This document shows positions 1 to 64,000 of a stretch of DNA of 64,000 nt, one piece after another; position 1 is the first letter of the stretch, and every line of letters begins with the position of its first letter. The position numbers and the translations under genes are program-made. The DNA comes from Amycolatopsis sp. NBC_01480 (GTDB lineage Bacteria; Actinomycetota; Actinomycetes; Mycobacteriales; Pseudonocardiaceae), in NCBI RefSeq assembly GCF_036227205.1, contig NZ_CP109442.1, forward strand, positions 8,866,001-8,930,000, read 5' to 3'. The notes under the pieces were generated by a model. It worked only from the letters and a program-made list of their open reading frames with translations, ran no database searches and had not been told where the DNA came from.

Positions 1-768
1 TCGGCTCGGCGAGCCAGACCTCCAGCATGGACGGGACGAAGTGGACAGTCGTGATCTCGGCGGTCCGGATCAGGTCAACCAGGTATGCCGGGTCCTTGTG
101 CCCGTCCGGCTTGGCCACCACGAGGCTTGCCCCGGTGATCAACGGCCAGAAGAACTCCCACACCGACACGTCAAAACTCGACGGAGTCTTCTGCAACACC
201 CGATCATCCGCCGTCAGCCGGTACTCGTCCTGCATCCACAACAGACGGTTCACGATGCCCGCATGAGGCACCACCACCCCCTTGGGACGCCCCGTCGAGC
301 CCGACGTGTAGATCACGTACGCCGGAGCCGACGGGTCAACCCGAACGTCCAGATTGGAGTCGTCATAAGCGCTCACGTCCACCGGCCCATCCAGGACCAC
401 GGCCGGGGACGCGTCCGAGAGCATGAACTCCCGACGCGCCGCCGGATAGTCCGGATCCAACGGAAGATAAGCAGCGCCCGCCTTGTGAATCGCGTACAAC
501 GCAACCACCAACTCAAGCGACCGCGGCAACGATACCGCGACCACTGACTCCGGACCAGCACCCCGTTCACGAAGCCACCGCGCGAGACGGTTCGCCCGTG
601 CATTGAGCTCCACATAGGACAGAGTCGTGCCCTCGAACACCACCGCAGCAGCATCCGGCGTCCGCGCCACCTGAGCCTCGAACAACTCCGGCAACGTCAC
701 CCGCGGCACCTCACGCGCGGTCGCATTCCACGAAGCCAGCCGCGACGGTTCGTCGTCGCTCAGCACGT
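1..768 (-). repeat. Internal repeat copy in module 5 A domain
   Basis: This stretch is nearly the same DNA as 3037-3804 at an offset of 3036 bp, which is exactly 1012 codons. It covers the first half of the serine A domain and the end of the preceding C domain. Long runs are base-identical, including synonymous sites. This indicates recent duplication or gene conversion between modules 4 and 5. Confidence 0.85.
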
Positions 769-2116
769 CCAGTGACCCGACCGCCGCGGCCGGGTCGGCC
801 ACCACCTGTTCCAGCACTCGCACCAGCCGACGGCCGAACGCCTCGGCCGTGGCGTGGTCGAACAGGTCGGCGCTGTACTCGATCGCACCGGCGATGCCGC
901 CGTCCGGCTGTTCCAGGAAGCCGAACTCGAGGTCGAACTTCGCCGCCCCGGACGTCACGTCCTCACGGGCCACGCTGAGCCCGGGCAGCTCCGGCAGCCC
1001 ACCCGTCTCGGGCAGGTACACGACCATGACCTGGAACAACGGGTGCCGCGCCAGCGACCGTTCCGGATCGGCCAGCTCGACCACCCGGTCGAACGGCAGG
1101 TCCTGGTGGTCGAACGCGGCGAGGTCGGCCGTGCGCACCCGGCGCAGCAGCTCGCCGAACGCCGGGTCGCCGGTCAGGTCGGTGCGCAGGACCAGCGAGT
1201 TCACGAAGAAGCCGACCAGGTCGTTCAGCCGCTCGTCGGACCGCCCGGACACCGGCGCGCCGAGCGGGATGTCCGTGCCCGCGCCGAGCCGGTGCAGCAG
1301 CACGGCGACGGCGGCCTGGGTGAGCATGAACATGCTGACGTCGTGCCGTCGGGCAAGGGCCCGCAGGTCCGCCGCGAGCCCGGCGGGCACCGGGAACGTG
1401 ACGGTGCCACCACGGTGACTCGCCTCCGCCGGCCGTGGCCGGTCCGCGGGCAGCTCCAGCTCGTCCGGCAGCCCGGTCAGCTGGTCGCTCCAGAAGGCGC
1501 CCTGTCGTTCCTCCACATCGGACAGAGCGTCCCGGTGCCACAGCGCGTAGTCCGCGTACTGGACGGGCAGCGGTGTCCACTTCGGAGCATCACCGTCGAG
1601 CCGGGCGCGATAGGCCACGGCCAGGTCGGCCAGCAAGGGATCTTCCGACCACTCGTCGGTGACCACGTGGTGCAGCAGCACCAGCAGCACGTGCTCCTCG
1701 GCACCCAGCTCGTAGAGGCGCACTCGGACGGGCGGCTCCTCACCGAGCTGGAACGGAATCTCCACTTCGGCCCGAATCCGAGCCTCAACGTCGTCCGTGT
1801 GCGCCATGGTGAAGTCCACCGCGACGTGGTCCAGGATCCGCTGCGCCGGGACACCGTCCTGCTCGGTGAACACCGTCCGCAGCACCTGGTGCCGCGCCAC
1901 CACATCGCCGAACGCGGCCCGCAACGCGCCGGCGTCGAGCGGCCCGGTCAGCCGCCAGGCGTACGGGATCGAGTACGTCGTGGTCGGACCTTCCAGCTGG
2001 TGCAGGAACCACAGCCGTTGCTGCGCGGCCGAAAGCGGCAGCACCTCCGGCCGCTCCCGCGGCTCCAGCTCCGGCCGTGCCGCGGCCGCACCGAAGCGTT
2101 CGACGAGCCGCGCGAC
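1..2116 (-). other. NRPS module 5, partial: C-A(probably Ser)
   Basis: Residues about 5316-6020. C5 has [10 protein letters not shown]5 begins like A4 and shows [11 protein letters not shown] and VHFVPS, giving a partial code DVWH that fits serine. The rest of A5, its carrier and any later modules or release domain lie beyond position 1. Confidence 0.8.
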
Positions 2117-5100
2117 GGTCGGCGCCTCGAAGACGTCGCGCACGGTCACCTCGGCGCCCAGCACCGACCGGATCCGCGAGACGAGCCGCATGACCAGCAG
2201 CGAGTGGCCGCCGAGGGCGAAGAAATCGTCGTCGATCGACGGCGCGGGCACGTCGAGCAGGTCGGCGAAGAGCCCGGTCAACGTCCGCTCACGGTCGTCA
2301 CGGGCTACCCGGCCGCCGCCGGCGGTGAACTCCGGGTCCGGCAGCGCCGCACGGTCCAGCTTGCCGCTCGGGCCGAGCGGCAGTTCGCCGAGCACCACGA
2401 TCGCCGCCGGCACCATGTGCTCGGGCAGCCGCCGCGCGACCTGCGCCCGCAACTCGTCGACAACAACGTCCGCGCCGGTCACGTATGCGATCAGCCGGTC
2501 CTCCCGGGCAATCACCGCAGCGGTCCCGACCGCGCTGTCCGCAGTCAGAGCCGCCTCGATCTCCCCCAGCTCAACGCGGAACCCGCGCACCTTGACCTGA
2601 TCGTCGGCGCGGCCGAGGAACTCCAGCACCCCGTCCGCCGTCCAGTGCGCGAGATCGCCCGTGCGATACATCCGCTCACCGTCACCGAACGGACTCGCCA
2701 CAAACCGCTCAGCCGTCAACCCCGGCCGCGCGAGATAACCCCGCGCCAGCTGGACACCCGACAGATACAACTCCCCCGCCACACCCACCGGAACCGGACG
2801 CAGATGGGCATCCAGCACGTGAGTGCCGGTATTCCACACCGGACGTCCAATCGGAACCCCCGCACCCGCGAACGGCCCGCTGGCCGGGAACGCCGTGACG
2901 TCAACCGACGCCTCCGTGGGCCCGTACAGGTTGTGCAATCCAGCGGGCAACAGCTCCCCGAAGCGCAACGCCAGCTCCGACGGCAAGGCCTCGCCGCTGC
3001 AGATCACCCGCCGCAGACCAACACACCCAGCGGCGGCAGGCTCCTCCAGGAACAGCCGCAGCATCGATGGAACAAAGTGGACAGTCGTCACGCCCACGGT
3101 CCGGATCACCTCGGCCAGATATGCCGGGTCCTTGTGCCCCTCCGGCTTCGCCACCACCAGCGTCGCCCCGGCGATCATCGGCCAGAAGAACTCCCACACC
3201 GAAACATCAAAACTCGACGGGGTCTTCTGCAACACCCGGTCATCACCGGTCAGGCCGTACTCGTCCTGCATCCACAACAGACGGTTCACGATCCCCGCAT
3301 GAGGCACCACCACCCCCTTCGGACGCCCCGTCGAACCCGACGTGTAGATCACATACGCCGCAGACTCCGGCGAAACCCGCACACCCAGATCCGAGCCGTC
3401 GTAACCAGTCACGTCCACCGGCGCGTCCAGCACCACCACCGGGTCCGCGTCCACGATCATGAACTCCCGACGCGCCGCCGGATAGTCCGGATCCACCGGC
3501 AAATACGCCGCACCCGCCTTGTGAATCGCGTACAACGCAACCACCAACTCAAGCGACCGCGGCAACGACACCGCGACCACCGACTCCGGACCAGCACCCC
3601 GCTCACGAAGCCACCGCGCAAGCCGGTTCGCCCGCGCATTGAGATCCACATAGGACAGAGTCGTGCCCTCGAACACCACCGCGGCAGCATCCGGCGTCCG
3701 CGCCACCTGAGCCTCGAACAACTCCGGCAACGTCACCCGCTGCACCTCACGCGCGGTCGCGTTCCACGAAGCCAGCCGCGCGGGCTCGTCCTCGGCCAGC
3801 ACGTCCAGCGCGCCGATCCGCACGGCGGGGTCGGCCGTGACCTGGGCCAGCACCGAACCCAGGCGGGCGAGCAGGCGCGTCGCGGTGTCCTCCGAGCACC
3901 GGTCCTCGGCGTACTCCAGCATCAACGTCAACGGCCCGGACGGTGCCTCGTCGACCAGGGTGAAATGCAGATCGAACTTGGCCGTCGCCTGGCCGGCGTC
4001 GAGCCATTCGGTGGGCAGGCCGAGCACGTCCGGATCGCCGCCGGGCCGGTAGTGGTAGCCGACCATCACCTGGAACAGCGGGTTGCGGCCGGGCACCCGC
4101 GGCGGGTTCAGCTGTTCCACGATGCGCTCGAACGGCAGGTCCTGCTGGGAGAACGCGGCCAGGTCGGCCGTTTTCACGCGGTCGAGCAGGTCCCGGTAGG
4201 CCGGGTCGCCGGACACGTCGGTCCGAAGCACCAGCGTGTTCACGAAGAAGCCCACGAGGTCGTCCACCGCCGCGTCGGTGCGGCCCGCGATGGGCGCGCC
4301 GAGCGGGATGTCCTCCCCCGAGCCCAGCCGGCTCAACAACGCCGCGACCGCCGACTGCAAGACCATGAACAGGCTCGCCCCGGCCTTGGTGGACAGCTCG
4401 CGCACGGCCGCCGTCAACCCGTCCGGCAGCGACACGCGCGCCTTGCCGCCGCGTCCGGTCGGCCGGGCGGGACGGGGGCGGTCCAGCGGCAGCGGGACCT
4501 CGTCGGGCAGTCCACGCAGGACGTCCGTCCAGTACGCCAGCTGCTCGTCCCCAGTGGACGCGAGGAAATCGCGTTGCCACAGTGTGTAATCCGCGTACTG
4601 AACGGGCAGCGGTGTCCACTTCGGAGCCTCACCGCCGAGCCGAGCGCGGTAGGCGGTGGCCAGGTCGTCCAGGAACGGCCGGTCCGACCATTCATCGGTG
4701 ACGCCGTGGTGCAGCAGCATCGCCACCACATGGTCGTCGTCCGCGACCCGCAGCACGTCAAGGCGCACCGGCAGCTCACGGGCGAGGTCGAAACGCCGCT
4801 CGACGAGCCCCGCCACGTCCGCGACCGACCCATCGGCCACGGTGAACGGGATCTCCGGCGAGGCCTGGATGTCCTGGTACGCCGTGCCTTCGTGGTCACC
4901 GATCACGGTGCGCAGCACCTCGTGCCGCTGCAGCACGTCGCCGAACGCCATCCGCAGCGCGTCGACATCAAGCGCCCCACGCAGCCGTACGAACAGCGGG
5001 TACGTGTACGCCGCGGCAGTGGTGCCCAGCTGGTCGAGCAGCCACATCCGCTGCTGCGCGAACGACAGCGGGATCCGCTCCGGCCGTTCGACCGGCACCA

Positions 5101-8100
5101 CCGACGGCCGCGCCGGCGCACCCGCACCCGCCCGTTCCGCCAGCTGCGCCGGGCTCGGCGCCTCGAACAGGTCCTTGATCGCCAGCTCGGCGTCCAGCTC
5201 CGTGCGGGCCCGGCTGATCAGCCGGGTGGCGAGCAGCGAGTGCCCGCCGAGGTCGAAGAAGCTGTCCTCGACCCCCACCCGGTCCAGGCCCAGCACCTCG
5301 GCGAACAACGCGCAGAGCATCTCCTCCTGCACGTTCTCCGCGTCCCGGCTCTCCGCCAGCGAGACGGCGGGCTCGGCATCGGGCAACGCGCGCACGTTCA
5401 GCTTTCCGTTGTCGGTCAACGGAAGGACGGCGAGCGTCACGAACGCGGCCGGGACCATGTAGTCCGGCAGCTGCCGCTTCAGCTCCTCGCGCAGCACCTG
5501 CACCAGCTCGCTGCCGCCCCGCGCGGCCGTCGGGCTGTTCGCGAACCGAGTGAGGTCCGAGCCGGTGGCCGCAGGCACGTACAGCCCCGAGACCAGGTCC
5601 GTCAAGGCGTGCGGGACGAACACCGCGTCGAACACCCCGTCCACGCCGCTCGACCATGTCGTGTGGACGCGGAAGCCGAGCCGTTCGCCGAGCTGGTGCA
5701 CGGCCTCGGGCTCGATTCCCCCGGAGTGATCGTGGAACCGGGCCAGGACGTCGAGCAGCGGCACGCCTGAGTCGAGGGCGCGCATGGCGGCGAACTCTGC
5801 CGCGAGCCGCGCGTCGGGAATCCGGCTCACCCGCAGCGTTTCGACCCCCGCAGTGAGGCGCTGTTCCAGCTCGTCAAACGAGCCCAGCTCATCCCAGAGC
5901 GCCCGCGGAGCCTGCGCCACCGGCACGGAGGCTGTGTCCTTGGTCAGGGCGACGTCGTAGCGGTACCGGCTCAGCTCGTTGTGCAGCGCGGCCCGCTTCA
6001 CCCGGACCAGCGCCTCCACCCCGGGCAGTTCGTGCGCGAGCGCGACGAAGTAGTCCGGGTCGAGCAGCAGCTCCTTCTCCAGCGCCGCACCACGTTCGAC
6101 GGCCCGGCGCACCTGCGCGACGTCGGACGTCGCGTCCGCGCGGGTCAGCTGGATCGCGGTGTGGAACGAACGGGCCAGCCGCAGGTTCCGCACGTCGCCG
6201 ACGAACAGCGACCCGCCCGGCGCGAGCAGCTCAAGCGCCTGCCGCAGCACGCCGCTCAGGTAGTCGACGCTCGGGAAGTACTGGATCACCGAGTTGATCA
6301 CCACGGTGTCGAAGTGCCCGCGCGGCAGGCCGTCGAACACGTGCGCCGGCTGGGTCCGCAACGTCACCTTCGCCGCCAGCACCGGGTCCTGCGCCAGCTC
6401 GCGCGTCAGCTTGCCGATCACCGGCGCGGCCAGGTCGGTGCCCCAGTACTCCTCGGCGGCCGGCGCGAGCTGCCCCATCAGCAGCCCGGTGCCGACGCCG
6501 ATCTCCAGGATCCGCCGCGGCGCCAGCTCGCCGATCCGCGTCACGGTCGCCGAACGCCACTCCCGCATGTGCGCCGGCGGAATCGGCTCGCCGTCGTAAC
6601 TCGAGTCCCAGCCGGCGAAGTCCTCGGTGAACAGCGCGGTCGGGATCTCGGTGTACTCGTCGGAGTAGATCTGCTCCCACTCGCCGACCTGGTCGGCCTC
6701 GGCCGCGTCCCGCGCGTCGCTGCTCAGCTCCGCGGGCACGACGTAGCCGACCAGCCGTTGCAGGCCCGGCGCCGACGGGTCCGGCCGCGCGATCACCGCG
6801 GCCTGCGCGACCTGGGGGTGCCGGCTCAGCGCCGTCTCGATCTCGCCCAGCTCGACCCGGTAGCCACGGATCTTGACCTGGTCGTCGGTCCGGCCGAGGA
6901 AGTCCAGGTTCCCGTCCGCGCGGCGGCGCACCAGGTCGCCGGTGCGGTACATCCGCGAGCCGGGGGCGCCGAAGGGGTCGGCCACGAACCGCTCCGCGCT
7001 CAGGCCCGGCCGGCCGAGGTACCCCCGGGCCAGGCCGGTCCCGGCGATGTACAGCTCCCCGGGCACGCCGTCGGGCACCGGCCGCAGCCAATCGTCCACA
7101 ATGTACGCGCGGGTGTTCCGGATCGGCTTCCCGACGGTCGGCGACGCGCTGTCGGTGGTGCCGCCGCCGAGCGTGTTGATCGTGTACTCGGTGGGGCCGT
7201 ACAGGTTGTAGCCGTAGGTGCCCTCGGTATCGCGCAGCCGGTGCCACACGGACTCGGACACCGCCTCGCCGCCGAGCAGCACCAGCGCGGGCCGGTGGCT
7301 GCCGGCCCCGTCGTCGAGCAGGCCCTCCTCGATCAGCAGGTGCGCGTACGTCGGCGTCACGTTGACCACGTCCACCTGCTGCCGATCGCAGTACGCGACC
7401 AGCGCGCGGGCGTCACGGCGCAGCTCCTCGTCGCAGACGTGCACCTCGTGGCCCTCGACCAGCCACAACAGCTCTTCCCACGACATGTCGAAGGCGAACG
7501 AAACGGTGTGCGCGATCCGCAGCCGCCGCCCGCCGGCCGACGCGATTGCCGGGCCGAAGATCGCCTCCTGGTGGTTGAGCTGCATGTTCGTCAGCCCACG
7601 ATACGGCGTCACCACGCCCTTGGGCTTGCCCGTCGAGCCGGACGTGTAGATCACGTACGCCGGGTGCTCCAGCCGTCCGGCGCGGTCGCGGGCGAACCGC
7701 GGGCGCTCGGCGTCGGCCAGCTCCGCACCGGACATCGCGGCCAGCTCGGCCCGCGTCTCCGCGGTGTCGATGAGCACCCGCGGCAGGTCCGCGGGCAGCG
7801 AACCGGCCACCGCCGTGGTCGTGACCAGGCAGAGCGGGCCGGCGTCGTCGAGCATCATCGCCAGCCGGTCGGCCGGGTAGTCCAGTTCCAGCGGCAGGTA
7901 CGCCGCGCCGGTGCGCAGCACCGCGAACAGCGCCACGACCATGTCGATCGACCGCGGCAGGCCGAGCGCGACCACCTGCTCCGGCTCGGCGCCGCGGGAG
8001 AGCAGCAGCCGAGCCATCCGGTTGATGCGCTCGTCCAGCTCCGCATACGTGAGGCGCTGCTCGCCGAAGACGAGCGCGGTCGCGTCCGGCGTCGCCGCGG

Positions 8101-11100
8101 CCTGCGTCGCGAGCAGGTCGGCGATCGTGTCACCGACCATCGGGTGCTCGCTCGCCGACCAGACCTCCGCCAGCTCTTCCCGGCGCTCGGCCGACAGCGT
8201 CTCCAATGCGCCCACGGGGGCTGTGAAGTCGCCGACCAGTTGCTCGACCAGCGACGTGAACCGGCCGAGCAGCTCGTCCGCTGTGGCCGCGTCGACGATG
8301 TCGTCGCGATAGGACAGCGTGACGCGCATGGAGTTGCCCGGCGTGACGACGAGGGTCAGCGGGTAGTGCGTGGCGTCCACATTGACCAGTCCGGTGATGC
8401 CGTGCCGGTGCTCCAGACCGGCGGTGCGCTCGTCACCGTCGTTGCCGCGCAGCACGAACAGCGTGTCGAACAGCACACGGTGCCCGGACTCGCGCTGCAG
8501 CACGCCGAGGCTCATGAACTCGTACTGCGTCAGGTCCATCCGCTCGGACTGGACGCGGCGCAGCAGGTCCAGCACCGGCTCGTCCGGCAGGAGCCGCACG
8601 CGCGTCGGCACCGTGTTGAGGAACAGCCCGATGGTCGTCTCGATGTCCGGCACCGCGGCCGGGCGGCCCGCGACGGCGGCGCCGAACACCACGTCCTGCC
8701 GTCCGACCACAGTGGACAGCACAATTGCCCACGCCGCGTTCAGCACGGAGTTCACGGTCAGGCCGTGCCGCCGCGCCTCCTCCCGCACCCGGCCGGTCAG
8801 CTCCGGCGAAAGACTCGCGTCGAGGTTGCCCGGCGTGACCGGCTCGAGGCCACGGGTGTCCGGGCCGATCAGCGTCGGCTCGGCCAGCCCAGCCAATGCC
8901 TCCCGCCAGGCCGCGGCCGCGACCTCGGTGTCCTGTCCGGACAGCCACTCCAGATAGTCCACATAGGAGCCCGAAGACGGCAGGCCGCGGTCGTCGCCGC
9001 CCAACTCGTAGAGCGCGAACAGCTGCTCGATGAACAGCCACGCCGACCAGCCGTCCCACAGCAGCAGGTGCCGGTTCAGCACCACGCGGTCACGCCGTTC
9101 GCCCAAGCGCACCAACGTGATCCGGAACAGCGGCGGTGACGCCAGGTCGTGCCGGGCCGCCCGGTCCTCGGCCATCAGTTCGGCGAGCCGCGCCTCACGG
9201 TCTTCTTCGGACAGTTCTCGCAGGTCCACTTCGGTGACCGGCGGGGTGAGCGCGGCGGTGACGAACTGGACCGGACCGCGCAGACCCTCGCTGGTGAAGC
9301 CGGCCCCGAGGCTCGGCGTCCGCCGGACCAGGGCTGCGCAGGCCGCGCGCAGCCGGTCCGCGTCCAGGTGCCGGTCGAGGTCGATCGCCTCCTGGATGGT
9401 GTAGATGTCCACTCGCGACTGGTCGTAGCTGGAGTGGAAGAACAGGCCTTCCTGCAACGGCGACAGCGGCCAGATGTCCAGCAGCGGCAGCGGGCTCAGC
9501 CGTTCCACCCGCTCGATCTCGTCCTGGGCCAGGTCGATCAGCTTCAGGTCCGAAGTGGTCAGCCCGGAGGCCGGCGGGACGGCCGCGGCCAGCATCTCCA
9601 GCGCGGCCCGCCACGCGTCCGCCAGCTCGGCTCCGCGCCCGATGAAGGTGGCGACGAGTCGTGGCCCGTCCCCGGTCTCCTCGCAGCTGACGCCGATGCG
9701 CAGCGCGTGAGCCCCGGCGGGCGCACCCGGTCCCTCGACGAACGTCCAGTCCCCGGTCCCAGCGGGAGTCCGGCCCGCGTAACGCAGCAGCACGCCGGGT
9801 GTCGCCAGCTGGGCGAACAGAGGTGTGGCCTGCGGGTTCAGGTAGCGCAGCAGGCCGTAACCCGCCGCGTCGGGGGCCGCGCGGACCAGCTCCTTGACCT
9901 GCTTGAGGACGTCGAGCGGCGCGCCGGTTCCCGGCAGCCGGACCGGCCGCGTGGTGTGGAGTGCGCCGACCGTCGCGGGGAGTTCGGTGAGGCGGTCCTG
10001 GACGTCGACGATCAGTTCGCCGCCCGCGATCGCCAGCGCGGCCAGCAACACATCGGTGACGTCACCGTGGACGGCGGCCGGAAGCCGGTCAACCAGTGCT
10101 CGTGTGTCCTCAATGGACATTGTGACCGTGCGTTCGCCGTCTTCGCCGCCTGCAACGGGAGCGGGAGCGAGCACTGAAGCCCAGTGTGCGAGGTCGGCCA
10201 GCAGTTCGGGGTTCTGCGCGCGTTCGGTGACCTGTCGCGCGTATGTGCGCAGCGACGTCTCGACCACGGCGAACACCGGCGTCCGCCCCGCCTGTACGGC
10301 AGTCCACGCCGTCGCGAGGTCCGCGGCGAGCGCGTGCCACGAAGGCGCGTCAACGAGCAGCGGGTGCGCGACCAGCAGGAGCCGGTCCTCGTCCTCGAAC
10401 CACACGGCCTGCAGCAGAACCCCGGCGTCCGGGTCGAGCCGGGACGCGGCGGCGTTCACCTCGTCAGTGCCTTCGGCCCGACGCAATACGTCGGCCGCCG
10501 CCAACGTGCCAGGCGGGCGGATTTCCAGCGACCACAACAGATCCGGCAGTCCCGGCACCGACGCGACCCCGCCGCGCTTCAGCCGCAGCCCGTCGTGGTG
10601 GTCCAGGACGGCCTGCACCGCGACGGCCAGCGCCTCGATGTCGGCGCCCGCGGGCGTCCGCAGCAGCACCGACTCGGCCGTGACGGCGTCACCCAGTTCC
10701 CGCAGACGGTGCACCTCGGGCAGCAGCGGCACCTCGCCGATCCCGTCCGGGTCCGCCTCGGGCCCGCCGGTGACCACCGGTTCGCCGCCGAGCGCGGCCA
10801 GCGCCGCGGGCGTGCGGTGGGTGAAGACGTCCTTCGGGCTCAGGTCGAACCCGGCGCGCCGCGCACGGCTGGACACGCTGATCGACGAGATGCTGTCGCC
10901 GCCCAGCAGGAAGAAGTCCCCTTCGGCGCCAACCTCAGCGAGGCCGAGCACGTCGGCGAAGATCGCCGCGAGCGCGCGTTCACGATCGTCGTCCGGCGCG
11001 GTACCTGAGGCAGCCGGCTGCGGCAGCGCAGGCGCGGGGAGCGAGCGGGTGTCCAGCTTGCCGCTCGGGCTCAGCGGGAACTCGTCCAGCACCACCAGCG

Positions 11101-14100
11101 AGTTCGGCACCATCGGCGCCGGAAGCGCCTCGGCCAGCGCGGCCCGCAGCGTGTCGACGTCGGCGGCACCCGCCGCGTAACCGACCAACGCGCCGTCACG
11201 CACCAGCACGGCGGACGCCGTCACCCCCGGCTGGGCAGCCAGCACGGCCTCGATCTCACCCAGCTCGATCCGGTTGCCACGGATCTTCACCTGACGGTCG
11301 GTGCGGCCGAGGTACTCGACCTCCCCGTCCGCGCGCCGGCGCACCAGGTCGCCGGTGCGGTACATCCGGGCGCCCGGCTCGCCGAACGGATCGGCGACGA
11401 ACCGCTCGGCCGTCAGGCCAGGCTGCCCGTGGTAACCGCGCGCCAGCTGCACCCCCGCGAGGTACAGCTCACCCGCGACGCCGTCCGGCACCGGCCGCAG
11501 ACAGGTGTCCAGCACGTGCAGCCGGGTGTTCCACACCGGACGTCCGATGGGGACAGTCCGCTCCGGACCACCGCGGAAGGCGAAGAAGGACACGTCGACC
11601 GCGGCTTCCGTTGGGCCGTAAAGGTTGTGCAGCGGCACGCCGGTCAACGCGCGCCATCGGCCCGCGACGTCACCGGGAAGGCCCTCGCCGCTGGCGAACA
11701 CCCGGCGCAGGCTTTCCGCCCAGCGCACGTCTTCGGTGACCTCGTCCACGGAAAGGAACGCGCCGAGCATCGACGGGACGAAGTGCAGCGTGGTGATCCG
11801 CTGCTCCCGGATCACCTGCGCGAGGTAGGCCGGGTCGCGGTGCCCGTCCGGGCGCGCGAAGACCACTGTCGAGCCTTCGGTGAGCGCCCAGAAGAACTCC
11901 CACACGGACACGTCGAAGCTCGACGGCGTCTTCTGCAGCACCCGGTCGCCGGCGTCGAGCCGGTACTCGTGCTGCATCCACGCCAGCCGGTTGACGATCG
12001 AGCGGTGGCTGACCAGCACACCCTTCGGCCTGCCGGTGGAGCCGGAGGTGTAGATCAGGTACGCCGCGTCGTCTGGCCGGGCCGCCGCACCGGGCACCTC
12101 CACTGCGTCCGGACCGTCGACCGGCACCCGCACCGGCCCCGCCGGAAGCCGCGTATCCCGACCAGTCACGACCAGCCCCACACCGGACGCGCTGAGCATG
12201 TACTCCAGCCGCTCGGCCGGGTAGTCGAGGTCGAGCGGCAGGTACGCCGCCCCCGACTTCAGCACCCCGAGCAGCGCGACCATCAGCTCCACCGACCGCG
12301 GCACGGCGACAGCCACGACCGCACCGGGCCGGGCGCCCTGAACCCGCAACCGCCGGGCGAGCGCCTCGGCCCGTGCGTCAAGATCCACATAGGACAGCGA
12401 CTCGTCCTCGAACACCACCGCGGTAGCGTCCGGTGTCTTCGACACCTGCTCGGCGAACGCGGTGACCAGACTCCACTCCGGCACGGCGACGGCGGTGGCG
12501 TTGAGCTCACCGAGCCGTTCCAGCTCGGCGGCCGAGACCAAGTCCACTCGGGACAGTCGGTCGTCCGGCGCGGCAGCGAACGCGTCCAGCACCCGCACGA
12601 ACCGCTCGGCCAGCTGCTCGGCCGTCCGCGCGTCGACCCGGGCGCCGTCGAACTTGAGGCTGAACTCCAGCGCGTCCCCCGGCGTCGCGATCAGCGCGAC
12701 CGGGTAGTGCACCGCGTCGACCACCTCAACACCGGTGACCCGCAGGCCGCCGGTGTGCTCGTTCTCCCGCGGGTAGTTCTCGATCACCACGAGCGTGTCG
12801 AACAGTTCCTCAGTCCCCGCACCGGCGAGGCGCTGCAGCTCGGCGAGCCCGAGGTGCTGGTGGTCCAGCAACGCGGCCTGCTCGTCCTGCAGCCGCCGCA
12901 GCAGCCCGGCCACGGTGTCGCCGCCGGACCAGCGCACGCGCACCGGCAGGGTGTTGATGTAGAGCCCGACCGCGTCCTCGATACCGGGGACGCCCGGGTC
13001 GCGGCCGGACACGGTGCTGCCGAACAGCAGGTCACCCCGGCCGGTCAGCCGCCCGAGCAGCAGGCCCCACGCACCGTGTAGCACAGTGCCCAGCGTCAAG
13101 CCGTGCTCCCGCGCGACAGCCCGCACTCGCGCCGTCGCCTGCTCGTCCATCGTGAAGTGGATCTTCGACGGCCGGCGTTTCCCGATCCCCGCCGGCTTCT
13201 CGACCAGGCGGGTCGGCTCGCTGATGTCCGCGAGCGCGTTCCGCCAGGCCTGCCGGGCGGCATCGTCGTCGCGCCTGGCGAGCCGGCGCAGGTGCGCCTC
13301 GCGCGAACTCGGCTCCGGGATCACCGGGCCGGTGACGCCGTAGCGCGCCAGGATCTCCCGCACCATCACCACCACCGACCAGCCGTCGGCGACGATGTGG
13401 TGGAAGGTCAGGGCCAGCCGGTTCCGGGTCCCGCGCACCAGCGTGGCCCGCAGCAGCGGCGGCCGGTCCAGCGTGAACCGCCGGGTGCGTTCCGCCTCCA
13501 GCGCAGCCGCCGCGTCCTCCGCATCCACCTCTTGCCACGGCAGCTCAACGCGCGGCGCGACGACCTGGACCACCCGGCCGTCGTTGAGCTGGCGGAAGCC
13601 GGAACGCAGCGAACTGTGCCGGTCCAGCAGATCCTGCACCGAGCGTCGCAGCTGCTCCGGGTCGAGCGGCCCTTCGAGGTCGAAGATCTCCTGGACGGTG
13701 TAGACGTCGTCGTCCTCGTACGCGGCGTGAAAGAAAAAGCCCTGCTGCAGCGGCGTCACCGGCAGCACTTCGGCGTACGGGCCGAGGGCGGCGGAGTCCG
13801 TTTCGGACAGTTCCAGCAGCGGCACTCCAGAATGATCCACAGTGGTCACTTCACCGGCGCAGGCGGCGAGCGCCTCGGCGGTGCGGTGCTGGAAGACCTG
13901 CCGGGGCGTGATCGCCAACCCGTGTGCGGCGGCCCCGAGCACCAGCCGGATCGAGGAGATGCTGTCGCCGCCGAGGGTGAAGAAGTCGTCGTCAGCGCCG
14001 ACCGTCGGCACGCCGAGCACGTCGGCGAGGACACCACACAAGGCGATCTCACGCGGCGTACGCGGAGCGCGTCCCTCGGCGAGCGCGCCGAAGTCCGGCA

Positions 14101-17100
14101 TCGGCAGCGCGGTCCGGTCGAGCTTGCCGTTGGTCATCACCGGCAGCCGGTCCAGCGGCACGAAGGCGGACGGCACCATGTAGTGCGGCAGCGCCTCCTC
14201 CACGAGGCCGCGCAGCTCCTTCATCAGCGACGCCGGGTCGCGGTACACCACCGGCACGTTCGCGAGTGGACCGTCCACATCGGAGTGGAATGTCGCGGTC
14301 AGCTCACCACGGGACAGCACGAGGTCAAACGCGGTCGCCTCGCCCGACCAGGTGGCGGCCGCGCGGTAGCCCGCCGCACCGGCCAGCTCGGCCAGCACGT
14401 CCGGGTCCATCGCTGCTCCCGGCCGGGTCGGCACTTCGCCGCCCAGCGCGCGCAACGCGGTCAGGTCCGGGATCAGCCGCTCGTTCGGGATCGCCGTCAC
14501 CCGAAGGCTTTCCGGCCCGCCGGTACGGAGATACGAGGCCAGCGCGGCGGCCGAACCCAGCTCCGTCCACGCCACCGACACGGGCGACGCGGCGGCGGTC
14601 GCGCTCGTGCGCAGGACCACGTCGTACCGGTAGCGGCTCAGCTCGTTGCCGTACCCCGCCCGCTTGAGCCGGACGTCCACCTCGGCGATACCGGGGATCA
14701 GCTCCGGCAGCGCCGCGAAGAAACGCGGGTCCAGCAGCAGTTCGTCCTCGCGCGCGACGGCCGTGTCCACCGCCGCCAGCGAGGTGCCGCCCTGCGCGGA
14801 CTCGACGCCCGCACGCAGCACTCGCAGCAGCCCGAGGTTCCGCACGTCGCCGACGAACACCGTGCCGCCGGGCGCGAGCAGGTCGATCGCCTGGCGCAGT
14901 ACATCGACGAGGTAGTCCGCGCCCGGGAAGTACTGGACGACCGAGTTGATCACCACGGTGTCAAACCCGCCCCGCAGCCCGGCCAGCTCGTGCGCCGGTC
15001 GCGCGGACAGGTGCACCTTCCCGGCCAGCGCGGGCCGCTCGGCCACCCGCGCCGAGAGCAGGCGCACCACCTCCTCGGACAGGTCGAGACCCCAGTACTC
15101 CTCGGTTCCCGGCGCCAGCTTCGACATCAGCAGCCCGCTGCCGACGCCGATCTCCAGCACCCGCCGAGGCGCTCGCCCGTGGAATCCCAGCGCCTGGATG
15201 GCGTCCACTGTGGCCGCCCGCCAGGCACGCATTTCCTCCAGCGGCAAGGGATGGCCGTCATAGCTGGAGTTCCAGCCGGTGAACCCCTCGTCGAACGGGT
15301 CGCGGTCGGCGACCGAGTAGAGCAGCTCGTGCACGTCCTTCCACCGGCCGACCTGCGCGGCCTCGCGCGCCGCATCCCGCGCGTCCGGTCCGGCGGCTTC
15401 GGGCACCACGTACGCAACCAGCCGCCGGTCACCCGGCTTCACCTCGCGCGGCACCACGGCCACCCGCGAAGCAGCGGGGTGCGCGGCGAGCACCGACTCG
15501 ATCTCGCCCGGCTCGATCCGGAAGCCGCGGATCTTCACCTGGTGGTCGGCGCGGCCGAGGAAGTCCAGGTTCCCGTCGGCCCGCCAGCGCACCCGGTCGC
15601 CGGTGCGGTACATCCGTTCCCCGGGCCCGGCGAACGGGTCGGCGACGAACCGCTCGGCCGTCAGCCCGGCCCGCCCGACGTACCCGCGTGCGAGCCCGCG
15701 CCCGCCGACGTACAGCTCGCCCTCGACGCCGACGGGCACCGGGTTGAGCGCGGTGTCCAGCACGTAACAACGGGTGTTGGGGTCGGGCCGGCCGATCGGG
15801 ATCGGCCCGGTCCAGCCCGGCTCGGCCGCCCAGAGGGTCGAGTTGACGGTCGCCTCGGTGAGGCCGTACGCGGCGACCACCCGCAGGTCTTCCGCCCAGC
15901 GCGCGATCAGCTCCGGCGGCACGGTCTCGGTGCCGACGAGCAGCACGGCGCCGCGGGGCAGCTCGCACTCCGGCGGCAGCGCGGCGACCAGCGACGGCGG
16001 CAGGATCATGTGCGTGGCGGCGTTTTGGGTGATGTACCCGGTCAGCTCGACGCCCGCGACGCGGCGGTGCGCGGGCACCACGATCACCCGCCCGCCCACG
16101 CACAGCGACATGATCAGGTCCCAGACCGTCACGTCGAACCCGACGGAGGCGAACTGCACCACCCGACTGTCCGAGGTGATGCCGATCCGCTCGGTGGCCG
16201 TCGAGATCAGGCTGCCGACGCCGTCGTGCGACAGCACCACGCCCTTCGGCTGCCCGGTGGAGCCCGAGGTGTAGATCACGTACGCGGCGCGGTCCAGCTG
16301 GAGTCCAGTGACATCCACAGTGGACGAGTCCAATGCGGACAGTTCTGCCCGCACGGCCGGATTGTCGACCGGCACACGTCCGACGGAATCCAGCTCCGGC
16401 AGCTGCGCGGACAACTCCACAGTGGACAGGACGGCGCGCGCACCGGCGTCGGAAAGCATGTACGCCAGGCGGTCCTCGGGGTGATCGAGGTCCAGCGGCA
16501 GGTAGGCCGCGCCGGCCTTCAACACGCCGAGCAGCGCGACGACCAGCTCGATCGAGCGTGGCAACGCCACCCCGACCACGTCCTCGGCACCGACCCCGCG
16601 GGCGGCGAGCAGCCGCGCCAGGCGGTTCGCAGCCGCGTCCAGCTCCGCATAGGTGAGCTGATCGTCCTCGCATACAACGGCGACGACATCCGGTCGCTGC
16701 GCCACCACCGCGCCGAACGCCGCGGGCCACGACAGCTCGGGCGACTCGGCGGGCGAGGTGCCGAACTCGACGAGCACGCGCTCGCGTTCGGCCGGGGTGA
16801 GCAGGTCGATCGAGGCGATCGGACGGTCGGGCTCAGCCGCCAACGCGTCGAGGACCGCGGTCAGCCGGCCCTCGTGCTCGGCCAGCGCGCCGGCGTCGCC
16901 CAGTCCGGCCAGCTCGATCCGTAGCGGGCCGCCCGCGCCGGCGTCGTGCGCCGTGATGGCGAGGTCGGTGACCGGGCCGAGCGCGAGGCTGCGCACGGAC
17001 GCGACCGCCCCGCCGAACTGCACCGGCGCGTCCGGCAGGAAGTTCAGGCTCAGCCCGGTCAGCTCCAGCACGCCGCCGGGCAGTCCCAGCTCGCGCGCGA

Positions 17101-18061
17101 GGTCTTCGCCGCGGTAACGGCCGTGCTCCAGCAGTTCCGCGACCGTGGCCGTCACCGAGGCCAGCAGCTCCGCCGGGGTGGTGTCCGGGCGCACAGCCAG
17201 CCGCAGCGGCAGCACGTTCGACACCATGGCGGGCCGGTCGCGCAGCTCGGCCTCGGGCCGCGCGGCCACCGGCAGGCCGAAGATCAGGTCCTCGGCCCCG
17301 GTCACGCGGTGCGCGTACGCCGCGACGGCCGCCAGCGCCACCCGCGAAAGCCGGGTCCCGTGGTTGCCCGCGAACTTGCGCAGGCCGTCGGCCCGCGCGG
17401 GCGAAAGCGTGAACGAATGCCGGACGACCGCGCCGCCGCCGGAAGCCAGCCGGACGGGATCCGGTCGTCCGGCCAGTTTTTCGCGCCAGTACGCCTGATC
17501 GGCCCCGTACAACGCCGACTCCCGGTACGCCGCCTCGGCGGCGAGCACCGGCTCCGTCGACCAGTCCACTGTGGATGTTTCGCCGCCGTAAACCGCGGCG
17601 GCACGGCGGGTGAGCGCCGCCTGGCCGTGCGCGTCGATGACCAGATGGTGGTACTGCTGCGACCAGAGCACCCGCTCCGGGCCCAGCACCAGCAGCGCGT
17701 GCGCGGTGAGCGGGCCGCGGGCCAGGTCCGGGACCCCGGCCAGCCCGGCGCGCATCCACTCGTGCGCCGCGCGGTCCGGGTCCGGCTCGCCCGAGAAGTC
17801 CACCACCGGCACCTCGGCCGCAACGGGTGCCGGGTACAGCCGGGGCACCCCGGTCTCGTCGACGTCCGCCGTCACGTGCAGGCCTTCGGCCTCGTCGAGC
17901 ACCTGGCGCACAGCGGCACCGAGCCGCTTCAAGTCCACCACACCGGAAACCTCGGCGTACCAGCCGATCTGGTACGCCGGGTCCGCCGGGGCGATCCGCT
18001 GGGCGAAGAAGACCCCGGCCTGTGCCGCGGTCAGGGGGGAACCGGGCACGACGCCGGTCAT
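1..18061 (-). CDS. Giant siderophore NRPS, 3' end beyond the window
   Basis: This is a multimodular non-ribosomal peptide synthetase with at least 6020 codons. The minus frame opened by the ATG at 18059-18061 stays open to the left edge, so the C-terminus and any release domain are outside. Domain order, with residues read from the sequence: C1 (HH 138-139), A1 with inserted N-methyltransferase, T1 (Ser 1367), C2 (HH 1554), A2, T2 (Ser 2390), degenerate E (HPLLVDA at 2566), C3 (RH 2997-2998), A3 with inserted N-methyltransferase, T3 (Ser 4275), C4 (HH 4451), A4, T4 (Ser 5287), C5 (HH 5464), partial A5. A-domain codes read by eye are DVWILVAVNK, DVWHFSLVDK (Ser), DMENLGLINK (hydroxyornithine, as recalled for coelichelin module 3), DVWHISLVDK (Ser) and DVWH... 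(probably Ser). The hydroxylase and formyltransferase upstream make hydroxyornithine building blocks, so a linear hydroxamate siderophore resembling albachelin or scabichelin is inferred. No MbtH-like gene lies in the window. Confidence 0.96.
2117..5146 (-). other. NRPS module 4: C-A(Ser)-T
   Basis: Residues about 4306-5315. C4 has HHGVTDEWS; Glu stands where Gly of HHxxxDG is usual, a variant shared with C5. A4 reads DVWHISLVDK, a serine-type code. It ends with [10 protein letters not shown], then a GGHS carrier (Ser 5287). The module repeats with a spacing of 3036 bp into module 5. Confidence 0.88.
3037..3804 (-). repeat. Internal repeat copy in module 4 A domain
   Basis: Partner of the copy at 1-768, with the same orientation and frame. 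Similarity drops where the C-domain body begins (above about 3800), so homogenisation is limited to the adenylation region and its linker. Confidence 0.85.
5147..9556 (-). other. NRPS module 3: C-A(hydroxyornithine)-MT-T
   Basis: Residues about 2836-4305. C3 begins with [15 protein letters not shown], typical of C domains following an E domain, and has RHLLLWDG in place of HHxxxDG, keeping the second His and the Asp-Gly. The A domain reads DMENLGLINK across FDMSWEELL and [12 protein letters not shown], which equals the hydroxyornithine code I recall for coelichelin module 3. The inserted methyltransferase ([19 protein letters not shown]) closely resembles that of module 1. T3 is of the GGHS type. 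Predicted unit: N-alpha-methyl-N5-hydroxyornithine. Confidence 0.87.
9557..13876 (-). other. NRPS module 2: C-A(Ser)-T-E(degenerate)
   Basis: Residues about 1396-2835. C2 has intact HHIVADG and begins with a [10 protein letters not shown] motif like C domains that accept D-residues. A2 reads DVWHFSLVDK, a known serine code. T2 carries GGDSIS (Ser 2390). The domain after it has E-domain landmarks ([35 protein letters not shown]). Its catalytic HHxxxDG is HPLLVDA and no EGHGRE motif is seen, so it is probably inactive as an epimerase. Confidence 0.85.
13877..18061 (-). other. NRPS module 1: C-A-MT-T
   Basis: Residues about 1-1395. The first C domain has HHLVIDA where HHxxxDG is usual, and its start ([12 protein letters not shown]) resembles EntF-type starter C domains. 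It may therefore acylate the first residue or take an acyl group from a separate carrier. The A domain shows [11 protein letters not shown] near residue 597 and a specificity code read as DVWILVAVNK, which I cannot match firmly; N5-acyl-N5-hydroxyornithine is inferred from context. An N-methyltransferase with SAM motif LEIGVGSG lies between A8 and A10 (about residues 890-1270). T1 is of the GGDSIS type. Confidence 0.85.
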
Positions 18062-18108
18062 CTGCGAGCCTCCACCGTTCACTGAAGCTGGTCACCTGGA
18101 CACCAGGG

Positions 18109-18154
18109 CTCGTGAGTGTTCATGCCGGTTAGAACCGGCATGAACACTCACGAG
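18109..18154. repeat. 46-bp palindrome, copy 1
   Basis: Perfect inverted repeat with 22-bp arms beginning CTCGTGAGTGTTCATG and a 2-bp centre. It begins right after the stop codon of the ornithine monooxygenase (18155-18157) and ends 47 bp before the NRPS start. It probably forms a strong transcript hairpin between the two genes or is a protein-binding site. Three more copies occur at 20580, 48716 and 51744. Confidence 0.9.
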
Positions 18155-19489
18155 TCAGCGGGTGCCACTCACCGCGTACTCGGGCCGTTCGACCACCGCC
18201 GCCCGTCGGTCCACAATGGACCCGAGAATCTCCCCCACCCGCACCGCCGTGTTCGACAACAGCGAAGACGTGATCCCGTGCGTGTGCTCAGTCCCACCTT
18301 GCAGGTACAACCCGCCGCGCACCACGGCATCCGTAGTGATGCGGTAATCGCGCTCCACCCGCAACCGCCCCGCACCGTCCCGCAGGCACGAACCCGCCAG
18401 ATCCCCGAGCAACGGCGTCGGGTCGGCAGGCAGGTAACCCGTGGCGTACACAACGGCGTCGGCGTCCAGCTCCGTGCGCTCGCCGGTGGTCAGCGACTCG
18501 ACCGTCGCGCGCACGTGCGTGCCGTGGTCGGTCACCTCCACCGGGCGCGAGACGTTGAGCAGCCGCAGCCGTTCGACGCCCTGCACCTTCTCGCGGTAGA
18601 CGCGCCGGTACAGCTCGTCGATCAGCTCGAGGTCGACCGCGGAGTAGTTGGTGGCGCCGTGGTAGCGCATCAGGCGCTCCTTGACCGGCTCGCTCGCGGC
18701 GTAGAACTGGTCCACCGCCTCGGGATCGAAGATCCGGTTGGCGAACGAGCTGTCGTCGGCCGGGCTGTAGCCGTACCGCGAGAAGACCGCGCACACCTCG
18801 GCGCGCGGGAACTCGTCGTGCAGCAGCGCCGCGACCTCGGCCGCGCTCTGCCCGGCGCCGACCACCACGAACCGGCGGGGGTCGGCCTCGCGCAGCTCCG
18901 CGACCCGGTGCAGCAGCCCGCTGTTGTGCCAGATCCGCTCACCCGCGGTGATCCCCGCGGGCAGGTTCGGCCGCAGGCCGGTGCCCAGCACCAGGTTCCG
19001 CGCGCGCAGCTCCGTCGTCTCGCCGCCGGAGCGGGCGACCACGTCGAAGTAGACGACCTCGTCGCCTTCGAGCACCGGCTTCACCGACAGCACCTCGGTG
19101 CCGTACGACACCAGGTCGTCCACCTTCGCCGCGGCCCACTCGAAGTAGTCGTGGAACTCGATGCGCAGCGGGAACAGGTTCTTGTGGTTGATGAAGTCGA
19201 CCAGCCGGTCCTTGGCGTGCAGGTAGTTCAGGAAGCTGAACTCGCTGGTCGGGTTCCGCATCGTCGCCAGGTCCTTGAGGAAGGACACCTGCATGGTCGC
19301 GTTGTCGATCAGCATCCCGCGGTGCCAGCCGAACCCGTTCTGGCGCTCCAGGAAGTGCGCGGTCACGGTGTCCGCGCCACTCGCGTTGTGCTCGGTCAGG
19401 GCGATCGCGAGGGCCAGGTTCGACGGGCCGAAGCCCACCCCGGCCACGTCGTAAACCGGCACCTGGCCACCGACCACTGCTCGTGACAT
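18155..19489 (-). CDS. L-ornithine N5-monooxygenase (siderophore type)
   Basis: 444 aa FAD- and NADPH-dependent enzyme that hydroxylates the side-chain amine of free L-ornithine, the first step toward hydroxamate building blocks. The FAD-binding motif GVGFGPSN is at residues 17-24. An NADPH motif (VVGAGQSAAE) lies mid-protein, and the family's ATGY motif (YATGYLP) is near residue 370. Length fits the family (about 430-450). The ATG is preceded by AGGGGA six bases upstream. The gene reads toward the NRPS, separated from it by 93 bp that include the palindrome. It diverges from the formyltransferase across an iron-box region, so iron-dependent repression is likely. It supplies N5-hydroxyornithine for modules 1 and 3. 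Confidence 0.96.
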   Translation of the reverse strand: MSRAVVGGQVPVYDVAGVGFGPSNLALAIALTEHNASGADTVTAHFLERQNGFGWHRGMLIDNATMQVSFLKDLATMRNPTSEFSFLNYLHAKDRLVDFINHKNLFPLRIEFHDYFEWAAAKVDDLVSYGTEVLSVKPVLEGDEVVYFDVVARSGGETTELRARNLVLGTGLRPNLPAGITAGERIWHNSGLLHRVAELREADPRRFVVVGAGQSAAEVAALLHDEFPRAEVCAVFSRYGYSPADDSSFANRIFDPEAVDQFYAASEPVKERLMRYHGATNYSAVDLELIDELYRRVYREKVQGVERLRLLNVSRPVEVTDHGTHVRATVESLTTGERTELDADAVVYATGYLPADPTPLLGDLAGSCLRDGAGRLRVERDYRITTDAVVRGGLYLQGGTEHTHGITSSLLSNTAVRVGEILGSIVDRRAAVVERPEYAVSGTR

Positions 19490-19541
19490 GAAAGTCCCCT
19501 AGCGCGGCACTGCCGCATCTCGGTTCTCGACGACGAAAAGA

Positions 19542-19580
19542 CGAGGAAACCCTAACCTAACTTAGGTGAGGCTCAGCTAG
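19542..19580. promoter_or_regulatory. Two adjacent iron boxes (DtxR/IdeR/DmdR type)
   Basis: TTAGGTGAGGCTCAGCTAG at 19562-19580 matches the 19-bp consensus TTAGGTTAGGCTAACCTAA at 15 positions. Immediately to its left, 19542-19560 read on the minus strand begins TTAGGTTAGG, a second weaker half-conserved box facing the other way. They lie between the divergent monooxygenase and formyltransferase starts and would repress both in high iron. Confidence 0.85.
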
Positions 19581-19627
19581 TACCTTGTGGGTGATGTTCA
19601 TCCCTCGACGATGAAAGGGCACAGCCG

Positions 19628-20575
19628 ATGCGCGTGGCCATGTTCGGCTACCAGACCTGGGGGCACCGCACCCTGCGAGCGCTGATCGACGCGGGCCACG
19701 AGGTCGCCCTCGTCGTCACGCACCCGAAGAGCGAGCACGCCTACGAGAAGATCTGGTCCGACTCCGTCGCCGACCTGGCCGAGGCGAACGGCATCCGCGC
19801 GCTGCTGCGCACCAGGCCGGACGACCCCGAGCTGCTGGCCGAGCTGAAGGCGGCCGACCTGGACCTGATCGTGGCGAACAACTGGCGGACCTGGCTGCCG
19901 CCGGAGATCTTCGCCCTGCCCCGGCACGGCACCCTGAACGTGCACGACTCGCTGCTACCCGCGTACGCCGGCTTCTCGCCGCTCATCTGGGCGCTGATCA
20001 ACGGCGAGCCCGAGGTCGGCGTGACCGCCCACATGATGAACGCCGAACTGGACGCGGGCGACATCGTCGTGCAGCGCGCGGTGCCGGTCGGCCCGAAGGA
20101 CACGACCACGGATCTGTTCCACCGCACCGTGGACCTGATCGCGCCGATCACCACCGAGGCCATCTCACTGATCGAGACGGGCAACGTGGTCCCGATCGCC
20201 CAGGACCGTTCGAAGGCGAGCTTCTTCCACAAGCGCGCTCCCCGCGACAGCCTGATCGACTGGACCTGGCCGGCGGAGGACATCGAACGCCTGGTGCGCG
20301 CCCAATCCGACCCGTACCCCAACGCGTTCGCCTACCACCGCGGCGACCAGCTGCGGATCGCCGCCGCCTCGGTCTCGGCCGGCCACTACGGCGGCACGCC
20401 GGGCCGGATCTTCATCAAGGAGGGCGACGGCGTGGTGATCGTCGCCGGCCCCGAAGCCCGGCGCGGCCACTCCCCCGGCCTGCTCGTCGAACGCGTCCGC
20501 ACTGCCGACGGCACGGAACTCGCCGCAGCCGACTACTTCACGACGATGGGCGGGTACCTCACCGACCGTCCCTGA
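19628..20575 (+). CDS. N5-hydroxyornithine formyltransferase (Fmt-like)
   Basis: 315 aa protein of the methionyl-tRNA formyltransferase fold, expected to move a formyl group from 10-formyl-tetrahydrofolate to N5-hydroxyornithine. The catalytic Asn-His-Asp set is visible as N104 and H106 in LNVHDSLLP and D142 in LDAGD, with the 36-residue His-Asp spacing of the family. A C-terminal Fmt-like domain follows. Start ATG with GAAAGGG upstream. Its place in a hydroxamate locus, divergent from the hydroxylase and sharing the iron boxes, argues for the siderophore role over initiator-tRNA formylation. It implies at least one formyl-hydroxyornithine in the product, most likely the module 1 residue. Confidence 0.93.
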   Translation: MRVAMFGYQTWGHRTLRALIDAGHEVALVVTHPKSEHAYEKIWSDSVADLAEANGIRALLRTRPDDPELLAELKAADLDLIVANNWRTWLPPEIFALPRHGTLNVHDSLLPAYAGFSPLIWALINGEPEVGVTAHMMNAELDAGDIVVQRAVPVGPKDTTTDLFHRTVDLIAPITTEAISLIETGNVVPIAQDRSKASFFHKRAPRDSLIDWTWPAEDIERLVRAQSDPYPNAFAYHRGDQLRIAAASVSAGHYGGTPGRIFIKEGDGVVIVAGPEARRGHSPGLLVERVRTADGTELAAADYFTTMGGYLTDRP

Positions 20576-20579
20576 ACCG

Positions 20580-20625
20580 CTCGTGAGTGTTCATGACGGT
20601 TAGAACCGTCATAGACACTCACGAG
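20580..20625. repeat. 46-bp palindrome, copy 2
   Basis: Same element as at 18109, with two mismatches in one arm (TAGACACTC instead of TGAACACTC). It lies between the convergent formyltransferase (stop 20575) and ABC-F gene (stop 20629) and nearly fills the gap, as expected for a bidirectional terminator. Confidence 0.88.
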
Positions 20626-20628
20626 GCT

Positions 20629-22266
20629 TCAGGCCTCGGTCACCTTGCCACCGTCCACTTCGAGGCGGCGGGTGACCGCGACGGCGTCGAGCATGCGGCG
20701 GTCGTGCGTCACCAGGAGCAGGGTGCCCGGGTAACGGTCCAAAGCGGACTCCAGCTGCTCGATCGCGGGCAGGTCCAGGTGGTTGGTCGGCTCGTCGAGC
20801 ACCAGCAGGTTGACGCCGCGGGCCTGCAGCAAGGCCAGGGCGGCGCGCGTGCGCTCACCCGGCGAGAGCGTCTCCGCGGAGCGCAGCACGTGCGCCGCCT
20901 TCAGGCCGAACTTCGCCAGCAGGGTCCGGACTTCCGCGTCGGGCAGCGAAGGGACTTCGCGGGCGAAGGCGTCCGAAAGCGGTTCGTCGCCGAGGAAGAG
21001 CCGCCGTGCCTGGTCGACCTCGCCGACCACGACGCCCGGGCCGAGCGCCGCGCTGCCCTCGTCCAGCGGCAGCCGGCCGAGCAGCGCGGCCAGCAGCGTC
21101 GACTTGCCCGCGCCGTTCGCGCCGGTGATGGCGACCTTGTCCGCCCAGTCCACCTGGAGGTCGACCGGGCCGAGGGTGAAGCCGTCGCGCCGGACGACGG
21201 CGCCGCGCAGCGTGGCCACCACCGCCCCGGCGCGCGGGGCCGCGGCGATCTCCATCCGCAGCTCCCACTCCTTGCGGGGCTCCTCCACCACGTCCAGCCG
21301 CTCGATCATCCGGTCGGTCTGACGGGCCTTCGACGCCTGCTTTTCCGTGGCCTCACTGCGGAACTTGCGCCCGACCTTGTCGTTGTCAGGCGCCTTGCGC
21401 CGCGCGTTCTTGACGCCCTTCTCCATCCACGCGCGCTGCATGCCCGCGCGGGCCTCCAGCGCGGAGCGGGTGCTGGCGTACTCCTCGTAGTCCTCGCGCG
21501 CGTGCCGCCGCGCCACCTCGCGCTCCTCGAGGTACGACTCGTACCCGCCGCCGTACGCGCGGACCTGCTGCTGCGCCAGGTCCAGCTCGACCACCCGGTC
21601 CACAGTGCGCGCCAGGAACTCGCGGTCGTGGCTGACCAGCACGGTCGCCGCGCGCAGGCCGGTGACGAACCGCTCGAGCCGGGCGAGGCCGTCGAGGTCC
21701 AGGTCGTTGGTCGGCTCGTCGAGCAGGAACACGTCGTACCGGCTCAGCAGCAACGAGGCCAGCCCGGCGCGCGCGGCCTGCCCGCCGGACAACGACACCA
21801 TCGGCTGATCCAGGTCGACGGCCAAGCCGAGGTCCGCGGCAACTTCACCCGCGCGCTCGTCGAGGTCGGCGCCGCCGAGGGCGAGCCAGCGGTCCAGCGC
21901 CGTGGCGTAGCTGTCGTCGGCGCCGTCTTCGCCCGCGGTGAGCGCTTCGGTCGCGGCGTCCAGCTCGGCCTGCGCGGCGGAAACCCCGGTGCGGCGCGCC
22001 AGAAACTCGCGAACCGACTCCCCCGGCCGACGCTCCGGCTCCTGTGGCAGATGGCCGACGGTGGCCGTCGGCGGGTTCAGCCGCACCGCGCCCGACTCCG
22101 GCCGCTCCAGCCCGGCGAGCGTGCGCAGCAGGGTCGACTTCCCGGCGCCGTTCACCCCGACGAGCCCCACCACGTCGCCAGGGGCGACAACCAGGTCGAG
22201 GCCGGAAAACAAAGTGCGGTCACCATGGCCGGCAGCCAGGTCCTTCGCGACGATCGTTGCGCTCAT
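20629..22266 (-). CDS. ABC-F family ATPase
   Basis: 545 aa soluble protein with two ATP-binding cassettes and no membrane segment. ABC-F proteins act on the ribosome, as translation factors or in antibiotic protection. Cassette 1 has Walker A GVNGAGKST, signature SLSGGQ and Walker B LLDEPTNDLD. Cassette 2 has GANGAGKST, LSPGERTR and LVLDEPTNHLD. A charged linker with many Arg/Lys/Glu residues joins them. The start MSATIVAKDL at 22266 gives the usual N-terminus; an in-frame ATG at 22335 would add 23 non-conserved residues. It converges with the formyltransferase and shows no sign of belonging to the siderophore operon. Whether it protects against a drug cannot be told from sequence alone. Confidence 0.94.
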   Translation of the reverse strand: MSATIVAKDLAAGHGDRTLFSGLDLVVAPGDVVGLVGVNGAGKSTLLRTLAGLERPESGAVRLNPPTATVGHLPQEPERRPGESVREFLARRTGVSAAQAELDAATEALTAGEDGADDSYATALDRWLALGGADLDERAGEVAADLGLAVDLDQPMVSLSGGQAARAGLASLLLSRYDVFLLDEPTNDLDLDGLARLERFVTGLRAATVLVSHDREFLARTVDRVVELDLAQQQVRAYGGGYESYLEEREVARRHAREDYEEYASTRSALEARAGMQRAWMEKGVKNARRKAPDNDKVGRKFRSEATEKQASKARQTDRMIERLDVVEEPRKEWELRMEIAAAPRAGAVVATLRGAVVRRDGFTLGPVDLQVDWADKVAITGANGAGKSTLLAALLGRLPLDEGSAALGPGVVVGEVDQARRLFLGDEPLSDAFAREVPSLPDAEVRTLLAKFGLKAAHVLRSAETLSPGERTRAALALLQARGVNLLVLDEPTNHLDLPAIEQLESALDRYPGTLLLVTHDRRMLDAVAVTRRLEVDGGKVTEA

Positions 22267-22404
22267 TTGAGGCCCGAGTCTACGGGTGCCCGGTTCCACC
22301 GAATCGATCGCGGGCACTTCATCAGCGCTGGCCATGGTTGTGGCGTGCGTGCTGGTCGTCGCGCTCGCCGCCCGGGGCTGCTGAACAGACGAATGCCGCC
22401 CGCG

Positions 22405-22794
22405 TCAGGTCGTTTCCGGTCGCAGGGCGACCAGCCAGCACAGGCAGAACGGGTGCCCGGCCGGATCGGCGTACACCTGGAAGTCTTCCCCTGATGTGCT
22501 TCCCTCGGCAGGCTTCAGCACGGTAGCGCCGTGCGACATCACCTGCTCGTGCGCTTCGGCGAAGTCCTCGACCCACAGATCGAGGTGCACCTGTTGCCGG
22601 GTCGGCCCATCGGGCCACTCCGGCGGCACATGATCCGGCGCGAGCTGCACGCCGATCCGGGGCGCCCCGGCCACGGTGACCATGTGCCACTCGTCGTCCT
22701 CGTCCACCTCGCCGTCCAGCACTCCCGCCCAGAAACGGCTCTCCGCGGCCATATCGGCCGCGTCAAAGGCGACGACCTGGTGTTTGATTCGCAT
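22405..22794 (-). CDS. VOC (glyoxalase/bleomycin-resistance fold) protein
   Basis: 129 aa single-domain protein of the vicinal-oxygen-chelate superfamily. It shows paired beta-alpha-beta-beta-beta units: MRIKHQVVAFDAADMAAESRF at the start, and QVHLDLWVEDFAEAHEQV and PAGHPFCLCW later. His and Glu metal-ligand candidates are present (HQVV, HLDLW). Substrate unknown. The start at MRIKH (22794) is chosen because upstream codons run into the tRNA-Pro gene. It stands alone between ABC-F and the tRNA; the 138 bp between it and ABC-F hold nothing I recognise. Confidence 0.85.
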   Translation of the reverse strand: MRIKHQVVAFDAADMAAESRFWAGVLDGEVDEDDEWHMVTVAGAPRIGVQLAPDHVPPEWPDGPTRQQVHLDLWVEDFAEAHEQVMSHGATVLKPAEGSTSGEDFQVYADPAGHPFCLCWLVALRPETT

Positions 22795-22870
22795 CGCCGA
22801 AGTCTGCCAAGAACCGGCGAGCCGCGCACCGCCTCGGGGACGCGGCCGTCTCCGGGTTATCCAGGGAAAC

Positions 22871-22902
22871 AAAAAAGCCACGTTCACCTGCGTGAACGTG
22901 GC
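22871..22902 (-). terminator. Intrinsic terminator of tRNA-Pro
   Basis: Read on the minus strand: a 10-bp perfect stem (GCCACGTTCA with TGAACGTGGC) around a 6-base loop, followed at once by TTTTTTG. It begins 8 bases after the tRNA 3' end. Confidence 0.93.
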
Positions 22903-22910
22903 CTGTCCGG

Positions 22911-22984
<74 letters not shown>

Positions 22985-23045
22985 GACCCGTACTCCATGG
23001 AGTGCGATGTGATTACTTTAGCGGGTCGCGATCAGGGCAGTACAT

Positions 23046-23106
23046 GCAGGTCACCTTAGAACGCTGACCTGCGGAAACCCGCTCCGGCGCCAGGAACCGG
23101 AGCGGG
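23046..23106 (-). terminator. Two hairpins after the alginate-lyase-like gene
   Basis: The nearer hairpin at 23078-23106 has a 10-bp perfect GC-rich stem (CCCGCTCCGG with CCGGAGCGGG) and a 9-base loop, just past the stop at 23115. A second hairpin at 23046-23072 has 8-bp arms (GCAGGTCA with TGACCTGC). No clear T run is present, so they are probably GC-type actinobacterial terminators. Confidence 0.6.
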
Positions 23107-23114
23107 CCGGGCCG

Positions 23115-24314
23115 TCAGTTGGGGTTCGAGGCGTGGGTGAGGGTCTGCCATTCCACGAACAGGTTGTTGGTGCCCGCCGGGCGTTGCTGCTCGGTCAGGG
23201 TCTGGGTGTTGGCCATGGCGATGCCGAGGCGGGTGTTCAGGGCGTTGAAGCCCACCTCGGTGACCGGGCCGAGGCCCAGGGTGAGCTTGCCGCCGCACAG
23301 GTTGCTCGGGACGGCGGCGCCCAGCTGGTACTTCGACTGGAAGCCCAGGGCCTGGCGAAGCCGTTCGCCGACATCAGTGCCGTACAGGTCCTGGCCCTGG
23401 ATGCGGGAGGTTTCCGCGACGTCGGCGATCGAGGCGATGCCGTAGCCGGTGTGGACGAAGTCGCGGCAGGTTTCCTGGGTCAGGCCGGTCATGAAGGTGC
23501 CCTGGCCCTGCCAGTAGCTGACGATCTGGTCGCGCGTGTTCAAGCCGCTGCCGGGCACCGTCTTGGGCAGGGAACCGTCGCTGGACAGATAGACGTACGC
23601 GGCCACGCGGTTGCGGTAGCGGGCCATCGCCGAGTCGTAGCTGGACTGGTCGTCGAGGAAGACGGAGATGCCGACGGCGGCCTCCATCATCACCAGCTCC
23701 CAGTTCCCGTTGCTGTTGCTGCCGCCGATGATCTTCGACAGGTAGACGTTGCGCAGCATCGTCGCGAAGCGGCCGGCGTTGGGCCAGCTGGTGTACGTCG
23801 ACTTGATCAGCTCGGCCGCCCGCGACCACGACGAGCCCGCCCAGCCGGTCTGCAGCGGCGCGTTGCTGTTGGTGTGATTGGTGATCGTCGCCGACCACGC
23901 GTCCATCAGCTCGATCGCCTTCTTGGCGTAACGGTCGTCCTGCGTCAGATACCAGGCGAGGGCGTCGGTATACGCGGCGATCGCGTCTTCCCGCTCATCG
24001 GTACAACCGAGATTCGGATTCGAATAAGGGCCGCATTCGACGACCGAACGCGGTTTCGCGGTACGGGAAAGGGAGGCGTACGAACTGCCCATCATCTGGT
24101 CGTACGCGCTCTTCCACGGCTGGGCGCCGGAATTGACCTTCGTGCGGACGAAATCCAGTTGTGCGCGGCTGACCAGCACCCCGGGGTGCGTGAAAGCCGC
24201 AGGTGCGGCCGGGGTGGGCGTGGCCGGTGCCGGAGTGGCCGCCAGTCCCAGCAGGACTGGCAGCATTGCCGTGAGGGTGAGGAGTTTCCTCACCCGGGAA
24301 CCTCGTGCGGACAT
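23115..24314 (-). CDS. Secreted alginate-lyase-superfamily protein
   Basis: 399 aa exported protein. A Sec signal with a basic start and hydrophobic core (LLTLTAMLPVLLGLAAT) ends near residue 32 at an Ala-Pro-rich stretch. The mature part resembles the all-alpha alginate lyase superfamily seen in actinobacteria: FTHPGVLVSRAQLDFVRTKV near the start, the NHTNSNAPLQTGW segment (a candidate Asn/His active-site loop), and GNWELVMMEAAVGI. It probably attacks uronic-acid-rich polysaccharide, but the substrate is not evident. Start supported by GAGGAG 4 bases upstream. Monocistronic, with hairpins behind it. Confidence 0.85.
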   Translation of the reverse strand: MSARGSRVRKLLTLTAMLPVLLGLAATPAPATPTPAAPAAFTHPGVLVSRAQLDFVRTKVNSGAQPWKSAYDQMMGSSYASLSRTAKPRSVVECGPYSNPNLGCTDEREDAIAAYTDALAWYLTQDDRYAKKAIELMDAWSATITNHTNSNAPLQTGWAGSSWSRAAELIKSTYTSWPNAGRFATMLRNVYLSKIIGGSNSNGNWELVMMEAAVGISVFLDDQSSYDSAMARYRNRVAAYVYLSSDGSLPKTVPGSGLNTRDQIVSYWQGQGTFMTGLTQETCRDFVHTGYGIASIADVAETSRIQGQDLYGTDVGERLRQALGFQSKYQLGAAVPSNLCGGKLTLGLGPVTEVGFNALNTRLGIAMANTQTLTEQQRPAGTNNLFVEWQTLTHASNPN

Positions 24315-24454
24315 GGCTCTCCTCGGTGGGGGGCGGAGGGATAGTGATCTGCATCACTGGTGAGCGCTGTGTCCTAGTTTCATGGTCCAGACCAGAGTCG
24401 TCAAGACCGGGCAAAAACTTTCTTCGCGTTCCGAAGGAACAGTTCCCGCATAAA

Positions 24455-24498
24455 TTCAGCCCGCTGAACGGAGGGCTATTTCCATTCAGCGGGCTGAA
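24455..24498. terminator. Inverted repeat downstream of the enoyl-CoA hydratase gene
   Basis: Perfect 14-bp arms (TTCAGCCCGCTGAA and TTCAGCGGGCTGAA) separated by 16 bases, 15 bp beyond the hydratase stop codon. It fits a terminator for the paaX-hydratase transcript. The surrounding 24315-24512 is otherwise AT-richer DNA with no gene that I can see; it should also hold the promoter of the secreted lyase-like gene. Confidence 0.6.
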
Positions 24499-24512
24499 CA
24501 ATTCAAGGAGCC

Positions 24513-25286
24513 TCAGCGGCCGGTGAACGTCGCCTTCCCGGGGCCGTCGGCGAGGAACGACTTCACCGCGCCGCGCAGGTCGGCCGTGTCGAAGAGCCCG
24601 GCGGCGATGGACGTGACGTGGGCGTTCGCCTCCGGCACGCCGCCGTGCTCGAAGTGCGCGAGCACGCGCTTGGTGGCCGCGTGGGCCTGCGTCGGCCCCG
24701 CTGCCAGGTCCGCGGCGAACTTCCGTGCCGCGGCGTCGAAGCCGTCGTCCGGGAGCACGCGGTTGACCACGTTCCAGCGTTCGAGCGTGGTCGCGTCGTA
24801 GGTGTCGCCGGTGTAGACGAACTCCTTGGCGCGTGCGACCCCCGCCCGCGCGGCGAGGCGCTGGGTCCCGCCCATCGTCGGGGTCAGCCCGACCACCTTC
24901 TCCACCAGCCCGAACCTCGCGCGCGACGCCGCGAGCAGCAGGTCGCAGGCCACCGCGACCTCGAACGCCCAGGTCAGGCACAGGCCGTGTGCGGCGAACA
25001 CCGTCGGGAACGGCAGTGCGGCGAGGCGTTCCGGGACGGTGAGCAGCCGGTCGAAGAAGACCTTCGCCTCGGCGGCCGAGCCCTGAGCGTCGAAGAGGGA
25101 GACGTCGACGCCACCGCTCACGATCTTGCCCTCGGCGCGGATCAGCAGCGCCCGCGCGGGCTCGGCTTCCAGCGCGGCGATCGCCGTGAGGAGGTCGTTC
25201 TGCAGCTCGGTGGTGTACAGGTTGAGCGGGGGCGCGTCGATGGTCAGCACGGCCAGGCCGTGCTCGTCCCGGTCCAGGCGGGTCAT
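24513..25286 (-). CDS. Enoyl-CoA hydratase/isomerase family protein
   Basis: 257 aa crotonase-fold enzyme acting on acyl-CoA thioesters. Crotonase landmarks include an oxyanion-hole region near residues 60-66 (GKIVSGGVDVSLF), the central LPFPTVFAAHGLCLTWAFEVAVACDLLLAA segment, and LVEKVVGLTPTMGGTQRLA. The ATG at 25286 overlaps the PaaX stop by 4 bases and has AGGAGAAGG in front. A longer open frame to 26279 only reads through the paaX gene out of frame. Co-transcription with a PaaX regulator suggests aromatic or fatty-acid catabolism. The exact reaction is not determined. Confidence 0.9.
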   Translation of the reverse strand: MTRLDRDEHGLAVLTIDAPPLNLYTTELQNDLLTAIAALEAEPARALLIRAEGKIVSGGVDVSLFDAQGSAAEAKVFFDRLLTVPERLAALPFPTVFAAHGLCLTWAFEVAVACDLLLAASRARFGLVEKVVGLTPTMGGTQRLAARAGVARAKEFVYTGDTYDATTLERWNVVNRVLPDDGFDAAARKFAADLAAGPTQAHAATKRVLAHFEHGGVPEANAHVTSIAAGLFDTADLRGAVKSFLADGPGKATFTGR

Positions 25287-26212
25287 GCCTTCTCCTCCTT
25301 CTGGAGCAACTCGTCCCAGTGCCGCTGCGCCTCCGGCCGCCAGTCGACGTGCTTGCGGTGGAACAGTTCCGCGGCCTTCGCCCCGCTCCACTCGGCCGGC
25401 AGCAGCTCGGCGGGCAGCCGCGGGTCGAGGAACGGGAAGCGGCGCCACTCGTGCACCAGTTCGGTCTGCGCGCGCAGCGCCGGTCGGCCGCCGGCGGGCT
25501 GCAGGCCGGTGAACCGGTCGATGAAGTCCTCGTAGCGGTCGGTCAGCTCGGACAGGTCCCACGAGCGGGCGACCATGCTCTCCTGCTCCCCGACCTCGCC
25601 GTACGCCGCGGTGAACGACATGGCCTGCGCGTCGAGCCCCAGCTCGGAGACGATCTGCTGGGCCTCGCGCTGCCGGCTCGGGTCCGGGCTGACCCAGACG
25701 CCGGCCACCGGCGAGCCGAAGCCCGCCCAGGTCAGCCGGGTGCGCAGGCGGTGGCGCAGGTCGCGCTTGGCCTCCGGCACCGAGACGATCAGCATCAGCC
25801 ACCGGCCGTCCCAGCTCAGGCCGGCGCGGCCGAACTCGTAGATCCGCTCGGCGCCCTCGGTGAGCAGCCGCCGCCCGGGCGGGGTGAGCGACCAGCGCAC
25901 GCGCCGCCCGACGCGCTCGGACACCAGCCACCCTTCGGCCGAGGAGCGCGCGAGCGCTTGGCGCGCCGACTTCTCCTCGACGTCGAGCACGCCCAGCACG
26001 TCGACGAGCATGGAGGTCCACACCGGCCGGTCCCGCGGCAGCACGTACTCGCCGAGGACCGTCATCAGCAGGGAGCGGGCGCTCGCGTGGCTGACCTCGC
26101 GCCTCCTGCTGACCGTCGGCCGTGGCGCCGCGGCGCGGGGGTCCCGCGGCTTCGCCCGCTGGCCGAACGCGACCGGGGTGGCGGGTTCCGCCATGAGTTT
26201 CACCGACCTCAC
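25283..26212 (-). CDS. PaaX-family transcriptional regulator
   Basis: About 309 aa. It has an N-terminal winged helix (ARSLLMTVLGEYVLPRDRPVWTSMLV to SSAEGWLVSERVGRRVRWSLT), then the PaaX middle domain (DGRWLMLIVSVPEAKRDLRHRLRTRLTWAGFGSPVAGVWVSPD) and a C-terminal FTGLQPAGGRPALRAQTELVHEWRRFPFLDP segment typical of the family. PaaX proteins repress phenylacetyl-CoA genes and respond to aryl-CoA; ligand here unknown. The start may be this GTG (AGGGAG close upstream) or the ATG at 26194. It is translationally coupled to the hydratase by ATGA. Confidence 0.9.
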   Translation of the reverse strand: MRSVKLMAEPATPVAFGQRAKPRDPRAAAPRPTVSRRREVSHASARSLLMTVLGEYVLPRDRPVWTSMLVDVLGVLDVEEKSARQALARSSAEGWLVSERVGRRVRWSLTPPGRRLLTEGAERIYEFGRAGLSWDGRWLMLIVSVPEAKRDLRHRLRTRLTWAGFGSPVAGVWVSPDPSRQREAQQIVSELGLDAQAMSFTAAYGEVGEQESMVARSWDLSELTDRYEDFIDRFTGLQPAGGRPALRAQTELVHEWRRFPFLDPRLPAELLPAEWSGAKAAELFHRKHVDWRPEAQRHWDELLQKEEKA

Positions 26213-26260
26213 TGCTCCCTAGGATCGACAACCCGCCCAGGGTACCCACTCCGAGTGACC

Positions 26261-26458
26261 GTGACGACACTCGACACACACACGGCAGGGTCGGGTCTGG
26301 GGCGTGCCCCAGCTGACAGCGCTGTCGCGGCTGGACCGCTCGGGCCGTCCACGATCAGCTCGGGTCGCGGCGCCCTGGTCGACCGGGTCGCCGACGTGCC
26401 GGCCGAATCCTTCACCAGCGAAACCGGGACCACCGACGACATCCTCGCGCTGCTCTGA
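26261..26458 (+). CDS. Possible small ORF, 65 aa, hypothetical
   Basis: In the 263-bp gap between paaX and the luciferase-like gene, a plus-strand frame from GTG 26261 (or 26255) to TGA 26458 encodes a Thr/Ser/Gly/Ala-rich peptide ending TSETGTTDDILALL. Its second half has coding-like third-position GC, but there is no clear ribosome-binding site, no Cys and no domain I recognise. It may not be a gene. Confidence 0.2.
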   Translation: MTTLDTHTAGSGLGRAPADSAVAAGPLGPSTISSGRGALVDRVADVPAESFTSETGTTDDILALL

Positions 26459-26475
26459 ATTTCTCCCGAGCGGCG

Positions 26476-27453
26476 TCAGGCCCGGGCCGCGGCGTGCAAC
26501 GCGGGTTCGAAGTCGGTGCCGCGGATGTTGGTCACCATCAGGTTGGTCGCTCCGGCGGTCCGGTAGCGGTCCAGGGACTTGACTACCGCGGGCTGCTCGC
26601 CGATGGCGCACAGGTCGTCGATGAAGGCGTCGCTGATGGCGGACATTTGGCGGGGCTCGTCGCCGGTGGCGGCGTCGTAGGCGGTGATGTCGGGGGTGTA
26701 GCCGGCTGTCGCGAACATGGCGCGGTAGAAGGGCAATCCGAAGTAGCGGTGGAGTTCGGCGCGGATTCCGGCGTGGGCGTGGGCCACATCGTCGGTTGCG
26801 GCGGTGGGGATTGCGGCCACGATGTCGAAGCCCGCGAGATCCTTCCCGGCGGCACGGCGCGCCTCGGCGATTTCCGGCACCACGACGTCGCGGACGTAGG
26901 AAGACGGGCAGGCCCACAGCACGATCCCGTCGGCGATCTCGCCCGCGAGCCGGATCATCTTGCGTGACAGCCCGGCCAGGTAGATCGGGATGCCGGGCCG
27001 CGGCGAGAATCCCGCGAACGCGAACTGCGAGCGCCACCGGGCGCCGTCGGGCGCCGGGTGGCCGGCCAGCAGGGACCGCACCACGGACACGTACTCGCGC
27101 ATTTCCGCCAGCGGGTTCCCGATCTCCTGGCCGTGCCAGGCCGCCATCGTCACGCGGTGCCCGCTGCCGAGGCCGAGCCGGAAACGGCCGCCCGACAGGT
27201 CGTCCAGTGTGGCGGCGGTCTGCGCCATCGACGCCGGCGAACGGTGGTAGATCGGCGCGACGGCCGTGCCGAGGCGGACGCGCGGGGCGACGGTGGACAG
27301 CGCGGCGAGCGTGGTGAACGAGTCCCGCGCCGAGATGTGCGAGCAGTTGATCGACTCGTAACCCAGCTCGTCGGCGAGCCGCGCGTGCCGGGCGATCGTG
27401 GCGAAGTCCCCGGTGGTGGGAATCAGCGCGCTCGTCTTGGCCATTTCGCTCAT
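26476..27453 (-). CDS. Luciferase-like (F420-type) oxidoreductase
   Basis: 325 aa bacterial-luciferase-fold enzyme of the kind that uses F420 or reduced flavin. Family landmarks are ARLADELGYESINCSHI near the start, RVRLGTAVAPIYHRSPASMAQTAATLDDLSGGRFRLGLGSGHRV, and PIYLAGLSRKMIRLAGEIADGIVLWACPSSYV. The ATG at 27453 overlaps the stop of the upstream FAD monooxygenase by 4 bases, so the two are co-translated. That pairing suggests oxidative breakdown of an aromatic or cyclic compound. Cofactor and substrate are inferred only from the family. Confidence 0.9.
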   Translation of the reverse strand: MSEMAKTSALIPTTGDFATIARHARLADELGYESINCSHISARDSFTTLAALSTVAPRVRLGTAVAPIYHRSPASMAQTAATLDDLSGGRFRLGLGSGHRVTMAAWHGQEIGNPLAEMREYVSVVRSLLAGHPAPDGARWRSQFAFAGFSPRPGIPIYLAGLSRKMIRLAGEIADGIVLWACPSSYVRDVVVPEIAEARRAAGKDLAGFDIVAAIPTAATDDVAHAHAGIRAELHRYFGLPFYRAMFATAGYTPDITAYDAATGDEPRQMSAISDAFIDDLCAIGEQPAVVKSLDRYRTAGATNLMVTNIRGTDFEPALHAAARA

Positions 27454-29219
27454 CGTTGCCGGCCCACGGCCTGGCGCACGGCGGCCAGCAACTCGGCCGT
27501 GCTGCCCTCCTCGATCCGGCGGGCGCGCCAGGCCACGTGCCGGTCCGGCCGGACCAGCACACACCCGGTCGTCTCGACCTCCCGGCGGGCGGACCATTCG
27601 CCGTACGGGTCGAGCAGGCCGCCCGGCCCGCCGATGACGTGCACGTCGACCCGCACACCGGCCTCTTCGGACACTGCCGCCGCGGCGGCGGCCCACTGCT
27701 CCCCACCGCATCCGGTCAGCAGCGCGAAACCCAGGCCGTCGACCAAGTCCAGTGTGGACAGTGCCTCGCCGTCGCGCTCGAGCAGGGCGTGCGGCACCCG
27801 GGTCCCCGGCCGGGAGCTGGGCCGGTAGAACAGCTGCGGATCCGCCTCGGACGCCGATTCGACGCCGTCGTCGGCCAGCACCCCGCTTTCGTACCGGTAG
27901 CCCAGCTCGACCCCGTGGGCGTTGAACTGGTAGTTGCTCAGCTCGACGGCGGCGCGCAGGGCCGCGCGACGTTCGTCGCCCGCGATCCCGGGCTCGTACA
28001 GCACCTCCAGCTCCTTCCAGCCGTCCTCAGTGGACTGTCCCGGTTCGAAGCCGAGTGCCGCGTCGACGGCCGCACCCTCGTGCAGGCTGGTGATCGCCCG
28101 CCGGACGCCGGCCGCTCCCACCGGCTGGCGCTCCTCGCTGTAGCTCTCGAGCAGAGCCGGCCCAGCGTGCCCGCCGAGGCTCAGCGCGAGTTTCCAGGCG
28201 AGGTTGTCCGCGTCCGCGACCGACATGTTCAGCCCGAGCCCGTTGGTCGGCGGGTGCCGGTGCACCGCGTCCCCCATGCAGAACACCCGGCCTTGCTGGT
28301 ACCGCGGGGCCACCTGGGCGTTCACCTGCCAGCCGGCCACGCCGAGGATCTCGGCCTCGACCGGCTCCCCCACCACGGCGTCGATGCGGGCCCGCAGCTC
28401 GGCCGCCGACAGCTCTTCCAGCACGGTCACCGCGGGGTCGTACAGGAACGCCAGCACGAACTCGGTGAACGGCTTGTGGCAGATCAGCGTGCCCAGCCGC
28501 AGCGGCGGCAGCGGTCCCGGCATCACGTTCCAGGTCAGCACTCCCGGGCGATGCGCGAGGTATCGCGTGAGGTCGGCCCGGAACCAGACGTTCACGGCGC
28601 GGGCGAGATCGGCCTGCCCCTCGACCTCCAGCCCCGCCTGCGCCAGCACCCGGCTGCGGGCACCGTCGGCCCCGACGACGTACTGCGAGCGGACAGTGGT
28701 GACCGCGTCCGTCCGGCGGTCCCGGACCGTGCTGGTGACCCCGTCCGCATCCTGCTCCAGTTCGAGGAACTCGGTCTCGAACCGGATGTCGGCGCCGGCT
28801 TCCCGAGCCGCCTCCAGCAGCAGCGGCTCGAGCACGGTCTGCGGGCAGTTCGCCATCGGCTCGGGGCTCGAGGCCAGGTACTCGCCGAGCCGGTCCGCGC
28901 CGGTCCCCCAGGCCTCCGACCGGGCCACCTCCCGGCCGGCCAGCGTGGTCACCCAGAGGTTGTTGCGCATCATCCGCTGCGGGGTGGCGGCGGCGTGGAA
29001 CCGCTCGCTGACGCCGAGGTGCCGCAGGATCTCCACCGTGCGCTGATTGACGATGTGCGCGCGGGGTGTGTGCGCCGTGCCCGGGTGACGCTCGACGAGC
29101 AGGTGGTCGATTCCGTAGTGGCGCAGCGAAAGCGACAGCGCCAGGCCCGCCGGGCCGGCCCCCACCACGAGGACCGGCACCTCGACGTCGGCTTCCGGTG
29201 CAGAGCGGCGATTCGGCAT
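27450..29219 (-). CDS. FAD-dependent aromatic hydroxylase (TfdB/MhpA-like)
   Basis: 589 aa flavoprotein monooxygenase of the phenol hydroxylase class. It has the Rossmann motif VVGAGPAGLALSLSLRHYG near residues 19-37, a VVGADGARSRV motif mid-protein (DG loop contacting FAD and NADPH), the GDAVHRHPPTNGLGLN motif, and a C-terminal thioredoxin-like domain. Length fits chlorophenol hydroxylases (about 590-600). Start ATG at 29219 with GGAGGAACG in front; codons upstream in frame lie in the GntR remnant. First gene of a two-gene unit with the luciferase-like oxidoreductase. A GntR gene that once stood divergently beside it is now broken. Confidence 0.93.
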   Translation of the reverse strand: MPNRRSAPEADVEVPVLVVGAGPAGLALSLSLRHYGIDHLLVERHPGTAHTPRAHIVNQRTVEILRHLGVSERFHAAATPQRMMRNNLWVTTLAGREVARSEAWGTGADRLGEYLASSPEPMANCPQTVLEPLLLEAAREAGADIRFETEFLELEQDADGVTSTVRDRRTDAVTTVRSQYVVGADGARSRVLAQAGLEVEGQADLARAVNVWFRADLTRYLAHRPGVLTWNVMPGPLPPLRLGTLICHKPFTEFVLAFLYDPAVTVLEELSAAELRARIDAVVGEPVEAEILGVAGWQVNAQVAPRYQQGRVFCMGDAVHRHPPTNGLGLNMSVADADNLAWKLALSLGGHAGPALLESYSEERQPVGAAGVRRAITSLHEGAAVDAALGFEPGQSTEDGWKELEVLYEPGIAGDERRAALRAAVELSNYQFNAHGVELGYRYESGVLADDGVESASEADPQLFYRPSSRPGTRVPHALLERDGEALSTLDLVDGLGFALLTGCGGEQWAAAAAAVSEEAGVRVDVHVIGGPGGLLDPYGEWSARREVETTGCVLVRPDRHVAWRARRIEEGSTAELLAAVRQAVGRQR

Positions 29220-29226
29220 CGTTCCT

Positions 29227-29616
29227 CCTGGAGATCCGGCACCGCGGAAGCCCCATCCCACCTCCTGGAGCGCACCCCGGTCTCGGCCGAGGACGGCAGC
29301 TTCAACGAGGAATGGTCGGTCCGGCACCGCGACTTCCACCGCGCGCTCCTGGCCGGCTGCGGGAACGCGCGGCTGGAAGGGGTCGCGAACGCCTTGCGCG
29401 ACAGCGCCGAGCTGTACCGCCGCTGGTACTGGGTGCTCACCGACGACCACCACCGCGACATCCCGGACGAGCACCGCCGGCTCAAGGACCTCGCCATCGC
29501 GCGGGATCAGGATTCCGCGGTCGAGCTCCTGACCGCCCACATCGAACGAGCACCCCACCAGCTGATCGCCTACGCCCGGGAGCACGGCGTCGACCAGCTG
29601 CACAACCGCCCGGAGT
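29227..29616 (+). pseudogene. GntR/FCD regulator remnant, 5' truncated
   Basis: The plus frame encodes the C-terminal ligand-binding half of a GntR-FCD regulator: NEEWSVRHRDFHRALLAGCGN, then LYRRWYWVLTDDHH, then EHRRLKDLAIARDQDSAVELLTAHIERAPHQLIAYA. The DNA-binding winged helix is absent, because sequence before about 29227 is the monooxygenase RBS and gene on the other strand. At the 3' side the IS1380-family element interrupts the last few codons; rejoining the flanks restores a frame that stops 6 codons on. So both ends are damaged and DNA binding is lost. Confidence 0.75.
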
Positions 29617-29620
29617 CTAA

Positions 29621-31266
29621 CCTCGATCTTTCATGGGGTTGTGGGGTTCGGTGGATGTTTCTGTGGTGGCCTAAATTTGGTCGGAAGCGGTGGTGTGGGC
29701 ATGGTTGCGAGCCGGTTGTCGCATCGGCGGGCGGGGTCCGGGGGTCCTTGGTTGTCGGGGTGATGGGTGCGGAGTCAGTCAGGCCAGGGCGCTGCGCGCA
29801 GCCGGGTGAAGGCGTCCGCGAGGTGTTCGGCCCAGGGCCAGTCGCGGTCGAGGTGCATGCTGTGCTTGCGGGCGGTGCGGGTGAGTTTCGCCGCGACCGC
29901 GCAGATCTTGTAGCGGAACGTCGCGGGTTCGCAGCGGGCCAGGTCATCGGTGAAGCACAGCGTCTGGGCCCAGGTGAGCAGGTCCGCGGCGGTCAGGGCC
30001 AGTTCCAGCCAGGCTTTGTTCTCGGCGTAGCCGCGGCAGGGCAGGTTGCGCAGGCCGGTGGCTTTGCCGCAGCGGATGCGGTCTTCGACGCGGGCGTGGG
30101 ATCGGTGGTGGGTTTCGAGGTCGGCGAGTTGCCCGCCGGTGGTGTCGGTGATGAACGCGGTGAACCGGTGCCCGTCGGTGTCGGTGAACCGTAGCTGAGC
30201 ACCGGGGTGTGGTCGTTCCCGGCGGATGATGACCCGTGCACCAGTTGGCCATGTCGTCAGGTCGAGCATGTCGGTGATCTCGGCGACCCATGCCCCCTTG
30301 CGTGGCCGGCCGTCGAGGTCGTAGGCCGGGACCCACGCGTCGGCGGGAATGACGAGGACCGCGGCCTGGACCTCGGCGGCGATTGAGAACCCGAGGGAGA
30401 AGCCGCATCCCGCGGCGCGCACGGCAGCGGCGAAGGCGTGGGTCGCGCCGGCGGCGTCGGTCCGCACCACCACGCGGGGCGTCTCGGGATCATCGGGGAT
30501 GGGCCGGGCGTGAGCGGGCAGCGCGGCCAGGGCCATGGTGAGGATCTCGATATGGTCAGCGGCGGTGTTCGACCCGGCCCGGCCGGGCCGCAGGATCCCG
30601 GCCAGCGCTTCCCCACCGGCAACGTCGGGGCGGTCCAGGTAGGCCAGCAGCGGGTGGAACCCAAACGTCTTCTTCCAGGTTTTCGCCGCGTTCTCTTTCT
30701 CGCTGTGCGCGATGGTGATCATCGCGTCGATGTCGATCACCAACCCGTCCTCGATATCGGGACCGGCTCCGGCGGCCCAGGCCCGTTCCCGCGCGCTCGC
30801 GCGGACCGCGCGCAGCCGGGTGAGGTGTTCCTCGTCGACCCGGTCCAGGACCCGCCACGCGGTGGCATCGCTGGCCACCGGCCCGAACAATTTGTCCTGG
30901 TCCCGCAGCGTCGCCAGATGCGCGAGTGCGTCACCGCCGTCGGCGATCATCACCGACAGATCAGCCAGCACCCGCCCCGGAAGATGGACCGGCATCCCGT
31001 CGTAGGTGTCGAGAAGCGCTTCCGACCAGCCGGTTCCCAGACCGGTGTTGATCGTCAGCTCCCGCAGCAGCGCCACCCCGGCCCGAGACACCAGACCCGC
31101 ACCGTCCGCGGTGACCTCGACCCGCGACTGCTTGCTATCCTGCACCAAGGGAGTGCCTTCCTGCTCGTGGAACCTGATGTCTTCGCAAACACCATTTTCC
31201 CTTACAAGACAGGCACTTCCTCCATTTCAAACCCTGATTTACATCACACTGCGCGAAAGACCCAGG
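29621..31266 (-). mobile_element. IS1380-family insertion sequence, 1646 bp
   Basis: Ends are CCTCGATCTTTC on the left and, reading inward from the right, CCTGGGTCTTTC, imperfect terminal inverted repeats. A 4-bp duplication CTAA flanks it (29617-29620 and 31267-31270), as expected for IS1380 elements. It carries one transposase gene. Left of that gene, about 150 bp is T/G-rich non-coding DNA. It is inserted exactly at the stop codon of the aldo/keto reductase and at the tail of the GntR remnant. Confidence 0.9.
29775..31148 (-). CDS. IS1380-family transposase
   Basis: 457 aa DDE transposase, full length for the family. Visible are DGLVIDIDAMITIAHSEKENAAKTWKKTFGFHPLLAYLD around the first catalytic Asp, a second Asp region (RVVVRTDAAGATHAFAAAVRAAGCGFSLGF), and the C-terminal GYAENKAWLELALTAADLLTW with the catalytic Glu (ENK). 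No frameshift is seen, so the element may still be mobile. Confidence 0.93.
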   Translation of the reverse strand: MVQDSKQSRVEVTADGAGLVSRAGVALLRELTINTGLGTGWSEALLDTYDGMPVHLPGRVLADLSVMIADGGDALAHLATLRDQDKLFGPVASDATAWRVLDRVDEEHLTRLRAVRASARERAWAAGAGPDIEDGLVIDIDAMITIAHSEKENAAKTWKKTFGFHPLLAYLDRPDVAGGEALAGILRPGRAGSNTAADHIEILTMALAALPAHARPIPDDPETPRVVVRTDAAGATHAFAAAVRAAGCGFSLGFSIAAEVQAAVLVIPADAWVPAYDLDGRPRKGAWVAEITDMLDLTTWPTGARVIIRRERPHPGAQLRFTDTDGHRFTAFITDTTGGQLADLETHHRSHARVEDRIRCGKATGLRNLPCRGYAENKAWLELALTAADLLTWAQTLCFTDDLARCEPATFRYKICAVAAKLTRTARKHSMHLDRDWPWAEHLADAFTRLRAAPWPD

Positions 31267-32292
31267 CTAAGAGCCGTACTGCGCGCCCCTGATCGCGGAC
31301 GGCGCGAAGAGCACGTTGAGCGCGGCGACGTCGTCCGCGCTGAGCGGGACCGCCGTCGCGCCGAGGTTCTCCCGGACGTACGCGATGCGTTTTGTGCCCG
31401 GGATCGGGGCGACGTCCATCGGCTGGGCCAGCAGCCAGGCGAGCGCGACTTGGCCGGGCGTGCACCCGCGCTGTTCACTGAACGCCCGCAGCGCCTCGAC
31501 CGGCCGGAGGTTGTGCGCGAGGTTGTCACCCTGGAATTTCGGCACGGTGGAACGGAAATCGGTGTCGCTGAACGTCGCGTCACGGCCGATCGTGCCGGTC
31601 AGCATCGCGCGGCCGAGCGGGCTGTACGGCACGAGCGTGATGCCCAGCCGACGGCACGCGGGCAGGACCTCGGCCTCGATCGCCCGCTCCCACAGCGAGT
31701 ATTCGCTCTGCAGCACGGAAATCGGGGCCACCGCGGCGGCCCGGCGGACGAGGTCCGCGGGCAGGTGGCTCAGCCCGAGCGCCCGGACCTTGCCCGCCGT
31801 GACGAGCTCGGCCATGGCCCCCGCGGTCTCCTCGACGGGCACGCCCGGGTCGAGCCGGTGGTAGTAGTAGACGTCGATCCGGTCGGTGCCGAGCCGGGCC
31901 AGGTTCGCGTCGCAGGCGGCGCGGACGTACTCCGGGCTGCCGTCGAAGGTGCTCCCGCTTTCGCCTGGCCTGGCGGAGAACTTGGTGCCGATCACCACCT
32001 CGTCGCGCCGGCTCCGGACGGCCTCGCCGAGCAGCCGCTCGTTGTGCCCGAACCCGCGGTTCGGCTGGCCCGCCACCGGCGTGGCCGCGCCGTACACGTC
32101 GGCGGTGTCGAAGAAATCGACGCCGAGGTCGATCGCCGCGCGGATGGTCGCGATCGACTCGGCGCGGTCGGCCTCGCCGTAGAACTGGGACATCCCCATG
32201 CAGCCGAGGCCGATGGGCCGCACCCGCAGGCCGGAATCCCCCAGCGGGACCGTGGCCGTTTCTTCGTGCTGCACGGCTGCGCTGTTCGTCAT
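31267..32292 (-). CDS. Aldo/keto reductase
   Basis: 341 aa NADPH-dependent (alpha/beta)8-barrel reductase of the AKR13/Tas-like group. The catalytic set is readable: Asp and Tyr in FFDTADVYG, Lys in VIGTKF, His in DVYYYHRLD. VPYSPLGRAMLTG and the C-terminal IPGTKR cofactor motif follow. The ATG at 32290-32292 has AGGGAG 6 bases ahead. Its stop TAG lies in the target duplication of the IS1380-family element. An IS5-family element sits 17 bp before its start and separates it from the aldehyde dehydrogenase, with which it was originally spaced by only 14 bp. It may now depend on a promoter in the IS. Confidence 0.94.
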   Translation of the reverse strand: MTNSAAVQHEETATVPLGDSGLRVRPIGLGCMGMSQFYGEADRAESIATIRAAIDLGVDFFDTADVYGAATPVAGQPNRGFGHNERLLGEAVRSRRDEVVIGTKFSARPGESGSTFDGSPEYVRAACDANLARLGTDRIDVYYYHRLDPGVPVEETAGAMAELVTAGKVRALGLSHLPADLVRRAAAVAPISVLQSEYSLWERAIEAEVLPACRRLGITLVPYSPLGRAMLTGTIGRDATFSDTDFRSTVPKFQGDNLAHNLRPVEALRAFSEQRGCTPGQVALAWLLAQPMDVAPIPGTKRIAYVRENLGATAVPLSADDVAALNVLFAPSAIRGAQYGS

Positions 32293-32309
32293 CAATGCTC
32301 CCTGTCTCA

Positions 32310-33321
32310 GAGGGCGTCTGAGAACTTCGGTGGGTGTCTGCGTGTAGTGCTCGGGAATGGGGCGAGCTCCCGGTAGGACTGGTGGTTCTCTACGCCAACC
32401 GGTCCGCCAGGAGCTCGCGTGTCAGTGTCGCCTACCTGCCGATGTTTGTCATGCCCAGCCCATGGTGGGCCGCTGACCGCACCGGTGCCGTGTCCGTTCT
32501 ACCCGTCCTCGTCGATGTCTGACTCTCAGTGGGCACTCATCGCGTCGTTGCTGCCACCTGCGGGTAACACCGCCGGCAAGGGTGGTCGACCGGAGAAGCA
32601 TCCACGCCGTATCGTGCTGGACGCCATCTTCTACGTGGCCCGCGGCGGGATCGCCTGGCGACAGATGCCCAGCGACTTCCCGCCCGCGATGACCGTCTAC
32701 GACATCTTCCGCCGATGGTCCAAAACCGGTGTGTGGCACCAAGTTCACGACGCACTACGTGATCTGGTTCGCCTCCGCGCCGGACGTGACCCGCTGCCCA
32801 CCGCCGCGATCATCGACTCCCAGACCGTGCGCGGCGCCGACACCGTGGCAACAGCCAGCGCCGGCTACGACGCCGGGAAGAAGACCAAGGGCCGCAAGCG
32901 GCACATCGCCACTGACACCCTGGGCCTGCTACTCACCGTCGTAGTGACTGCCGCGTCGATACAAGACCGCGACGGCGCGCACCGGTTGCTGGTCGACCTA
33001 CGCGCCCGCTTCAGCACCATCGCCCACGTCTGGGCCGACGGTGGATACGCCGGACGCCTGCTGAGCTGGGCGAAAACCGTACTGTCGCTCACCGTCGAGG
33101 TCGTCAAACGCACCGACAAGATCACCGGATTCGTGGTCCTGCCCCGCCGCTGGGTCGTCGAGCGAACGTTCGGATGGATCACCAAACACCGCCGCTGCGT
33201 CCGCGACTACGAGACCCTGCCCGACCACCACGAAGCCATGGTCTACATCGCCATGATCATGACGATGTCCCGCCGACTCGCCCGCACCGCAGACCAGTGA
33301 CCTCAGTATTCAGACGCCCTC
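32310..33321 (+). mobile_element. IS5-family insertion sequence, 1012 bp
   Basis: Both ends begin GAGGGCGTCTGA reading inward (12-bp perfect core, weaker matches beyond). A 3-bp duplication TCA flanks it (32307-32309 and 33322-33324). It holds one transposase on the plus strand, opposite to the operon it interrupts. It was inserted exactly at the stop codon of the aldehyde dehydrogenase. Confidence 0.9.
32419..33300 (+). CDS. IS5-family transposase
   Basis: DDE transposase whose core spans MSDSQWALIASLLPP (from 32515) to the end. Catalytic regions are AAIIDSQTVRGAD (first Asp), HVWADGGYAG (second Asp) and RRWVVERTFGWITKHRRCVRDYE (Glu of the Y-R-E signature). The true start is uncertain. GTG 32419 gives 293 aa; GTG 32485 keeps the FYPSSSMSDSQW segment that resembles the usual YPSDLSDAQW start. 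A single intact frame, with no programmed frameshift. Confidence 0.92.
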   Translation: MSVSPTCRCLSCPAHGGPLTAPVPCPFYPSSSMSDSQWALIASLLPPAGNTAGKGGRPEKHPRRIVLDAIFYVARGGIAWRQMPSDFPPAMTVYDIFRRWSKTGVWHQVHDALRDLVRLRAGRDPLPTAAIIDSQTVRGADTVATASAGYDAGKKTKGRKRHIATDTLGLLLTVVVTAASIQDRDGAHRLLVDLRARFSTIAHVWADGGYAGRLLSWAKTVLSLTVEVVKRTDKITGFVVLPRRWVVERTFGWITKHRRCVRDYETLPDHHEAMVYIAMIMTMSRRLARTADQ

Positions 33322-34752
33322 TCAGACGGCGATGGTCTGGTACTCGAAGTACTGGTTGAGGCCCGTGGCCCCGAATTCCCGGCCGATGCCGCTGTTCTTG
33401 AAGCCGCCGAAGGCGCCGTTGCCGGTCGCGGGCGCCCCGTTGACGGTCAGCCAGCCGGCCCGGATCCGGCGCGCGACGGCCAGCCCGCGCTCCGGGTCTC
33501 CCGCCCACACACCGCCGCCGAGGCCGTACTCCGAGTCGTTGGCGATGCGGACGGCTTCGTCCTCGTCGTCGAACGGGATGACCACCAGGACGGGCCCGAA
33601 GATCTCCTCGCGGGCGATCCGCATCCTGCTGTCGACGTCGGCGAAAAGCGTTGGCTTGACGTAGAAACCGCCTTCGAGACCGGCCGGCGTTTCGGGCCCG
33701 CCGGTGACCAGCCGGGCACCTTCCCCGAGGCCGATCCGGACGTAGTCCTGGACGCGACGCTGCTGGTCGGCGCGGACCATAGGCCCGATGAACGTCTCCA
33801 GGTCCGCGGGGTCGCCGACCTTCAGACCGTCCATCATGGACTTCAGCGCGCCGACGACCTCTTCGTACCGGCTGCGCGGGGCGAGGATCCGGGTGTGGGC
33901 GACGCAGCTTTCGCCGTTGTTGCCCAGGGACAGGCCCTGGAGCCCGGCCACGGCCGCCGTCAGGTCGGCGTCCTCGAGGACGATCGAGGCGGACTTGCCG
34001 CCCAGCTCCAGGCTGACCCGCTTGAGCTGCTCCCCCGCCAGCGAGGCGATGCGCCGTCCGGCCGCGGTGGACCCGGTGAAGGCGATCTTGTCGACGCCCG
34101 GGTGCGAAACCAGGTGCTCGCTCGTCTCGCGGCCCGCGGGCAGGATGCTCACCACACCCTCGGGAAATCCTGCTTCGCCGAAGACCTCGGCCAGCGCGAG
34201 CGCGTCCAGCGCCGTTTCCGGGGAGGCCTTGAGGATCACCGTGCAACCGGCGAGCAGCGCGGGCACCAGCTTGACCAGCGCCGACTGGTGCGGCGCGTTC
34301 CACGGGATCACGGCGGCCACCACGCCGACCGGTTCGCGGCGCAGCAGCGTCCGGGAATCTGTGCCCACCTGCTCCTCCCAGTCGAGCGCCGCGGCGGCGC
34401 GCAGGTACGCGTCCGTCTGCTCCGGGAGGCCGGAGCGGAACGTCCAATTCGTGAACCACCGCGGCGTGCCGTTCTCGGCGGTGACCAAGGCCGCGAACTC
34501 CTCCGCGCGGGCCGCGTGCAGCTTGGCGAACCGCTCCACCACCGCACGCCGATCCTGCGGGCTCATGCGCGGCCAAGGCCCTTCGTCGAACGCCCGTCGC
34601 GCGGCGGCCACCGCGGCGTCGACGTCGGCGGGAGCGGCGTGCGGCGCGGTCCCGACCAGCGACCGGTCGTGCGGCGAACGCACCTCGATGACGTCGGGAC
34701 CGGCCGGAGCGAGCCATTTCCCGCCGACGTACAGCTTGTCGTAAGTGATCAT
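33322..34752 (-). CDS. NAD(P)-dependent aldehyde dehydrogenase
   Basis: 476 aa ALDH-superfamily enzyme oxidising an aldehyde to the acid. It has VAAVIPWNAP (cofactor site), KASPETALDALALAEVFGEAG, FTGSTAAGRRIA, the LELGGKSASIVLEDADL motif with the catalytic Glu, NNGESCVAHTRI with the nucleophilic Cys, and EEIFGPVLVVIPF. The start ATG at 34752 has GAGGGAA 6 bases ahead; an ATG at 34764 is the alternative. It diverges from a TetR gene with repeated operator-like sequence between them. Its stop codon forms the target duplication of the IS5-family element, beyond which lies the aldo/keto reductase of the same ancestral operon. Confidence 0.95.
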   Translation of the reverse strand: MITYDKLYVGGKWLAPAGPDVIEVRSPHDRSLVGTAPHAAPADVDAAVAAARRAFDEGPWPRMSPQDRRAVVERFAKLHAARAEEFAALVTAENGTPRWFTNWTFRSGLPEQTDAYLRAAAALDWEEQVGTDSRTLLRREPVGVVAAVIPWNAPHQSALVKLVPALLAGCTVILKASPETALDALALAEVFGEAGFPEGVVSILPAGRETSEHLVSHPGVDKIAFTGSTAAGRRIASLAGEQLKRVSLELGGKSASIVLEDADLTAAVAGLQGLSLGNNGESCVAHTRILAPRSRYEEVVGALKSMMDGLKVGDPADLETFIGPMVRADQQRRVQDYVRIGLGEGARLVTGGPETPAGLEGGFYVKPTLFADVDSRMRIAREEIFGPVLVVIPFDDEDEAVRIANDSEYGLGGGVWAGDPERGLAVARRIRAGWLTVNGAPATGNGAFGGFKNSGIGREFGATGLNQYFEYQTIAV

Positions 34753-34770
34753 GGTTTCCCTCATTAGATT

Positions 34771-34816
34771 CCAGTGGACCCTTATAGCTCGACTATAGCT
34801 GTCCAGTGGCCACTTA
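34771..34816. promoter_or_regulatory. Operator-like repeats between TetR and ALDH genes
   Basis: CCAGTGGACCCTTA (34771-34784) recurs as CCAGTGGCCACTTA (34803-34816), 32 bp apart (three helical turns), with TATAGCT twice between them. The second copy includes the palindrome AGTGGCCACT. It is the likely binding site of the divergent TetR regulator for both promoters. Confidence 0.55.
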
Positions 34817-34841
34817 ACAAGGCGACGGCTATCCTGGAGGC

Positions 34842-35522
34842 GTGACGGAAGACGTGGAGGTGCCGGCCTTCCAGCGGGCGAGGCGGCCGGAGCAACGCGA
34901 GCTGCGGCGGCAGGAGATCCTGGACGCGGCGGAGGCGTTGCTGGCCGAGGTGCCGGCGGAGGAGATCAGCCTCCGGGAGCTGGGACGGCGCCTGGGCGCG
35001 TCCAAAACCCATGTGGTGCGGTACTTCGAGACGCGCGAAGGCGTTTTCCTGGAGCTGCTCAACCGGCTGCGGTCGTCCTGGCTGGACGCGCTGGTGAGCG
35101 AGTGGCCCGCCGGCCCCTGCGAGCCCGACCGCGTGATGCAGGCCTGGGCCGATTCCCTTGCCGCACGGCCGATCCTGTGCCAGCTGTGGAGCCTGCTGCC
35201 GAACGTCCTGGAGCGCAACGTCTCCGCGGACACGGTGCGCGCGTACAAACTCGTCGACCTGGAGCACCGCACCGCGCTGGCGGGTCAGGTCCGGGAGCGG
35301 GTGCCTTCGCTCAGCGCGGCCGACGCACTCACGCTGACCGAGTACGCAGTCGTCGCCCTGGTCGGACTCTGGGCCTTCAGCAACCCGACGCCGACCATCG
35401 TCGAAGCCACCGCCGACCCCCGCCTTGCCAGCGCCCGCGTCGACTTCACCACCCGGTACGGCGCGATCCTCCAGACCACCCTCACCGGCCTGCTCAGTCG
35501 GGCCGGCGAAACACCCGGGTAG
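34842..35522 (+). CDS. TetR/AcrR-family regulator
   Basis: 226 aa. The N-terminal helix-turn-helix is clear: RRQEILDAAEALLAEVPAEEISLRELGRRLGASKTHVVRYFETREGVFLELLNR (about residues 22-75). A helical ligand-binding part with a TetR C-terminal domain follows. The start is GTG with GGAGG two bases upstream. It diverges from the aldehyde dehydrogenase with 89 bp between, containing repeated operator-like DNA, so it probably represses that gene and itself. The effector, perhaps the aldehyde or its precursor, is unknown. Confidence 0.92.
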   Translation: MTEDVEVPAFQRARRPEQRELRRQEILDAAEALLAEVPAEEISLRELGRRLGASKTHVVRYFETREGVFLELLNRLRSSWLDALVSEWPAGPCEPDRVMQAWADSLAARPILCQLWSLLPNVLERNVSADTVRAYKLVDLEHRTALAGQVRERVPSLSAADALTLTEYAVVALVGLWAFSNPTPTIVEATADPRLASARVDFTTRYGAILQTTLTGLLSRAGETPG

Positions 35523-35531
35523 CCCGCTGGG

Positions 35532-36392
35532 TCAGGACGGTCGCCGGTCGAGCCCGGTGAGGCGTTCGCTGAGCCGCCAGAGCTTTTCGACCGCCTCGGG
35601 TTCCACCGCCGCGGCCGCGGATTTGGCGGGCAGCCGTCCGTCGTAGAAGCAGCCGTCGAGGACCTTCGCGCCGGGATCGGCGAGGCGGGCGACCACTTCC
35701 CCGCCCTCGATCGCCGGGCGGCTGCGGTGGCCGTAGTGCTTGAGCATGCCGGTGGCGATGATGCCGGGGTGCACGCTGACCGCCTCGCGGACCTTCGGCT
35801 CCAGCTCGGTGAGCGCGGCGGTGAACATGGTCAGCGCGAGCTTCGACTGCGCGTAGGCGGCGCCGCGGTTGTACCGCCGCTTCCAGCTCGGATCGGTCCA
35901 GTTGATCCGGCCGGCGCGGTGCAGCGAGGAGCTCACGTTCACCACCCGGCCGACCGGCGACGCGCCGATCCGGTCCGCCAGCAGCCGGGTCAGCAGGTAC
36001 GGGGCGAGGTAGTTGACCTGGAACGTCAGCTCGTGACCGTCGGGGGTGAGCGTGCGGTGACCGGTGCCCCCGGTGCCCGCGTTGTTGACCAGGACGTCGA
36101 GCCGCGGATAAGCCGCACCGATCGCGGCGGCGAGGCCGGCCACCTGGCGCAGGTCGGAAAAATCGGCGACGGCGGGCTGCAGCCGCCGCGGATCGGCACC
36201 GGAGTTGACCAGGCGCTGGAAGGCCGCGGCGCCCTCCTCCTCAGTCCGCGCGTGCACCACCACGGTGACGTCGCCGGCGGCGAGCAGCCGCGCCGTTTCG
36301 TAGCCGATGCCGCCGGTGCTCCCGGTGAGCAGGACGATCGGCCCCTCGGGCACGGACCGTCCACAAAGGATCAAGGGCGTCGGTGCGGCCAT
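35532..36392 (-). CDS. Short-chain dehydrogenase/reductase
   Basis: 286 aa NAD(P)-dependent SDR. The cofactor motif TGSTGGIGYETARLL is near residues 23-37, NNAG in VDVLVNNAGTG mid-protein, the catalytic Ser in VVNVSSS, and YAQSK as the YxxxK pair. The C-terminal part is WW-oxidoreductase/retinol-dehydrogenase-like (VSVHPGIIATGML). The ATG at 36392 has no good ribosome-binding site, so a start a few codons inside is possible. It lies 53 bp behind the NCS1 permease and is probably co-transcribed with it. It converges with the TetR gene. Confidence 0.88.
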   Translation of the reverse strand: MAAPTPLILCGRSVPEGPIVLLTGSTGGIGYETARLLAAGDVTVVVHARTEEEGAAAFQRLVNSGADPRRLQPAVADFSDLRQVAGLAAAIGAAYPRLDVLVNNAGTGGTGHRTLTPDGHELTFQVNYLAPYLLTRLLADRIGASPVGRVVNVSSSLHRAGRINWTDPSWKRRYNRGAAYAQSKLALTMFTAALTELEPKVREAVSVHPGIIATGMLKHYGHRSRPAIEGGEVVARLADPGAKVLDGCFYDGRLPAKSAAAAVEPEAVEKLWRLSERLTGLDRRPS

Positions 36393-36445
36393 GCCGACGA
36401 GCGAAGACCACCCGCCGCTCCCCCGCAAGGACGGCAGCCCCGGAC

Positions 36446-37849
36446 TTACGCTTTCCTTGCGGGATCCCCGCTCGGCACGGCCCCGATCACGGGCCGCATG
36501 GCCAGATAGTAAAGCGCGCCCCCGACGATCGTCCCCAGGATCCACGAGATGTCGGCACCGCCCACCAGCGCGACCAGCGGTCCGGTGTAGAACGTGGTGC
36601 TCATGAACGGGATCTCCACCCCGATGGCGAGCAGGTACGGGATCAGCGCGCGCCAGTTGGCCCGGCCGTATTCGCCGTCCGGGTCGAAGATCGCCTTGAT
36701 GTCGTAGCGCTCCTTGCGGACCGCGTAGAAATCGACCAGGTTGATCGCGGTCCACGGGATCAGGAAGTACGCGAGGAACAGGATGAAGTTCTCGTAGTTG
36801 GCCAGGAAGTCGCCGCGGCCGGCGATGGCGACGGCGGTCGACACGACCGCGGCGGCCACGATGTAGCCGATCCTGGTGCGCCGCGTGATGGCGTGGCGGC
36901 GCAGCGCGGTCAGCGTGGTCGCGGTGGACATGAAGCAGCCGTACAGGTTGAGCACGTTGATCGCGATGATGCCCAGGACGATGATCGCCGCGAACAGCCC
37001 GTGCGCGCCCGGGGCGAGGTCGACGACGAACTGGATGGAGCCGCCGTCGAAAGCCTGCTCGGCGACCGAGACCGCGATCGCGCCGAACAGCATCATCCAG
37101 ACCGAGCCGAGCACCGAACCCGCGTACGTCCACCAGAACGTCGAAGCGACGGACGTGCGGCTCGGCAGGTAGCGGGAATAGTCCGCGACGTAAGGCGCGT
37201 AAGTGATCTGCCAGGTCGCGGCGACCGCCACCACCAGCAGGAAAACACCGGCCGACCCGCCGCCACCGTGCCAGGCCTTCGCCACGTCGCCGGCCTGGAA
37301 CAGCCGGACCGTGAGGTAGCCGAAGCCGAGCGCGCTGAGCAGGCTGATCCACCGGTCCGCGCGGTGGATCAGCCGGTAGCCGAACACCGCGAGCACCATG
37401 CACACGGCCGCGACGAGCACGATCGCCACGTCGACGTTCAGGCCCGTCGCGCCGGCCAGCGCCTGGCCGCCGAGCACCGCGCTGGTCGCGAAGAACCCGA
37501 CGTACATCACCATCACCAGCAGCAGCGGCAGCACCGCGCCGTGGAACCCGAACTGCGCGCGGCTCTGGATCATCTGCGGGATCCCGAGTTTCGGGCCCTG
37601 CGCCGAATGCAGCGCCATGAACACGCCGCCGACCAGGTTGCCGACGACCAGCGCGAGCACCGCGGCCGGCAGCGGCAGCCCGAGCACCACGCCCAGCGCG
37701 CCGGTGACGATCGTGGTCACCTGCATGTTCGCCGCGAACCACACCGCGAACAGGCCGATCGCCCGGCCGTGCCGTTCGGACTCCGGGATGAACTCGATCG
37801 AACGGCTCTCGACCTGCAGCGCCGCACCGTACTCAGCCATGGCGATCAT
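36446..37849 (-). CDS. NCS1-family nucleobase:cation symporter (cytosine/purine type)
   Basis: About 467 aa membrane protein with about 12 hydrophobic segments, starting after a short soluble lead. NCS1 features are GIPQMIQSRAQFGFHGAVLPLLLVMVMYVGFF near helix 2-3, YAPYVADYSRYLP, and LIPWTAINLVDFYAVRKERYD. It imports a nucleobase, hydantoin or related compound with H+ or Na+. The substrate cannot be fixed by eye. The start could be ATG 37849 or 37840; neither has a strong ribosome-binding site. Divergent from the Na+/H+ antiporter gene. Confidence 0.9.
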   Translation of the reverse strand: MIAMAEYGAALQVESRSIEFIPESERHGRAIGLFAVWFAANMQVTTIVTGALGVVLGLPLPAAVLALVVGNLVGGVFMALHSAQGPKLGIPQMIQSRAQFGFHGAVLPLLLVMVMYVGFFATSAVLGGQALAGATGLNVDVAIVLVAAVCMVLAVFGYRLIHRADRWISLLSALGFGYLTVRLFQAGDVAKAWHGGGGSAGVFLLVVAVAATWQITYAPYVADYSRYLPSRTSVASTFWWTYAGSVLGSVWMMLFGAIAVSVAEQAFDGGSIQFVVDLAPGAHGLFAAIIVLGIIAINVLNLYGCFMSTATTLTALRRHAITRRTRIGYIVAAAVVSTAVAIAGRGDFLANYENFILFLAYFLIPWTAINLVDFYAVRKERYDIKAIFDPDGEYGRANWRALIPYLLAIGVEIPFMSTTFYTGPLVALVGGADISWILGTIVGGALYYLAMRPVIGAVPSGDPARKA

Positions 37850-38111
37850 TGAAGGCAGGACCGGCGCCGGGCGCCAGGACCGATCCGGAACGGGTGTCTG
37901 GGATTTCAGACCACGGCGAGTGCTCAACCACCGTGCCGCCCGGATCGGCCACAGACAGCGACACATCTTTGACGGTGTGTGGCCTGACTTTGACACGCCG
38001 TTGATGCCGCCCCGCCCCGATCGACTCGTCGCCGGGCACCCACTGTCGTAGGGTGGCCGTGGCGCGCCGGGAAGTCTGGTCGGCATCGGAGACGGGCGAG
38101 GAGAGCCGATC
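37850..38111. promoter_or_regulatory. Divergent intergenic region with one inverted repeat
   Basis: 262 bp between the permease and antiporter starts. GGCCACA (37947-37953) and TGTGGCC (37978-37984) form an inverted repeat that could be an operator or a leader hairpin. A GAGGAG ribosome-binding site for the antiporter ends the region. No small gene is convincing here. Confidence 0.35.
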
Positions 38112-39674
38112 ATGCGCGGGGTCGAGACAGTGCTGTTCCTGGTCGTGATCGCCACCGTCGTGGCGACTTTCGCCAACCGGCTCCGGATACCGGCGCCCTC
38201 GCTGCTCGTCGTGGCCGGTGTGGTGGTCGGGCTGCTGCCCGGGGTGCCGCCGATCGCGGTGACGCCGGACGTGATCAGCCTGATCGTGCTGCCCCCGTTG
38301 CTGTTCGCCGCCGGGGAGGAGCTGCCGTGGCGGGACCTCCGCGCGGTCGGGCGCCCGGTCGCGGCGCTGTCGGTCGGGCTCGTGCTGCTCTCGGCCGCCG
38401 CGGTGGTCGGGATCGTGGTCGCGGTGACGCCGATTCCGGTCGGCCTGGCGTTCGTGCTCGGCGCGATCCTCGCCAGCACCGACCCGGTCGCCGTCACCGC
38501 GCTGGCGCGCCGGCTCGCCCTGCCGCCCCGGGTGCAGGCGCTCATCCAGGCCGAAAGCCTGTTCAACGACGCGACCAGCCTCCTGCTCTTCCGCGTCGCG
38601 CTGTTCATGGTCGTGGCCGGCGGGGCCGTTTCCTGGGGCCGGACCGCGGGCGAGTTCGCGCTGCTCGCCGGGGGCGGCCTGATCGTCGGCGTGCTGACCG
38701 CGGCCGGCGCCTTCCTCATCCGGCGGCGCACCGAGGACCCGGTGTTGGAGGCCGTGGTCGCGCTCGTCACGCCGTACGCGGGGTATGTGCTCGCCGAGTC
38801 CGTCGGCGGGTCGGGGGTCACCGCGGTGGTCGTCGCGAGCGTCCTGCTCGGCACCCAGGCCGAACGGCTGACCACCGCGCGGATCCGGCTCCAGGTCGGC
38901 GCCGTCTACCGGACGGTCGTGTTCCTGCTGGAGAGCGTCGTGTTCGGCCTGATCGGGCTCCAGCTGCCCTCGCTCGTCCGGCAGGCCGCGGGCAACGGGG
39001 CCTGGTGGCTGCTGCAGGCGCTGGCGATCGCGGCGACTCTCGTGCTGGTGCGGCTGGTGCTGGTGTTCGCGCTTTCCGCGCTACGCCAACGCCGCGGCGG
39101 GCAACGCGTCTCCTGGCAGGTCCCGGCCGTGGTCTCGTGGGCCGGCGCCCGCGGTGTGGTGCCGCTCGCCGCCGCGCTGTCGCTGCCCGTCGTCGCGCTC
39201 GACGGCTCGGCGGTGCCGGACCGCGACCTCGTCCTCCTGCTGACCACCGCGGTCATCGTGCTCACCCTCGTCGTGCAGGGGTTCACGCTCGCCCCGCTCG
39301 TCCGCCGCGCGGGCATCGCCCTCGACCCGGCCGACATCCACCAGGAGCAGACCGAGGCCCGGCTACGGCTGGCCGAAGCCGGGCTGGACCACCTCGAACA
39401 GCTCGCCGAAACCGAGTCCGCGCCCGGCTTCGTGCTCGACCAGCTCCGCGCCAGCTGGCAGGCGCGCATCAACCGGATCCGCCTCGACGAGGACACCGAG
39501 CCCGCCGACACCACCCGCTACGACGCCTATCGCGCGATCCGCCAGGAAACTCTCGCCATCGAAGCCGTCGAACTCACCCGGCTCTTCGAACTCGGCACCA
39601 TCACCGACGCCACGCGGCGCCGGGTCCAGCGCCTGCTCGACCTCGAACTCGCCGGTCTCAGCGACGACGAGTGA
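38112..39674 (+). CDS. CPA1-family Na+/H+ antiporter
   Basis: 520 aa membrane transporter with about 12 transmembrane segments over residues 1-400 and a cytosolic helical tail. Exchange motifs include ILASTDPVAVTALARRL (Asp of the ion site) and AESLFNDATSLLLFRVAL (Asn-Asp pair), with AVVSWAGARGVVPLAAALSLP further on. It exports Na+ or K+ for protons across the cell membrane, for pH and salt homeostasis. ATG preceded by GAGGAGAG. Single gene, converging with the LysR gene 10 bp away. Confidence 0.95.
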   Translation: MRGVETVLFLVVIATVVATFANRLRIPAPSLLVVAGVVVGLLPGVPPIAVTPDVISLIVLPPLLFAAGEELPWRDLRAVGRPVAALSVGLVLLSAAAVVGIVVAVTPIPVGLAFVLGAILASTDPVAVTALARRLALPPRVQALIQAESLFNDATSLLLFRVALFMVVAGGAVSWGRTAGEFALLAGGGLIVGVLTAAGAFLIRRRTEDPVLEAVVALVTPYAGYVLAESVGGSGVTAVVVASVLLGTQAERLTTARIRLQVGAVYRTVVFLLESVVFGLIGLQLPSLVRQAAGNGAWWLLQALAIAATLVLVRLVLVFALSALRQRRGGQRVSWQVPAVVSWAGARGVVPLAAALSLPVVALDGSAVPDRDLVLLLTTAVIVLTLVVQGFTLAPLVRRAGIALDPADIHQEQTEARLRLAEAGLDHLEQLAETESAPGFVLDQLRASWQARINRIRLDEDTEPADTTRYDAYRAIRQETLAIEAVELTRLFELGTITDATRRRVQRLLDLELAGLSDDE

Positions 39675-39684
39675 GCCGCGGCCG

Positions 39685-40593
39685 TCAGTCCCCGGCCGGC
39701 CCCGGCCCGGTGAGGTGGGTCTGGGCGTACTTCCGGAACGCCGCCAGCAGCCGGCCGTGGTCCCCCGCACGCGTGGCGAGCACGACGTGGCACGGCTCGA
39801 TGCCTTCGAGCGGGATGGTGGTCAGGTCGTTGCGGAAGGCGCAGCCCAGTGAGCCCGCGATGATCGCCACGCCCCCGCCGTCGGCGATCACCTCGAACTT
39901 GTCCTCGATGGCCTCGATGAACGGGCCGTCGGGGGCCCGGCTGCCGTCCGGGCGCGGGTCGACGCGCCAGAACGCGCTCCAGGCCGGGTCGGACTCCCGC
40001 AGCCGGGGCATCGGCTCGTCGGCGATATCGTCCAGGGTGATGGATTCCTTGCCCGCCAAGCGATGCGTGCGCGGGACCAGGAGCACGCGCGGCTCGTCGT
40101 AGAGGACGGTCACGTGCAGCCCCTCGGTCGGCATCGGCAGCCGGGTCACCACGGCGTCCACCCGGTGTTCGAGCAGCGCCGGCCGCACCTCGTTCCAGGC
40201 CAGGTACGAGGCGATCACCTCGGCGTCCGGCTGCCGGCGGCGCAGCTCCCGCACCGCCGGGGTGACGATCATGCCCATCGAGTACCCGATGGTGAGCCGG
40301 CTCGGCTGCGCGGCGGCCCGGGCCCGGGCGGCGGCCTGCGCGGACGAGCGCAGCACCGATTTGGCCAGCGGCAGGAAGACCTCGCCGGCCTCGGTCAGCC
40401 GGCTGCCCTGCGGCGTGCGGTCGAGCAGGCGCGCGCCCAGCTGCTGTTCGAGCCGGCTGAGCTGCCGGCTCAGCGACGGCTGGGTGGTGTGCAGCGCCGC
40501 GGCCGCCCGGCCGAAGTGCCGGTGCTCGGCCAGCACCAGGAAACACCGCACCAGCCGCAGGTCGAGGTCGGCCGGGGGCAGTGAGTCGGTCAT
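39685..40593 (-). CDS. LysR-family regulator
   Basis: 302 aa. The N-terminal winged HTH is DLRLVRCFLVLAEHRHFGRAAAALHTTQPSLSRQLSRLEQQLGARLLDRTPQGSRLTEAG (about residues 12-70). A periplasmic-binding-like effector domain follows. Start ATG 40593 with GAAGG upstream; longer in-frame starts lie in the neighbour's promoter. It diverges from an F420-type oxidoreductase gene 157 bp away, the classical LysR-target layout, so it probably activates that gene. Confidence 0.93.
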   Translation of the reverse strand: MTDSLPPADLDLRLVRCFLVLAEHRHFGRAAAALHTTQPSLSRQLSRLEQQLGARLLDRTPQGSRLTEAGEVFLPLAKSVLRSSAQAAARARAAAQPSRLTIGYSMGMIVTPAVRELRRRQPDAEVIASYLAWNEVRPALLEHRVDAVVTRLPMPTEGLHVTVLYDEPRVLLVPRTHRLAGKESITLDDIADEPMPRLRESDPAWSAFWRVDPRPDGSRAPDGPFIEAIEDKFEVIADGGGVAIIAGSLGCAFRNDLTTIPLEGIEPCHVVLATRAGDHGRLLAAFRKYAQTHLTGPGPAGD

Positions 40594-40642
40594 GCCTTCA
40601 GCGTAGCTCGCACCTGAGCGCGTTGTCTCACAGCTGACCAGC

Positions 40643-40665
40643 GGTGATACGGCGGGCGTAATACC
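40643..40665. promoter_or_regulatory. Candidate LysR binding site
   Basis: GGTGATAC and GTAATACC form an imperfect inverted repeat around GGCGGGC, fitting the T-N11-A pattern of LysR regulators. It lies between the divergent LysR and oxidoreductase starts. Confidence 0.45.
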
Positions 40666-40750
40666 GGATGCAGAACATTCATTGGCGCCGCGGCCCGGCC
40701 GGCGAGCAGGCTGGAAGCACCCGCCGACCCTGCTTCCGAGGAGAATTCCC

Positions 40751-41680
40751 ATGAACACCACCGAGATCGAGGCGGCCCGCAAGGCGCTGGGCCCGGTCGG
40801 CGTGTGCCTGCCGGTCGAGTTCACCACCGCGCTCGACGTCGGCGCCCAGCGCGACGCCGTGCGCCGGCTGGAAAGCGCGGGTTACGGCGCGGTCTGGACC
40901 AACGAGGTGATCGGCGGCAAGGACGTGCTGGTGCAGCTGGCCGTGCTGCTCGCGGCCACCGAGCGGATGGTGTTCGGCACCAGTATCGCCAACATCTGGG
41001 CCCGGGAGCCGCAGACCGCGCACGGCGGGGCGGCGCTGCTGGCCCAGGCCTACCCCGGCCGGCTCGTGCTCGGGCTGGGCGTCGGCTACCCGGAGCAGGC
41101 GGCGGGCACCGGCCGGGAGTTCGGCCGCCCGCTCGCCACCATGCGCGACTACGTGACCCGGATGGACGCCCAGACCTGGCCGCCCGCGCCCGCCGCGGAC
41201 TACCCGCGGATCATCGCCGCGAACGGCCCGAAGATGCTGGCGCTGGCGGGCGAGATCGCCGACGGCGCGCTGCCCGCGGGCGCCCCGGCGGAGCAGACGG
41301 CACTGGCCAGGGCGGCGCTCGGCCCGGACAAGCTCCTGGTCGTCGGCCTCTCCGCGTCGCCGGACGACGACGACGCCGCCCGCGCCCGGGAAGCGGCACG
41401 CGAGCAGGTGGCCCGCATGCTGGACCGGCCGGGCACCCGCGCGAGCCTGGCCGGGCTCGGCTTCTCCGAGGAGGACGTGAGCGACGTGAGCGACCGGCTC
41501 GTCGACGCGCTCATCGCCCACGGCGGCCCGGCCGCCATCGCCGCCAAGGTCCGCGAGCACCTCGCCGCGGGCGCCGACCACGTGACGATCCTGCTCGCCC
41601 CCGGCACCGAATTCGCCACCGGCGTCGACCGGCTGGAACAGCTCGCCCCGGCGTTGACCGAGGTCACCCGCCCGGCCTGA
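40751..41680 (+). CDS. F420-dependent luciferase-like oxidoreductase
   Basis: 309 aa of the bacterial luciferase superfamily, close to the TIGR03620-type F420 group. Features are EAARKALGPVGVCLP at the start, LESAGYGAVWTNEVIGGKDVLVQLAVLLAATERMVFGTSIANIWAREP, GRLVLGLGVGYPEQ and PRIIAANGPKMLALAGEIADGALP. The ATG follows GAGGAG by 8 bases. Likely target of the divergent LysR. A second member of this fold is at 26476, but the two are not close relatives. Substrate unknown. Confidence 0.92.
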   Translation: MNTTEIEAARKALGPVGVCLPVEFTTALDVGAQRDAVRRLESAGYGAVWTNEVIGGKDVLVQLAVLLAATERMVFGTSIANIWAREPQTAHGGAALLAQAYPGRLVLGLGVGYPEQAAGTGREFGRPLATMRDYVTRMDAQTWPPAPAADYPRIIAANGPKMLALAGEIADGALPAGAPAEQTALARAALGPDKLLVVGLSASPDDDDAARAREAAREQVARMLDRPGTRASLAGLGFSEEDVSDVSDRLVDALIAHGGPAAIAAKVREHLAAGADHVTILLAPGTEFATGVDRLEQLAPALTEVTRPA

Positions 41681-41767
41681 CCCGCACAACCATCCACATC
41701 GGACCCCTGCTCCGCCCGGCCCCGGCACCGTCCACATCAGACCCAGCCCGCCCCGCGGCCCCCGATC

Positions 41768-41873
41768 CGCCCCAATGTGGCGTTGGTTGCTCCAGCCCTG
41801 CCCCACCACCGCCCTCAACGGAGGCGCTCCGCGCCCAGCCCTGATTCCACGCACCGAACGCCACATTGGGGCG
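41768..41873. repeat. Widely spaced 17-bp perfect inverted repeat
   Basis: CGCCCCAATGTGGCGTT at 41768-41784 is exactly reverse-complemented at 41857-41873, with 72 bp between. A direct pair CC(A/G)TCCACATC(G/A)GACCC lies just upstream, around 41692 and 41738. The 318 bp from 41681 to 41998 hold no gene. The element may be a dispersed genomic repeat or a transcript end for the oxidoreductase. Confidence 0.75.
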
Positions 41874-41937
41874 CATGGCCCGCTGCCACCCGCGCCCCGG
41901 TGACCGGCGAGATCCGGCGTTTCATCGGGATTTCATC

Positions 41938-41964
41938 GGCCCCCGCTAACTTCCGGCGGGGGCC
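41938..41964 (+). promoter_or_regulatory. Leader hairpin before the WXG/EspG operon
   Basis: GGCCCCCGC and GCGGGGGCC form a perfect 9-bp stem around a 9-base loop, 34 bp before the first start codon. A TTTCATCGG direct repeat precedes it. It could be an attenuator or a mark of the transcript leader; no riboswitch class is recognised. Confidence 0.4.
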
Positions 41965-41998
41965 GGAAGTCGGCCCGTGGGCGCGCGAAGGTAGGGCT

Positions 41999-43141
41999 AT
42001 GGCCAGCGGAACCGGTGGGGGAACGATGATCGAGGCGGCGTCGGCCGGGGTGGAGGGACTGGCCGACGCCGTCACTTCCGGGCTGGACCGCGCCGGCCCG
42101 GCGGGTGCGGTGGCGACCCCGGTCGTCAACGCGCTGCGCAACGTCTGGGAGGGCTACTTCGGCGCTCCTGTCCCGCCCGGCGGGACCAACTGGAACGCCT
42201 ACTCCCACCAGCAGCTTTACCAGATGCTGTGGGACAACGCCGACGTCGGCGACGTCAGCACGGTCGCCGCCGAGTGGCAGCGGCACGGGTCGGAGATGTC
42301 GTCGCACGCCGAGACCCTGCGCGGCCAGCAGGGCTCGCTGCGGGAGAACTGGACCGGCGACGCCGCCGACCACGCTTCCGGACGGCTGGGCCAGCTCGGC
42401 GAGCGCGCCGACAGCGCCGGGACGCGGGCGGGCACCGTCGGGCATGCCACGCAGCAGGCCGGCGACTCGCTCGCCGTCGCCCGCAACACGATGCCGAAGC
42501 CGCCCGGCGACCCGACCGGGCAAGCGGTCGCCGCCGCGGCGGCCGGCGGCGCGGCGGGCGCCGTGATCGGCGGGGTGCTCGGGGCGGGGGCCGGCGGGAT
42601 CGGCGCCGGGCCGGGCGCGCTGATGGGCGCCGCGATCGGCGCGGTCGCCGGTGGCGGCGCGAGCCTGTTCCTGTCCAGCGTCCAGGCGTCGGAGAAGAAG
42701 GCCGAGGCGGTGCACGTGATGGAGCGCTACGAAACCGGCCTCCACTCCAGCTCGCGCGCCATCACCCCGGGCGGCGGGACCACCGTCGATTCCTACGGCG
42801 CCGACGACAGCACCTCCGCGTCGAGCTACATCGGCTCCACTGCCGGCAGCACCACCGGCGGGATGCCGTGGCCGCAGTCGTCCGCGAGCTCGCTCGACCC
42901 GAACCTGACCGCCGGACTGCGCTCGGGCCTCGAAATGGAAACCACGATGCTCGCCCGCAACGCCGCGATGGCCGAGATGGCCGCGGCTCGCGCGGCCTCG
43001 GGCAGCGGCATGCTGCCCCCCGGCGGCCGGCCGAACGGCTCGGAAGAAGAAGAGCAGGAGCACCAGAACAAGATGCCGGTGCTCGACCAGGCCCTGCTCG
43101 CCCCCGAGGAACTGACCAGCAGCCCGGTGATCGGGCTGTGA
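41999..43141 (+). CDS. ESX-type substrate candidate with WxG motif and glycine-zipper region
   Basis: 380 aa; no named family is certain. Residues about 90-150 form a helical WXG/PPE-like segment (AAEWQRHGSEMSSHAETLRGQQGSLRENWTGDAADHASGRL). Residues about 175-225 are a long Gly/Ala zipper (AGGAAGAVIGGVLGAGAGGIG and on) able to insert in membranes. A Ser/Thr/Gly linker and an acidic tail with EEEEQE follow. ATG at 41999 with GAAGGTAGGG before it. First gene of six coupled genes that include an EspG-type chaperone, so it is likely handled by type VII secretion. No secretion core gene is nearby. Confidence 0.75.
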   Translation: MASGTGGGTMIEAASAGVEGLADAVTSGLDRAGPAGAVATPVVNALRNVWEGYFGAPVPPGGTNWNAYSHQQLYQMLWDNADVGDVSTVAAEWQRHGSEMSSHAETLRGQQGSLRENWTGDAADHASGRLGQLGERADSAGTRAGTVGHATQQAGDSLAVARNTMPKPPGDPTGQAVAAAAAGGAAGAVIGGVLGAGAGGIGAGPGALMGAAIGAVAGGGASLFLSSVQASEKKAEAVHVMERYETGLHSSSRAITPGGGTTVDSYGADDSTSASSYIGSTAGSTTGGMPWPQSSASSLDPNLTAGLRSGLEMETTMLARNAAMAEMAAARAASGSGMLPPGGRPNGSEEEEQEHQNKMPVLDQALLAPEELTSSPVIGL

Positions 43142-43158
43142 ACGACAGGAGTGCCCCG

Positions 43159-43491
43159 ATGAACTCGCCCGGCCACCAGGTCGCGCCACACGAGCTGGCC
43201 CAGCAGGTCTCCGCCCTCACCCGGCTCGGCAAGCAGACCGGCGAGCTGGTCGGCTCGGCCGGGCGGCTGGCCGAGCGCACCCCGCAGCTCGGCACCGCGC
43301 CGCCCGCGCTGCACCTGGCCCAGCGGCTGCGTGAGGCCGCCGGGGAAACCGGCCTCACCGGTGAGATCGGCGCCGCCGACACCGAGCTGAACGGCTTCCA
43401 CAACGCGCTGCAGACCACCGTCAAGCGTTACCTGGAGCAGGAAGCCGAGGCCGAGGACGCGCTCAAGCAGGTCGGGCGGTCCGCCCGATGA
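43159..43491 (+). CDS. Small helical protein of the EspG operon, hypothetical
   Basis: 110 aa, almost entirely helical by composition (many Ala, Leu, Gln, Glu), with no Cys and no signal peptide. It resembles WXG100-size helical-hairpin proteins but lacks a clear WxG. ATG 43159 has AGGAG 8 bases ahead. A GTG at 43138 overlapping the previous stop is an alternative. Its own stop overlaps the EspG start by ATGA. Confidence 0.72.
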   Translation: MNSPGHQVAPHELAQQVSALTRLGKQTGELVGSAGRLAERTPQLGTAPPALHLAQRLREAAGETGLTGEIGAADTELNGFHNALQTTVKRYLEQEAEAEDALKQVGRSAR

Positions 43492-44306
43492 CCGCCGTGC
43501 TGCCCCGCGCCGAGCCGGAGACCGTGCGCCTCGGACTGGTCGAAGCCGACCTGCTGGCCGCACACGCCGGCGCCGGCTGGCCGTTCCCGTTGCGGGTGCC
43601 CGCGTTCGGCCGGATCGCCGGGGAACGCGAACTCCTGCTGGACGTCGCCGCCCAGACCCTCCAGGCGCGGCGGCTCGCCGACGACGCCGGTCCCGAAGGC
43701 CTGGCCGCCGAGGCGGTCACCGCGCTGCGCGAAAACCGTGGTGTGGTCCACCTGGTGGTCACCGGGGCGGAAGGCACCACCGGCGTCGCCGCCATCGTCT
43801 ACCGGTCGGCCGCGCTGATCTGCCGCCAGACGCTGGACGACGACCCGGCCGGCACGCTGACCCTGCGGCGGGTCCCGGAAACCGCGTTGATCGACGCGCT
43901 GATCGACGAGATCCCGAAGGTGGACCCGGCCCGCGCCCTGCCGATCACGGTGCCCGCGGCCGCCGTCGACGCCGCGATGGCGCTCGGCGAAGACCCCGAA
44001 AACTCCGAGGACGACGCCTCCCGTGTCCGGACCCTGCGGGCGCTCGTGCGCGATCACGGCGGCGACCCCGAGGCGCTGGACCACCTCGTCGGCCTGCTGG
44101 TGCCGGTGGCCGGGCGCGGCCAGCTCGGCGCGACCCGCGACGGGCGCACCCCGGCCGGCGCCGAACTGTCCTGGGTGGACGGTCCGCGCGGGCGGGTCCG
44201 GGTGAACCGGCCCGGTGACGGCTGGCTGAGCGTCAACCCCGTCCGCGCCAACGATGTGCGCTTCGCCCTCGGCGAGCTGGCCACCCTCGCCCGGCGGCCC
44301 CGATGA
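43488..44306 (+). CDS. EspG-family ESX secretion-associated protein
   Basis: 272 aa cytosolic protein similar to the EspG family, which in mycobacteria binds PPE-type substrates and guides them to the ESX secretion channel. Support is the overall layout of alternating strands and helices with LTLRRVPETALIDALIDEIP and the C-terminal GRVRVNRPGDGWLSVNPVRANDVRFALGELA, plus the neighbours. ATGA overlaps on both sides show coupled translation with the small helical protein and the YbaB-like gene. Family assignment is by eye. Confidence 0.78.
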   Translation: MTAVLPRAEPETVRLGLVEADLLAAHAGAGWPFPLRVPAFGRIAGERELLLDVAAQTLQARRLADDAGPEGLAAEAVTALRENRGVVHLVVTGAEGTTGVAAIVYRSAALICRQTLDDDPAGTLTLRRVPETALIDALIDEIPKVDPARALPITVPAAAVDAAMALGEDPENSEDDASRVRTLRALVRDHGGDPEALDHLVGLLVPVAGRGQLGATRDGRTPAGAELSWVDGPRGRVRVNRPGDGWLSVNPVRANDVRFALGELATLARRPR

Positions 44307-44755
44307 CCACCACCGAACGATCAGGAAGGAATCCCGTGGACGCAGCACCGGTGGACCCAGAGCAGTGGCTCGCCGATTACGACCGGACCCTCGCCCGCGC
44401 CGCCGCGAACGCCCAGGCGGCCAGCGAAAGCCTCAGCCGCGCCGGCGGACGGGCGACGTCCCCGCGCGGCGAGGTCGAGGTGGAGGTCGGGGCCAGCGGC
44501 GCGCTGACCGGCCTGCGGCTGAGCCCCGCCGCCCGCGCGCTCGAGGCCGACACGCTCGCCCGGCTGATCCTGAGCACCGTCCAGCAGGCCCACCGCGCGG
44601 CCGGGGCGCAGGTCGTGGAGATCATGACCGAGTACGTCGGCGACGGCCCGGCGCTGCAGCTCGTCCGGGACAACATCCCGGCCGACCCGGCCGCCGCCCC
44701 GGCTCCCGCCCGGGACGAGGACTACTTCACCAACCCGCCGGGGATCGTCGGATGA
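44303..44755 (+). CDS. YbaB/EbfC-family protein
   Basis: 150 aa. The central part (GEVEVEVGASGALTGLRLSPAARALEADTLARLILSTVQQAHRAAGAQV) matches the YbaB/EbfC fold: paired strands with Gly, then a long helix. YbaB proteins form dimers that bind DNA. In actinobacteria, divergent members often lie beside WXG and EspG genes, where their role is unclear. The C-terminal Ala/Pro-rich tail ends in DEDYFTNPPGIVG. ATGA overlaps with both neighbours. Confidence 0.85.
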   Translation: MTTTERSGRNPVDAAPVDPEQWLADYDRTLARAAANAQAASESLSRAGGRATSPRGEVEVEVGASGALTGLRLSPAARALEADTLARLILSTVQQAHRAAGAQVVEIMTEYVGDGPALQLVRDNIPADPAAAPAPARDEDYFTNPPGIVG

Positions 44756-45060
44756 CCGCCGGATTCGGGGTCGACCCCGCCCAGCTGCGCCGGCACGCGG
44801 CCACCGTCGGCGACCTCGCCGACCGGCTCGGCACGCTTTCGCGCAGCGCGCCGGCCGGGCTCGGCGACCAGTCGCTCGGCGCGTTTGTCCAGTTCCTCAC
44901 CACGGGGCTGCAGAGCGCGGCCACCAGTGCCACCGACGCGGTGTCGCACGCTTCGTCCACAGTGGACAAGGTCAGCGAGAACCTGACTCGGGCCGCCGAA
45001 GGCTACGAACGCCGCGAACAGCACAACGGGGCCGTATTGCCTGGGGAGGGCCTCCGATGA
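44752..45060 (+). CDS. WXG100/EspC-like small protein
   Basis: 102 aa. The pattern VDPAQLRRHAATVGDLADRL, then GDQSLGAFVQFLTTGLQSAA, then STVDKVSENLTRAAEGYERRE fits the type VII excreted EspC-like/DUF2580 group: two long helices with a terminal YxxxE-like signal (GYERRE). Such proteins pair as dimers and leave by ESX systems. Starts within the YbaB stop and ends within the next start. Confidence 0.82.
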   Translation: MTAGFGVDPAQLRRHAATVGDLADRLGTLSRSAPAGLGDQSLGAFVQFLTTGLQSAATSATDAVSHASSTVDKVSENLTRAAEGYERREQHNGAVLPGEGLR

Positions 45061-46076
45061 CCAGCACCACCAGCGACACCAGTAGTAGCAGTGGCAGTTT
45101 GAATGCCGGGCAGCTGCTCTCCGACTTGAAGTCGACCACCCAGGCAGTGCAGAATAAGGACTGGCTCTCGGCCGGTCTCGGCGGCGCCAGCACGGCGGTC
45201 GACCTGCTCAGCGCTTCGTCGGATCCCTTGGCCGCGCTCACTTCCGCCGGGTTCGGCATGATCACGGAGCTGATCCGGTTCCTCGAAGAGCCGATGAAGC
45301 AGCTGCAAGGCGATTCGAGCTCGGTGTCCTCGCACTCGCAGGGCCTGAGCGACACGGGCAGCCAGGTCTCCTCGGTCGCGAACGACTACCGCCAGTCCAC
45401 CGGCCCGGAGACCTCCAGCTGGTCCGGCCCGGCGGCGTCGGGCTACCAGGACACCAGCTCCCAGCACGCCGACGGCGTCGACGCGGTCGGCACCGCGAGC
45501 ACTGCGCTGGCCAGCGCCGTCTCGGGCGCCGGGGAGGTGGTCGGGAAGGCGCAGGCGGAGGTCGGCGGGCTGATCTCCGAGGCCGTCGGGCAGATCATCC
45601 CGCTGATGACGCAGGCGGTGGCCGCCGCACCGGCCACCTTCGGCGCCAGCATCGCCGCGGCGATCCCGCAGGCGGTCACCATCGCCACCCAGTACGGCGG
45701 GCAGATCGCGCAGAAACTCGGCGTGCTGCTGTCGGACTCGAAGAACCTGTTGCAGCTCATCACTTCCGTGACGAAGGGACTCCAGGCGGTCACGCAGCTG
45801 ATGAGCGCGCTCAGCGAGGGCTCAAGCCAGAGCGACGGGTCCTCGGCCGATTCCAGCTCCAGTCAGAGCAGCGCGACCTCGACCGGCACCGGCACCAGCC
45901 AGAGCAGCTCCTATCAGAACGGAACCAACCAGAGCAGCTCGTACCCGGCCGGCACCGACCAGAGCAGTTCGTACTCCGACGGCACCAATCCGGACGGCAC
46001 GAGCTCGTCCGACCTCGGCACGACCCCGTACCAGACCACCGATCCGGGGGCGACGAAGGCGGTCAGTCCGGCGTAA
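45057..46076 (+). CDS. Large WXG-type protein with Ser/Gln/Thr repeat tail
   Basis: 339 aa. A Ser/Thr-rich start leads to a helical domain with the WSGPAASGYQ (WxG) turn near residue 125, then long hydrophobic helices (about residues 150-245). The last 90 residues are low complexity, with near-repeats such as NQSSSYPAGTDQSSSYSDGTN. The last gene of the operon; its final 14 bp overlap the end of the convergent response-regulator gene. Probably an exported or surface effector of a type VII system. No toxin domain is recognised. Confidence 0.75.
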   Translation: MTSTTSDTSSSSGSLNAGQLLSDLKSTTQAVQNKDWLSAGLGGASTAVDLLSASSDPLAALTSAGFGMITELIRFLEEPMKQLQGDSSSVSSHSQGLSDTGSQVSSVANDYRQSTGPETSSWSGPAASGYQDTSSQHADGVDAVGTASTALASAVSGAGEVVGKAQAEVGGLISEAVGQIIPLMTQAVAAAPATFGASIAAAIPQAVTIATQYGGQIAQKLGVLLSDSKNLLQLITSVTKGLQAVTQLMSALSEGSSQSDGSSADSSSSQSSATSTGTGTSQSSSYQNGTNQSSSYPAGTDQSSSYSDGTNPDGTSSSDLGTTPYQTTDPGATKAVSPA

Positions 46077-47517
46077 GGGCGGTCCGCAGCTCGCGGTCGA
46101 GGTCCGCGCCGGGCTCGACGCCGAGGTCGAGCCGCAGCCGTTCGCGGACGCGCCGGTGCACTGCCAGCGCGTCCGCCCGGCGGCCCGCCGCGCGCAGCGC
46201 CCGCATCAGCAGGACCGCCAGCGGTTCCCGGTGCGGGTGCACCGCGAGCAGCGCGGAAAGCTCGGCGATGGCGTCGTCGGCGCGGTCCAGCCGCAATTGC
46301 AGCGCCGCCTTGTCCTGGACCAGGGTGAGCCGCCGCTCGTTCAGCCGCAGCCGTTCCCCCTCGGCGAACGGCCCGGGCAGGCCGGCCAGCGGCTCGCCCC
46401 GGAACAGTCCGAGCGCTCCGGCATACGCGTCCACCGCGGCGGCGACGTCACCGCCGCGGGCCGCCGTGCCCGCGTCGGCGATCCTCGCTTCGAGTTCCCT
46501 CAGGTCCAGCGAAACGCCTTCGCCGGTGAACCGGTAACCACCACGGTCGCTGCCGATCACCGAGGCGTGTGTGGGTTCGCCGGACGCGCGCAGGCACTTG
46601 CGCAGCCGGTGCACGTACACCGGCACGACCCGGCCGCCGGTGCCCGGCGGCTCCAGCCCCCACACGCCGTCGAGCAGTTCGGTGGTGCTGACCGTGACGC
46701 CCGGGCGCAGCACCAGCCCGGCGAGCAGCGCCTGCTGGCGCACCGGGCCGAGGTCGAGCGCCCGCGGGCCACGCCACGCCCGCAGCGGCCCGAGCACGCT
46801 GAAACGCAAGCCGGACAAGGATTCCGGCGCCTGATCCGCCGGCGGCTGCTGCGGCGCGGCACCGCTCCGGCCGGGCACGACGAGGCCGTGGTCGAAGGCG
46901 TAGACGATGGCCGCGGCCCGGTCCCGCACCCCCAGCTTGGGGTACATCGCGGCGAGGTCGCCGCGCACGGTGGCCTCGGAAACCGCACAGCCGAGCGCGA
47001 TCTCGACGTCGCTGAGCCCGCGGCCGACGGCGGTGAGCACGTCCAGCTCACGCGGCGTGAGCAGTCCGGACGGCAGGACCGGGCGGTCGTCGGACGCGTG
47101 CCGGTAAGTGGTCAGCACCCGCCCGGTGACCGCGACGTCCAGCCAGGCGTCGCCCGCCGCGACCGCGCGCACCGCGCGGATCAGGTCCTCGGCCGGGGAG
47201 TCCTTGAGGACGTAGCCCACTGCGCCCGCCCGCAACGCGCCGGCGAGCAGCTCGTCGTCGTCGAACGTGGTCAGCGCGAGCACCGGCGGCCGCGGCCCGT
47301 TCGCGCGCAGCCGCCGGGTCGCCTCGATCCCGTCGACCTCGCGCATCCGCAGGTCCATCACCACGACGTCGACCGGGCCTGCGGCGGCGAGCGCGGCCGG
47401 CACCTCGGCGCCGTCCGCGCACTCCCCCGCGATGACAAAACCGTCGCGGGCGCGCAGGATGCCGCGGAGCCCGGAGCGCACCAGCTCCTGGTCGTCGACG
47501 AGCAGCACCCGTGTCAC
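46063..47517 (-). CDS. Hybrid response regulator: REC, LuxR-HTH and SARP/BTAD
   Basis: 484 aa in one uninterrupted frame. Residues 1-120 are a receiver domain with acidic D8-D9, phosphoacceptor D55 (VVVMDLRM) and the conserved Lys in VLKDSP. Residues about 150-212 are a NarL/LuxR HTH (LTPRELDVLTAVGRGLSDVEIALGCAVSEATVRGDLAAM). After a Pro/Gln linker, residues about 235-315 are an OmpR/SARP-type winged helix (SVLGPLRAWRGPRALDLGPVRQQALLAGLVLRPG) and about 325-480 the helical BTAD domain. It is coupled by a 4-base overlap to the sensor kinase upstream. Two DNA-binding domains in one protein is unusual; it may join two promoter types. Confidence 0.92.
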   Translation of the reverse strand: MTRVLLVDDQELVRSGLRGILRARDGFVIAGECADGAEVPAALAAAGPVDVVVMDLRMREVDGIEATRRLRANGPRPPVLALTTFDDDELLAGALRAGAVGYVLKDSPAEDLIRAVRAVAAGDAWLDVAVTGRVLTTYRHASDDRPVLPSGLLTPRELDVLTAVGRGLSDVEIALGCAVSEATVRGDLAAMYPKLGVRDRAAAIVYAFDHGLVVPGRSGAAPQQPPADQAPESLSGLRFSVLGPLRAWRGPRALDLGPVRQQALLAGLVLRPGVTVSTTELLDGVWGLEPPGTGGRVVPVYVHRLRKCLRASGEPTHASVIGSDRGGYRFTGEGVSLDLRELEARIADAGTAARGGDVAAAVDAYAGALGLFRGEPLAGLPGPFAEGERLRLNERRLTLVQDKAALQLRLDRADDAIAELSALLAVHPHREPLAVLLMRALRAAGRRADALAVHRRVRERLRLDLGVEPGADLDRELRTALTPD

Positions 47518-48683
47518 GACTCGGCTCCCGGGGCCAGCGGCACGGTGACCTCGACGACCCAGTCCTCGCCCTCGGGCCCGGCGAGCAGCCGCGCGCCCAG
47601 CTGGTCGGCCCGGGCGGACATCCCGGCCAGGCCGGACCCGTCCCCGGCCGTCCTCGTGTCGGTGGACCGTCTATTTCGGACGGTCAGCCGCGCTTCAGCC
47701 GGTTCGATCCGCAGCCGCATGGCCACGGTCGCGGCCGGGGCGTGCTTGACGACGTTGGCCAGTGACTCCTGCGCGATGCGGTAGAGCCCGAGCCCCGCCG
47801 CGGCGCTGACCGCGCCCACATCACCCTCCTCGGTGTACCGCGTGTCCAGTCCGGCCGCCTGGGTGTCCGCCACCAGTTCGGCGATATCGCTGGCGTCCGG
47901 CAGCGGCTGGGTGCCGGACGATTCGCGGGCCAGCAGCCCGACCGTCCGCCGGATGTCCGCCATCGCCGCCCGGCCGACCCGCTCGGCCTCGGTGAGCGCG
48001 GCCACCGCCTCGTCGATGTCGCGGTCGGTCCGCAGGCCGTGCCGCGCGCCGGTCAGGTGCAGCAGGGTGATGCTCAGCGAATGCGCGACGACGTCGTGCA
48101 CCTCGCGCGCGATCCGCTGCCGTTCGGCCAGCATCGCCTGGTCCCGCACCGCTTCCTGTTTGCCGCGCTCGGCGTCCAGCGCCCGCACGTACCAGCGCAG
48201 GGTGAACCCGGCGCACAGCCCGAGCAGCACGGCGAGGGTGTACACGGGGAAGCCGACCAGCCCGACGGTCGCCGAAGCGACCCCGAGCACCCCGATCCCG
48301 GCGCCGGCCACCACGAACGCCAGCCAGCCCGCCGCGATCGCCGAAACCTCCGCGGTCAGCACGGCCAGCATCACCGGCGCGAAGTCCGGCACCACCGGGT
48401 ACGCGAGCAGCACCGTCACCGAGGCGAGCACCGCCAGCGACTTCGCCCAGGACGGCGCGATCCGCCCGGTCACCGCCCAGAGCATCGCCGACCCGGCGGC
48501 GAGCAGCACGGCCGCCGTCATCGCCAGCGGCGGCCGGCCGTCGCGCTCGGCGATCGCGACCACCAGGGGCAGCCCGGTGAACGCGCTGATGCCCAGCGGC
48601 GCCCACCAGGGCAGCGTGATCCCCGACCGGCTCAGGCCGTCGCCCAGCCGGGCCCGGAACGCCTCCGCCGCTTTCCCCCACAT
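47514..48683 (-). CDS. NarL-type sensor histidine kinase
   Basis: 389 aa membrane kinase. About five or six hydrophobic segments fill residues 25-165 with short loops, so the signal is probably sensed in or at the membrane. The HisKA_3 dimerisation box ERQRIAREVHDVVAHSLSITLLHL carries the phosphorylated His. The ATPase has LGLYRIAQESLANVVKHAPA (N box) and GDGSGLAGMSARA (G box). It overlaps the hybrid regulator by 4 bases and should phosphorylate it at D55. Confidence 0.94.
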   Translation of the reverse strand: MWGKAAEAFRARLGDGLSRSGITLPWWAPLGISAFTGLPLVVAIAERDGRPPLAMTAAVLLAAGSAMLWAVTGRIAPSWAKSLAVLASVTVLLAYPVVPDFAPVMLAVLTAEVSAIAAGWLAFVVAGAGIGVLGVASATVGLVGFPVYTLAVLLGLCAGFTLRWYVRALDAERGKQEAVRDQAMLAERQRIAREVHDVVAHSLSITLLHLTGARHGLRTDRDIDEAVAALTEAERVGRAAMADIRRTVGLLARESSGTQPLPDASDIAELVADTQAAGLDTRYTEEGDVGAVSAAAGLGLYRIAQESLANVVKHAPAATVAMRLRIEPAEARLTVRNRRSTDTRTAGDGSGLAGMSARADQLGARLLAGPEGEDWVVEVTVPLAPGAES

Positions 48684-48715
48684 CCGGATCAGCTTAGTGC
48701 CGTGTGCCGGAAGGG

Positions 48716-48761
48716 CTCGTGAGTGGCTATGACGGTTCTAACCGTCATGAACACTCACGAG
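48716..48761. repeat. 46-bp palindrome, copy 3
   Basis: Same family as at 18109, with a few arm mismatches. GC pairing continues outward to about 48711-48766. It contains the stop codon of the XRE-cupin gene (48755-48757), so the element supplies the end of that reading frame. It lies upstream of the sensor kinase start. Confidence 0.87.
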
Positions 48762-49342
48762 CCCTTCTCGGTGCTGGCCCGCAGGTGCGCGCGCATGCCC
48801 TGGAGCCCGAACAGGATCAGCAGCTCGACCGCGCCGCCGTCGGCGCTGCCCAGCCAGTGCGGCACGCTGGTGTCGAACTCGGCGGCCTCGCCCGGCGGCA
48901 GGGTCAGGTCGCGCTCGCCGAGCACCAGCCGGAGCTGTCCGTTGAGGACGTACAGCCATTCGAAGCCTTCGTGCGTCTGCAAAACCGGTTCGAGCGGCGC
49001 CGGCCGGGCGGGGATGATCATCTTGAACGACTGCATCCCGCCCGGCCGCCGGGACAGCGGCACGAGGACCATGCCGAACCGCCGGATCGGCTTCAGGTGG
49101 ATCCTCGGGTCGCCGGTGCGCGGGGCGCCGACGAGGTCGTCCAGCGGCACGTCGTAGGTACTGGCCAGCGGCAGCAGCAGCTCCAGGGTCGCCCGGCGCT
49201 GCCCGCTCTCCAGCCGGGACAGGGTGCTCTCCGAGACCCCGGTCGTCGCGGCGAGGTCGGCCAGGGTGATGCCGCGCTGGCGGCGCAGCGCTCGCAACCG
49301 GGGGCCGACCGCGCCGAGCACCTCGTCCATTCGATGGTCCAC
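48755..49342 (-). CDS. XRE-family regulator with cupin domain
   Basis: 195 aa. The helix-turn-helix RLRALRRQRGITLADLAATTGVSESTLSRLESGQRRATLELLLPLA occupies residues about 16-62. A C-terminal cupin barrel (about 95-185) has QTHEGFEWLYVLNGQLRLVLGERDLTLPPGEAAEFDTSVPHW. Such proteins sense a small ligand in the cupin. Start GTG 49342 or ATG 49330; neither has a clear ribosome-binding site. Divergent from the DinB-family gene, which it may control. Its last codons and stop fall inside a 46-bp palindrome. Confidence 0.9.
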   Translation of the reverse strand: MDHRMDEVLGAVGPRLRALRRQRGITLADLAATTGVSESTLSRLESGQRRATLELLLPLASTYDVPLDDLVGAPRTGDPRIHLKPIRRFGMVLVPLSRRPGGMQSFKMIIPARPAPLEPVLQTHEGFEWLYVLNGQLRLVLGERDLTLPPGEAAEFDTSVPHWLGSADGGAVELLILFGLQGMRAHLRASTEKGS

Positions 49343-49408
49343 GCGCCCAGCTTGCCAGAACCGCAAGTTCCCATGCCAGAACCGGGCGGGCCGGGCAACA
49401 CTGACCGC

Positions 49409-49888
49409 ATGCCGAAACCCACCCGCCGCCTCGACACTCCGCCGCCCCGCACCGGGAACAGCGAAGCGGAAACCCTGCGCGGCTTCCTCGACTATCTGCG
49501 GACCTCGATGGCCGCGAAGGTCGACGGCGCGCCCGAACCGCAGGTCCGCACCGCCGGGGTGCCCTCGGGCACGAACCTGCTGGGCCTGCTCAACCACCTC
49601 ACGTTCGTCGAGCGCGCGACCTTCCTCGGCGAGAAGGTGACCAGCTGGCCCGCGACGTTCCGGGCCGCGCCCGCCGACACCGTCGCCGACGTCCTCACCC
49701 GCTACCGCGAAACGGTCTCGCGCGCGAACGACGTCCTCGACGGGTGCACCGACCTCGGCGCCCCGCTCCCCCGGCCGGGCGCACCCAGCGTCCGCTGGGC
49801 CCTCACCCACCTGATCGAGGAGACCGGCCGGCACGCGGGTCACGCGGACATCCTCCGCGAGCTGATCGACGGCGCCACCGGGCGGTGA
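49409..49888 (+). CDS. DinB-like (DUF664) protein
   Basis: 159 aa four-helix-bundle protein of the DinB/mycothiol-dependent group. Metal-binding His candidates sit in GLLNHLTFVERATF, and a C-terminal HLIEETGRHAGHADILRELIDG motif is typical of the family. Actinobacterial members include thiol-dependent transferases and isomerases; the reaction here is unknown. Divergent from the XRE-cupin regulator 66 bp away. Confidence 0.85.
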   Translation: MPKPTRRLDTPPPRTGNSEAETLRGFLDYLRTSMAAKVDGAPEPQVRTAGVPSGTNLLGLLNHLTFVERATFLGEKVTSWPATFRAAPADTVADVLTRYRETVSRANDVLDGCTDLGAPLPRPGAPSVRWALTHLIEETGRHAGHADILRELIDGATGR

Positions 49889-49911
49889 AACCCTTACCGG
49901 AAAAGGACTTC

Positions 49912-50667
49912 ATGATTGCCGCACCCCGACGGTCCGCGCTGGCGGCCGTCCTGCTCGCCTTCCTCCTGACGATCGGCACCGCCTGCGCCGCGCCCGCGCC
50001 GCCGCCACTCAGAACGACCCGACGTCCACCAGCACCTTCCGGCACGAGTTCGCCGACGGCGGTGGCGTCCGGATGCACTACGTGACCGGCGGCCACGGCT
50101 CGCCCGTGGTGCTGCTGCACGGCTGGCCGCAGACCTGGTTCGGCTGGTGGCCGGTCATGCCCGCTCGCGCAGCAGCACACCGTCTACGCCGTGGACCTGC
50201 CCGGCCTCGGCGACAGCACCGGCTCCCCGACCGGCTCGGGGTGCGGGATGCCGCCGTCATCGGGCACGATCTCGGTGCCGCGGTGGCTTTCCACGTTGAG
50301 CTGGCACATCGCTTTCCACTCGCAGCCGCGTGTTCCGGAGGCGGTGGTCGGCGACCACGTCCGTGAGTACCTGGCGCTGTTCTACCCCCAGGTTTCCTTT
50401 GGTGGCACGGCCTTCGGTGGCACCTCGGACCGATCTCCGTTCACCAGCGGCGAAATCGACGAGTACGCCCGGACTTACAGCCGGCCCGAGGTCTTGTCCG
50501 GCGGCTTCGACCTCTACCGCTCGCTCGACCAGGACGTGCGCGACACCGTCTCCGCGCGTTTCGCCGACATCGTGCGCGCGGTGGACGTGCCGCACGCGGG
50601 TCATTGGCTGGTTGAGGAAAACCCGCGGTTCGTCACGGCGGAGCTGCTGCGTTTCCTGGCCGGGTGA
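49912..50667 (+). pseudogene. Alpha/beta hydrolase, multiply frameshifted, with deletion
   Basis: Pieces of a secreted epoxide-hydrolase-like enzyme lie in successive frames: an export signal (AVLLAFLLTIGTACA), then VRMHYVTGGHGSPVVLLHGWPQTWFGWWPV, then QQHTVYAVDLPGLGDS, then DAAVIGHDLGAAVAFHVELAHRFPLA (nucleophile-elbow region), then VGDHVREYLALFYPQ to HAGHWLVEENPRFVTAELLRFLAG. Frame changes occur near 50005, 50163, 50225 and 50330, and the middle is shorter than in intact homologues. No functional product is expected. A ribosome-binding site (AAAAGGA) still precedes the ATG at 49912. Confidence 0.85.
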
Positions 50668-50753
50668 GGCGCGGGCCGGGGTTGCGTCTGGGGCAAAGTA
50701 TCAGTGCCGACTACGCATTGGACATCAAGTCCAGGCGGCCCGAGACTGGATTC

Positions 50754-51743
50754 ATGACCAGCACCGAAGAAAACCCCACGGCCCGGATCGTCCGGCCGAT
50801 CGCTTACGGCAGCCCGGAAAACCTCGCTGTCTTCGACACCCCGGTGCCGGAACCATTGCCCGGCGGCGTGGTCGTCGAGGTCCGCGCGGCCGGGGTCAAC
50901 CCCATCGACTGGAAGCTCTACAGCGGCGCCTTCCACGCCGTCGCCGACAAGAACAAGGACTCCGCCGGGGTCGCTGAAAACACACTGCCCGCGCTCGGCC
51001 TGGAATGCGCGGGCGTGATCACCGCCGTCGGCGCGGAGGTGACCGGCGCGAAGGTCGGCGACGAGGTGCTCGTCTACCCGGTCACGGCCGCGTACGCCGA
51101 CTACGTCACCGCGCCCGTCACGTCCCTGATCCCCAAGCCCGCCACGCTGGGCTGGGCCGAGGCCGGGGGCTTGCTGCTCGCCGGCACCACTGCCGTCCAC
51201 GTGCTGCACGCGGCCGGCGTCGACGAGGGTGACACCGTGCTGGTGCACGGCGGATCCGGCGGAGTGGGCCTGATGGCCGTGCAACTGGCGGCCGCCCGGG
51301 GCGCGACCGTGATCGCCACGGCCGCGGAACGCAACCACGACCTGTTGCGCGACCTCGGCGCCATCCCGGTCGCCTACGGTCCCGGGCTGCTCGACCGCGT
51401 CCGCGCCGTCGCGCCGGGTGGGATCACCGCCGCCGTCGACCTCGTCGGCACCGCCGAAGCACTCGACACCTCCCTGGAACTCGTCGCCGACCGTCAGCGC
51501 ATCGCCTCCATCACCGGCACCGAACGGCGCGCGGCCGCCGGCATCAAGGTGCTCGGCAACGGTCCCGGCCAGGACACCGGCACCGAGATCCGCAATGCCG
51601 CCCGCGCGGACCTGGCCGAGCGCGCGGGCGCGGGCGAGCTGCGGGTGGTCGTCAGCATCGTCTACCCACTGACCGAGGCTGCGAAGGCGCACGAGGCCGG
51701 GATCGCCGGGCACACGCCGGGCAAGCTGGTGCTGGTCCCCTGA
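50754..51743 (+). CDS. NADP-dependent quinone-oxidoreductase-like enzyme (MDR family)
   Basis: 329 aa zinc-free medium-chain dehydrogenase/reductase. The GroES-like N-terminal half includes VVEVRAAGVNPIDWKLYSGAF and LGLECAGVITAVGAEVTGAKVGDEVLVYP. The Rossmann half has TVLVHGGSGGVGLMAVQLAAARGATVIATA. The C-terminal EAAKAHEAGIAGHTPGKLVLV closes it, and no structural-zinc cysteine cluster is seen. It probably reduces quinones or enones with NADPH. Its stop codon is followed directly by a 46-bp palindrome. Confidence 0.93.
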   Translation: MTSTEENPTARIVRPIAYGSPENLAVFDTPVPEPLPGGVVVEVRAAGVNPIDWKLYSGAFHAVADKNKDSAGVAENTLPALGLECAGVITAVGAEVTGAKVGDEVLVYPVTAAYADYVTAPVTSLIPKPATLGWAEAGGLLLAGTTAVHVLHAAGVDEGDTVLVHGGSGGVGLMAVQLAAARGATVIATAAERNHDLLRDLGAIPVAYGPGLLDRVRAVAPGGITAAVDLVGTAEALDTSLELVADRQRIASITGTERRAAAGIKVLGNGPGQDTGTEIRNAARADLAERAGAGELRVVVSIVYPLTEAAKAHEAGIAGHTPGKLVLVP

Positions 51744-51789
51744 CTCGTGAGTGTTCATGCCGGTTCTAACCGTCATGAACACTCACGAG
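51744..51789. repeat. 46-bp palindrome, copy 4
   Basis: Same family as at 18109 with one arm mismatch. It begins on the base after the oxidoreductase stop codon and lies between that gene and a convergent small gene, matching the terminator-like position of copy 2. Confidence 0.88.
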
Positions 51790-51808
51790 CCCTGACTGTC
51801 CACAGTGG

Positions 51809-51988
51809 TCAGGCGCCGCACGTCGCCTGCTTCACCGCGAACACGTTACGGCTCCCCCCGTTCGCGCTCAGGGTGAACTGGCCGGCCGGCAGGGTCGTCG
51901 GGCCGGCCGCGGCGAAGGCCGGCGCGGCGACCAGCGCCCCGGCCGTGACCAGCGCCAAAACGAGCAGGGAAAAACGGCGTACTGACAT
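51809..51988 (-). CDS. Tiny exported protein, 59 aa, hypothetical
   Basis: A classical signal peptide (RRFSLLVLALVTAGALVAAPAFA) leaves a mature peptide of about 33 residues rich in Thr, Gly and Ala, with one Cys three residues from the end (QATCGA). ATG with GGGGGA upstream. No family recognised. It is monocistronic and converges on the quinone oxidoreductase. The lone near-terminal Cys could allow dimers or covalent attachment. Confidence 0.6.
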   Translation of the reverse strand: MSVRRFSLLVLALVTAGALVAAPAFAAAGPTTLPAGQFTLSANGGSRNVFAVKQATCGA

Positions 51989-52102
51989 GAATCCCCCAGG
52001 AGCCGAGTCAACCCCGCCACGCCAGGGCTCCCCTGAGCGGCCGCGCAATAGCCCGTCCGGGAGGCCGGGTTCGCGGCTGCTGAGTGCGTCGGGCCCGGCG
52101 GG

Positions 52103-52927
52103 TTACGGCGCGGGCTCGGCGAGCGTCAGCACGGCGCGCGCCTGCTCGACCATCGCGACGTCCAGGAACGTCCCGTCGGCCAGCGCGATCGCGCCGACGC
52201 CCGCCGCCGTGGCCCCGGCCACGCGGGCCAGGACTTCCTTGGCGCGCAAGACTTCCCGCGGCGTCGGCAGGAACGCTTCCCGAATCGTCGCCAGCTGCGC
52301 GGGGTGGATCGCCGTACGGCCGCGGAACCCGAGCGCGCGCCCGGCCCGGCACGATGCTGCCAGTCCTTCGAGGTCACGGACGTTCGGGTACACCGACATC
52401 GCGGGCGGCGGCAGGCGCGCGGCCCGCGCCGCGACGATCACCCGGCTGCGCGGCCAGGACAGCGCGGCCTCGTCGTCGACCTGCAGGTCCGAGCGCAGGT
52501 CCGCCTCCCCGAGCGAGATCGAGGCGATCGCGGGTGACGCCGTCGCGATCTGCAACGCCCGCTCGACGCCCAGCGCGGACTCGATCAGCGCGTGCAGCGC
52601 CCGGCCCGGCAGCGCCGCCGCGAGGGCCAGGATCTCCTCCGGTGACTCGACTTTCGGGATCCGCGCGCCCACCGCGAGCGGAAGGCCGGCGAGCGCCGCG
52701 AGGTCTGCTTCGTGCCACGGCGTGCTCGGGTGGTTCACGCGCACCTGCACCGAGCGTGTGCCGGACGCGAGCAGCCGCACCGCGTTCGCCCGCGCCTCCT
52801 CCTTGTGCGCGGGCGCGACCGCGTCCTCCAGGTCGACGAGCACCACGTCCGCAGTGGACTCCAGCGCCTTGCGCACCCGCTCCGGCCGGTCGGCGGGCGT
52901 GTAGAGGAAGGTCAGCGGCGGGGTCAT
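52103..52927 (-). CDS. CitE-like (HpcH/HpaI) acyl-CoA lyase
   Basis: 274 aa (alpha/beta)8 enzyme of the citrate lyase beta/malyl-CoA lyase group, which splits beta-hydroxy-dicarboxyl-CoA esters to acetyl-CoA plus a keto acid. It shows LYTPADRPERVRKA, VVLVDLEDAVAPAHKEEAR (Mg-binding Glu/Asp region), RIPKVESPEEIL, HALIESALGV and ISLGEADLRSDL. ATGA overlap with the class III CoA-transferase gene. Last gene of the LacI-ABC operon. With the CoA-transferase it can form a two-step route: activate a hydroxy acid as its CoA ester, then cleave it. The true substrate is not visible. Confidence 0.9.
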   Translation of the reverse strand: MTPPLTFLYTPADRPERVRKALESTADVVLVDLEDAVAPAHKEEARANAVRLLASGTRSVQVRVNHPSTPWHEADLAALAGLPLAVGARIPKVESPEEILALAAALPGRALHALIESALGVERALQIATASPAIASISLGEADLRSDLQVDDEAALSWPRSRVIVAARAARLPPPAMSVYPNVRDLEGLAASCRAGRALGFRGRTAIHPAQLATIREAFLPTPREVLRAKEVLARVAGATAAGVGAIALADGTFLDVAMVEQARAVLTLAEPAP

Positions 52928-54132
52928 ACCGCTCCCCCGTCACGGAGTTCGGCGACGCGCGCGGCCGAGAACCCGAGTTCGCGCAGCACGGCGTCGGTGT
53001 CCGCGCCGTGCGGGCGCCCGGTGAACCGGATGACGCCGTCGTTGCCGGACAGCCGGAACAGCGGGCCCTGCATCAGCATCGGCCCGAGTTCGGGGTCCTC
53101 GACCTCGTGGATCGTGCCCAGCGCGCGGAACTGCGGGTCCTCGACGATGTCGGCGGCGGTGTAGATCGGGGCGACCGCGGCCTGGGCCTCCTCGAACGCC
53201 GCGACGACCTCGTCCCGCGTGCGTTTCGCGATCCAGCCGCCGACGGCCTCGTCCAGTTCGTCGGCGTGCTTCGCCCGGTCGGCCCCGCGCGCGAACCACG
53301 GCTCGTCCACCAGGTCGGGCCGGCCGACCAGGCGGACCACCCGCTCGGCCACCGACTGGGCCGAGGTCGAGACCGCGACCCACTGCCCGTCGACAGTCCG
53401 GTAAGTGTTGCGCGGAGCGTTGTTGATGGAGCGGTTTCCGGTGCGCGGCTGGACGCTGCGCAGCTGGTCCCAGCGGGTGATCTGCGGCCCGAGCATGGCC
53501 AGGATCGGCTCGATGATCGCGGTGTCGACCACCTGCCCCAGCCCGGTGGTGCCGCGCGCCGCGAGCGCCACCATCACCGCGTACGCCGTGGCCAGCGACG
53601 CGACCCCGTCCGCGAGCCCGAACGGCGGCAGCGTCGGCGGGCCGTCCGGCTCACCGGTCGTCGCCGCGAACCCGCTCATCGCCTCGGCGAGCGTGCCGAA
53701 CCCGGGCCGCGAGCGGTACGGGCCGAACTGCCCGAACCCGGTGACGCGCGCCAGCACGAGCCGCGGGTTCCGGACCGACAGCTCGTCGTAGGACAGTCCC
53801 CAGCGTTCCAGCGTGCCGGGCCGGAAGTTCTCGATCACCACGTCCGCGGTGGCGGCCAGCGCGAGGAACACCTCACGGCCACCGTCACTGCCGAGGTCGA
53901 TGGTCACCGTGCGCTTGTTGCGGCCGAGCGTCTTCCACCACAGGTTCACGCCGTCCTTGGCGGCGCCGTGGCCGCGCGAGGGATCGGGCCGGTCCGGGTG
54001 CTCGACCTTGATCACGTCCGCGCCCATGTCGCCCAGGTGCATCGCGGCCATCGGGCCGGCGAACAGGGTGCACGCGTCGACCACGCGGAGCCCGGCCAGC
54101 GCGCCGGCTTCCGGATCACGGGAGACGGTCAC
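52924..54132 (-). CDS. Class III (CaiB/BaiF) CoA-transferase
   Basis: 402 aa. Family signatures are LAGLRVVDACTLFAGPMAAMHLGDMGADVIKVEHPDRPDPSRG near the start, LGRNKRTVTIDLGSDGGREVFLALAATADVVIENFRPGTLERWGL, and FGTLAEAMSGFAATTGEPDGPPTLPP. Where formyl-CoA transferase has its catalytic Asp, I read VDTAIIEP, suggesting Glu; an alignment should confirm this. The GTG start at 54132 overlaps the previous stop (GTGA). It likely activates an organic acid for the CitE-like lyase. Confidence 0.92.
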   Translation of the reverse strand: MTVSRDPEAGALAGLRVVDACTLFAGPMAAMHLGDMGADVIKVEHPDRPDPSRGHGAAKDGVNLWWKTLGRNKRTVTIDLGSDGGREVFLALAATADVVIENFRPGTLERWGLSYDELSVRNPRLVLARVTGFGQFGPYRSRPGFGTLAEAMSGFAATTGEPDGPPTLPPFGLADGVASLATAYAVMVALAARGTTGLGQVVDTAIIEPILAMLGPQITRWDQLRSVQPRTGNRSINNAPRNTYRTVDGQWVAVSTSAQSVAERVVRLVGRPDLVDEPWFARGADRAKHADELDEAVGGWIAKRTRDEVVAAFEEAQAAVAPIYTAADIVEDPQFRALGTIHEVEDPELGPMLMQGPLFRLSGNDGVIRFTGRPHGADTDAVLRELGFSAARVAELRDGGAV

Positions 54133-56030
54133 GACGTCACCTCCGGAAGGTCCCAGGCGCAACGGAAGCCGACCGTCGCGCTGCGCGCCAGGCCGAGCCC
54201 GGGCAGCAGCAGCTTCACGCTGTAGTCCGGCGCGTGGCGGCCGCCCTCGACGTACCACTCGGAGCCCTCGGCCCGGAAATCGCTCCCGCCTTTGAGCATC
54301 ACGAACCGCGTACGGCCGTCGGAGTGCTCGCTCTCGGTCCAGTTCCACACCGCGGGCTCGCCGCGGCGCAGGCCGCCGGACTGCCCCGCCAGCTGCCACT
54401 CGTCCTCGGTGGGCAGACGCCCGCCGCGCCATGCGCAGTACGCGCGCGCGTCGTCGAGGTCCACATAGGTCACTGGCGCGTCCGCGTCTCCCCTAGCGGA
54501 CGGGGCCCGATGGCCGGTGGCCGCGACGAATTCGGCGAACTGCGCGTTCGTCACCTCAGTCACCGCGACCGCGACGGGCGTGGCCAGCTCACCTTCACGC
54601 TGGAGCGTCCGCGGGTCGTGCAGCCGGGGCGGCAACGGCTTCCACTCGTCGACGTACGGCGCGCCCTGGTACATCCCGGTCTCGCGGGCGCGGTACCGGA
54701 CGGTCAGCACGTACGGCCCGGCCGGAACGACCACGGCGTCCACCTCAGGCTCGCCGTATGTCCTTTGTGGAGCAACGCGAGTGGCCAGCCGGTGCGGGAA
54801 GCGGGCGTCGGGATCGTGCCGCATTCCGGCCAGCGCCTCACGGAGTTCCGGCAGCCACGCGGGTTCGTCCGTGAACTCGAGGGCCGCGCCGATCCCGCGG
54901 GCCGGCACCCCGCCCAGGAGGTCGATGCCCGGCAAGGGGCCTTGGTAGCCGGTCTCGCCGCGGTTGACGAGTGTCCACAGTGTCACGCCGTCCAGCTCCC
55001 AGCTCGACGCGTAGATCCCGGCCGCTTCGAAGGGCAGCTCGGCGAGCGGGGTCCACGAGCCGTGCAGCAGCAGCTCGCTCGCCGCGCGCTGGACCGTGAC
55101 CATCCGCCGCACGGTCGCTGAGTCGCGGGGCGACCAGCCGACCCAGACTCCGAAGACGACCTCCCAGACCATCACCCCGACACCGTTGAGCCACGCGGAT
55201 TGCAGTTCCTCCGAGTGATCACGGTGCCAGCGCCGGACGTGGTGCTGCATGTGCCGCCGCTCGTACCAGTGCGAGCGCAGCACGCCGGGCACGGGCGAGT
55301 CGGCGAAGAACTGGGCCCACGACGCGGCGTGGTCCTCGATCCGCTCGACCGCGAGCTTGGACTCGCCCTCCAGCACCAGCCCGGGCCGGGCCGCCTCCAG
55401 CCGCGCGACGAACTCCGGCTCGGCCTTTTTGAGGGTGTCGAGGAAAACTCCGTCCACGCCGAGGTCCGCGACCAGCGCGGCCAGCTCGGTGCGGTCGTCA
55501 CCGGCCCGGCGAGTGCCGACGTCCCACGGGTTGTAGTCGACGAACACGTGCAGGCCCGCTTCGTGCAGCGCGGTGATCAGGGCCGCCAGCCCGGGCACGT
55601 CGCGGTAGAAGTCCCACTGGTTGCGCTCGTCGAGGCCGATCACCGGGTACGCGTGCCAGAGCACCACCGCATCCAGGCCGCCGAACCGATCCCGCGCGTC
55701 AGCCAGGAACCGCTCCGGCGTGAACTCCGCTTTTTCGAAGGAGTACAGGAGTTCGTCCCACAGCCACACCTGCGCGACGGCGTAGCAGGTGGCCGCCCAC
55801 GCCCCGGCCGGACGCTCGTACGCCGCGCCCGTGTAGCCGTGACGCCGCCGCGCTTCTTCGCGCCACACCCGCAGGTTCTCGCGCCACGCGGGCCAGTCGG
55901 CCGGCTCGGCGGGCGCGGCGAAGATCTTGGCCTCGTCCAGCGCGGCCAGTGCTTCCTCGGTAAGCACGGCGGGCACCTGCGAAGGCCGGTCGATCGGACG
56001 CGGGACCAGCGGATCGAACGGGACGGTCAT
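54129..56030 (-). CDS. TIM-barrel glycosidase-like protein fused to an FGE-like domain
   Basis: 633 aa. Residues about 100-430 read as a glycoside-hydrolase-like barrel: GLDAVVLWHAYPVIGLDERNQWDFYRDV, LHEAGLHVFVDYNPWD, LGVDGVFLDTL and LVLEGESK suggest acidic active-site residues at strand ends. Residues about 480-628 are an FGE-sulfatase/EgtB-fold domain: VTNAQFAEFVAATGH, YCAWRGGRLPTEDEW, VMLKGGSDF, ATVGFRCAWD. The catalytic cysteines of true formylglycine enzyme are not seen, so the domain may bind ligand instead. No signal peptide. It is coupled by 4-base overlaps to ribokinase and the CoA-transferase, so it probably acts in the cytoplasm on the imported compound. Confidence 0.8.
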   Translation of the reverse strand: MTVPFDPLVPRPIDRPSQVPAVLTEEALAALDEAKIFAAPAEPADWPAWRENLRVWREEARRRHGYTGAAYERPAGAWAATCYAVAQVWLWDELLYSFEKAEFTPERFLADARDRFGGLDAVVLWHAYPVIGLDERNQWDFYRDVPGLAALITALHEAGLHVFVDYNPWDVGTRRAGDDRTELAALVADLGVDGVFLDTLKKAEPEFVARLEAARPGLVLEGESKLAVERIEDHAASWAQFFADSPVPGVLRSHWYERRHMQHHVRRWHRDHSEELQSAWLNGVGVMVWEVVFGVWVGWSPRDSATVRRMVTVQRAASELLLHGSWTPLAELPFEAAGIYASSWELDGVTLWTLVNRGETGYQGPLPGIDLLGGVPARGIGAALEFTDEPAWLPELREALAGMRHDPDARFPHRLATRVAPQRTYGEPEVDAVVVPAGPYVLTVRYRARETGMYQGAPYVDEWKPLPPRLHDPRTLQREGELATPVAVAVTEVTNAQFAEFVAATGHRAPSARGDADAPVTYVDLDDARAYCAWRGGRLPTEDEWQLAGQSGGLRRGEPAVWNWTESEHSDGRTRFVMLKGGSDFRAEGSEWYVEGGRHAPDYSVKLLLPGLGLARSATVGFRCAWDLPEVTS

Positions 56031-56911
56031 GACACCTTTCCTCCGGCCGCCGCGGCGACCTCCTCGGCAGTCGGGACGCCCGCTTGCGCACCCGGGCGCG
56101 TGACCGCCAGCGCACCGGCCACGCAGGCCTGACTGGCGGCGTCGGCCAGGCCCGATCCCCGCGCCAGCGCGGCCGCGAGCACCCCGCAGAACGTATCCCC
56201 GGCACCGGTCGTGTCGACCACGTCCACGCCGATTCCCTTGACCCGCAACGGTTCCCGATCCCGTTCCAGGATGAGGCAGCCCGCTCCGCCGAGGGTGACC
56301 ACGGCCGACGGAACCCGCTTCAGCAGTTCCTCCGGAGCGCCCGCGAGGTCGGCGGCCTCATGCTCGTTCACGACGAGCACGTCGACCGCGGCCCACAGAT
56401 CGTCGGGCAGCTCACGCGACGGCGCCGCGTTCAGCACCAGCAGCGCTCCTGATCGACGGGCTGCCGCGGCGGCCGTCACCACTTCCAGCGGGATCTCCAG
56501 CTGGGCCAGCACCACGTCGGCCTCGGCGATCCGCTCGGCCTGCGCGGCGCCGAGCCGCAGCCGTTCGTTGGCGCCCGGCGCGACGACAATCGCGTTCTCA
56601 CCGTCCGGGGCCACGCTGATCAGCGCGGTCCCGGTGGGCGCGTCGGCCCGCTCGACGAGGTCGGTCCGGACCCCGGCCCCGCGCAACGACGTGAGCAGCA
56701 GGTCCGCGGCCTCATCTTCGCCGAGGGCACCGAGGAACGTCGTGTCCGCTCCCCCGGCCCGCGCGGCGGCGACGGCCTGGTTCGCGCCCTTGCCGCCGGG
56801 GTGACGGCGCAGCCCGCCGCCGAGGATCGTCTCCCCGCCGCGCGGCGGGCGGGGCACGTCGACCACCAGGTCCACGTTGGCCGAGCCGACCACCACCACC
56901 CGGCCGATCAC
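56027..56911 (-). CDS. Ribokinase-like PfkB-family sugar kinase
   Basis: 294 aa. It has VVGSANVDLVVDVPRPPRGGETILGG at the start, HPGGKGANQAVAAARAGG (substrate-binding GG), and the C-terminal DVVDTTGAGDTFCGVLAAALARG with the anion hole and catalytic Asp. It phosphorylates ribose or a related sugar. Directly coupled to the ADP-ribosylglycohydrolase-fold gene upstream, which suggests it traps the pentose released there as the 5-phosphate. Adenosine kinase-like use is less likely given the NVDLVVDV start. Confidence 0.93.
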   Translation of the reverse strand: MIGRVVVVGSANVDLVVDVPRPPRGGETILGGGLRRHPGGKGANQAVAAARAGGADTTFLGALGEDEAADLLLTSLRGAGVRTDLVERADAPTGTALISVAPDGENAIVVAPGANERLRLGAAQAERIAEADVVLAQLEIPLEVVTAAAAARRSGALLVLNAAPSRELPDDLWAAVDVLVVNEHEAADLAGAPEELLKRVPSAVVTLGGAGCLILERDREPLRVKGIGVDVVDTTGAGDTFCGVLAAALARGSGLADAASQACVAGALAVTRPGAQAGVPTAEEVAAAAGGKVS

Positions 56912-58251
56912 GAAGCGCCCCGGGCCGCCAGCGCCGTCGTGCGCGCGGCAAGGTCCACTATGGACTGCTCGCCGCCGGGAAGCGAGGTCGCGATCCGGCC
57001 GTCCAGCGGTGTGGTCCAGTACTCGCCGATGCCGTCCGGTCCCAGCAGCGCGCCTACGACCCCGCCGACGGTCGCCGCCGCCGAGTCGGTGTCCCAGCCG
57101 GCCGTGACCGCGATCGAGACGCTCGGGCCGAACTCGCCGCCGCCCTTGGCCAGCGCGTACGCGATGACCGCGGCGTTGTTGAGCACGTGTACCCAGTGCA
57201 GGTCCCCGTACGCCGCGTGCAGCCGGTCGAGCCCAGCGCGAACATCGCCTTCCGACGCCGCTTCACGCCCGAACCGCACCGCCGCGGCGAGCCGGCTACG
57301 AGGCGGGATCACCGCGAAAGCCGCGTCCAGAACCTCGTCGACGGTGCCGCACACCATCGCCGCTGAAGCGAGCGCCGCGGCCCACAGCGCGCCGTACACG
57401 CCGTTGCGCGTGTGGCTGAGCCGGGCGTCGGCCCAGGCCAGCCGCGCGGCAGCGCGCACGTCGCCCGGGCAGACCCAGCCGAAGACGTCGGCGCGGATCA
57501 ATGCGCCGATCCACTCGCGGAACGGGTTCTGGTGCGTCGCGGTCTCCGGCACCGGCCGGGCGTCGAGGATGTTGCGGTAGGCCGCGCGTTCCGCGGTGAA
57601 GACCCGGCCCGCGGGGAGGTGATCGAGCCACAGCTGCGCGACGTCGTCGGTGCCGAAGCCGCGGCCGTGGGTTTCGAGCAGGGTGAGCGCGAGGATCGGG
57701 TAGTTGAGGTCATCGTCCTCGGGCATCCCGTGGATGTTCTCCTCGAGCGAGGTCGGGGCCGAACGCCGGTTCCACGGCCACCGCGCGGCCACGTCCGCGG
57801 GCAGCCCGGCGGCGGTGAACCACCGGTCGAGCGGCCAGCGCCCGGTCGCGCGCAGGATCTCCTCGATGCCCTCGCGGGGGACCTTCTCCACCGGCTTGCC
57901 GAGCAGGCACCCCGCGGCCCGGCCGGTCCAGGCCCCGAGCACCCGCTCGTCACCCACGAGGTCCGGTAGCTCCGGCGCGGGCGGCAACGAAGCGAGGATC
58001 GCCTCCCAGCCGTCCGGCTCGTCCGGCGCCGGGGCGGCGGGCAGCGCGTCCAGCTGGTCGAGCAGTTCCCGGGCCAGCGCCCGCAATTCCGGGGACGCCG
58101 GACGCGGGCCCGCCCCGCTCACCGCGGGCACGAGGTCACCACCGGCGGCGGCCCAGCGCGCGCGGATCCCGAAGCTGTCCTTGCCCTCCACAGTGGACTG
58201 GACCAGCTCGTGCGCGAGCAGGTCCTCGGGCTGGGCCCAGGTCAGCCTCAC
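56908..58251 (-). CDS. ADP-ribosylglycohydrolase-fold hydrolase, paralog 2
   Basis: 447 aa. An N-terminal extension of about 110 residues precedes the ARH fold (LGAWTGRAAGCLLGKPVEK). Metal-site motifs are diverged: MPEDDDLNYPIL in place of TDDT, and GWDTDSAAATVGGVVGALLG keeps the Asp-x-Asp-Ser box. ARH-fold enzymes cut N- or O-glycosidic bonds of ADP-ribose-like substrates with two Mg ions. Next to ribokinase it probably cleaves a ribosyl bond. The GTG start overlaps the stop of paralog 1. Confidence 0.88.
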   Translation of the reverse strand: MRLTWAQPEDLLAHELVQSTVEGKDSFGIRARWAAAGGDLVPAVSGAGPRPASPELRALARELLDQLDALPAAPAPDEPDGWEAILASLPPAPELPDLVGDERVLGAWTGRAAGCLLGKPVEKVPREGIEEILRATGRWPLDRWFTAAGLPADVAARWPWNRRSAPTSLEENIHGMPEDDDLNYPILALTLLETHGRGFGTDDVAQLWLDHLPAGRVFTAERAAYRNILDARPVPETATHQNPFREWIGALIRADVFGWVCPGDVRAAARLAWADARLSHTRNGVYGALWAAALASAAMVCGTVDEVLDAAFAVIPPRSRLAAAVRFGREAASEGDVRAGLDRLHAAYGDLHWVHVLNNAAVIAYALAKGGGEFGPSVSIAVTAGWDTDSAAATVGGVVGALLGPDGIGEYWTTPLDGRIATSLPGGEQSIVDLAARTTALAARGAS

Positions 58252-59426
58252 GCCGGCTCCCCCACGGCAACGGCGGCGAGCGTGTCGAGCGCACTGAGCC
58301 GGGCCAGCGCCCGCTCGCGGTCGGCGCGCAGGATGTCGGCGGCGGCCGAGCCCAGGAGCCGGCCGGTCTCGCGCAGGTCCGTGCGGCTGGCGTCGCCGAT
58401 CGCGTCGACCCACTCCGCGGGCACCACGTCGGTCCCGCCCAGCCCCGCGCAGATCGCGCCGGCCATCACGGCGATCGAGTCCGCGTCGCGGCCGTAGTTG
58501 ACGGCGGCAAGCACCGCACCCCGGAAGTCCCCCTGGTGCGCCAGCACAAACGCCAGCGCGGCGGGGAGCTCCTCAATGGACTTCGTCCGCGACGGGCGCC
58601 GCGCGTCCATCGACATCTGCCGGTACTCCGGGCCCACCGAGTCGAACGGGGCGACCGTCTCCCGGACCAGCCGGGCGAGCGCGCGTTCCTCGTCCTCAGT
58701 GGACGGTGGCGGGGTCCGGCCGCCGAACCGGTCGACGACCGCCCGCAGTGCCGCCGCGGTCCCGTCGTGCGCGACGTCGAGCGCGGCCTTCACCACGTCG
58801 TCGAGGCTCGCGCCCGGAGCGACGCTGGCCGCGACCATCGCGGCCAGCACCCCGGCCGCCTCGCGCCCGTAACTCGACTGGTGCGCGCCGGTGAGGTCGA
58901 TCGCCTCGGCGTACGCGCCACGCGGGTCGCCGGCGTTCACGATCCCGACCGGCGCGACGTACATCGCCGCGCCGCAGTTGACCACGTTGCCCACGCCCGC
59001 CTCACGCGGGTCGACGTGCCCGTAGTGCAGCCGCGCGACGATCCACTTCTCCGCGAGGAACACCCGTTGCAGCAGCAAAGCCGTCGACTCCAGCTCCGGC
59101 ACCCAGCGCGGTTCCCCGATCATCAGCGGCACCAGGTCCTCGGCCATCGCGTACGCGTCGAGGTGCGCGCGGCGCTTCGCGTACACCTCGACGAGCGCCC
59201 GAGTCATCAGGGTGTCGTCGGTGATGTGCCCGTCGCCCTTGTGGTACGGGGCGATCGGGCGGGCGTCCTGCCAGTTCGGGTACCAGGGGCCGACGATTCC
59301 GGTCACCCGCCCGCCGTGCCGCTGTTCGATCTGCTCGGGGGTCCAGCCCTCGACGGCGCCGCCGAGCGCGTCGCCCACCGCCGCGCCGGTGATCACCGCG
59401 ACGGCCCGGTTTTCCAGCCAGGTCAA
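58248..59426 (-). CDS. ADP-ribosylglycohydrolase-fold hydrolase, paralog 1
   Basis: 392 aa with complete ARH motifs: ITGAAVGDALGGAVEG at the start, HITDDTLMTRALVEVY (metal-binding TDDT) and NYGRDADSIAVMAGAICAGLGG (second metal site). It starts at TTG with AGGAG 8 bases ahead. It lies 19 bp behind the sugar-binding lipoprotein. The two paralogs differ in length and motifs, so they may act on two bonds or two forms of one substrate. Cytoplasmic. Confidence 0.92.
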   Translation of the reverse strand: MTWLENRAVAVITGAAVGDALGGAVEGWTPEQIEQRHGGRVTGIVGPWYPNWQDARPIAPYHKGDGHITDDTLMTRALVEVYAKRRAHLDAYAMAEDLVPLMIGEPRWVPELESTALLLQRVFLAEKWIVARLHYGHVDPREAGVGNVVNCGAAMYVAPVGIVNAGDPRGAYAEAIDLTGAHQSSYGREAAGVLAAMVAASVAPGASLDDVVKAALDVAHDGTAAALRAVVDRFGGRTPPPSTEDEERALARLVRETVAPFDSVGPEYRQMSMDARRPSRTKSIEELPAALAFVLAHQGDFRGAVLAAVNYGRDADSIAVMAGAICAGLGGTDVVPAEWVDAIGDASRTDLRETGRLLGSAAADILRADRERALARLSALDTLAAVAVGEPA

Positions 59427-59445
59427 GAATCCGCTCCTGTCCGCT

Positions 59446-60720
59446 TCACTTGCTGACGCTCTTCCAGCCGTCTTCGAGCTGGCTCTTGAGCCCGTTCGCG
59501 TCGACCTGCTGCGCGAGGAACCGCTGGTACGCCGGGGTCGCGACGGTGTCCTTCCACTGCGCGTACTTGCCGGCGAACAGGTACGGCGCCGACGTCAGGT
59601 ACTGGCCCGAGGCGAGGATGGTGCCCCAGCCGTTCTTCGAGCCGAGCTTGGCGGTCAGCGCCTGCCGCGCCGAGGTGGTCGGCGGGATCAGCGCGTCGGC
59701 CTCGTTCATCGCGGCCAGGTTCTCCGTGTCGGTGAAGAAGTCCACGAACTGCGCGGCCTCCTTCACGTGCGCCGAGTCCTTGTTCACCGACAGCGTCTGC
59801 GGGTTCGCGGCCTGCTCCGGTCCGGACGGGCCGGCCAGCGGCGGCAGCACGATCCAGTCGAAGCCCTTCGGCGCGTCCTTCTCGATGTTCACCGCCTGGT
59901 AGGAGCCCTGGACGGTCATCGCCGTCTGGCCCGCGTAGAACGGCGCGAGCGCCTTGGTGCCGGACTGCGTCAGCGTGACCGGGAGGATCGACTTGTCCTG
60001 GTACGCCATCGAGTTCACCAGCTGGGGCAGCGCCATCTCACCCTGGCCGACCGAAAGCGACGCGTTGTCGCCGGTGCCCTGGAAGTACTTGCCGCCGAAG
60101 GCCGGTGCCAGCGCCACGAACGCCGCGGTCGGGCTCGACAGGCCCCAGCCGAGGCCGTACTTGCCGTCCTTGGTGGTGGCCTTGGCGATCTGGCGCAGCT
60201 GGTCCCAGGTCATGGTGGCGCCGGTCGGGATCGCGACACCCGCCTGTTGCAGCTGGGTCTTGTTGGCGAAGACCACATAGGACTGCAGCTCGGTCGGGAC
60301 GGCGACCACCTTGCCGTCCACCGTCACCGAGTCGAGCACGCCCTTCGGGATGTCCGCGCGCTTCTGCCCGGACAGGTACGGCGTCAGGTCCGCGAGGTAG
60401 CCGTCGCTGGCGAACGGCGCGATGCCCGCCGCCTCGTAGTGCACGATGTCCGGCGCCGAGCCGGCGTTGAACTGGGTGACCAGCTTGTCGTAAACCCCGT
60501 CCCAGCCGGCCGGCACGATCTTGACCTGCACGTCCGGGTGCGCCTTGTTCCAGTCGCCGACGATCTTCTGCGTCTGCGCGATCGCGGCCGGCTGGTCGGA
60601 CAGGGATTGGAAGGTGAGCGTGACCGGCCCGCCGCTGTCCCCGCTGCCGCCGCCGCACGCGGCGAGCAGCAGACTGGTGACCAGCAGGCAGGCGGCGACC
60701 ACCGCGCGTCGTGTCTTCAT
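59446..60720 (-). CDS. ABC transporter sugar-binding lipoprotein
   Basis: 424 aa family 1 extracellular solute-binding protein. The lipoprotein signal ends LLLAAC, followed by GGGSGDSGG. Binding-protein features are VTLTFQSLSDQPAAIAQTQKIVGDWNKAHPDVQVKIVPAGWDGVYDKLVTQFNAGSAPDIVHYE. The start MKTRR at 60720 is chosen for its signal sequence and AAAGG upstream. It delivers substrate to the two permeases next to it. No ATPase gene is in the cluster, so a shared MsiK-type ATPase is likely. Confidence 0.95.
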   Translation of the reverse strand: MKTRRAVVAACLLVTSLLLAACGGGSGDSGGPVTLTFQSLSDQPAAIAQTQKIVGDWNKAHPDVQVKIVPAGWDGVYDKLVTQFNAGSAPDIVHYEAAGIAPFASDGYLADLTPYLSGQKRADIPKGVLDSVTVDGKVVAVPTELQSYVVFANKTQLQQAGVAIPTGATMTWDQLRQIAKATTKDGKYGLGWGLSSPTAAFVALAPAFGGKYFQGTGDNASLSVGQGEMALPQLVNSMAYQDKSILPVTLTQSGTKALAPFYAGQTAMTVQGSYQAVNIEKDAPKGFDWIVLPPLAGPSGPEQAANPQTLSVNKDSAHVKEAAQFVDFFTDTENLAAMNEADALIPPTTSARQALTAKLGSKNGWGTILASGQYLTSAPYLFAGKYAQWKDTVATPAYQRFLAQQVDANGLKSQLEDGWKSVSK

Positions 60721-60758
60721 CGACCGACCTTTCGAGCGTTTTCCATCGGGGGACCGGG

Positions 60759-61586
60759 TCATCCCTTCACCGCCCCGGCCATCAGGCCGCTGGTGAGCTT
60801 CCGGCGAAGGATGCTGAAGAAGACGATGCTGGGAATGGCGGCCAGCACCGCGCCCGCCGCGAGCGGGCCGAGGGCGACCTTGCCTTCACCGCCGACGAAC
60901 ATGTTCAACGTGATCGGCAGGGTGTAGTTCTCCGGCGACTGCAACAGGACCAGTGCGAAGAAGAACTCGTTCCACGAGGACACGAAGCTGAACATCGCCG
61001 TCGCCACCACGCCGGGGGCCAGCAGCGGGAAGACGATCGTGCGCAACACCGTCAGCCTGCTCGCGCCGTCCATCGCCCCGGCTTCTTCCAGCTCCACCGG
61101 GATCGCGGCCACGTAACCCTGAAGCATCCACAGCGCGAACGGCAGCATGTACGTGGTGTGCACCAGCGTCAGCCCGACGAGGTTGTCGGCCAGCCCCAGT
61201 GTCCGCAGGATCAGGAACAGCGGCAGGATGATCAGCACCACCGGGAACACCTGGCTGACCAGGATCCAGCCGACGCCGGCCACCCGGACCTTGCCGCGCA
61301 GCCGGGCCAGCACGTACGCCGCGGGCACCGCGATGAGCACCGAAAGCGCGGTGGAGGCCAGCGCGACCACGAGGCTGTTCCACGCCGAATGCAGCAGGCC
61401 CTGCTTGGTGAACGCCTCCGCGTAGTTCTCCCAGTGCCACTCGTGCGGCAGCAGGCTCGCCGAGAGCGAGTTCAGCTCACCGGACGATTTCACCGAGGCG
61501 GAAATCAGCCACAGCAAGGGAAAACCGAGGAACAGGATGTACAGCGCGAGGGCCGCGTACTGGGCCGGGCGCAGGAGCAGGCGCAT
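60759..61586 (-). CDS. Sugar ABC transporter permease (MalG type)
   Basis: 275 aa with six transmembrane segments. The EAA loop reads LEEAGAMDGASRLTVLRTIVFPLLAPG. It pairs with the MalF-type permease, whose stop is 3 bp from this start. Confidence 0.96.
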   Translation of the reverse strand: MRLLLRPAQYAALALYILFLGFPLLWLISASVKSSGELNSLSASLLPHEWHWENYAEAFTKQGLLHSAWNSLVVALASTALSVLIAVPAAYVLARLRGKVRVAGVGWILVSQVFPVVLIILPLFLILRTLGLADNLVGLTLVHTTYMLPFALWMLQGYVAAIPVELEEAGAMDGASRLTVLRTIVFPLLAPGVVATAMFSFVSSWNEFFFALVLLQSPENYTLPITLNMFVGGEGKVALGPLAAGAVLAAIPSIVFFSILRRKLTSGLMAGAVKG

Positions 61587-61589
61587 CGG

Positions 61590-62558
61590 TCACCGGCCCT
61601 TTCGGACGTCGGCGGCGCGGTCGTCGCGGAACTGTGACCGCAGGTAGACCGCGAGGATCAGCACGACCACCACGACCAGGACCATGCCCATCGCCGCGGC
61701 GTAGCCGATTTCGCGGTTCTTGAACGCCTCCAGGTAGACGAACAGCACCGGCACCATGGTCTTGCCGCCCGGCCCGCCCGCGGTGAGCACGTAGACCAGC
61801 GAGAACGAGTTGAAGTTCCAGATGAAGTTCAGCGAGGTGATCGAGGTGACGATCGGCCGCAGCGCCGGCCAGGTCACCGCGGTGAACCGCCGCCACGCGC
61901 CCGCGCCGTCCACCGCCGCGGCCTCGTGCAGCTCCGCCGGGATCTGCTGCAGCCCGGCCAGCAGCGTCACCGTGGTCTGCGGCATGCCGACCCACACCCC
62001 GACCACGATCACCGCGGGCAGCGCGGTGGAGAAATCGCCCAGCCAGTTCGTGTCCGAGGGCAGCCCGACGCTGCCGAGCACGGCGTTCAGCGGGCCGCCG
62101 TTGGCCGAGTAGATCATCTGCCACATGATCGCCACCACCACCGGCGGCATCGCCCACGGCACCAGCGCGAGCACCCGGGTCAGGCCCTGGAGCTTGAGGC
62201 CGGAGTTCAACAGCAGCGCCAATCCCATCGCGGCGGCGAGCTGGAGCACGGTCACGCCGACTGTCCAGATCAGGCCGATCCGCAGCGAGTCCCAGAACAG
62301 CGTGTTGCCGGCCAGGCGGGTGAAGTTGTCCACCCCGGCGAAGCCGTAATCCGGGTGGCGCACCAGCCGCGCGTTCGTGAAGGCGAGGAAGACGCCTATC
62401 AGCAACGGCGCCACGCTGAGCACGAGGATCGGGATCAGCGACGGCAGCACCAGCCCGACAGCCTCGCGCCGCCGGGTCCGCGCCGCTTGCCCTCGCGACG
62501 CCGGTTTTCTTGACGGCTTTTTCGGCGCCGCTTGGGGCAGCAGGGTGTCCGTGCTCAT
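61590..62558 (-). CDS. Sugar ABC transporter permease (MalF type)
   Basis: 322 aa with six transmembrane segments after a basic cytoplasmic lead of about 32 residues. The EAA loop is LHEAAAVDGAGAWRRFTAVTWPALRP. The ATG shares one base with the LacI stop (TGATG), showing co-translation with the regulator. It forms the import channel with the MalG-type protein. Confidence 0.96.
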   Translation of the reverse strand: MSTDTLLPQAAPKKPSRKPASRGQAARTRRREAVGLVLPSLIPILVLSVAPLLIGVFLAFTNARLVRHPDYGFAGVDNFTRLAGNTLFWDSLRIGLIWTVGVTVLQLAAAMGLALLLNSGLKLQGLTRVLALVPWAMPPVVVAIMWQMIYSANGGPLNAVLGSVGLPSDTNWLGDFSTALPAVIVVGVWVGMPQTTVTLLAGLQQIPAELHEAAAVDGAGAWRRFTAVTWPALRPIVTSITSLNFIWNFNSFSLVYVLTAGGPGGKTMVPVLFVYLEAFKNREIGYAAAMGMVLVVVVVLILAVYLRSQFRDDRAADVRKGR

Positions 62559-63589
62559 CACTCGCCTCCTTCCAGCACCGTGGATTCGACCGATGTGGAT
62601 TCGCGGATTCGCAGCGCCGGGCCGACGTTCACCTGCTGCGCGGGCTGGTCCGGGTCGTCGGCCAGTTGCAGCATCAGCCGGGCCGCCGCGCGCCCGCGCT
62701 CGGTCGAGCCGAGCGACACGCTGGTGAGGCTGGGCTGGAAAACGCGGCCGAGCTCGGTGTCGTCCATGCCGGTCACGGCCACGTCCCCTGGCACCGACAG
62801 GCCCAGCTCGCGCACCGCGCGGATGGCGCCGATGGCGAGCAGATCGTTCGCCGCCACGAGCGCGTCGAGCTGCTGCTCGGGCCGGCGGGCCAGCAGCCGC
62901 CGGGCGGCCTCGAGCCCGGCCGTGACGGTGAAGTCGCCGGCGATCTCCTGGTCGAACCGCTCCGCTTGACCGTGGTCCACGGCGTCGAAACCGCGCTGAC
63001 GGGACGAGCCCGGGGTCGTGTCGAGCGGGCCGTTGAGGAACCCGATGCGGCGGCGGCCGATCCCGTACAGGTGCCGGACCGCCTCGGCGATGCCGCCGGC
63101 CGAGTCCGTGGAGACCGAGCTGATGCCGCGGTCGTCCATCGCCCGGCCGATCACCACCACCGGCACCGGGGCCCGCTGGATCTCGGCGATCAGCCGGTCG
63201 TCGGTGCGCAGCGGGCTGACGATCAGCCCGTCGACGAACCCGCTGTTCAGGCTCCGCACCAGCTCGGCGGTCGAGGTCGCGGTGTCCCCTGTGGACATCA
63301 CCACCACCCGGTACCCTTGGGGCGCAAGGACTTCGTGGATCGCCCGCATCATGTCGACGTACACCGGGTTCCCGATGTCCGCCACCGCGAACGCGACCTG
63401 GAACGTCTTCTTCATCCGCAGCGACCGCCCGGTCGCGTCGACGCTGTACCCCAGCTCCGCGGCCGCGGCGACAACCCGCTCCACCATCGCCTTGCTCGCG
63501 CCGCTCCCGTGCAGGGCGCGCGAAGTGGACGCCAGGGAGACCCCGGCCCGCTCGGCCACCTGCATCAGCGTGGCGCGTGTTGACGTCAT
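62558..63589 (-). CDS. LacI-family repressor
   Basis: 343 aa. The N-terminal HTH and hinge are TLMQVAERAGVSLASTSRALHGSGASKAMVERVVAAAAELGYSVDATGRSLR. A ribose-binding-like effector domain (FAVADIGNPVYVDMMRAI, DGLIVSPLRTDDRL, DALVAANDLLAIGAIRA) follows. First gene of the ten-gene operon, so it is autoregulated through the twin operators 43-89 bp upstream. The inducer is presumably the imported sugar compound or its phosphate. Confidence 0.95.
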   Translation of the reverse strand: MTSTRATLMQVAERAGVSLASTSRALHGSGASKAMVERVVAAAAELGYSVDATGRSLRMKKTFQVAFAVADIGNPVYVDMMRAIHEVLAPQGYRVVVMSTGDTATSTAELVRSLNSGFVDGLIVSPLRTDDRLIAEIQRAPVPVVVIGRAMDDRGISSVSTDSAGGIAEAVRHLYGIGRRRIGFLNGPLDTTPGSSRQRGFDAVDHGQAERFDQEIAGDFTVTAGLEAARRLLARRPEQQLDALVAANDLLAIGAIRAVRELGLSVPGDVAVTGMDDTELGRVFQPSLTSVSLGSTERGRAAARLMLQLADDPDQPAQQVNVGPALRIRESTSVESTVLEGGE

Positions 63590-63631
63590 CGTCGTGGGTA
63601 CCTCGGTGGCTAGGACTGGGGACTCGGCGGG

Positions 63632-63678
63632 TTGGAAACGTTTACAAGTGCTGATTCACTGGTTGAAAACGTTTCCAA
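63632..63678. promoter_or_regulatory. Twin LacI-family operators
   Basis: TTGGAAACGTTTACAA (63632-63647) and TTGAAAACGTTTCCAA (63663-63678) are both near-palindromes with the central AACGTT of LacI/GalR sites. Their centres are 31 bp apart, close to three helical turns, on one face of DNA ahead of the lacI start. Confidence 0.88.
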
Positions 63679-63784
63679 CGGAGTGTTTCTGAATACTGAC
63701 ACCCGGGGAACGGGCGTGTCAACAACACCCTCTGTGCAGCCGCGCAGGCACTGTGCGTGGCCAGCTTCGGCGCCACACGGGTCG

Positions 63785-63925
63785 GCCGTTAAGGACTCCT
63801 TCACCGCGTGCGACGCCGGTAAGGCCTCCTTCGCAGCGCACCACGCCGGTAAGGAGTCCTTAACGGCATACGACGCGGGCAAGGCCTCCTTCACCGCGTT
63901 TGCGACGCCGGTAAGGAGTCCTTGA
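63785..63925. repeat. Five tandem ~30-bp repeats with AAGGAGTCCTT-type cores
   Basis: Five units of about 30 bp each carry a short palindromic core, alternating TAAGGAGTCCTT and AAGGCCTCCTT, usually preceded by GCCGG and followed by CACCGCGT..CGAC. The 373 bp from 63590 to 63962 contain these repeats and the operators but no convincing gene. Confidence 0.8.
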
Positions 63926-63962
63926 CCGGCGGGCCTGAGTCCCGCGCAGCGAACCCCGGCGG

Positions 63963-64000
63963 TCAGACGACGGCGAGCCGGTCCACCAGCAGTTCCACCC
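63963..64000 (-). CDS. C-terminal end of a minus-strand gene, unidentified
   Basis: Reading in from the right edge on the minus strand gives VELLVDRLAVV and then TGA at 63963-63965, with coding-like third-position GC. Only 11 residues are inside, so no function can be given. Confidence 0.35.
   Translation of the reverse strand, partial: VELLVDRLAVV

What the first reader, a model, noticed from the sequence alone, without database searches (positions are those of the whole stretch)
52103..63589. Ten-gene LacI operon for uptake and breakdown of a glycosylated (ribosylated?) compound
A LacI repressor, sugar importer, two ARH-fold hydrolases, ribokinase, barrel/FGE fusion, CoA-transferase and CitE-like lyase lie on one strand, mostly with 1-4 base overlaps. 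Two ribosyl-bond hydrolases plus ribokinase imply release and capture of ribose. The CoA-transferase plus lyase imply a hydroxy-acid part cut to acetyl-CoA and a keto acid. I know of no described pathway with this set.
Basis: partly seen in the sequence, partly recalled or inferred. Interest (0 to 1): 0.78.

Follow-up and report, generated by a model that had tools for sequence, protein, structure and literature searches.

The report
Sugar-acid conjugate catabolic operon with ARH-fold hydrolases
Soil bacteria related to Amycolatopsis share a ten-gene, self-regulated operon that probably imports a sugar joined to an organic acid and digests both halves, using enzymes of a fold so far known mainly for removing ADP-ribose; the substrate is not identified.

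Summary
In detail: ten same-strand genes at 52103-63589, seven of nine junctions being 4-base overlaps. Of 80 loci fetched by the barrel/FGE gene, 57 carry all ten tightly in order, four carry all ten with an insert, 8 are cut by contig ends. The kinase is most often missing (10 of 72 uncut loci). The repressor's probable operator, TGGAAACGTTTCCA-like, precedes lacI in 70 of 71 regions. A secreted esterase accompanies 15 of 80 loci, once inside the operon, once behind its own operator copy, but has no orthologue in the window's genome. A core of arh1-arh2-(kinase)-coaT-citE also occurs without importer, barrel gene or repressor in a Streptomyces-like genus (arh2 beside coaT in 83 of 88 genomes). 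It is probably S. coelicolor SCO2028-2033, whose ARH proteins are in print as uncharacterised putative ADP-ribosyl hydrolases. Best reading: uptake and cleavage of a furanosyl (probably ribosyl) conjugate of a hydroxy-dicarboxylic acid. The substrate, and whether both halves come from one molecule, are not shown. No structure model was obtained (33 tries, machine busy).

The parts
63693..63722 (-). promoter-like TTGACA-18-CAGTAT ahead of lacI
   Evidence: read by eye; the consensus scan found no promoter-like site in 51700-63999, so weak
63664..63677 (.). LacI operator copy 1 (TGGAAACGTTTTCA on minus strand)
   Evidence: conserved palindrome in 70 of 71 upstream regions; binding not tested
63633..63646 (.). 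LacI operator copy 2 (TGTAAACGTTTCCA on minus strand), 31 bp from copy 1
62558..63589 (-). lacI: LacI-family repressor, probably autoregulatory
   Evidence: PF00356/PF13377; full-length similarity to CcpA and ribose-operon repressor structures
61590..62561 (-). permA: MalF/UgpA-type importer permease
   Evidence: PF00528; UgpA/MalF models, below cut-off
60759..61586 (-). permB: MalG-type importer permease
   Evidence: PF00528; GlcU/MalG models, below cut-off
59446..60762 (-). sbp: lipoprotein sugar-binding protein (lipobox LLAAC, by eye), CUT1 type
   Evidence: PF01547 E 9.2e-40; sugar-binding proteins in PDB
58248..59426 (-). arh1: ARH-fold hydrolase, TTG start
   Evidence: PF03747 E 5e-48; metal motifs conserved
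56908..58251 (-). arh2: longer ARH-fold hydrolase, GTG start
   Evidence: PF03747 E 1.1e-45 (given from 58341); motifs EDDD and GWDTDS conserved; start read
56027..56911 (-). rbk: ribokinase-like PfkB kinase (dispensable member)
   Evidence: PF00294; TIGR02152 264.4 bits against cut-off 299.65; closest solved structures are ribokinases
54129..56030 (-). barFGE: apparently cytoplasmic protein of an unassigned N-terminal domain (about 430 aa, probable glycosidase-like barrel) fused to an FGE-like domain
   Evidence: PF03781; N-terminal half has no Pfam match and no significant PDB hit; invariant acids D198, E221, E223, E257, E290
52924..54132 (-). coaT: class III (CaiB/Frc-type) CoA-transferase, GTG start
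   Evidence: PF02515 E 4.8e-119 (given to 54129); Asp203 conserved 77/77
52103..52927 (-). citE: CitE/HpcH-like C-C lyase
   Evidence: PF03328; nearest solved structure an acyl-CoA lyase beta chain (8khl); R63 and E116 77/77

Best explanation
The ten genes form one LacI-controlled catabolic operon for a glycoconjugate made of a furanose sugar, most likely ribose, and a hydroxy-dicarboxylic acid (malate, citramalate or 3-hydroxy-3-methylglutarate type). In some species a secreted esterase first frees the conjugate outside the cell. The CUT1 importer (sbp, permA, permB, with an ATPase encoded elsewhere) takes it up. barFGE, a probable glycosidase with a lectin-like FGE domain, and the two ARH-fold enzymes open the glycosidic bonds in the cytoplasm. 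rbk, or another ribokinase of the cell, phosphorylates the freed sugar. coaT moves CoA onto the freed acid, and citE splits the hydroxyacyl-CoA into acetyl-CoA (or a homologue) and a keto acid. The induced state is reached when a pathway intermediate lifts LacI from its operators upstream of lacI. Shown here: gene set, order, conservation, conserved operator-like sites, catalytic motifs of five enzymes, the link to the esterase, and a core of arh1-arh2-coaT-citE that exists without the importer beside it. Inferred: every reaction and its order, and LacI binding. Not known: the substrate.
For: Co-conservation of all ten genes: 17 of 18 loci; 57 of 80 complete and tight; 61 of 72 uncut loci with all ten. 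Operator-like site, one mismatch allowed, in 70 of 71 regions upstream of lacI (window included), two sites in 53, against 0.02 regions expected after base shuffling. In the own genome the pattern TKKAAACGTTTYCA matches exactly at two places, both here; two further places match with one mismatch. Esterase homologues at 15 of 80 loci, inside the operon in Micromonospora L135 (between barFGE and coaT) and with an exact operator-like site 18 bases ahead of its start in L125. Motifs intact in arh1, arh2, rbk, coaT and citE. Second architecture arh1-arh2-(rbk)-coaT-citE in a Streptomyces-like genus; trees of coaT and arh1 both join it to the Kribbella and Micromonospora operons. 9 of 10 genomes searched that lack rbk in the operon have a ribokinase-family gene elsewhere. 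A distant ARH2-like gene lies next to a ribokinase-like gene in L238 and behind importer-like genes in L232. A paralogue of barFGE with a Tat-like signal sits with an RbsABC-like importer and a LacI gene in L054 (importer and signal read by eye).
Against: No substrate, ligand or activity evidence. rbk is the most often lost gene and scores below the ribokinase cut-off. One kinase-less genome (G513) shows no ribokinase-family gene at E 1e-40. The Streptomyces-like loci have no importer beside them, so the substrate there would have to be internal or enter another way. coaT and citE are missing in L049 and L123, and L087 keeps only importer, arh2 and barFGE, so the acid branch is not always needed. 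The esterase is absent from 65 of 80 loci and from the window's lineage. The acid and the sugar may come from different molecules. The barrel fold is unproven.
Confidence: 0.45

Rival explanations
1. An ordinary plant-oligosaccharide operon: the esterase removes hydroxycinnamate from a pentose-containing cell-wall fragment, the importer takes up the fragment, barFGE and the ARH-fold enzymes act as unusual furanosidases, and coaT-citE handle an ester acid such as ferulate or a side product.
For: The esterase is PF00756 with propeller repeats. Among solved relatives of its esterase domain, after two entries named only esterase or putative esterase, come ferulic acid and CE1 esterases. Many carriers are cell-wall degraders by genus name (Cellulosimicrobium, Cellulomonas, Promicromonospora; lifestyle recalled). 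CUT1 importer type.
Against: Only 15 of 80 loci have the esterase. No glycoside hydrolase family is found in the operon. The core occurs with no importer beside it in Streptomyces-like genomes. A CitE-type lyase is not a known ferulate enzyme (recalled).
Confidence: 0.2
2. ADP-ribose or NAD-derived salvage: the ARH-fold enzymes remove ADP-ribose, ribose or O-acyl-ADP-ribose from cell constituents, rbk recycles ribose, and coaT-citE recycle the acyl group.
For: Family name and retained di-metal motifs. The probable Streptomyces counterparts are listed as putative ADP-ribosyl hydrolases (PMC9411070, PMC5087735; passages read). No importer gene at the nine loci read in that genus.
Against: A LacI-controlled sugar importer and a barrel/FGE protein make little sense for it. 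No Nudix or phosphatase family in the operon. SCO2028 and SCO2030 had no detectable activity on U-alpha-ADP-ribose (PMC13036486, passages read); other ADP-ribosyl substrates are not reported for them in the passages I read.
Confidence: 0.15
3. Two pathways share one operon: a sugar branch (importer, arh1, arh2, barFGE, rbk) and an unrelated organic-acid branch (coaT, citE).
For: coaT and citE are lost together in L123 and L049, and with others in L087.
Against: arh1-arh2 and coaT-citE stay joined in the second architecture that lacks the importer: arh2 lies within 3 kb upstream of coaT in 83 of 88 Streptomyces-like genomes with coaT.
Confidence: 0.2

Closest known systems
Uncharacterised DraG/ARH cluster SCO2028-SCO2031 of Streptomyces coelicolor
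   Same: Nine loci of a Streptomyces-like genus carry orthologues of arh1, arh2, (rbk), coaT and citE in that order; in L223 two further ARH genes precede them. PMC9411070 lists SCO2028-2031 and PMC5087735 lists SCO2028-2030 as ARH homologues (passages). That these are the same locus, and that SCO2032/2033 are coaT/citE, is my inference from neighbouring genes recognised by eye and recalled gene numbers.
   Different: No importer, barFGE or LacI gene at the locus; two extra ARH genes; treated in print as ADP-ribosylation enzymes.
E. coli yegTUV operon (nucleoside-type transporter, ARH-like protein, PfkB kinase; gene identities recalled)
   Same: Transporter plus ARH-like protein plus sugar kinase under a local regulator.
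   Different: GntR-family regulator YegW (start of the abstract of PMC10819704 seen in a listing), one ARH, no CoA-transferase, lyase or barrel/FGE protein (recalled). Not compared by sequence here.
Bacteroides ribose-utilisation (rus) loci (recalled)
   Same: Ribokinases with nucleoside hydrolases and, in some species, ARH-like proteins.
   Different: Outer-membrane SusCD uptake, no acid branch. Recalled only; paper not read.
Itaconate/citramalate breakdown (CoA-transferase plus Ccl/RipC lyase)
   Same: Same pair of reaction types; citE scores best on the RipC/Ccl model (154 bits) and on an acyl-CoA lyase structure.
   Different: Below the RipC/Ccl cut-off of 375 bits; no hydratase gene; tied to sugar genes.
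Actinobacterial CUT1 sugar operons under LacI (recalled kind)
   Same: Repressor, lipoprotein binding protein, two permeases, no own ATPase, operator ahead of the regulator.
   Different: No glycoside hydrolase of a known family; ARH-fold enzymes and CoA chemistry instead.

Membership tests
LacI-family repressor with local operator | LacI DNA-binding domain plus periplasmic-binding-like effector domain | tested here: met
   PF00356 and PF13377 over cut-off
LacI-family repressor with local operator | conserved palindrome at its own promoter | tested here: met
   70 of 71 upstream regions, 53 with two sites; binding itself not tested
CUT1 ABC sugar importer | binding protein and two BPD_transp_1 permeases of MalFG type | tested here: met
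CUT1 ABC sugar importer | dedicated or shared ATPase | not tested
   none in the operon; a shared MsiK-type ATPase is recalled as usual, not searched
ADP-ribosyl hydrolase (DraG/ARH) | PF03747 fold family | tested here: met
   both over cut-off
ADP-ribosyl hydrolase (DraG/ARH) | acidic di-metal motifs (positions recalled from ARH3/DraG) | tested here: met
   arh1 73/73 and 72/72; arh2 74/74 and 76/76, where EDDD stands at the place of the usual T-D-D (correspondence judged by eye)
ADP-ribosyl hydrolase (DraG/ARH) | release of ADP-ribose from a modified substrate | not testable with these tools
   needs assay; DraG and Tri1 equivalog cut-offs not reached by arh1, no NCBIfam hit for arh2
Ribokinase | NCBIfam TIGR02152 equivalog cut-off | tested here: not met
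   264.4 bits against 299.65; the genome's other copy also fails, 278.2
Ribokinase | sugar- and ATP-site motifs N-x-D, GGKGAN, E139, GAGD | tested here: met
   64/64 at N12, D14, GGKGAN, E139, D239; roles of these residues recalled
Class III CoA-transferase | PF02515 and catalytic Asp | tested here: met
   Asp203 77/77; its role recalled from formyl-CoA transferase
Class III CoA-transferase | membership in a characterised substrate class | tested here: not met
   all 7 matching NCBIfam models miss their cut-offs, best 218 of 750 bits
CitE-like lyase (RipC/Ccl) | equivalog cut-off of RipC/Ccl | tested here: not met
   154 against 375 bits
CitE-like lyase (HpcH/HpaI superfamily) | fold family and conserved active-site residues | tested here: met
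   PF03328; R63 and E116 77/77, D143 76/76, D256 74/74; roles recalled
Formylglycine-generating enzyme | FGE-sulfatase domain | tested here: met
   PF03781 in 15 of 15 members of A1
Formylglycine-generating enzyme | catalytic cysteine pair | not tested
   positions known only from recall; the domain may be a ligand-binding module
Glycoside hydrolase (barrel half of barFGE) | match to a glycosidase family | tested here: inconclusive
   no Pfam hit to E 10 in five proteins; an alpha-amylase only at E 0.45, behind a designed protein (0.039) and a ribosomal protein (0.15); no structure model obtained

The most novel reading that the evidence does not exclude
A branch of the ARH fold, including the tandem ARH genes listed in Streptomyces papers as putative ADP-ribosylation erasers, is not for ADP-ribosylation at all. 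It is a set of metabolite glycosidases in an undescribed pathway that splits a ribosyl (or other furanosyl) ester or glycoside of a hydroxy-dicarboxylic acid, with a CoA-transferase and a CitE-like lyase feeding the acid half into acetyl-CoA. Streptomyces would use the pathway on an internal or separately imported compound, Amycolatopsis and relatives on an imported one.
Probability: 0.4. Interest if true: 0.78.

Novelty: new variant of a known kind. Interest (0 to 1): 0.62.

Why it matters
ARH-fold proteins are usually annotated, and in Streptomyces discussed, as ADP-ribosylation erasers. A conserved module that ties two of them to a CoA-transferase, a C-C lyase and often a kinase gives a concrete alternative and a way to find the substrate: the operon's binding protein and the LacI effector. 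It would add a new catabolic pathway, a new barrel/FGE enzyme family and a metabolic role for a fold also found in animals (recalled).

Tried and rejected
Structure prediction of barFGE (alignments A1, A2, A3) and once of arh1: the machine was busy at all 33 tries, so no fold comparison was done.

Viral contigs hold no relative of barFGE by peptide patterns.

The second ARH pair of the own genome (L055) has no hit to any of the ten genes at E 1e-10 and was dropped. Kribbella inserts between arh1 and arh2 are a minus-strand PhoD phosphatase and an F5/8-type protein and were not taken as pathway members. Many unlabelled ORF families inside the loci look like antisense frames of the operon genes. 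L204 was fetched and not used.

Esterase orthologue in the window's lineage: not found. The own genome has one partial match (39%); of 21 relatives that carry the operon, 20 have only partial matches of 31-51% identity.

Considered and rejected: a toxin-immunity role (no toxin-like family in the operon); chance clustering; feruloyl-CoA breakdown by coaT-citE (no fitting enzyme known to me).

Paper searches that led nowhere for this gene set; one search gave only yegTUV leads; two searches gave the Streptomyces papers.
Full report
Observation. Seven of nine junctions are 4-base overlaps; the other two are gaps of 3 and 19 bases. No ATPase gene is present. The kinase fails the NCBI ribokinase cut-off (264.4 of 299.65 bits), but its closest solved relatives are ribokinases and its site motifs are intact.

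Co-conservation in the genus. A search of 100 genomes (own and relatives) found full-length barFGE in 21 of 60 same-genus genomes, own included, and in 1 of 40 others of the order (its tally of 47 of 100 is mostly the FGE half alone). Of those 22 I read 18 further loci; three of the genus were not fetched, and the own one is the window. Seventeen of 18 have all ten genes in order; L049 lacks coaT and citE. The locus in the other family, L053, has all ten at 42-68% identity.

Co-conservation in the phylum. The one scan of named bacterial genomes with the barFGE alignment found 218 relatives, of which the best 80 were kept; the named and unnamed sets overlap. By tblastn (E 1e-10), 57 of 80 have all ten genes collinear with gaps under 400 bp. 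Eight are cut by contig ends. Of the remaining 15, nine lack only rbk, one lacks coaT and citE, one (L087) keeps only permA, permB, sbp, arh2 and barFGE, and four have all ten with an insert. So rbk is missing in 10 of 72 uncut loci, coaT and citE in 2, lacI and arh1 in 1. Genera include Amycolatopsis, Prauserella, Saccharopolyspora, Promicromonospora, Cellulosimicrobium, Georgenia, Cellulomonas, Microbacterium, Nocardiopsis, Kribbella and Micromonospora. Loci were found by barFGE, so its own presence is by construction.

Regulation. Upstream of lacI lies a palindrome, TGGAAACGTTTCCA, usually twice. As TKKAAWCGWTTMMA with one mismatch allowed it occurs in the last 150 bp before lacI in 70 of 71 regions (the window and 70 loci), twice in 53, of which 43 are spaced 31-35 bp; base shuffling gives 0.02 regions of 71. 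In the own genome TKKAAACGTTTYCA matches exactly at two places, both here; two other places match with one mismatch. Among 36 genomes searched with TGKAAACGTTTMCA, 27 have a match, at 30 places: 27 ahead of an operon's lacI, one ahead of the esterase in L125, and two elsewhere, one of these beside another LacI-ribokinase gene pair (L199), the other in L200. Binding of LacI to this site is inferred.

A secreted partner. The 839-aa protein behind the operon in L078 has a PF00756 esterase domain and a beta-propeller repeat (signal peptide by eye). In PDB its propeller half matches CylK; its esterase domain matches two entries named only esterase or putative esterase and then ferulic acid and CE1 esterases. 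Homologues lie at 15 of 80 loci, six of them from one closely related Cellulosimicrobium group. In L135 it sits inside the operon between barFGE and coaT. In L125 it is on the other strand, and an exact operator-like site lies 18 bases ahead of its start (site 6960-6973, start 6941). L201 is the other half of that operon, in the same MAG. The own genome has no clear orthologue (39% over 167 aa), nor have 21 relatives with the operon. How often such an esterase would lie near an unrelated operon was not measured.

A second architecture. Searching 396 genomes of the phylum with arh2 gave 15 with a match at E 1e-25, own included. I fetched 16 stretches. In nine, all of one genus with 7.8-9.9 Mb genomes, arh1, arh2, coaT and citE follow each other, with rbk between in six. 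In L223 two further ARH genes precede them (Pfam); the ORFs of L225 and L228 read the same way by eye. The importer, barFGE and lacI have no hit in these stretches. In 121 genomes of that genus, coaT is found in 88 at E 1e-170 and arh2 at E 1e-60 in 98, some of these only by a paralogue of about 45% identity. In 83 of 88, arh2 lies upstream of coaT on the same strand within 3 kb; 65 gaps have room for rbk, 17 are under 300 bp, one is 1766 bp. Five do not show the pair: three without an arh2 match, one on another contig, one far away. Trees of coaT (90 rows) and arh1 (84 rows) both join these nine to the Kribbella and Micromonospora operons and L053 (100/100; 100/98); branching inside that group differs between the two, and the root is a midpoint only.

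What is in print. Passages of PMC9411070 list SCO2028-2031, and passages of PMC5087735 SCO2028-2030, as uncharacterised DraG/ARH homologues. Passages of PMC13036486 report that purified SCO2028 and SCO2030 had no detectable activity on U-alpha-ADP-ribose. By gene order SCO2030 would be the arh1 orthologue (inference). Other ADP-ribosyl substrates are not covered by the passages I read. Searches for this gene combination listed no paper describing it, within an open-access library; one search listed 15 of 95.

Mechanism. See Best explanation. The steps with family-level support are import, hydrolysis by the ARH fold, sugar phosphorylation, CoA transfer and C-C cleavage. For barFGE I infer a glycosidase from invariant acids (D198, E221, E223, E257, E290), a motif like that of an alpha-amylase at an insignificant E of 0.45, and a paralogue with a Tat-like signal next to an RbsABC-like importer in L054. 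The kinase is dispensable probably because another ribokinase-family gene is present in 9 of 10 kinase-less genomes searched (G513 is the exception); that fits a common sugar such as ribose but does not prove it. coaT and citE miss every equivalog cut-off, so the acid cannot be named.

Judgement. A well-supported, widely conserved, unexplained catabolic system. The strongest new point is that the ARH genes travel with CoA-transferase and lyase genes in two different settings, one of which is probably filed in the literature under ADP-ribosylation. The weakest points are the unknown substrate, the missing structure model, and the unnamed status of the second genus.

Noticed in passing
L054:7460-13740: In G034 a 31-36% identical paralogue of barFGE with a Tat-like signal lies divergent from a LacI gene and next to an RbsABC-like importer (importer and signal read by eye).
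   Followed up: partly
L056:4817-6377 and L075:13152-14712: In Amycolatopsis echigonensis (L075; L056 looks like the same genome) the 3' end of citE is repeated in tandem (period about 249 bp) behind the stop codon.
   Followed up: partly
L113:13174-15624: In Tessaracoccus coleopterorum citE matches only in pieces, gaps between genes are large and the esterase match is partial: a decaying operon or a poor assembly.
   Followed up: no
L129, L132, L136, between arh1 and arh2: Three Kribbella loci carry a minus-strand PhoD phosphatase and an F5/8-type protein inside the operon (Pfam for L136).
   Followed up: partly
L129:14018-15610 and other Kribbella loci: A FAD-dependent oxidoreductase of about 530 aa follows citE in all seven Kribbella loci held (Pfam for L129).
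   Followed up: partly
L055 (G000:C1:3222000-3241900): The own genome has a second pair of ARH genes without any other operon gene nearby.
   Followed up: no
L199:5670-10166: A different LacI gene (31% identity) followed by a ribokinase-like gene shares an exact copy of the operator-like site and faces a large repeat protein.
   Followed up: partly
L233-L236: A second ARH2 paralogue of about 45% identity recurs in Streptomyces-like genomes; a CitE homologue of about 30% identity lies about 5 kb away in three of the four.
   Followed up: no
L078: The record named Sphaerisporangium cinnabarinum groups inside Cellulosimicrobium in the coaT tree; the record may be mislabelled.
   Followed up: no
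L061-L063: In the coaT tree one Amycolatopsis group joins Nocardiopsis (98/95), which suggests horizontal transfer of the operon.
   Followed up: no
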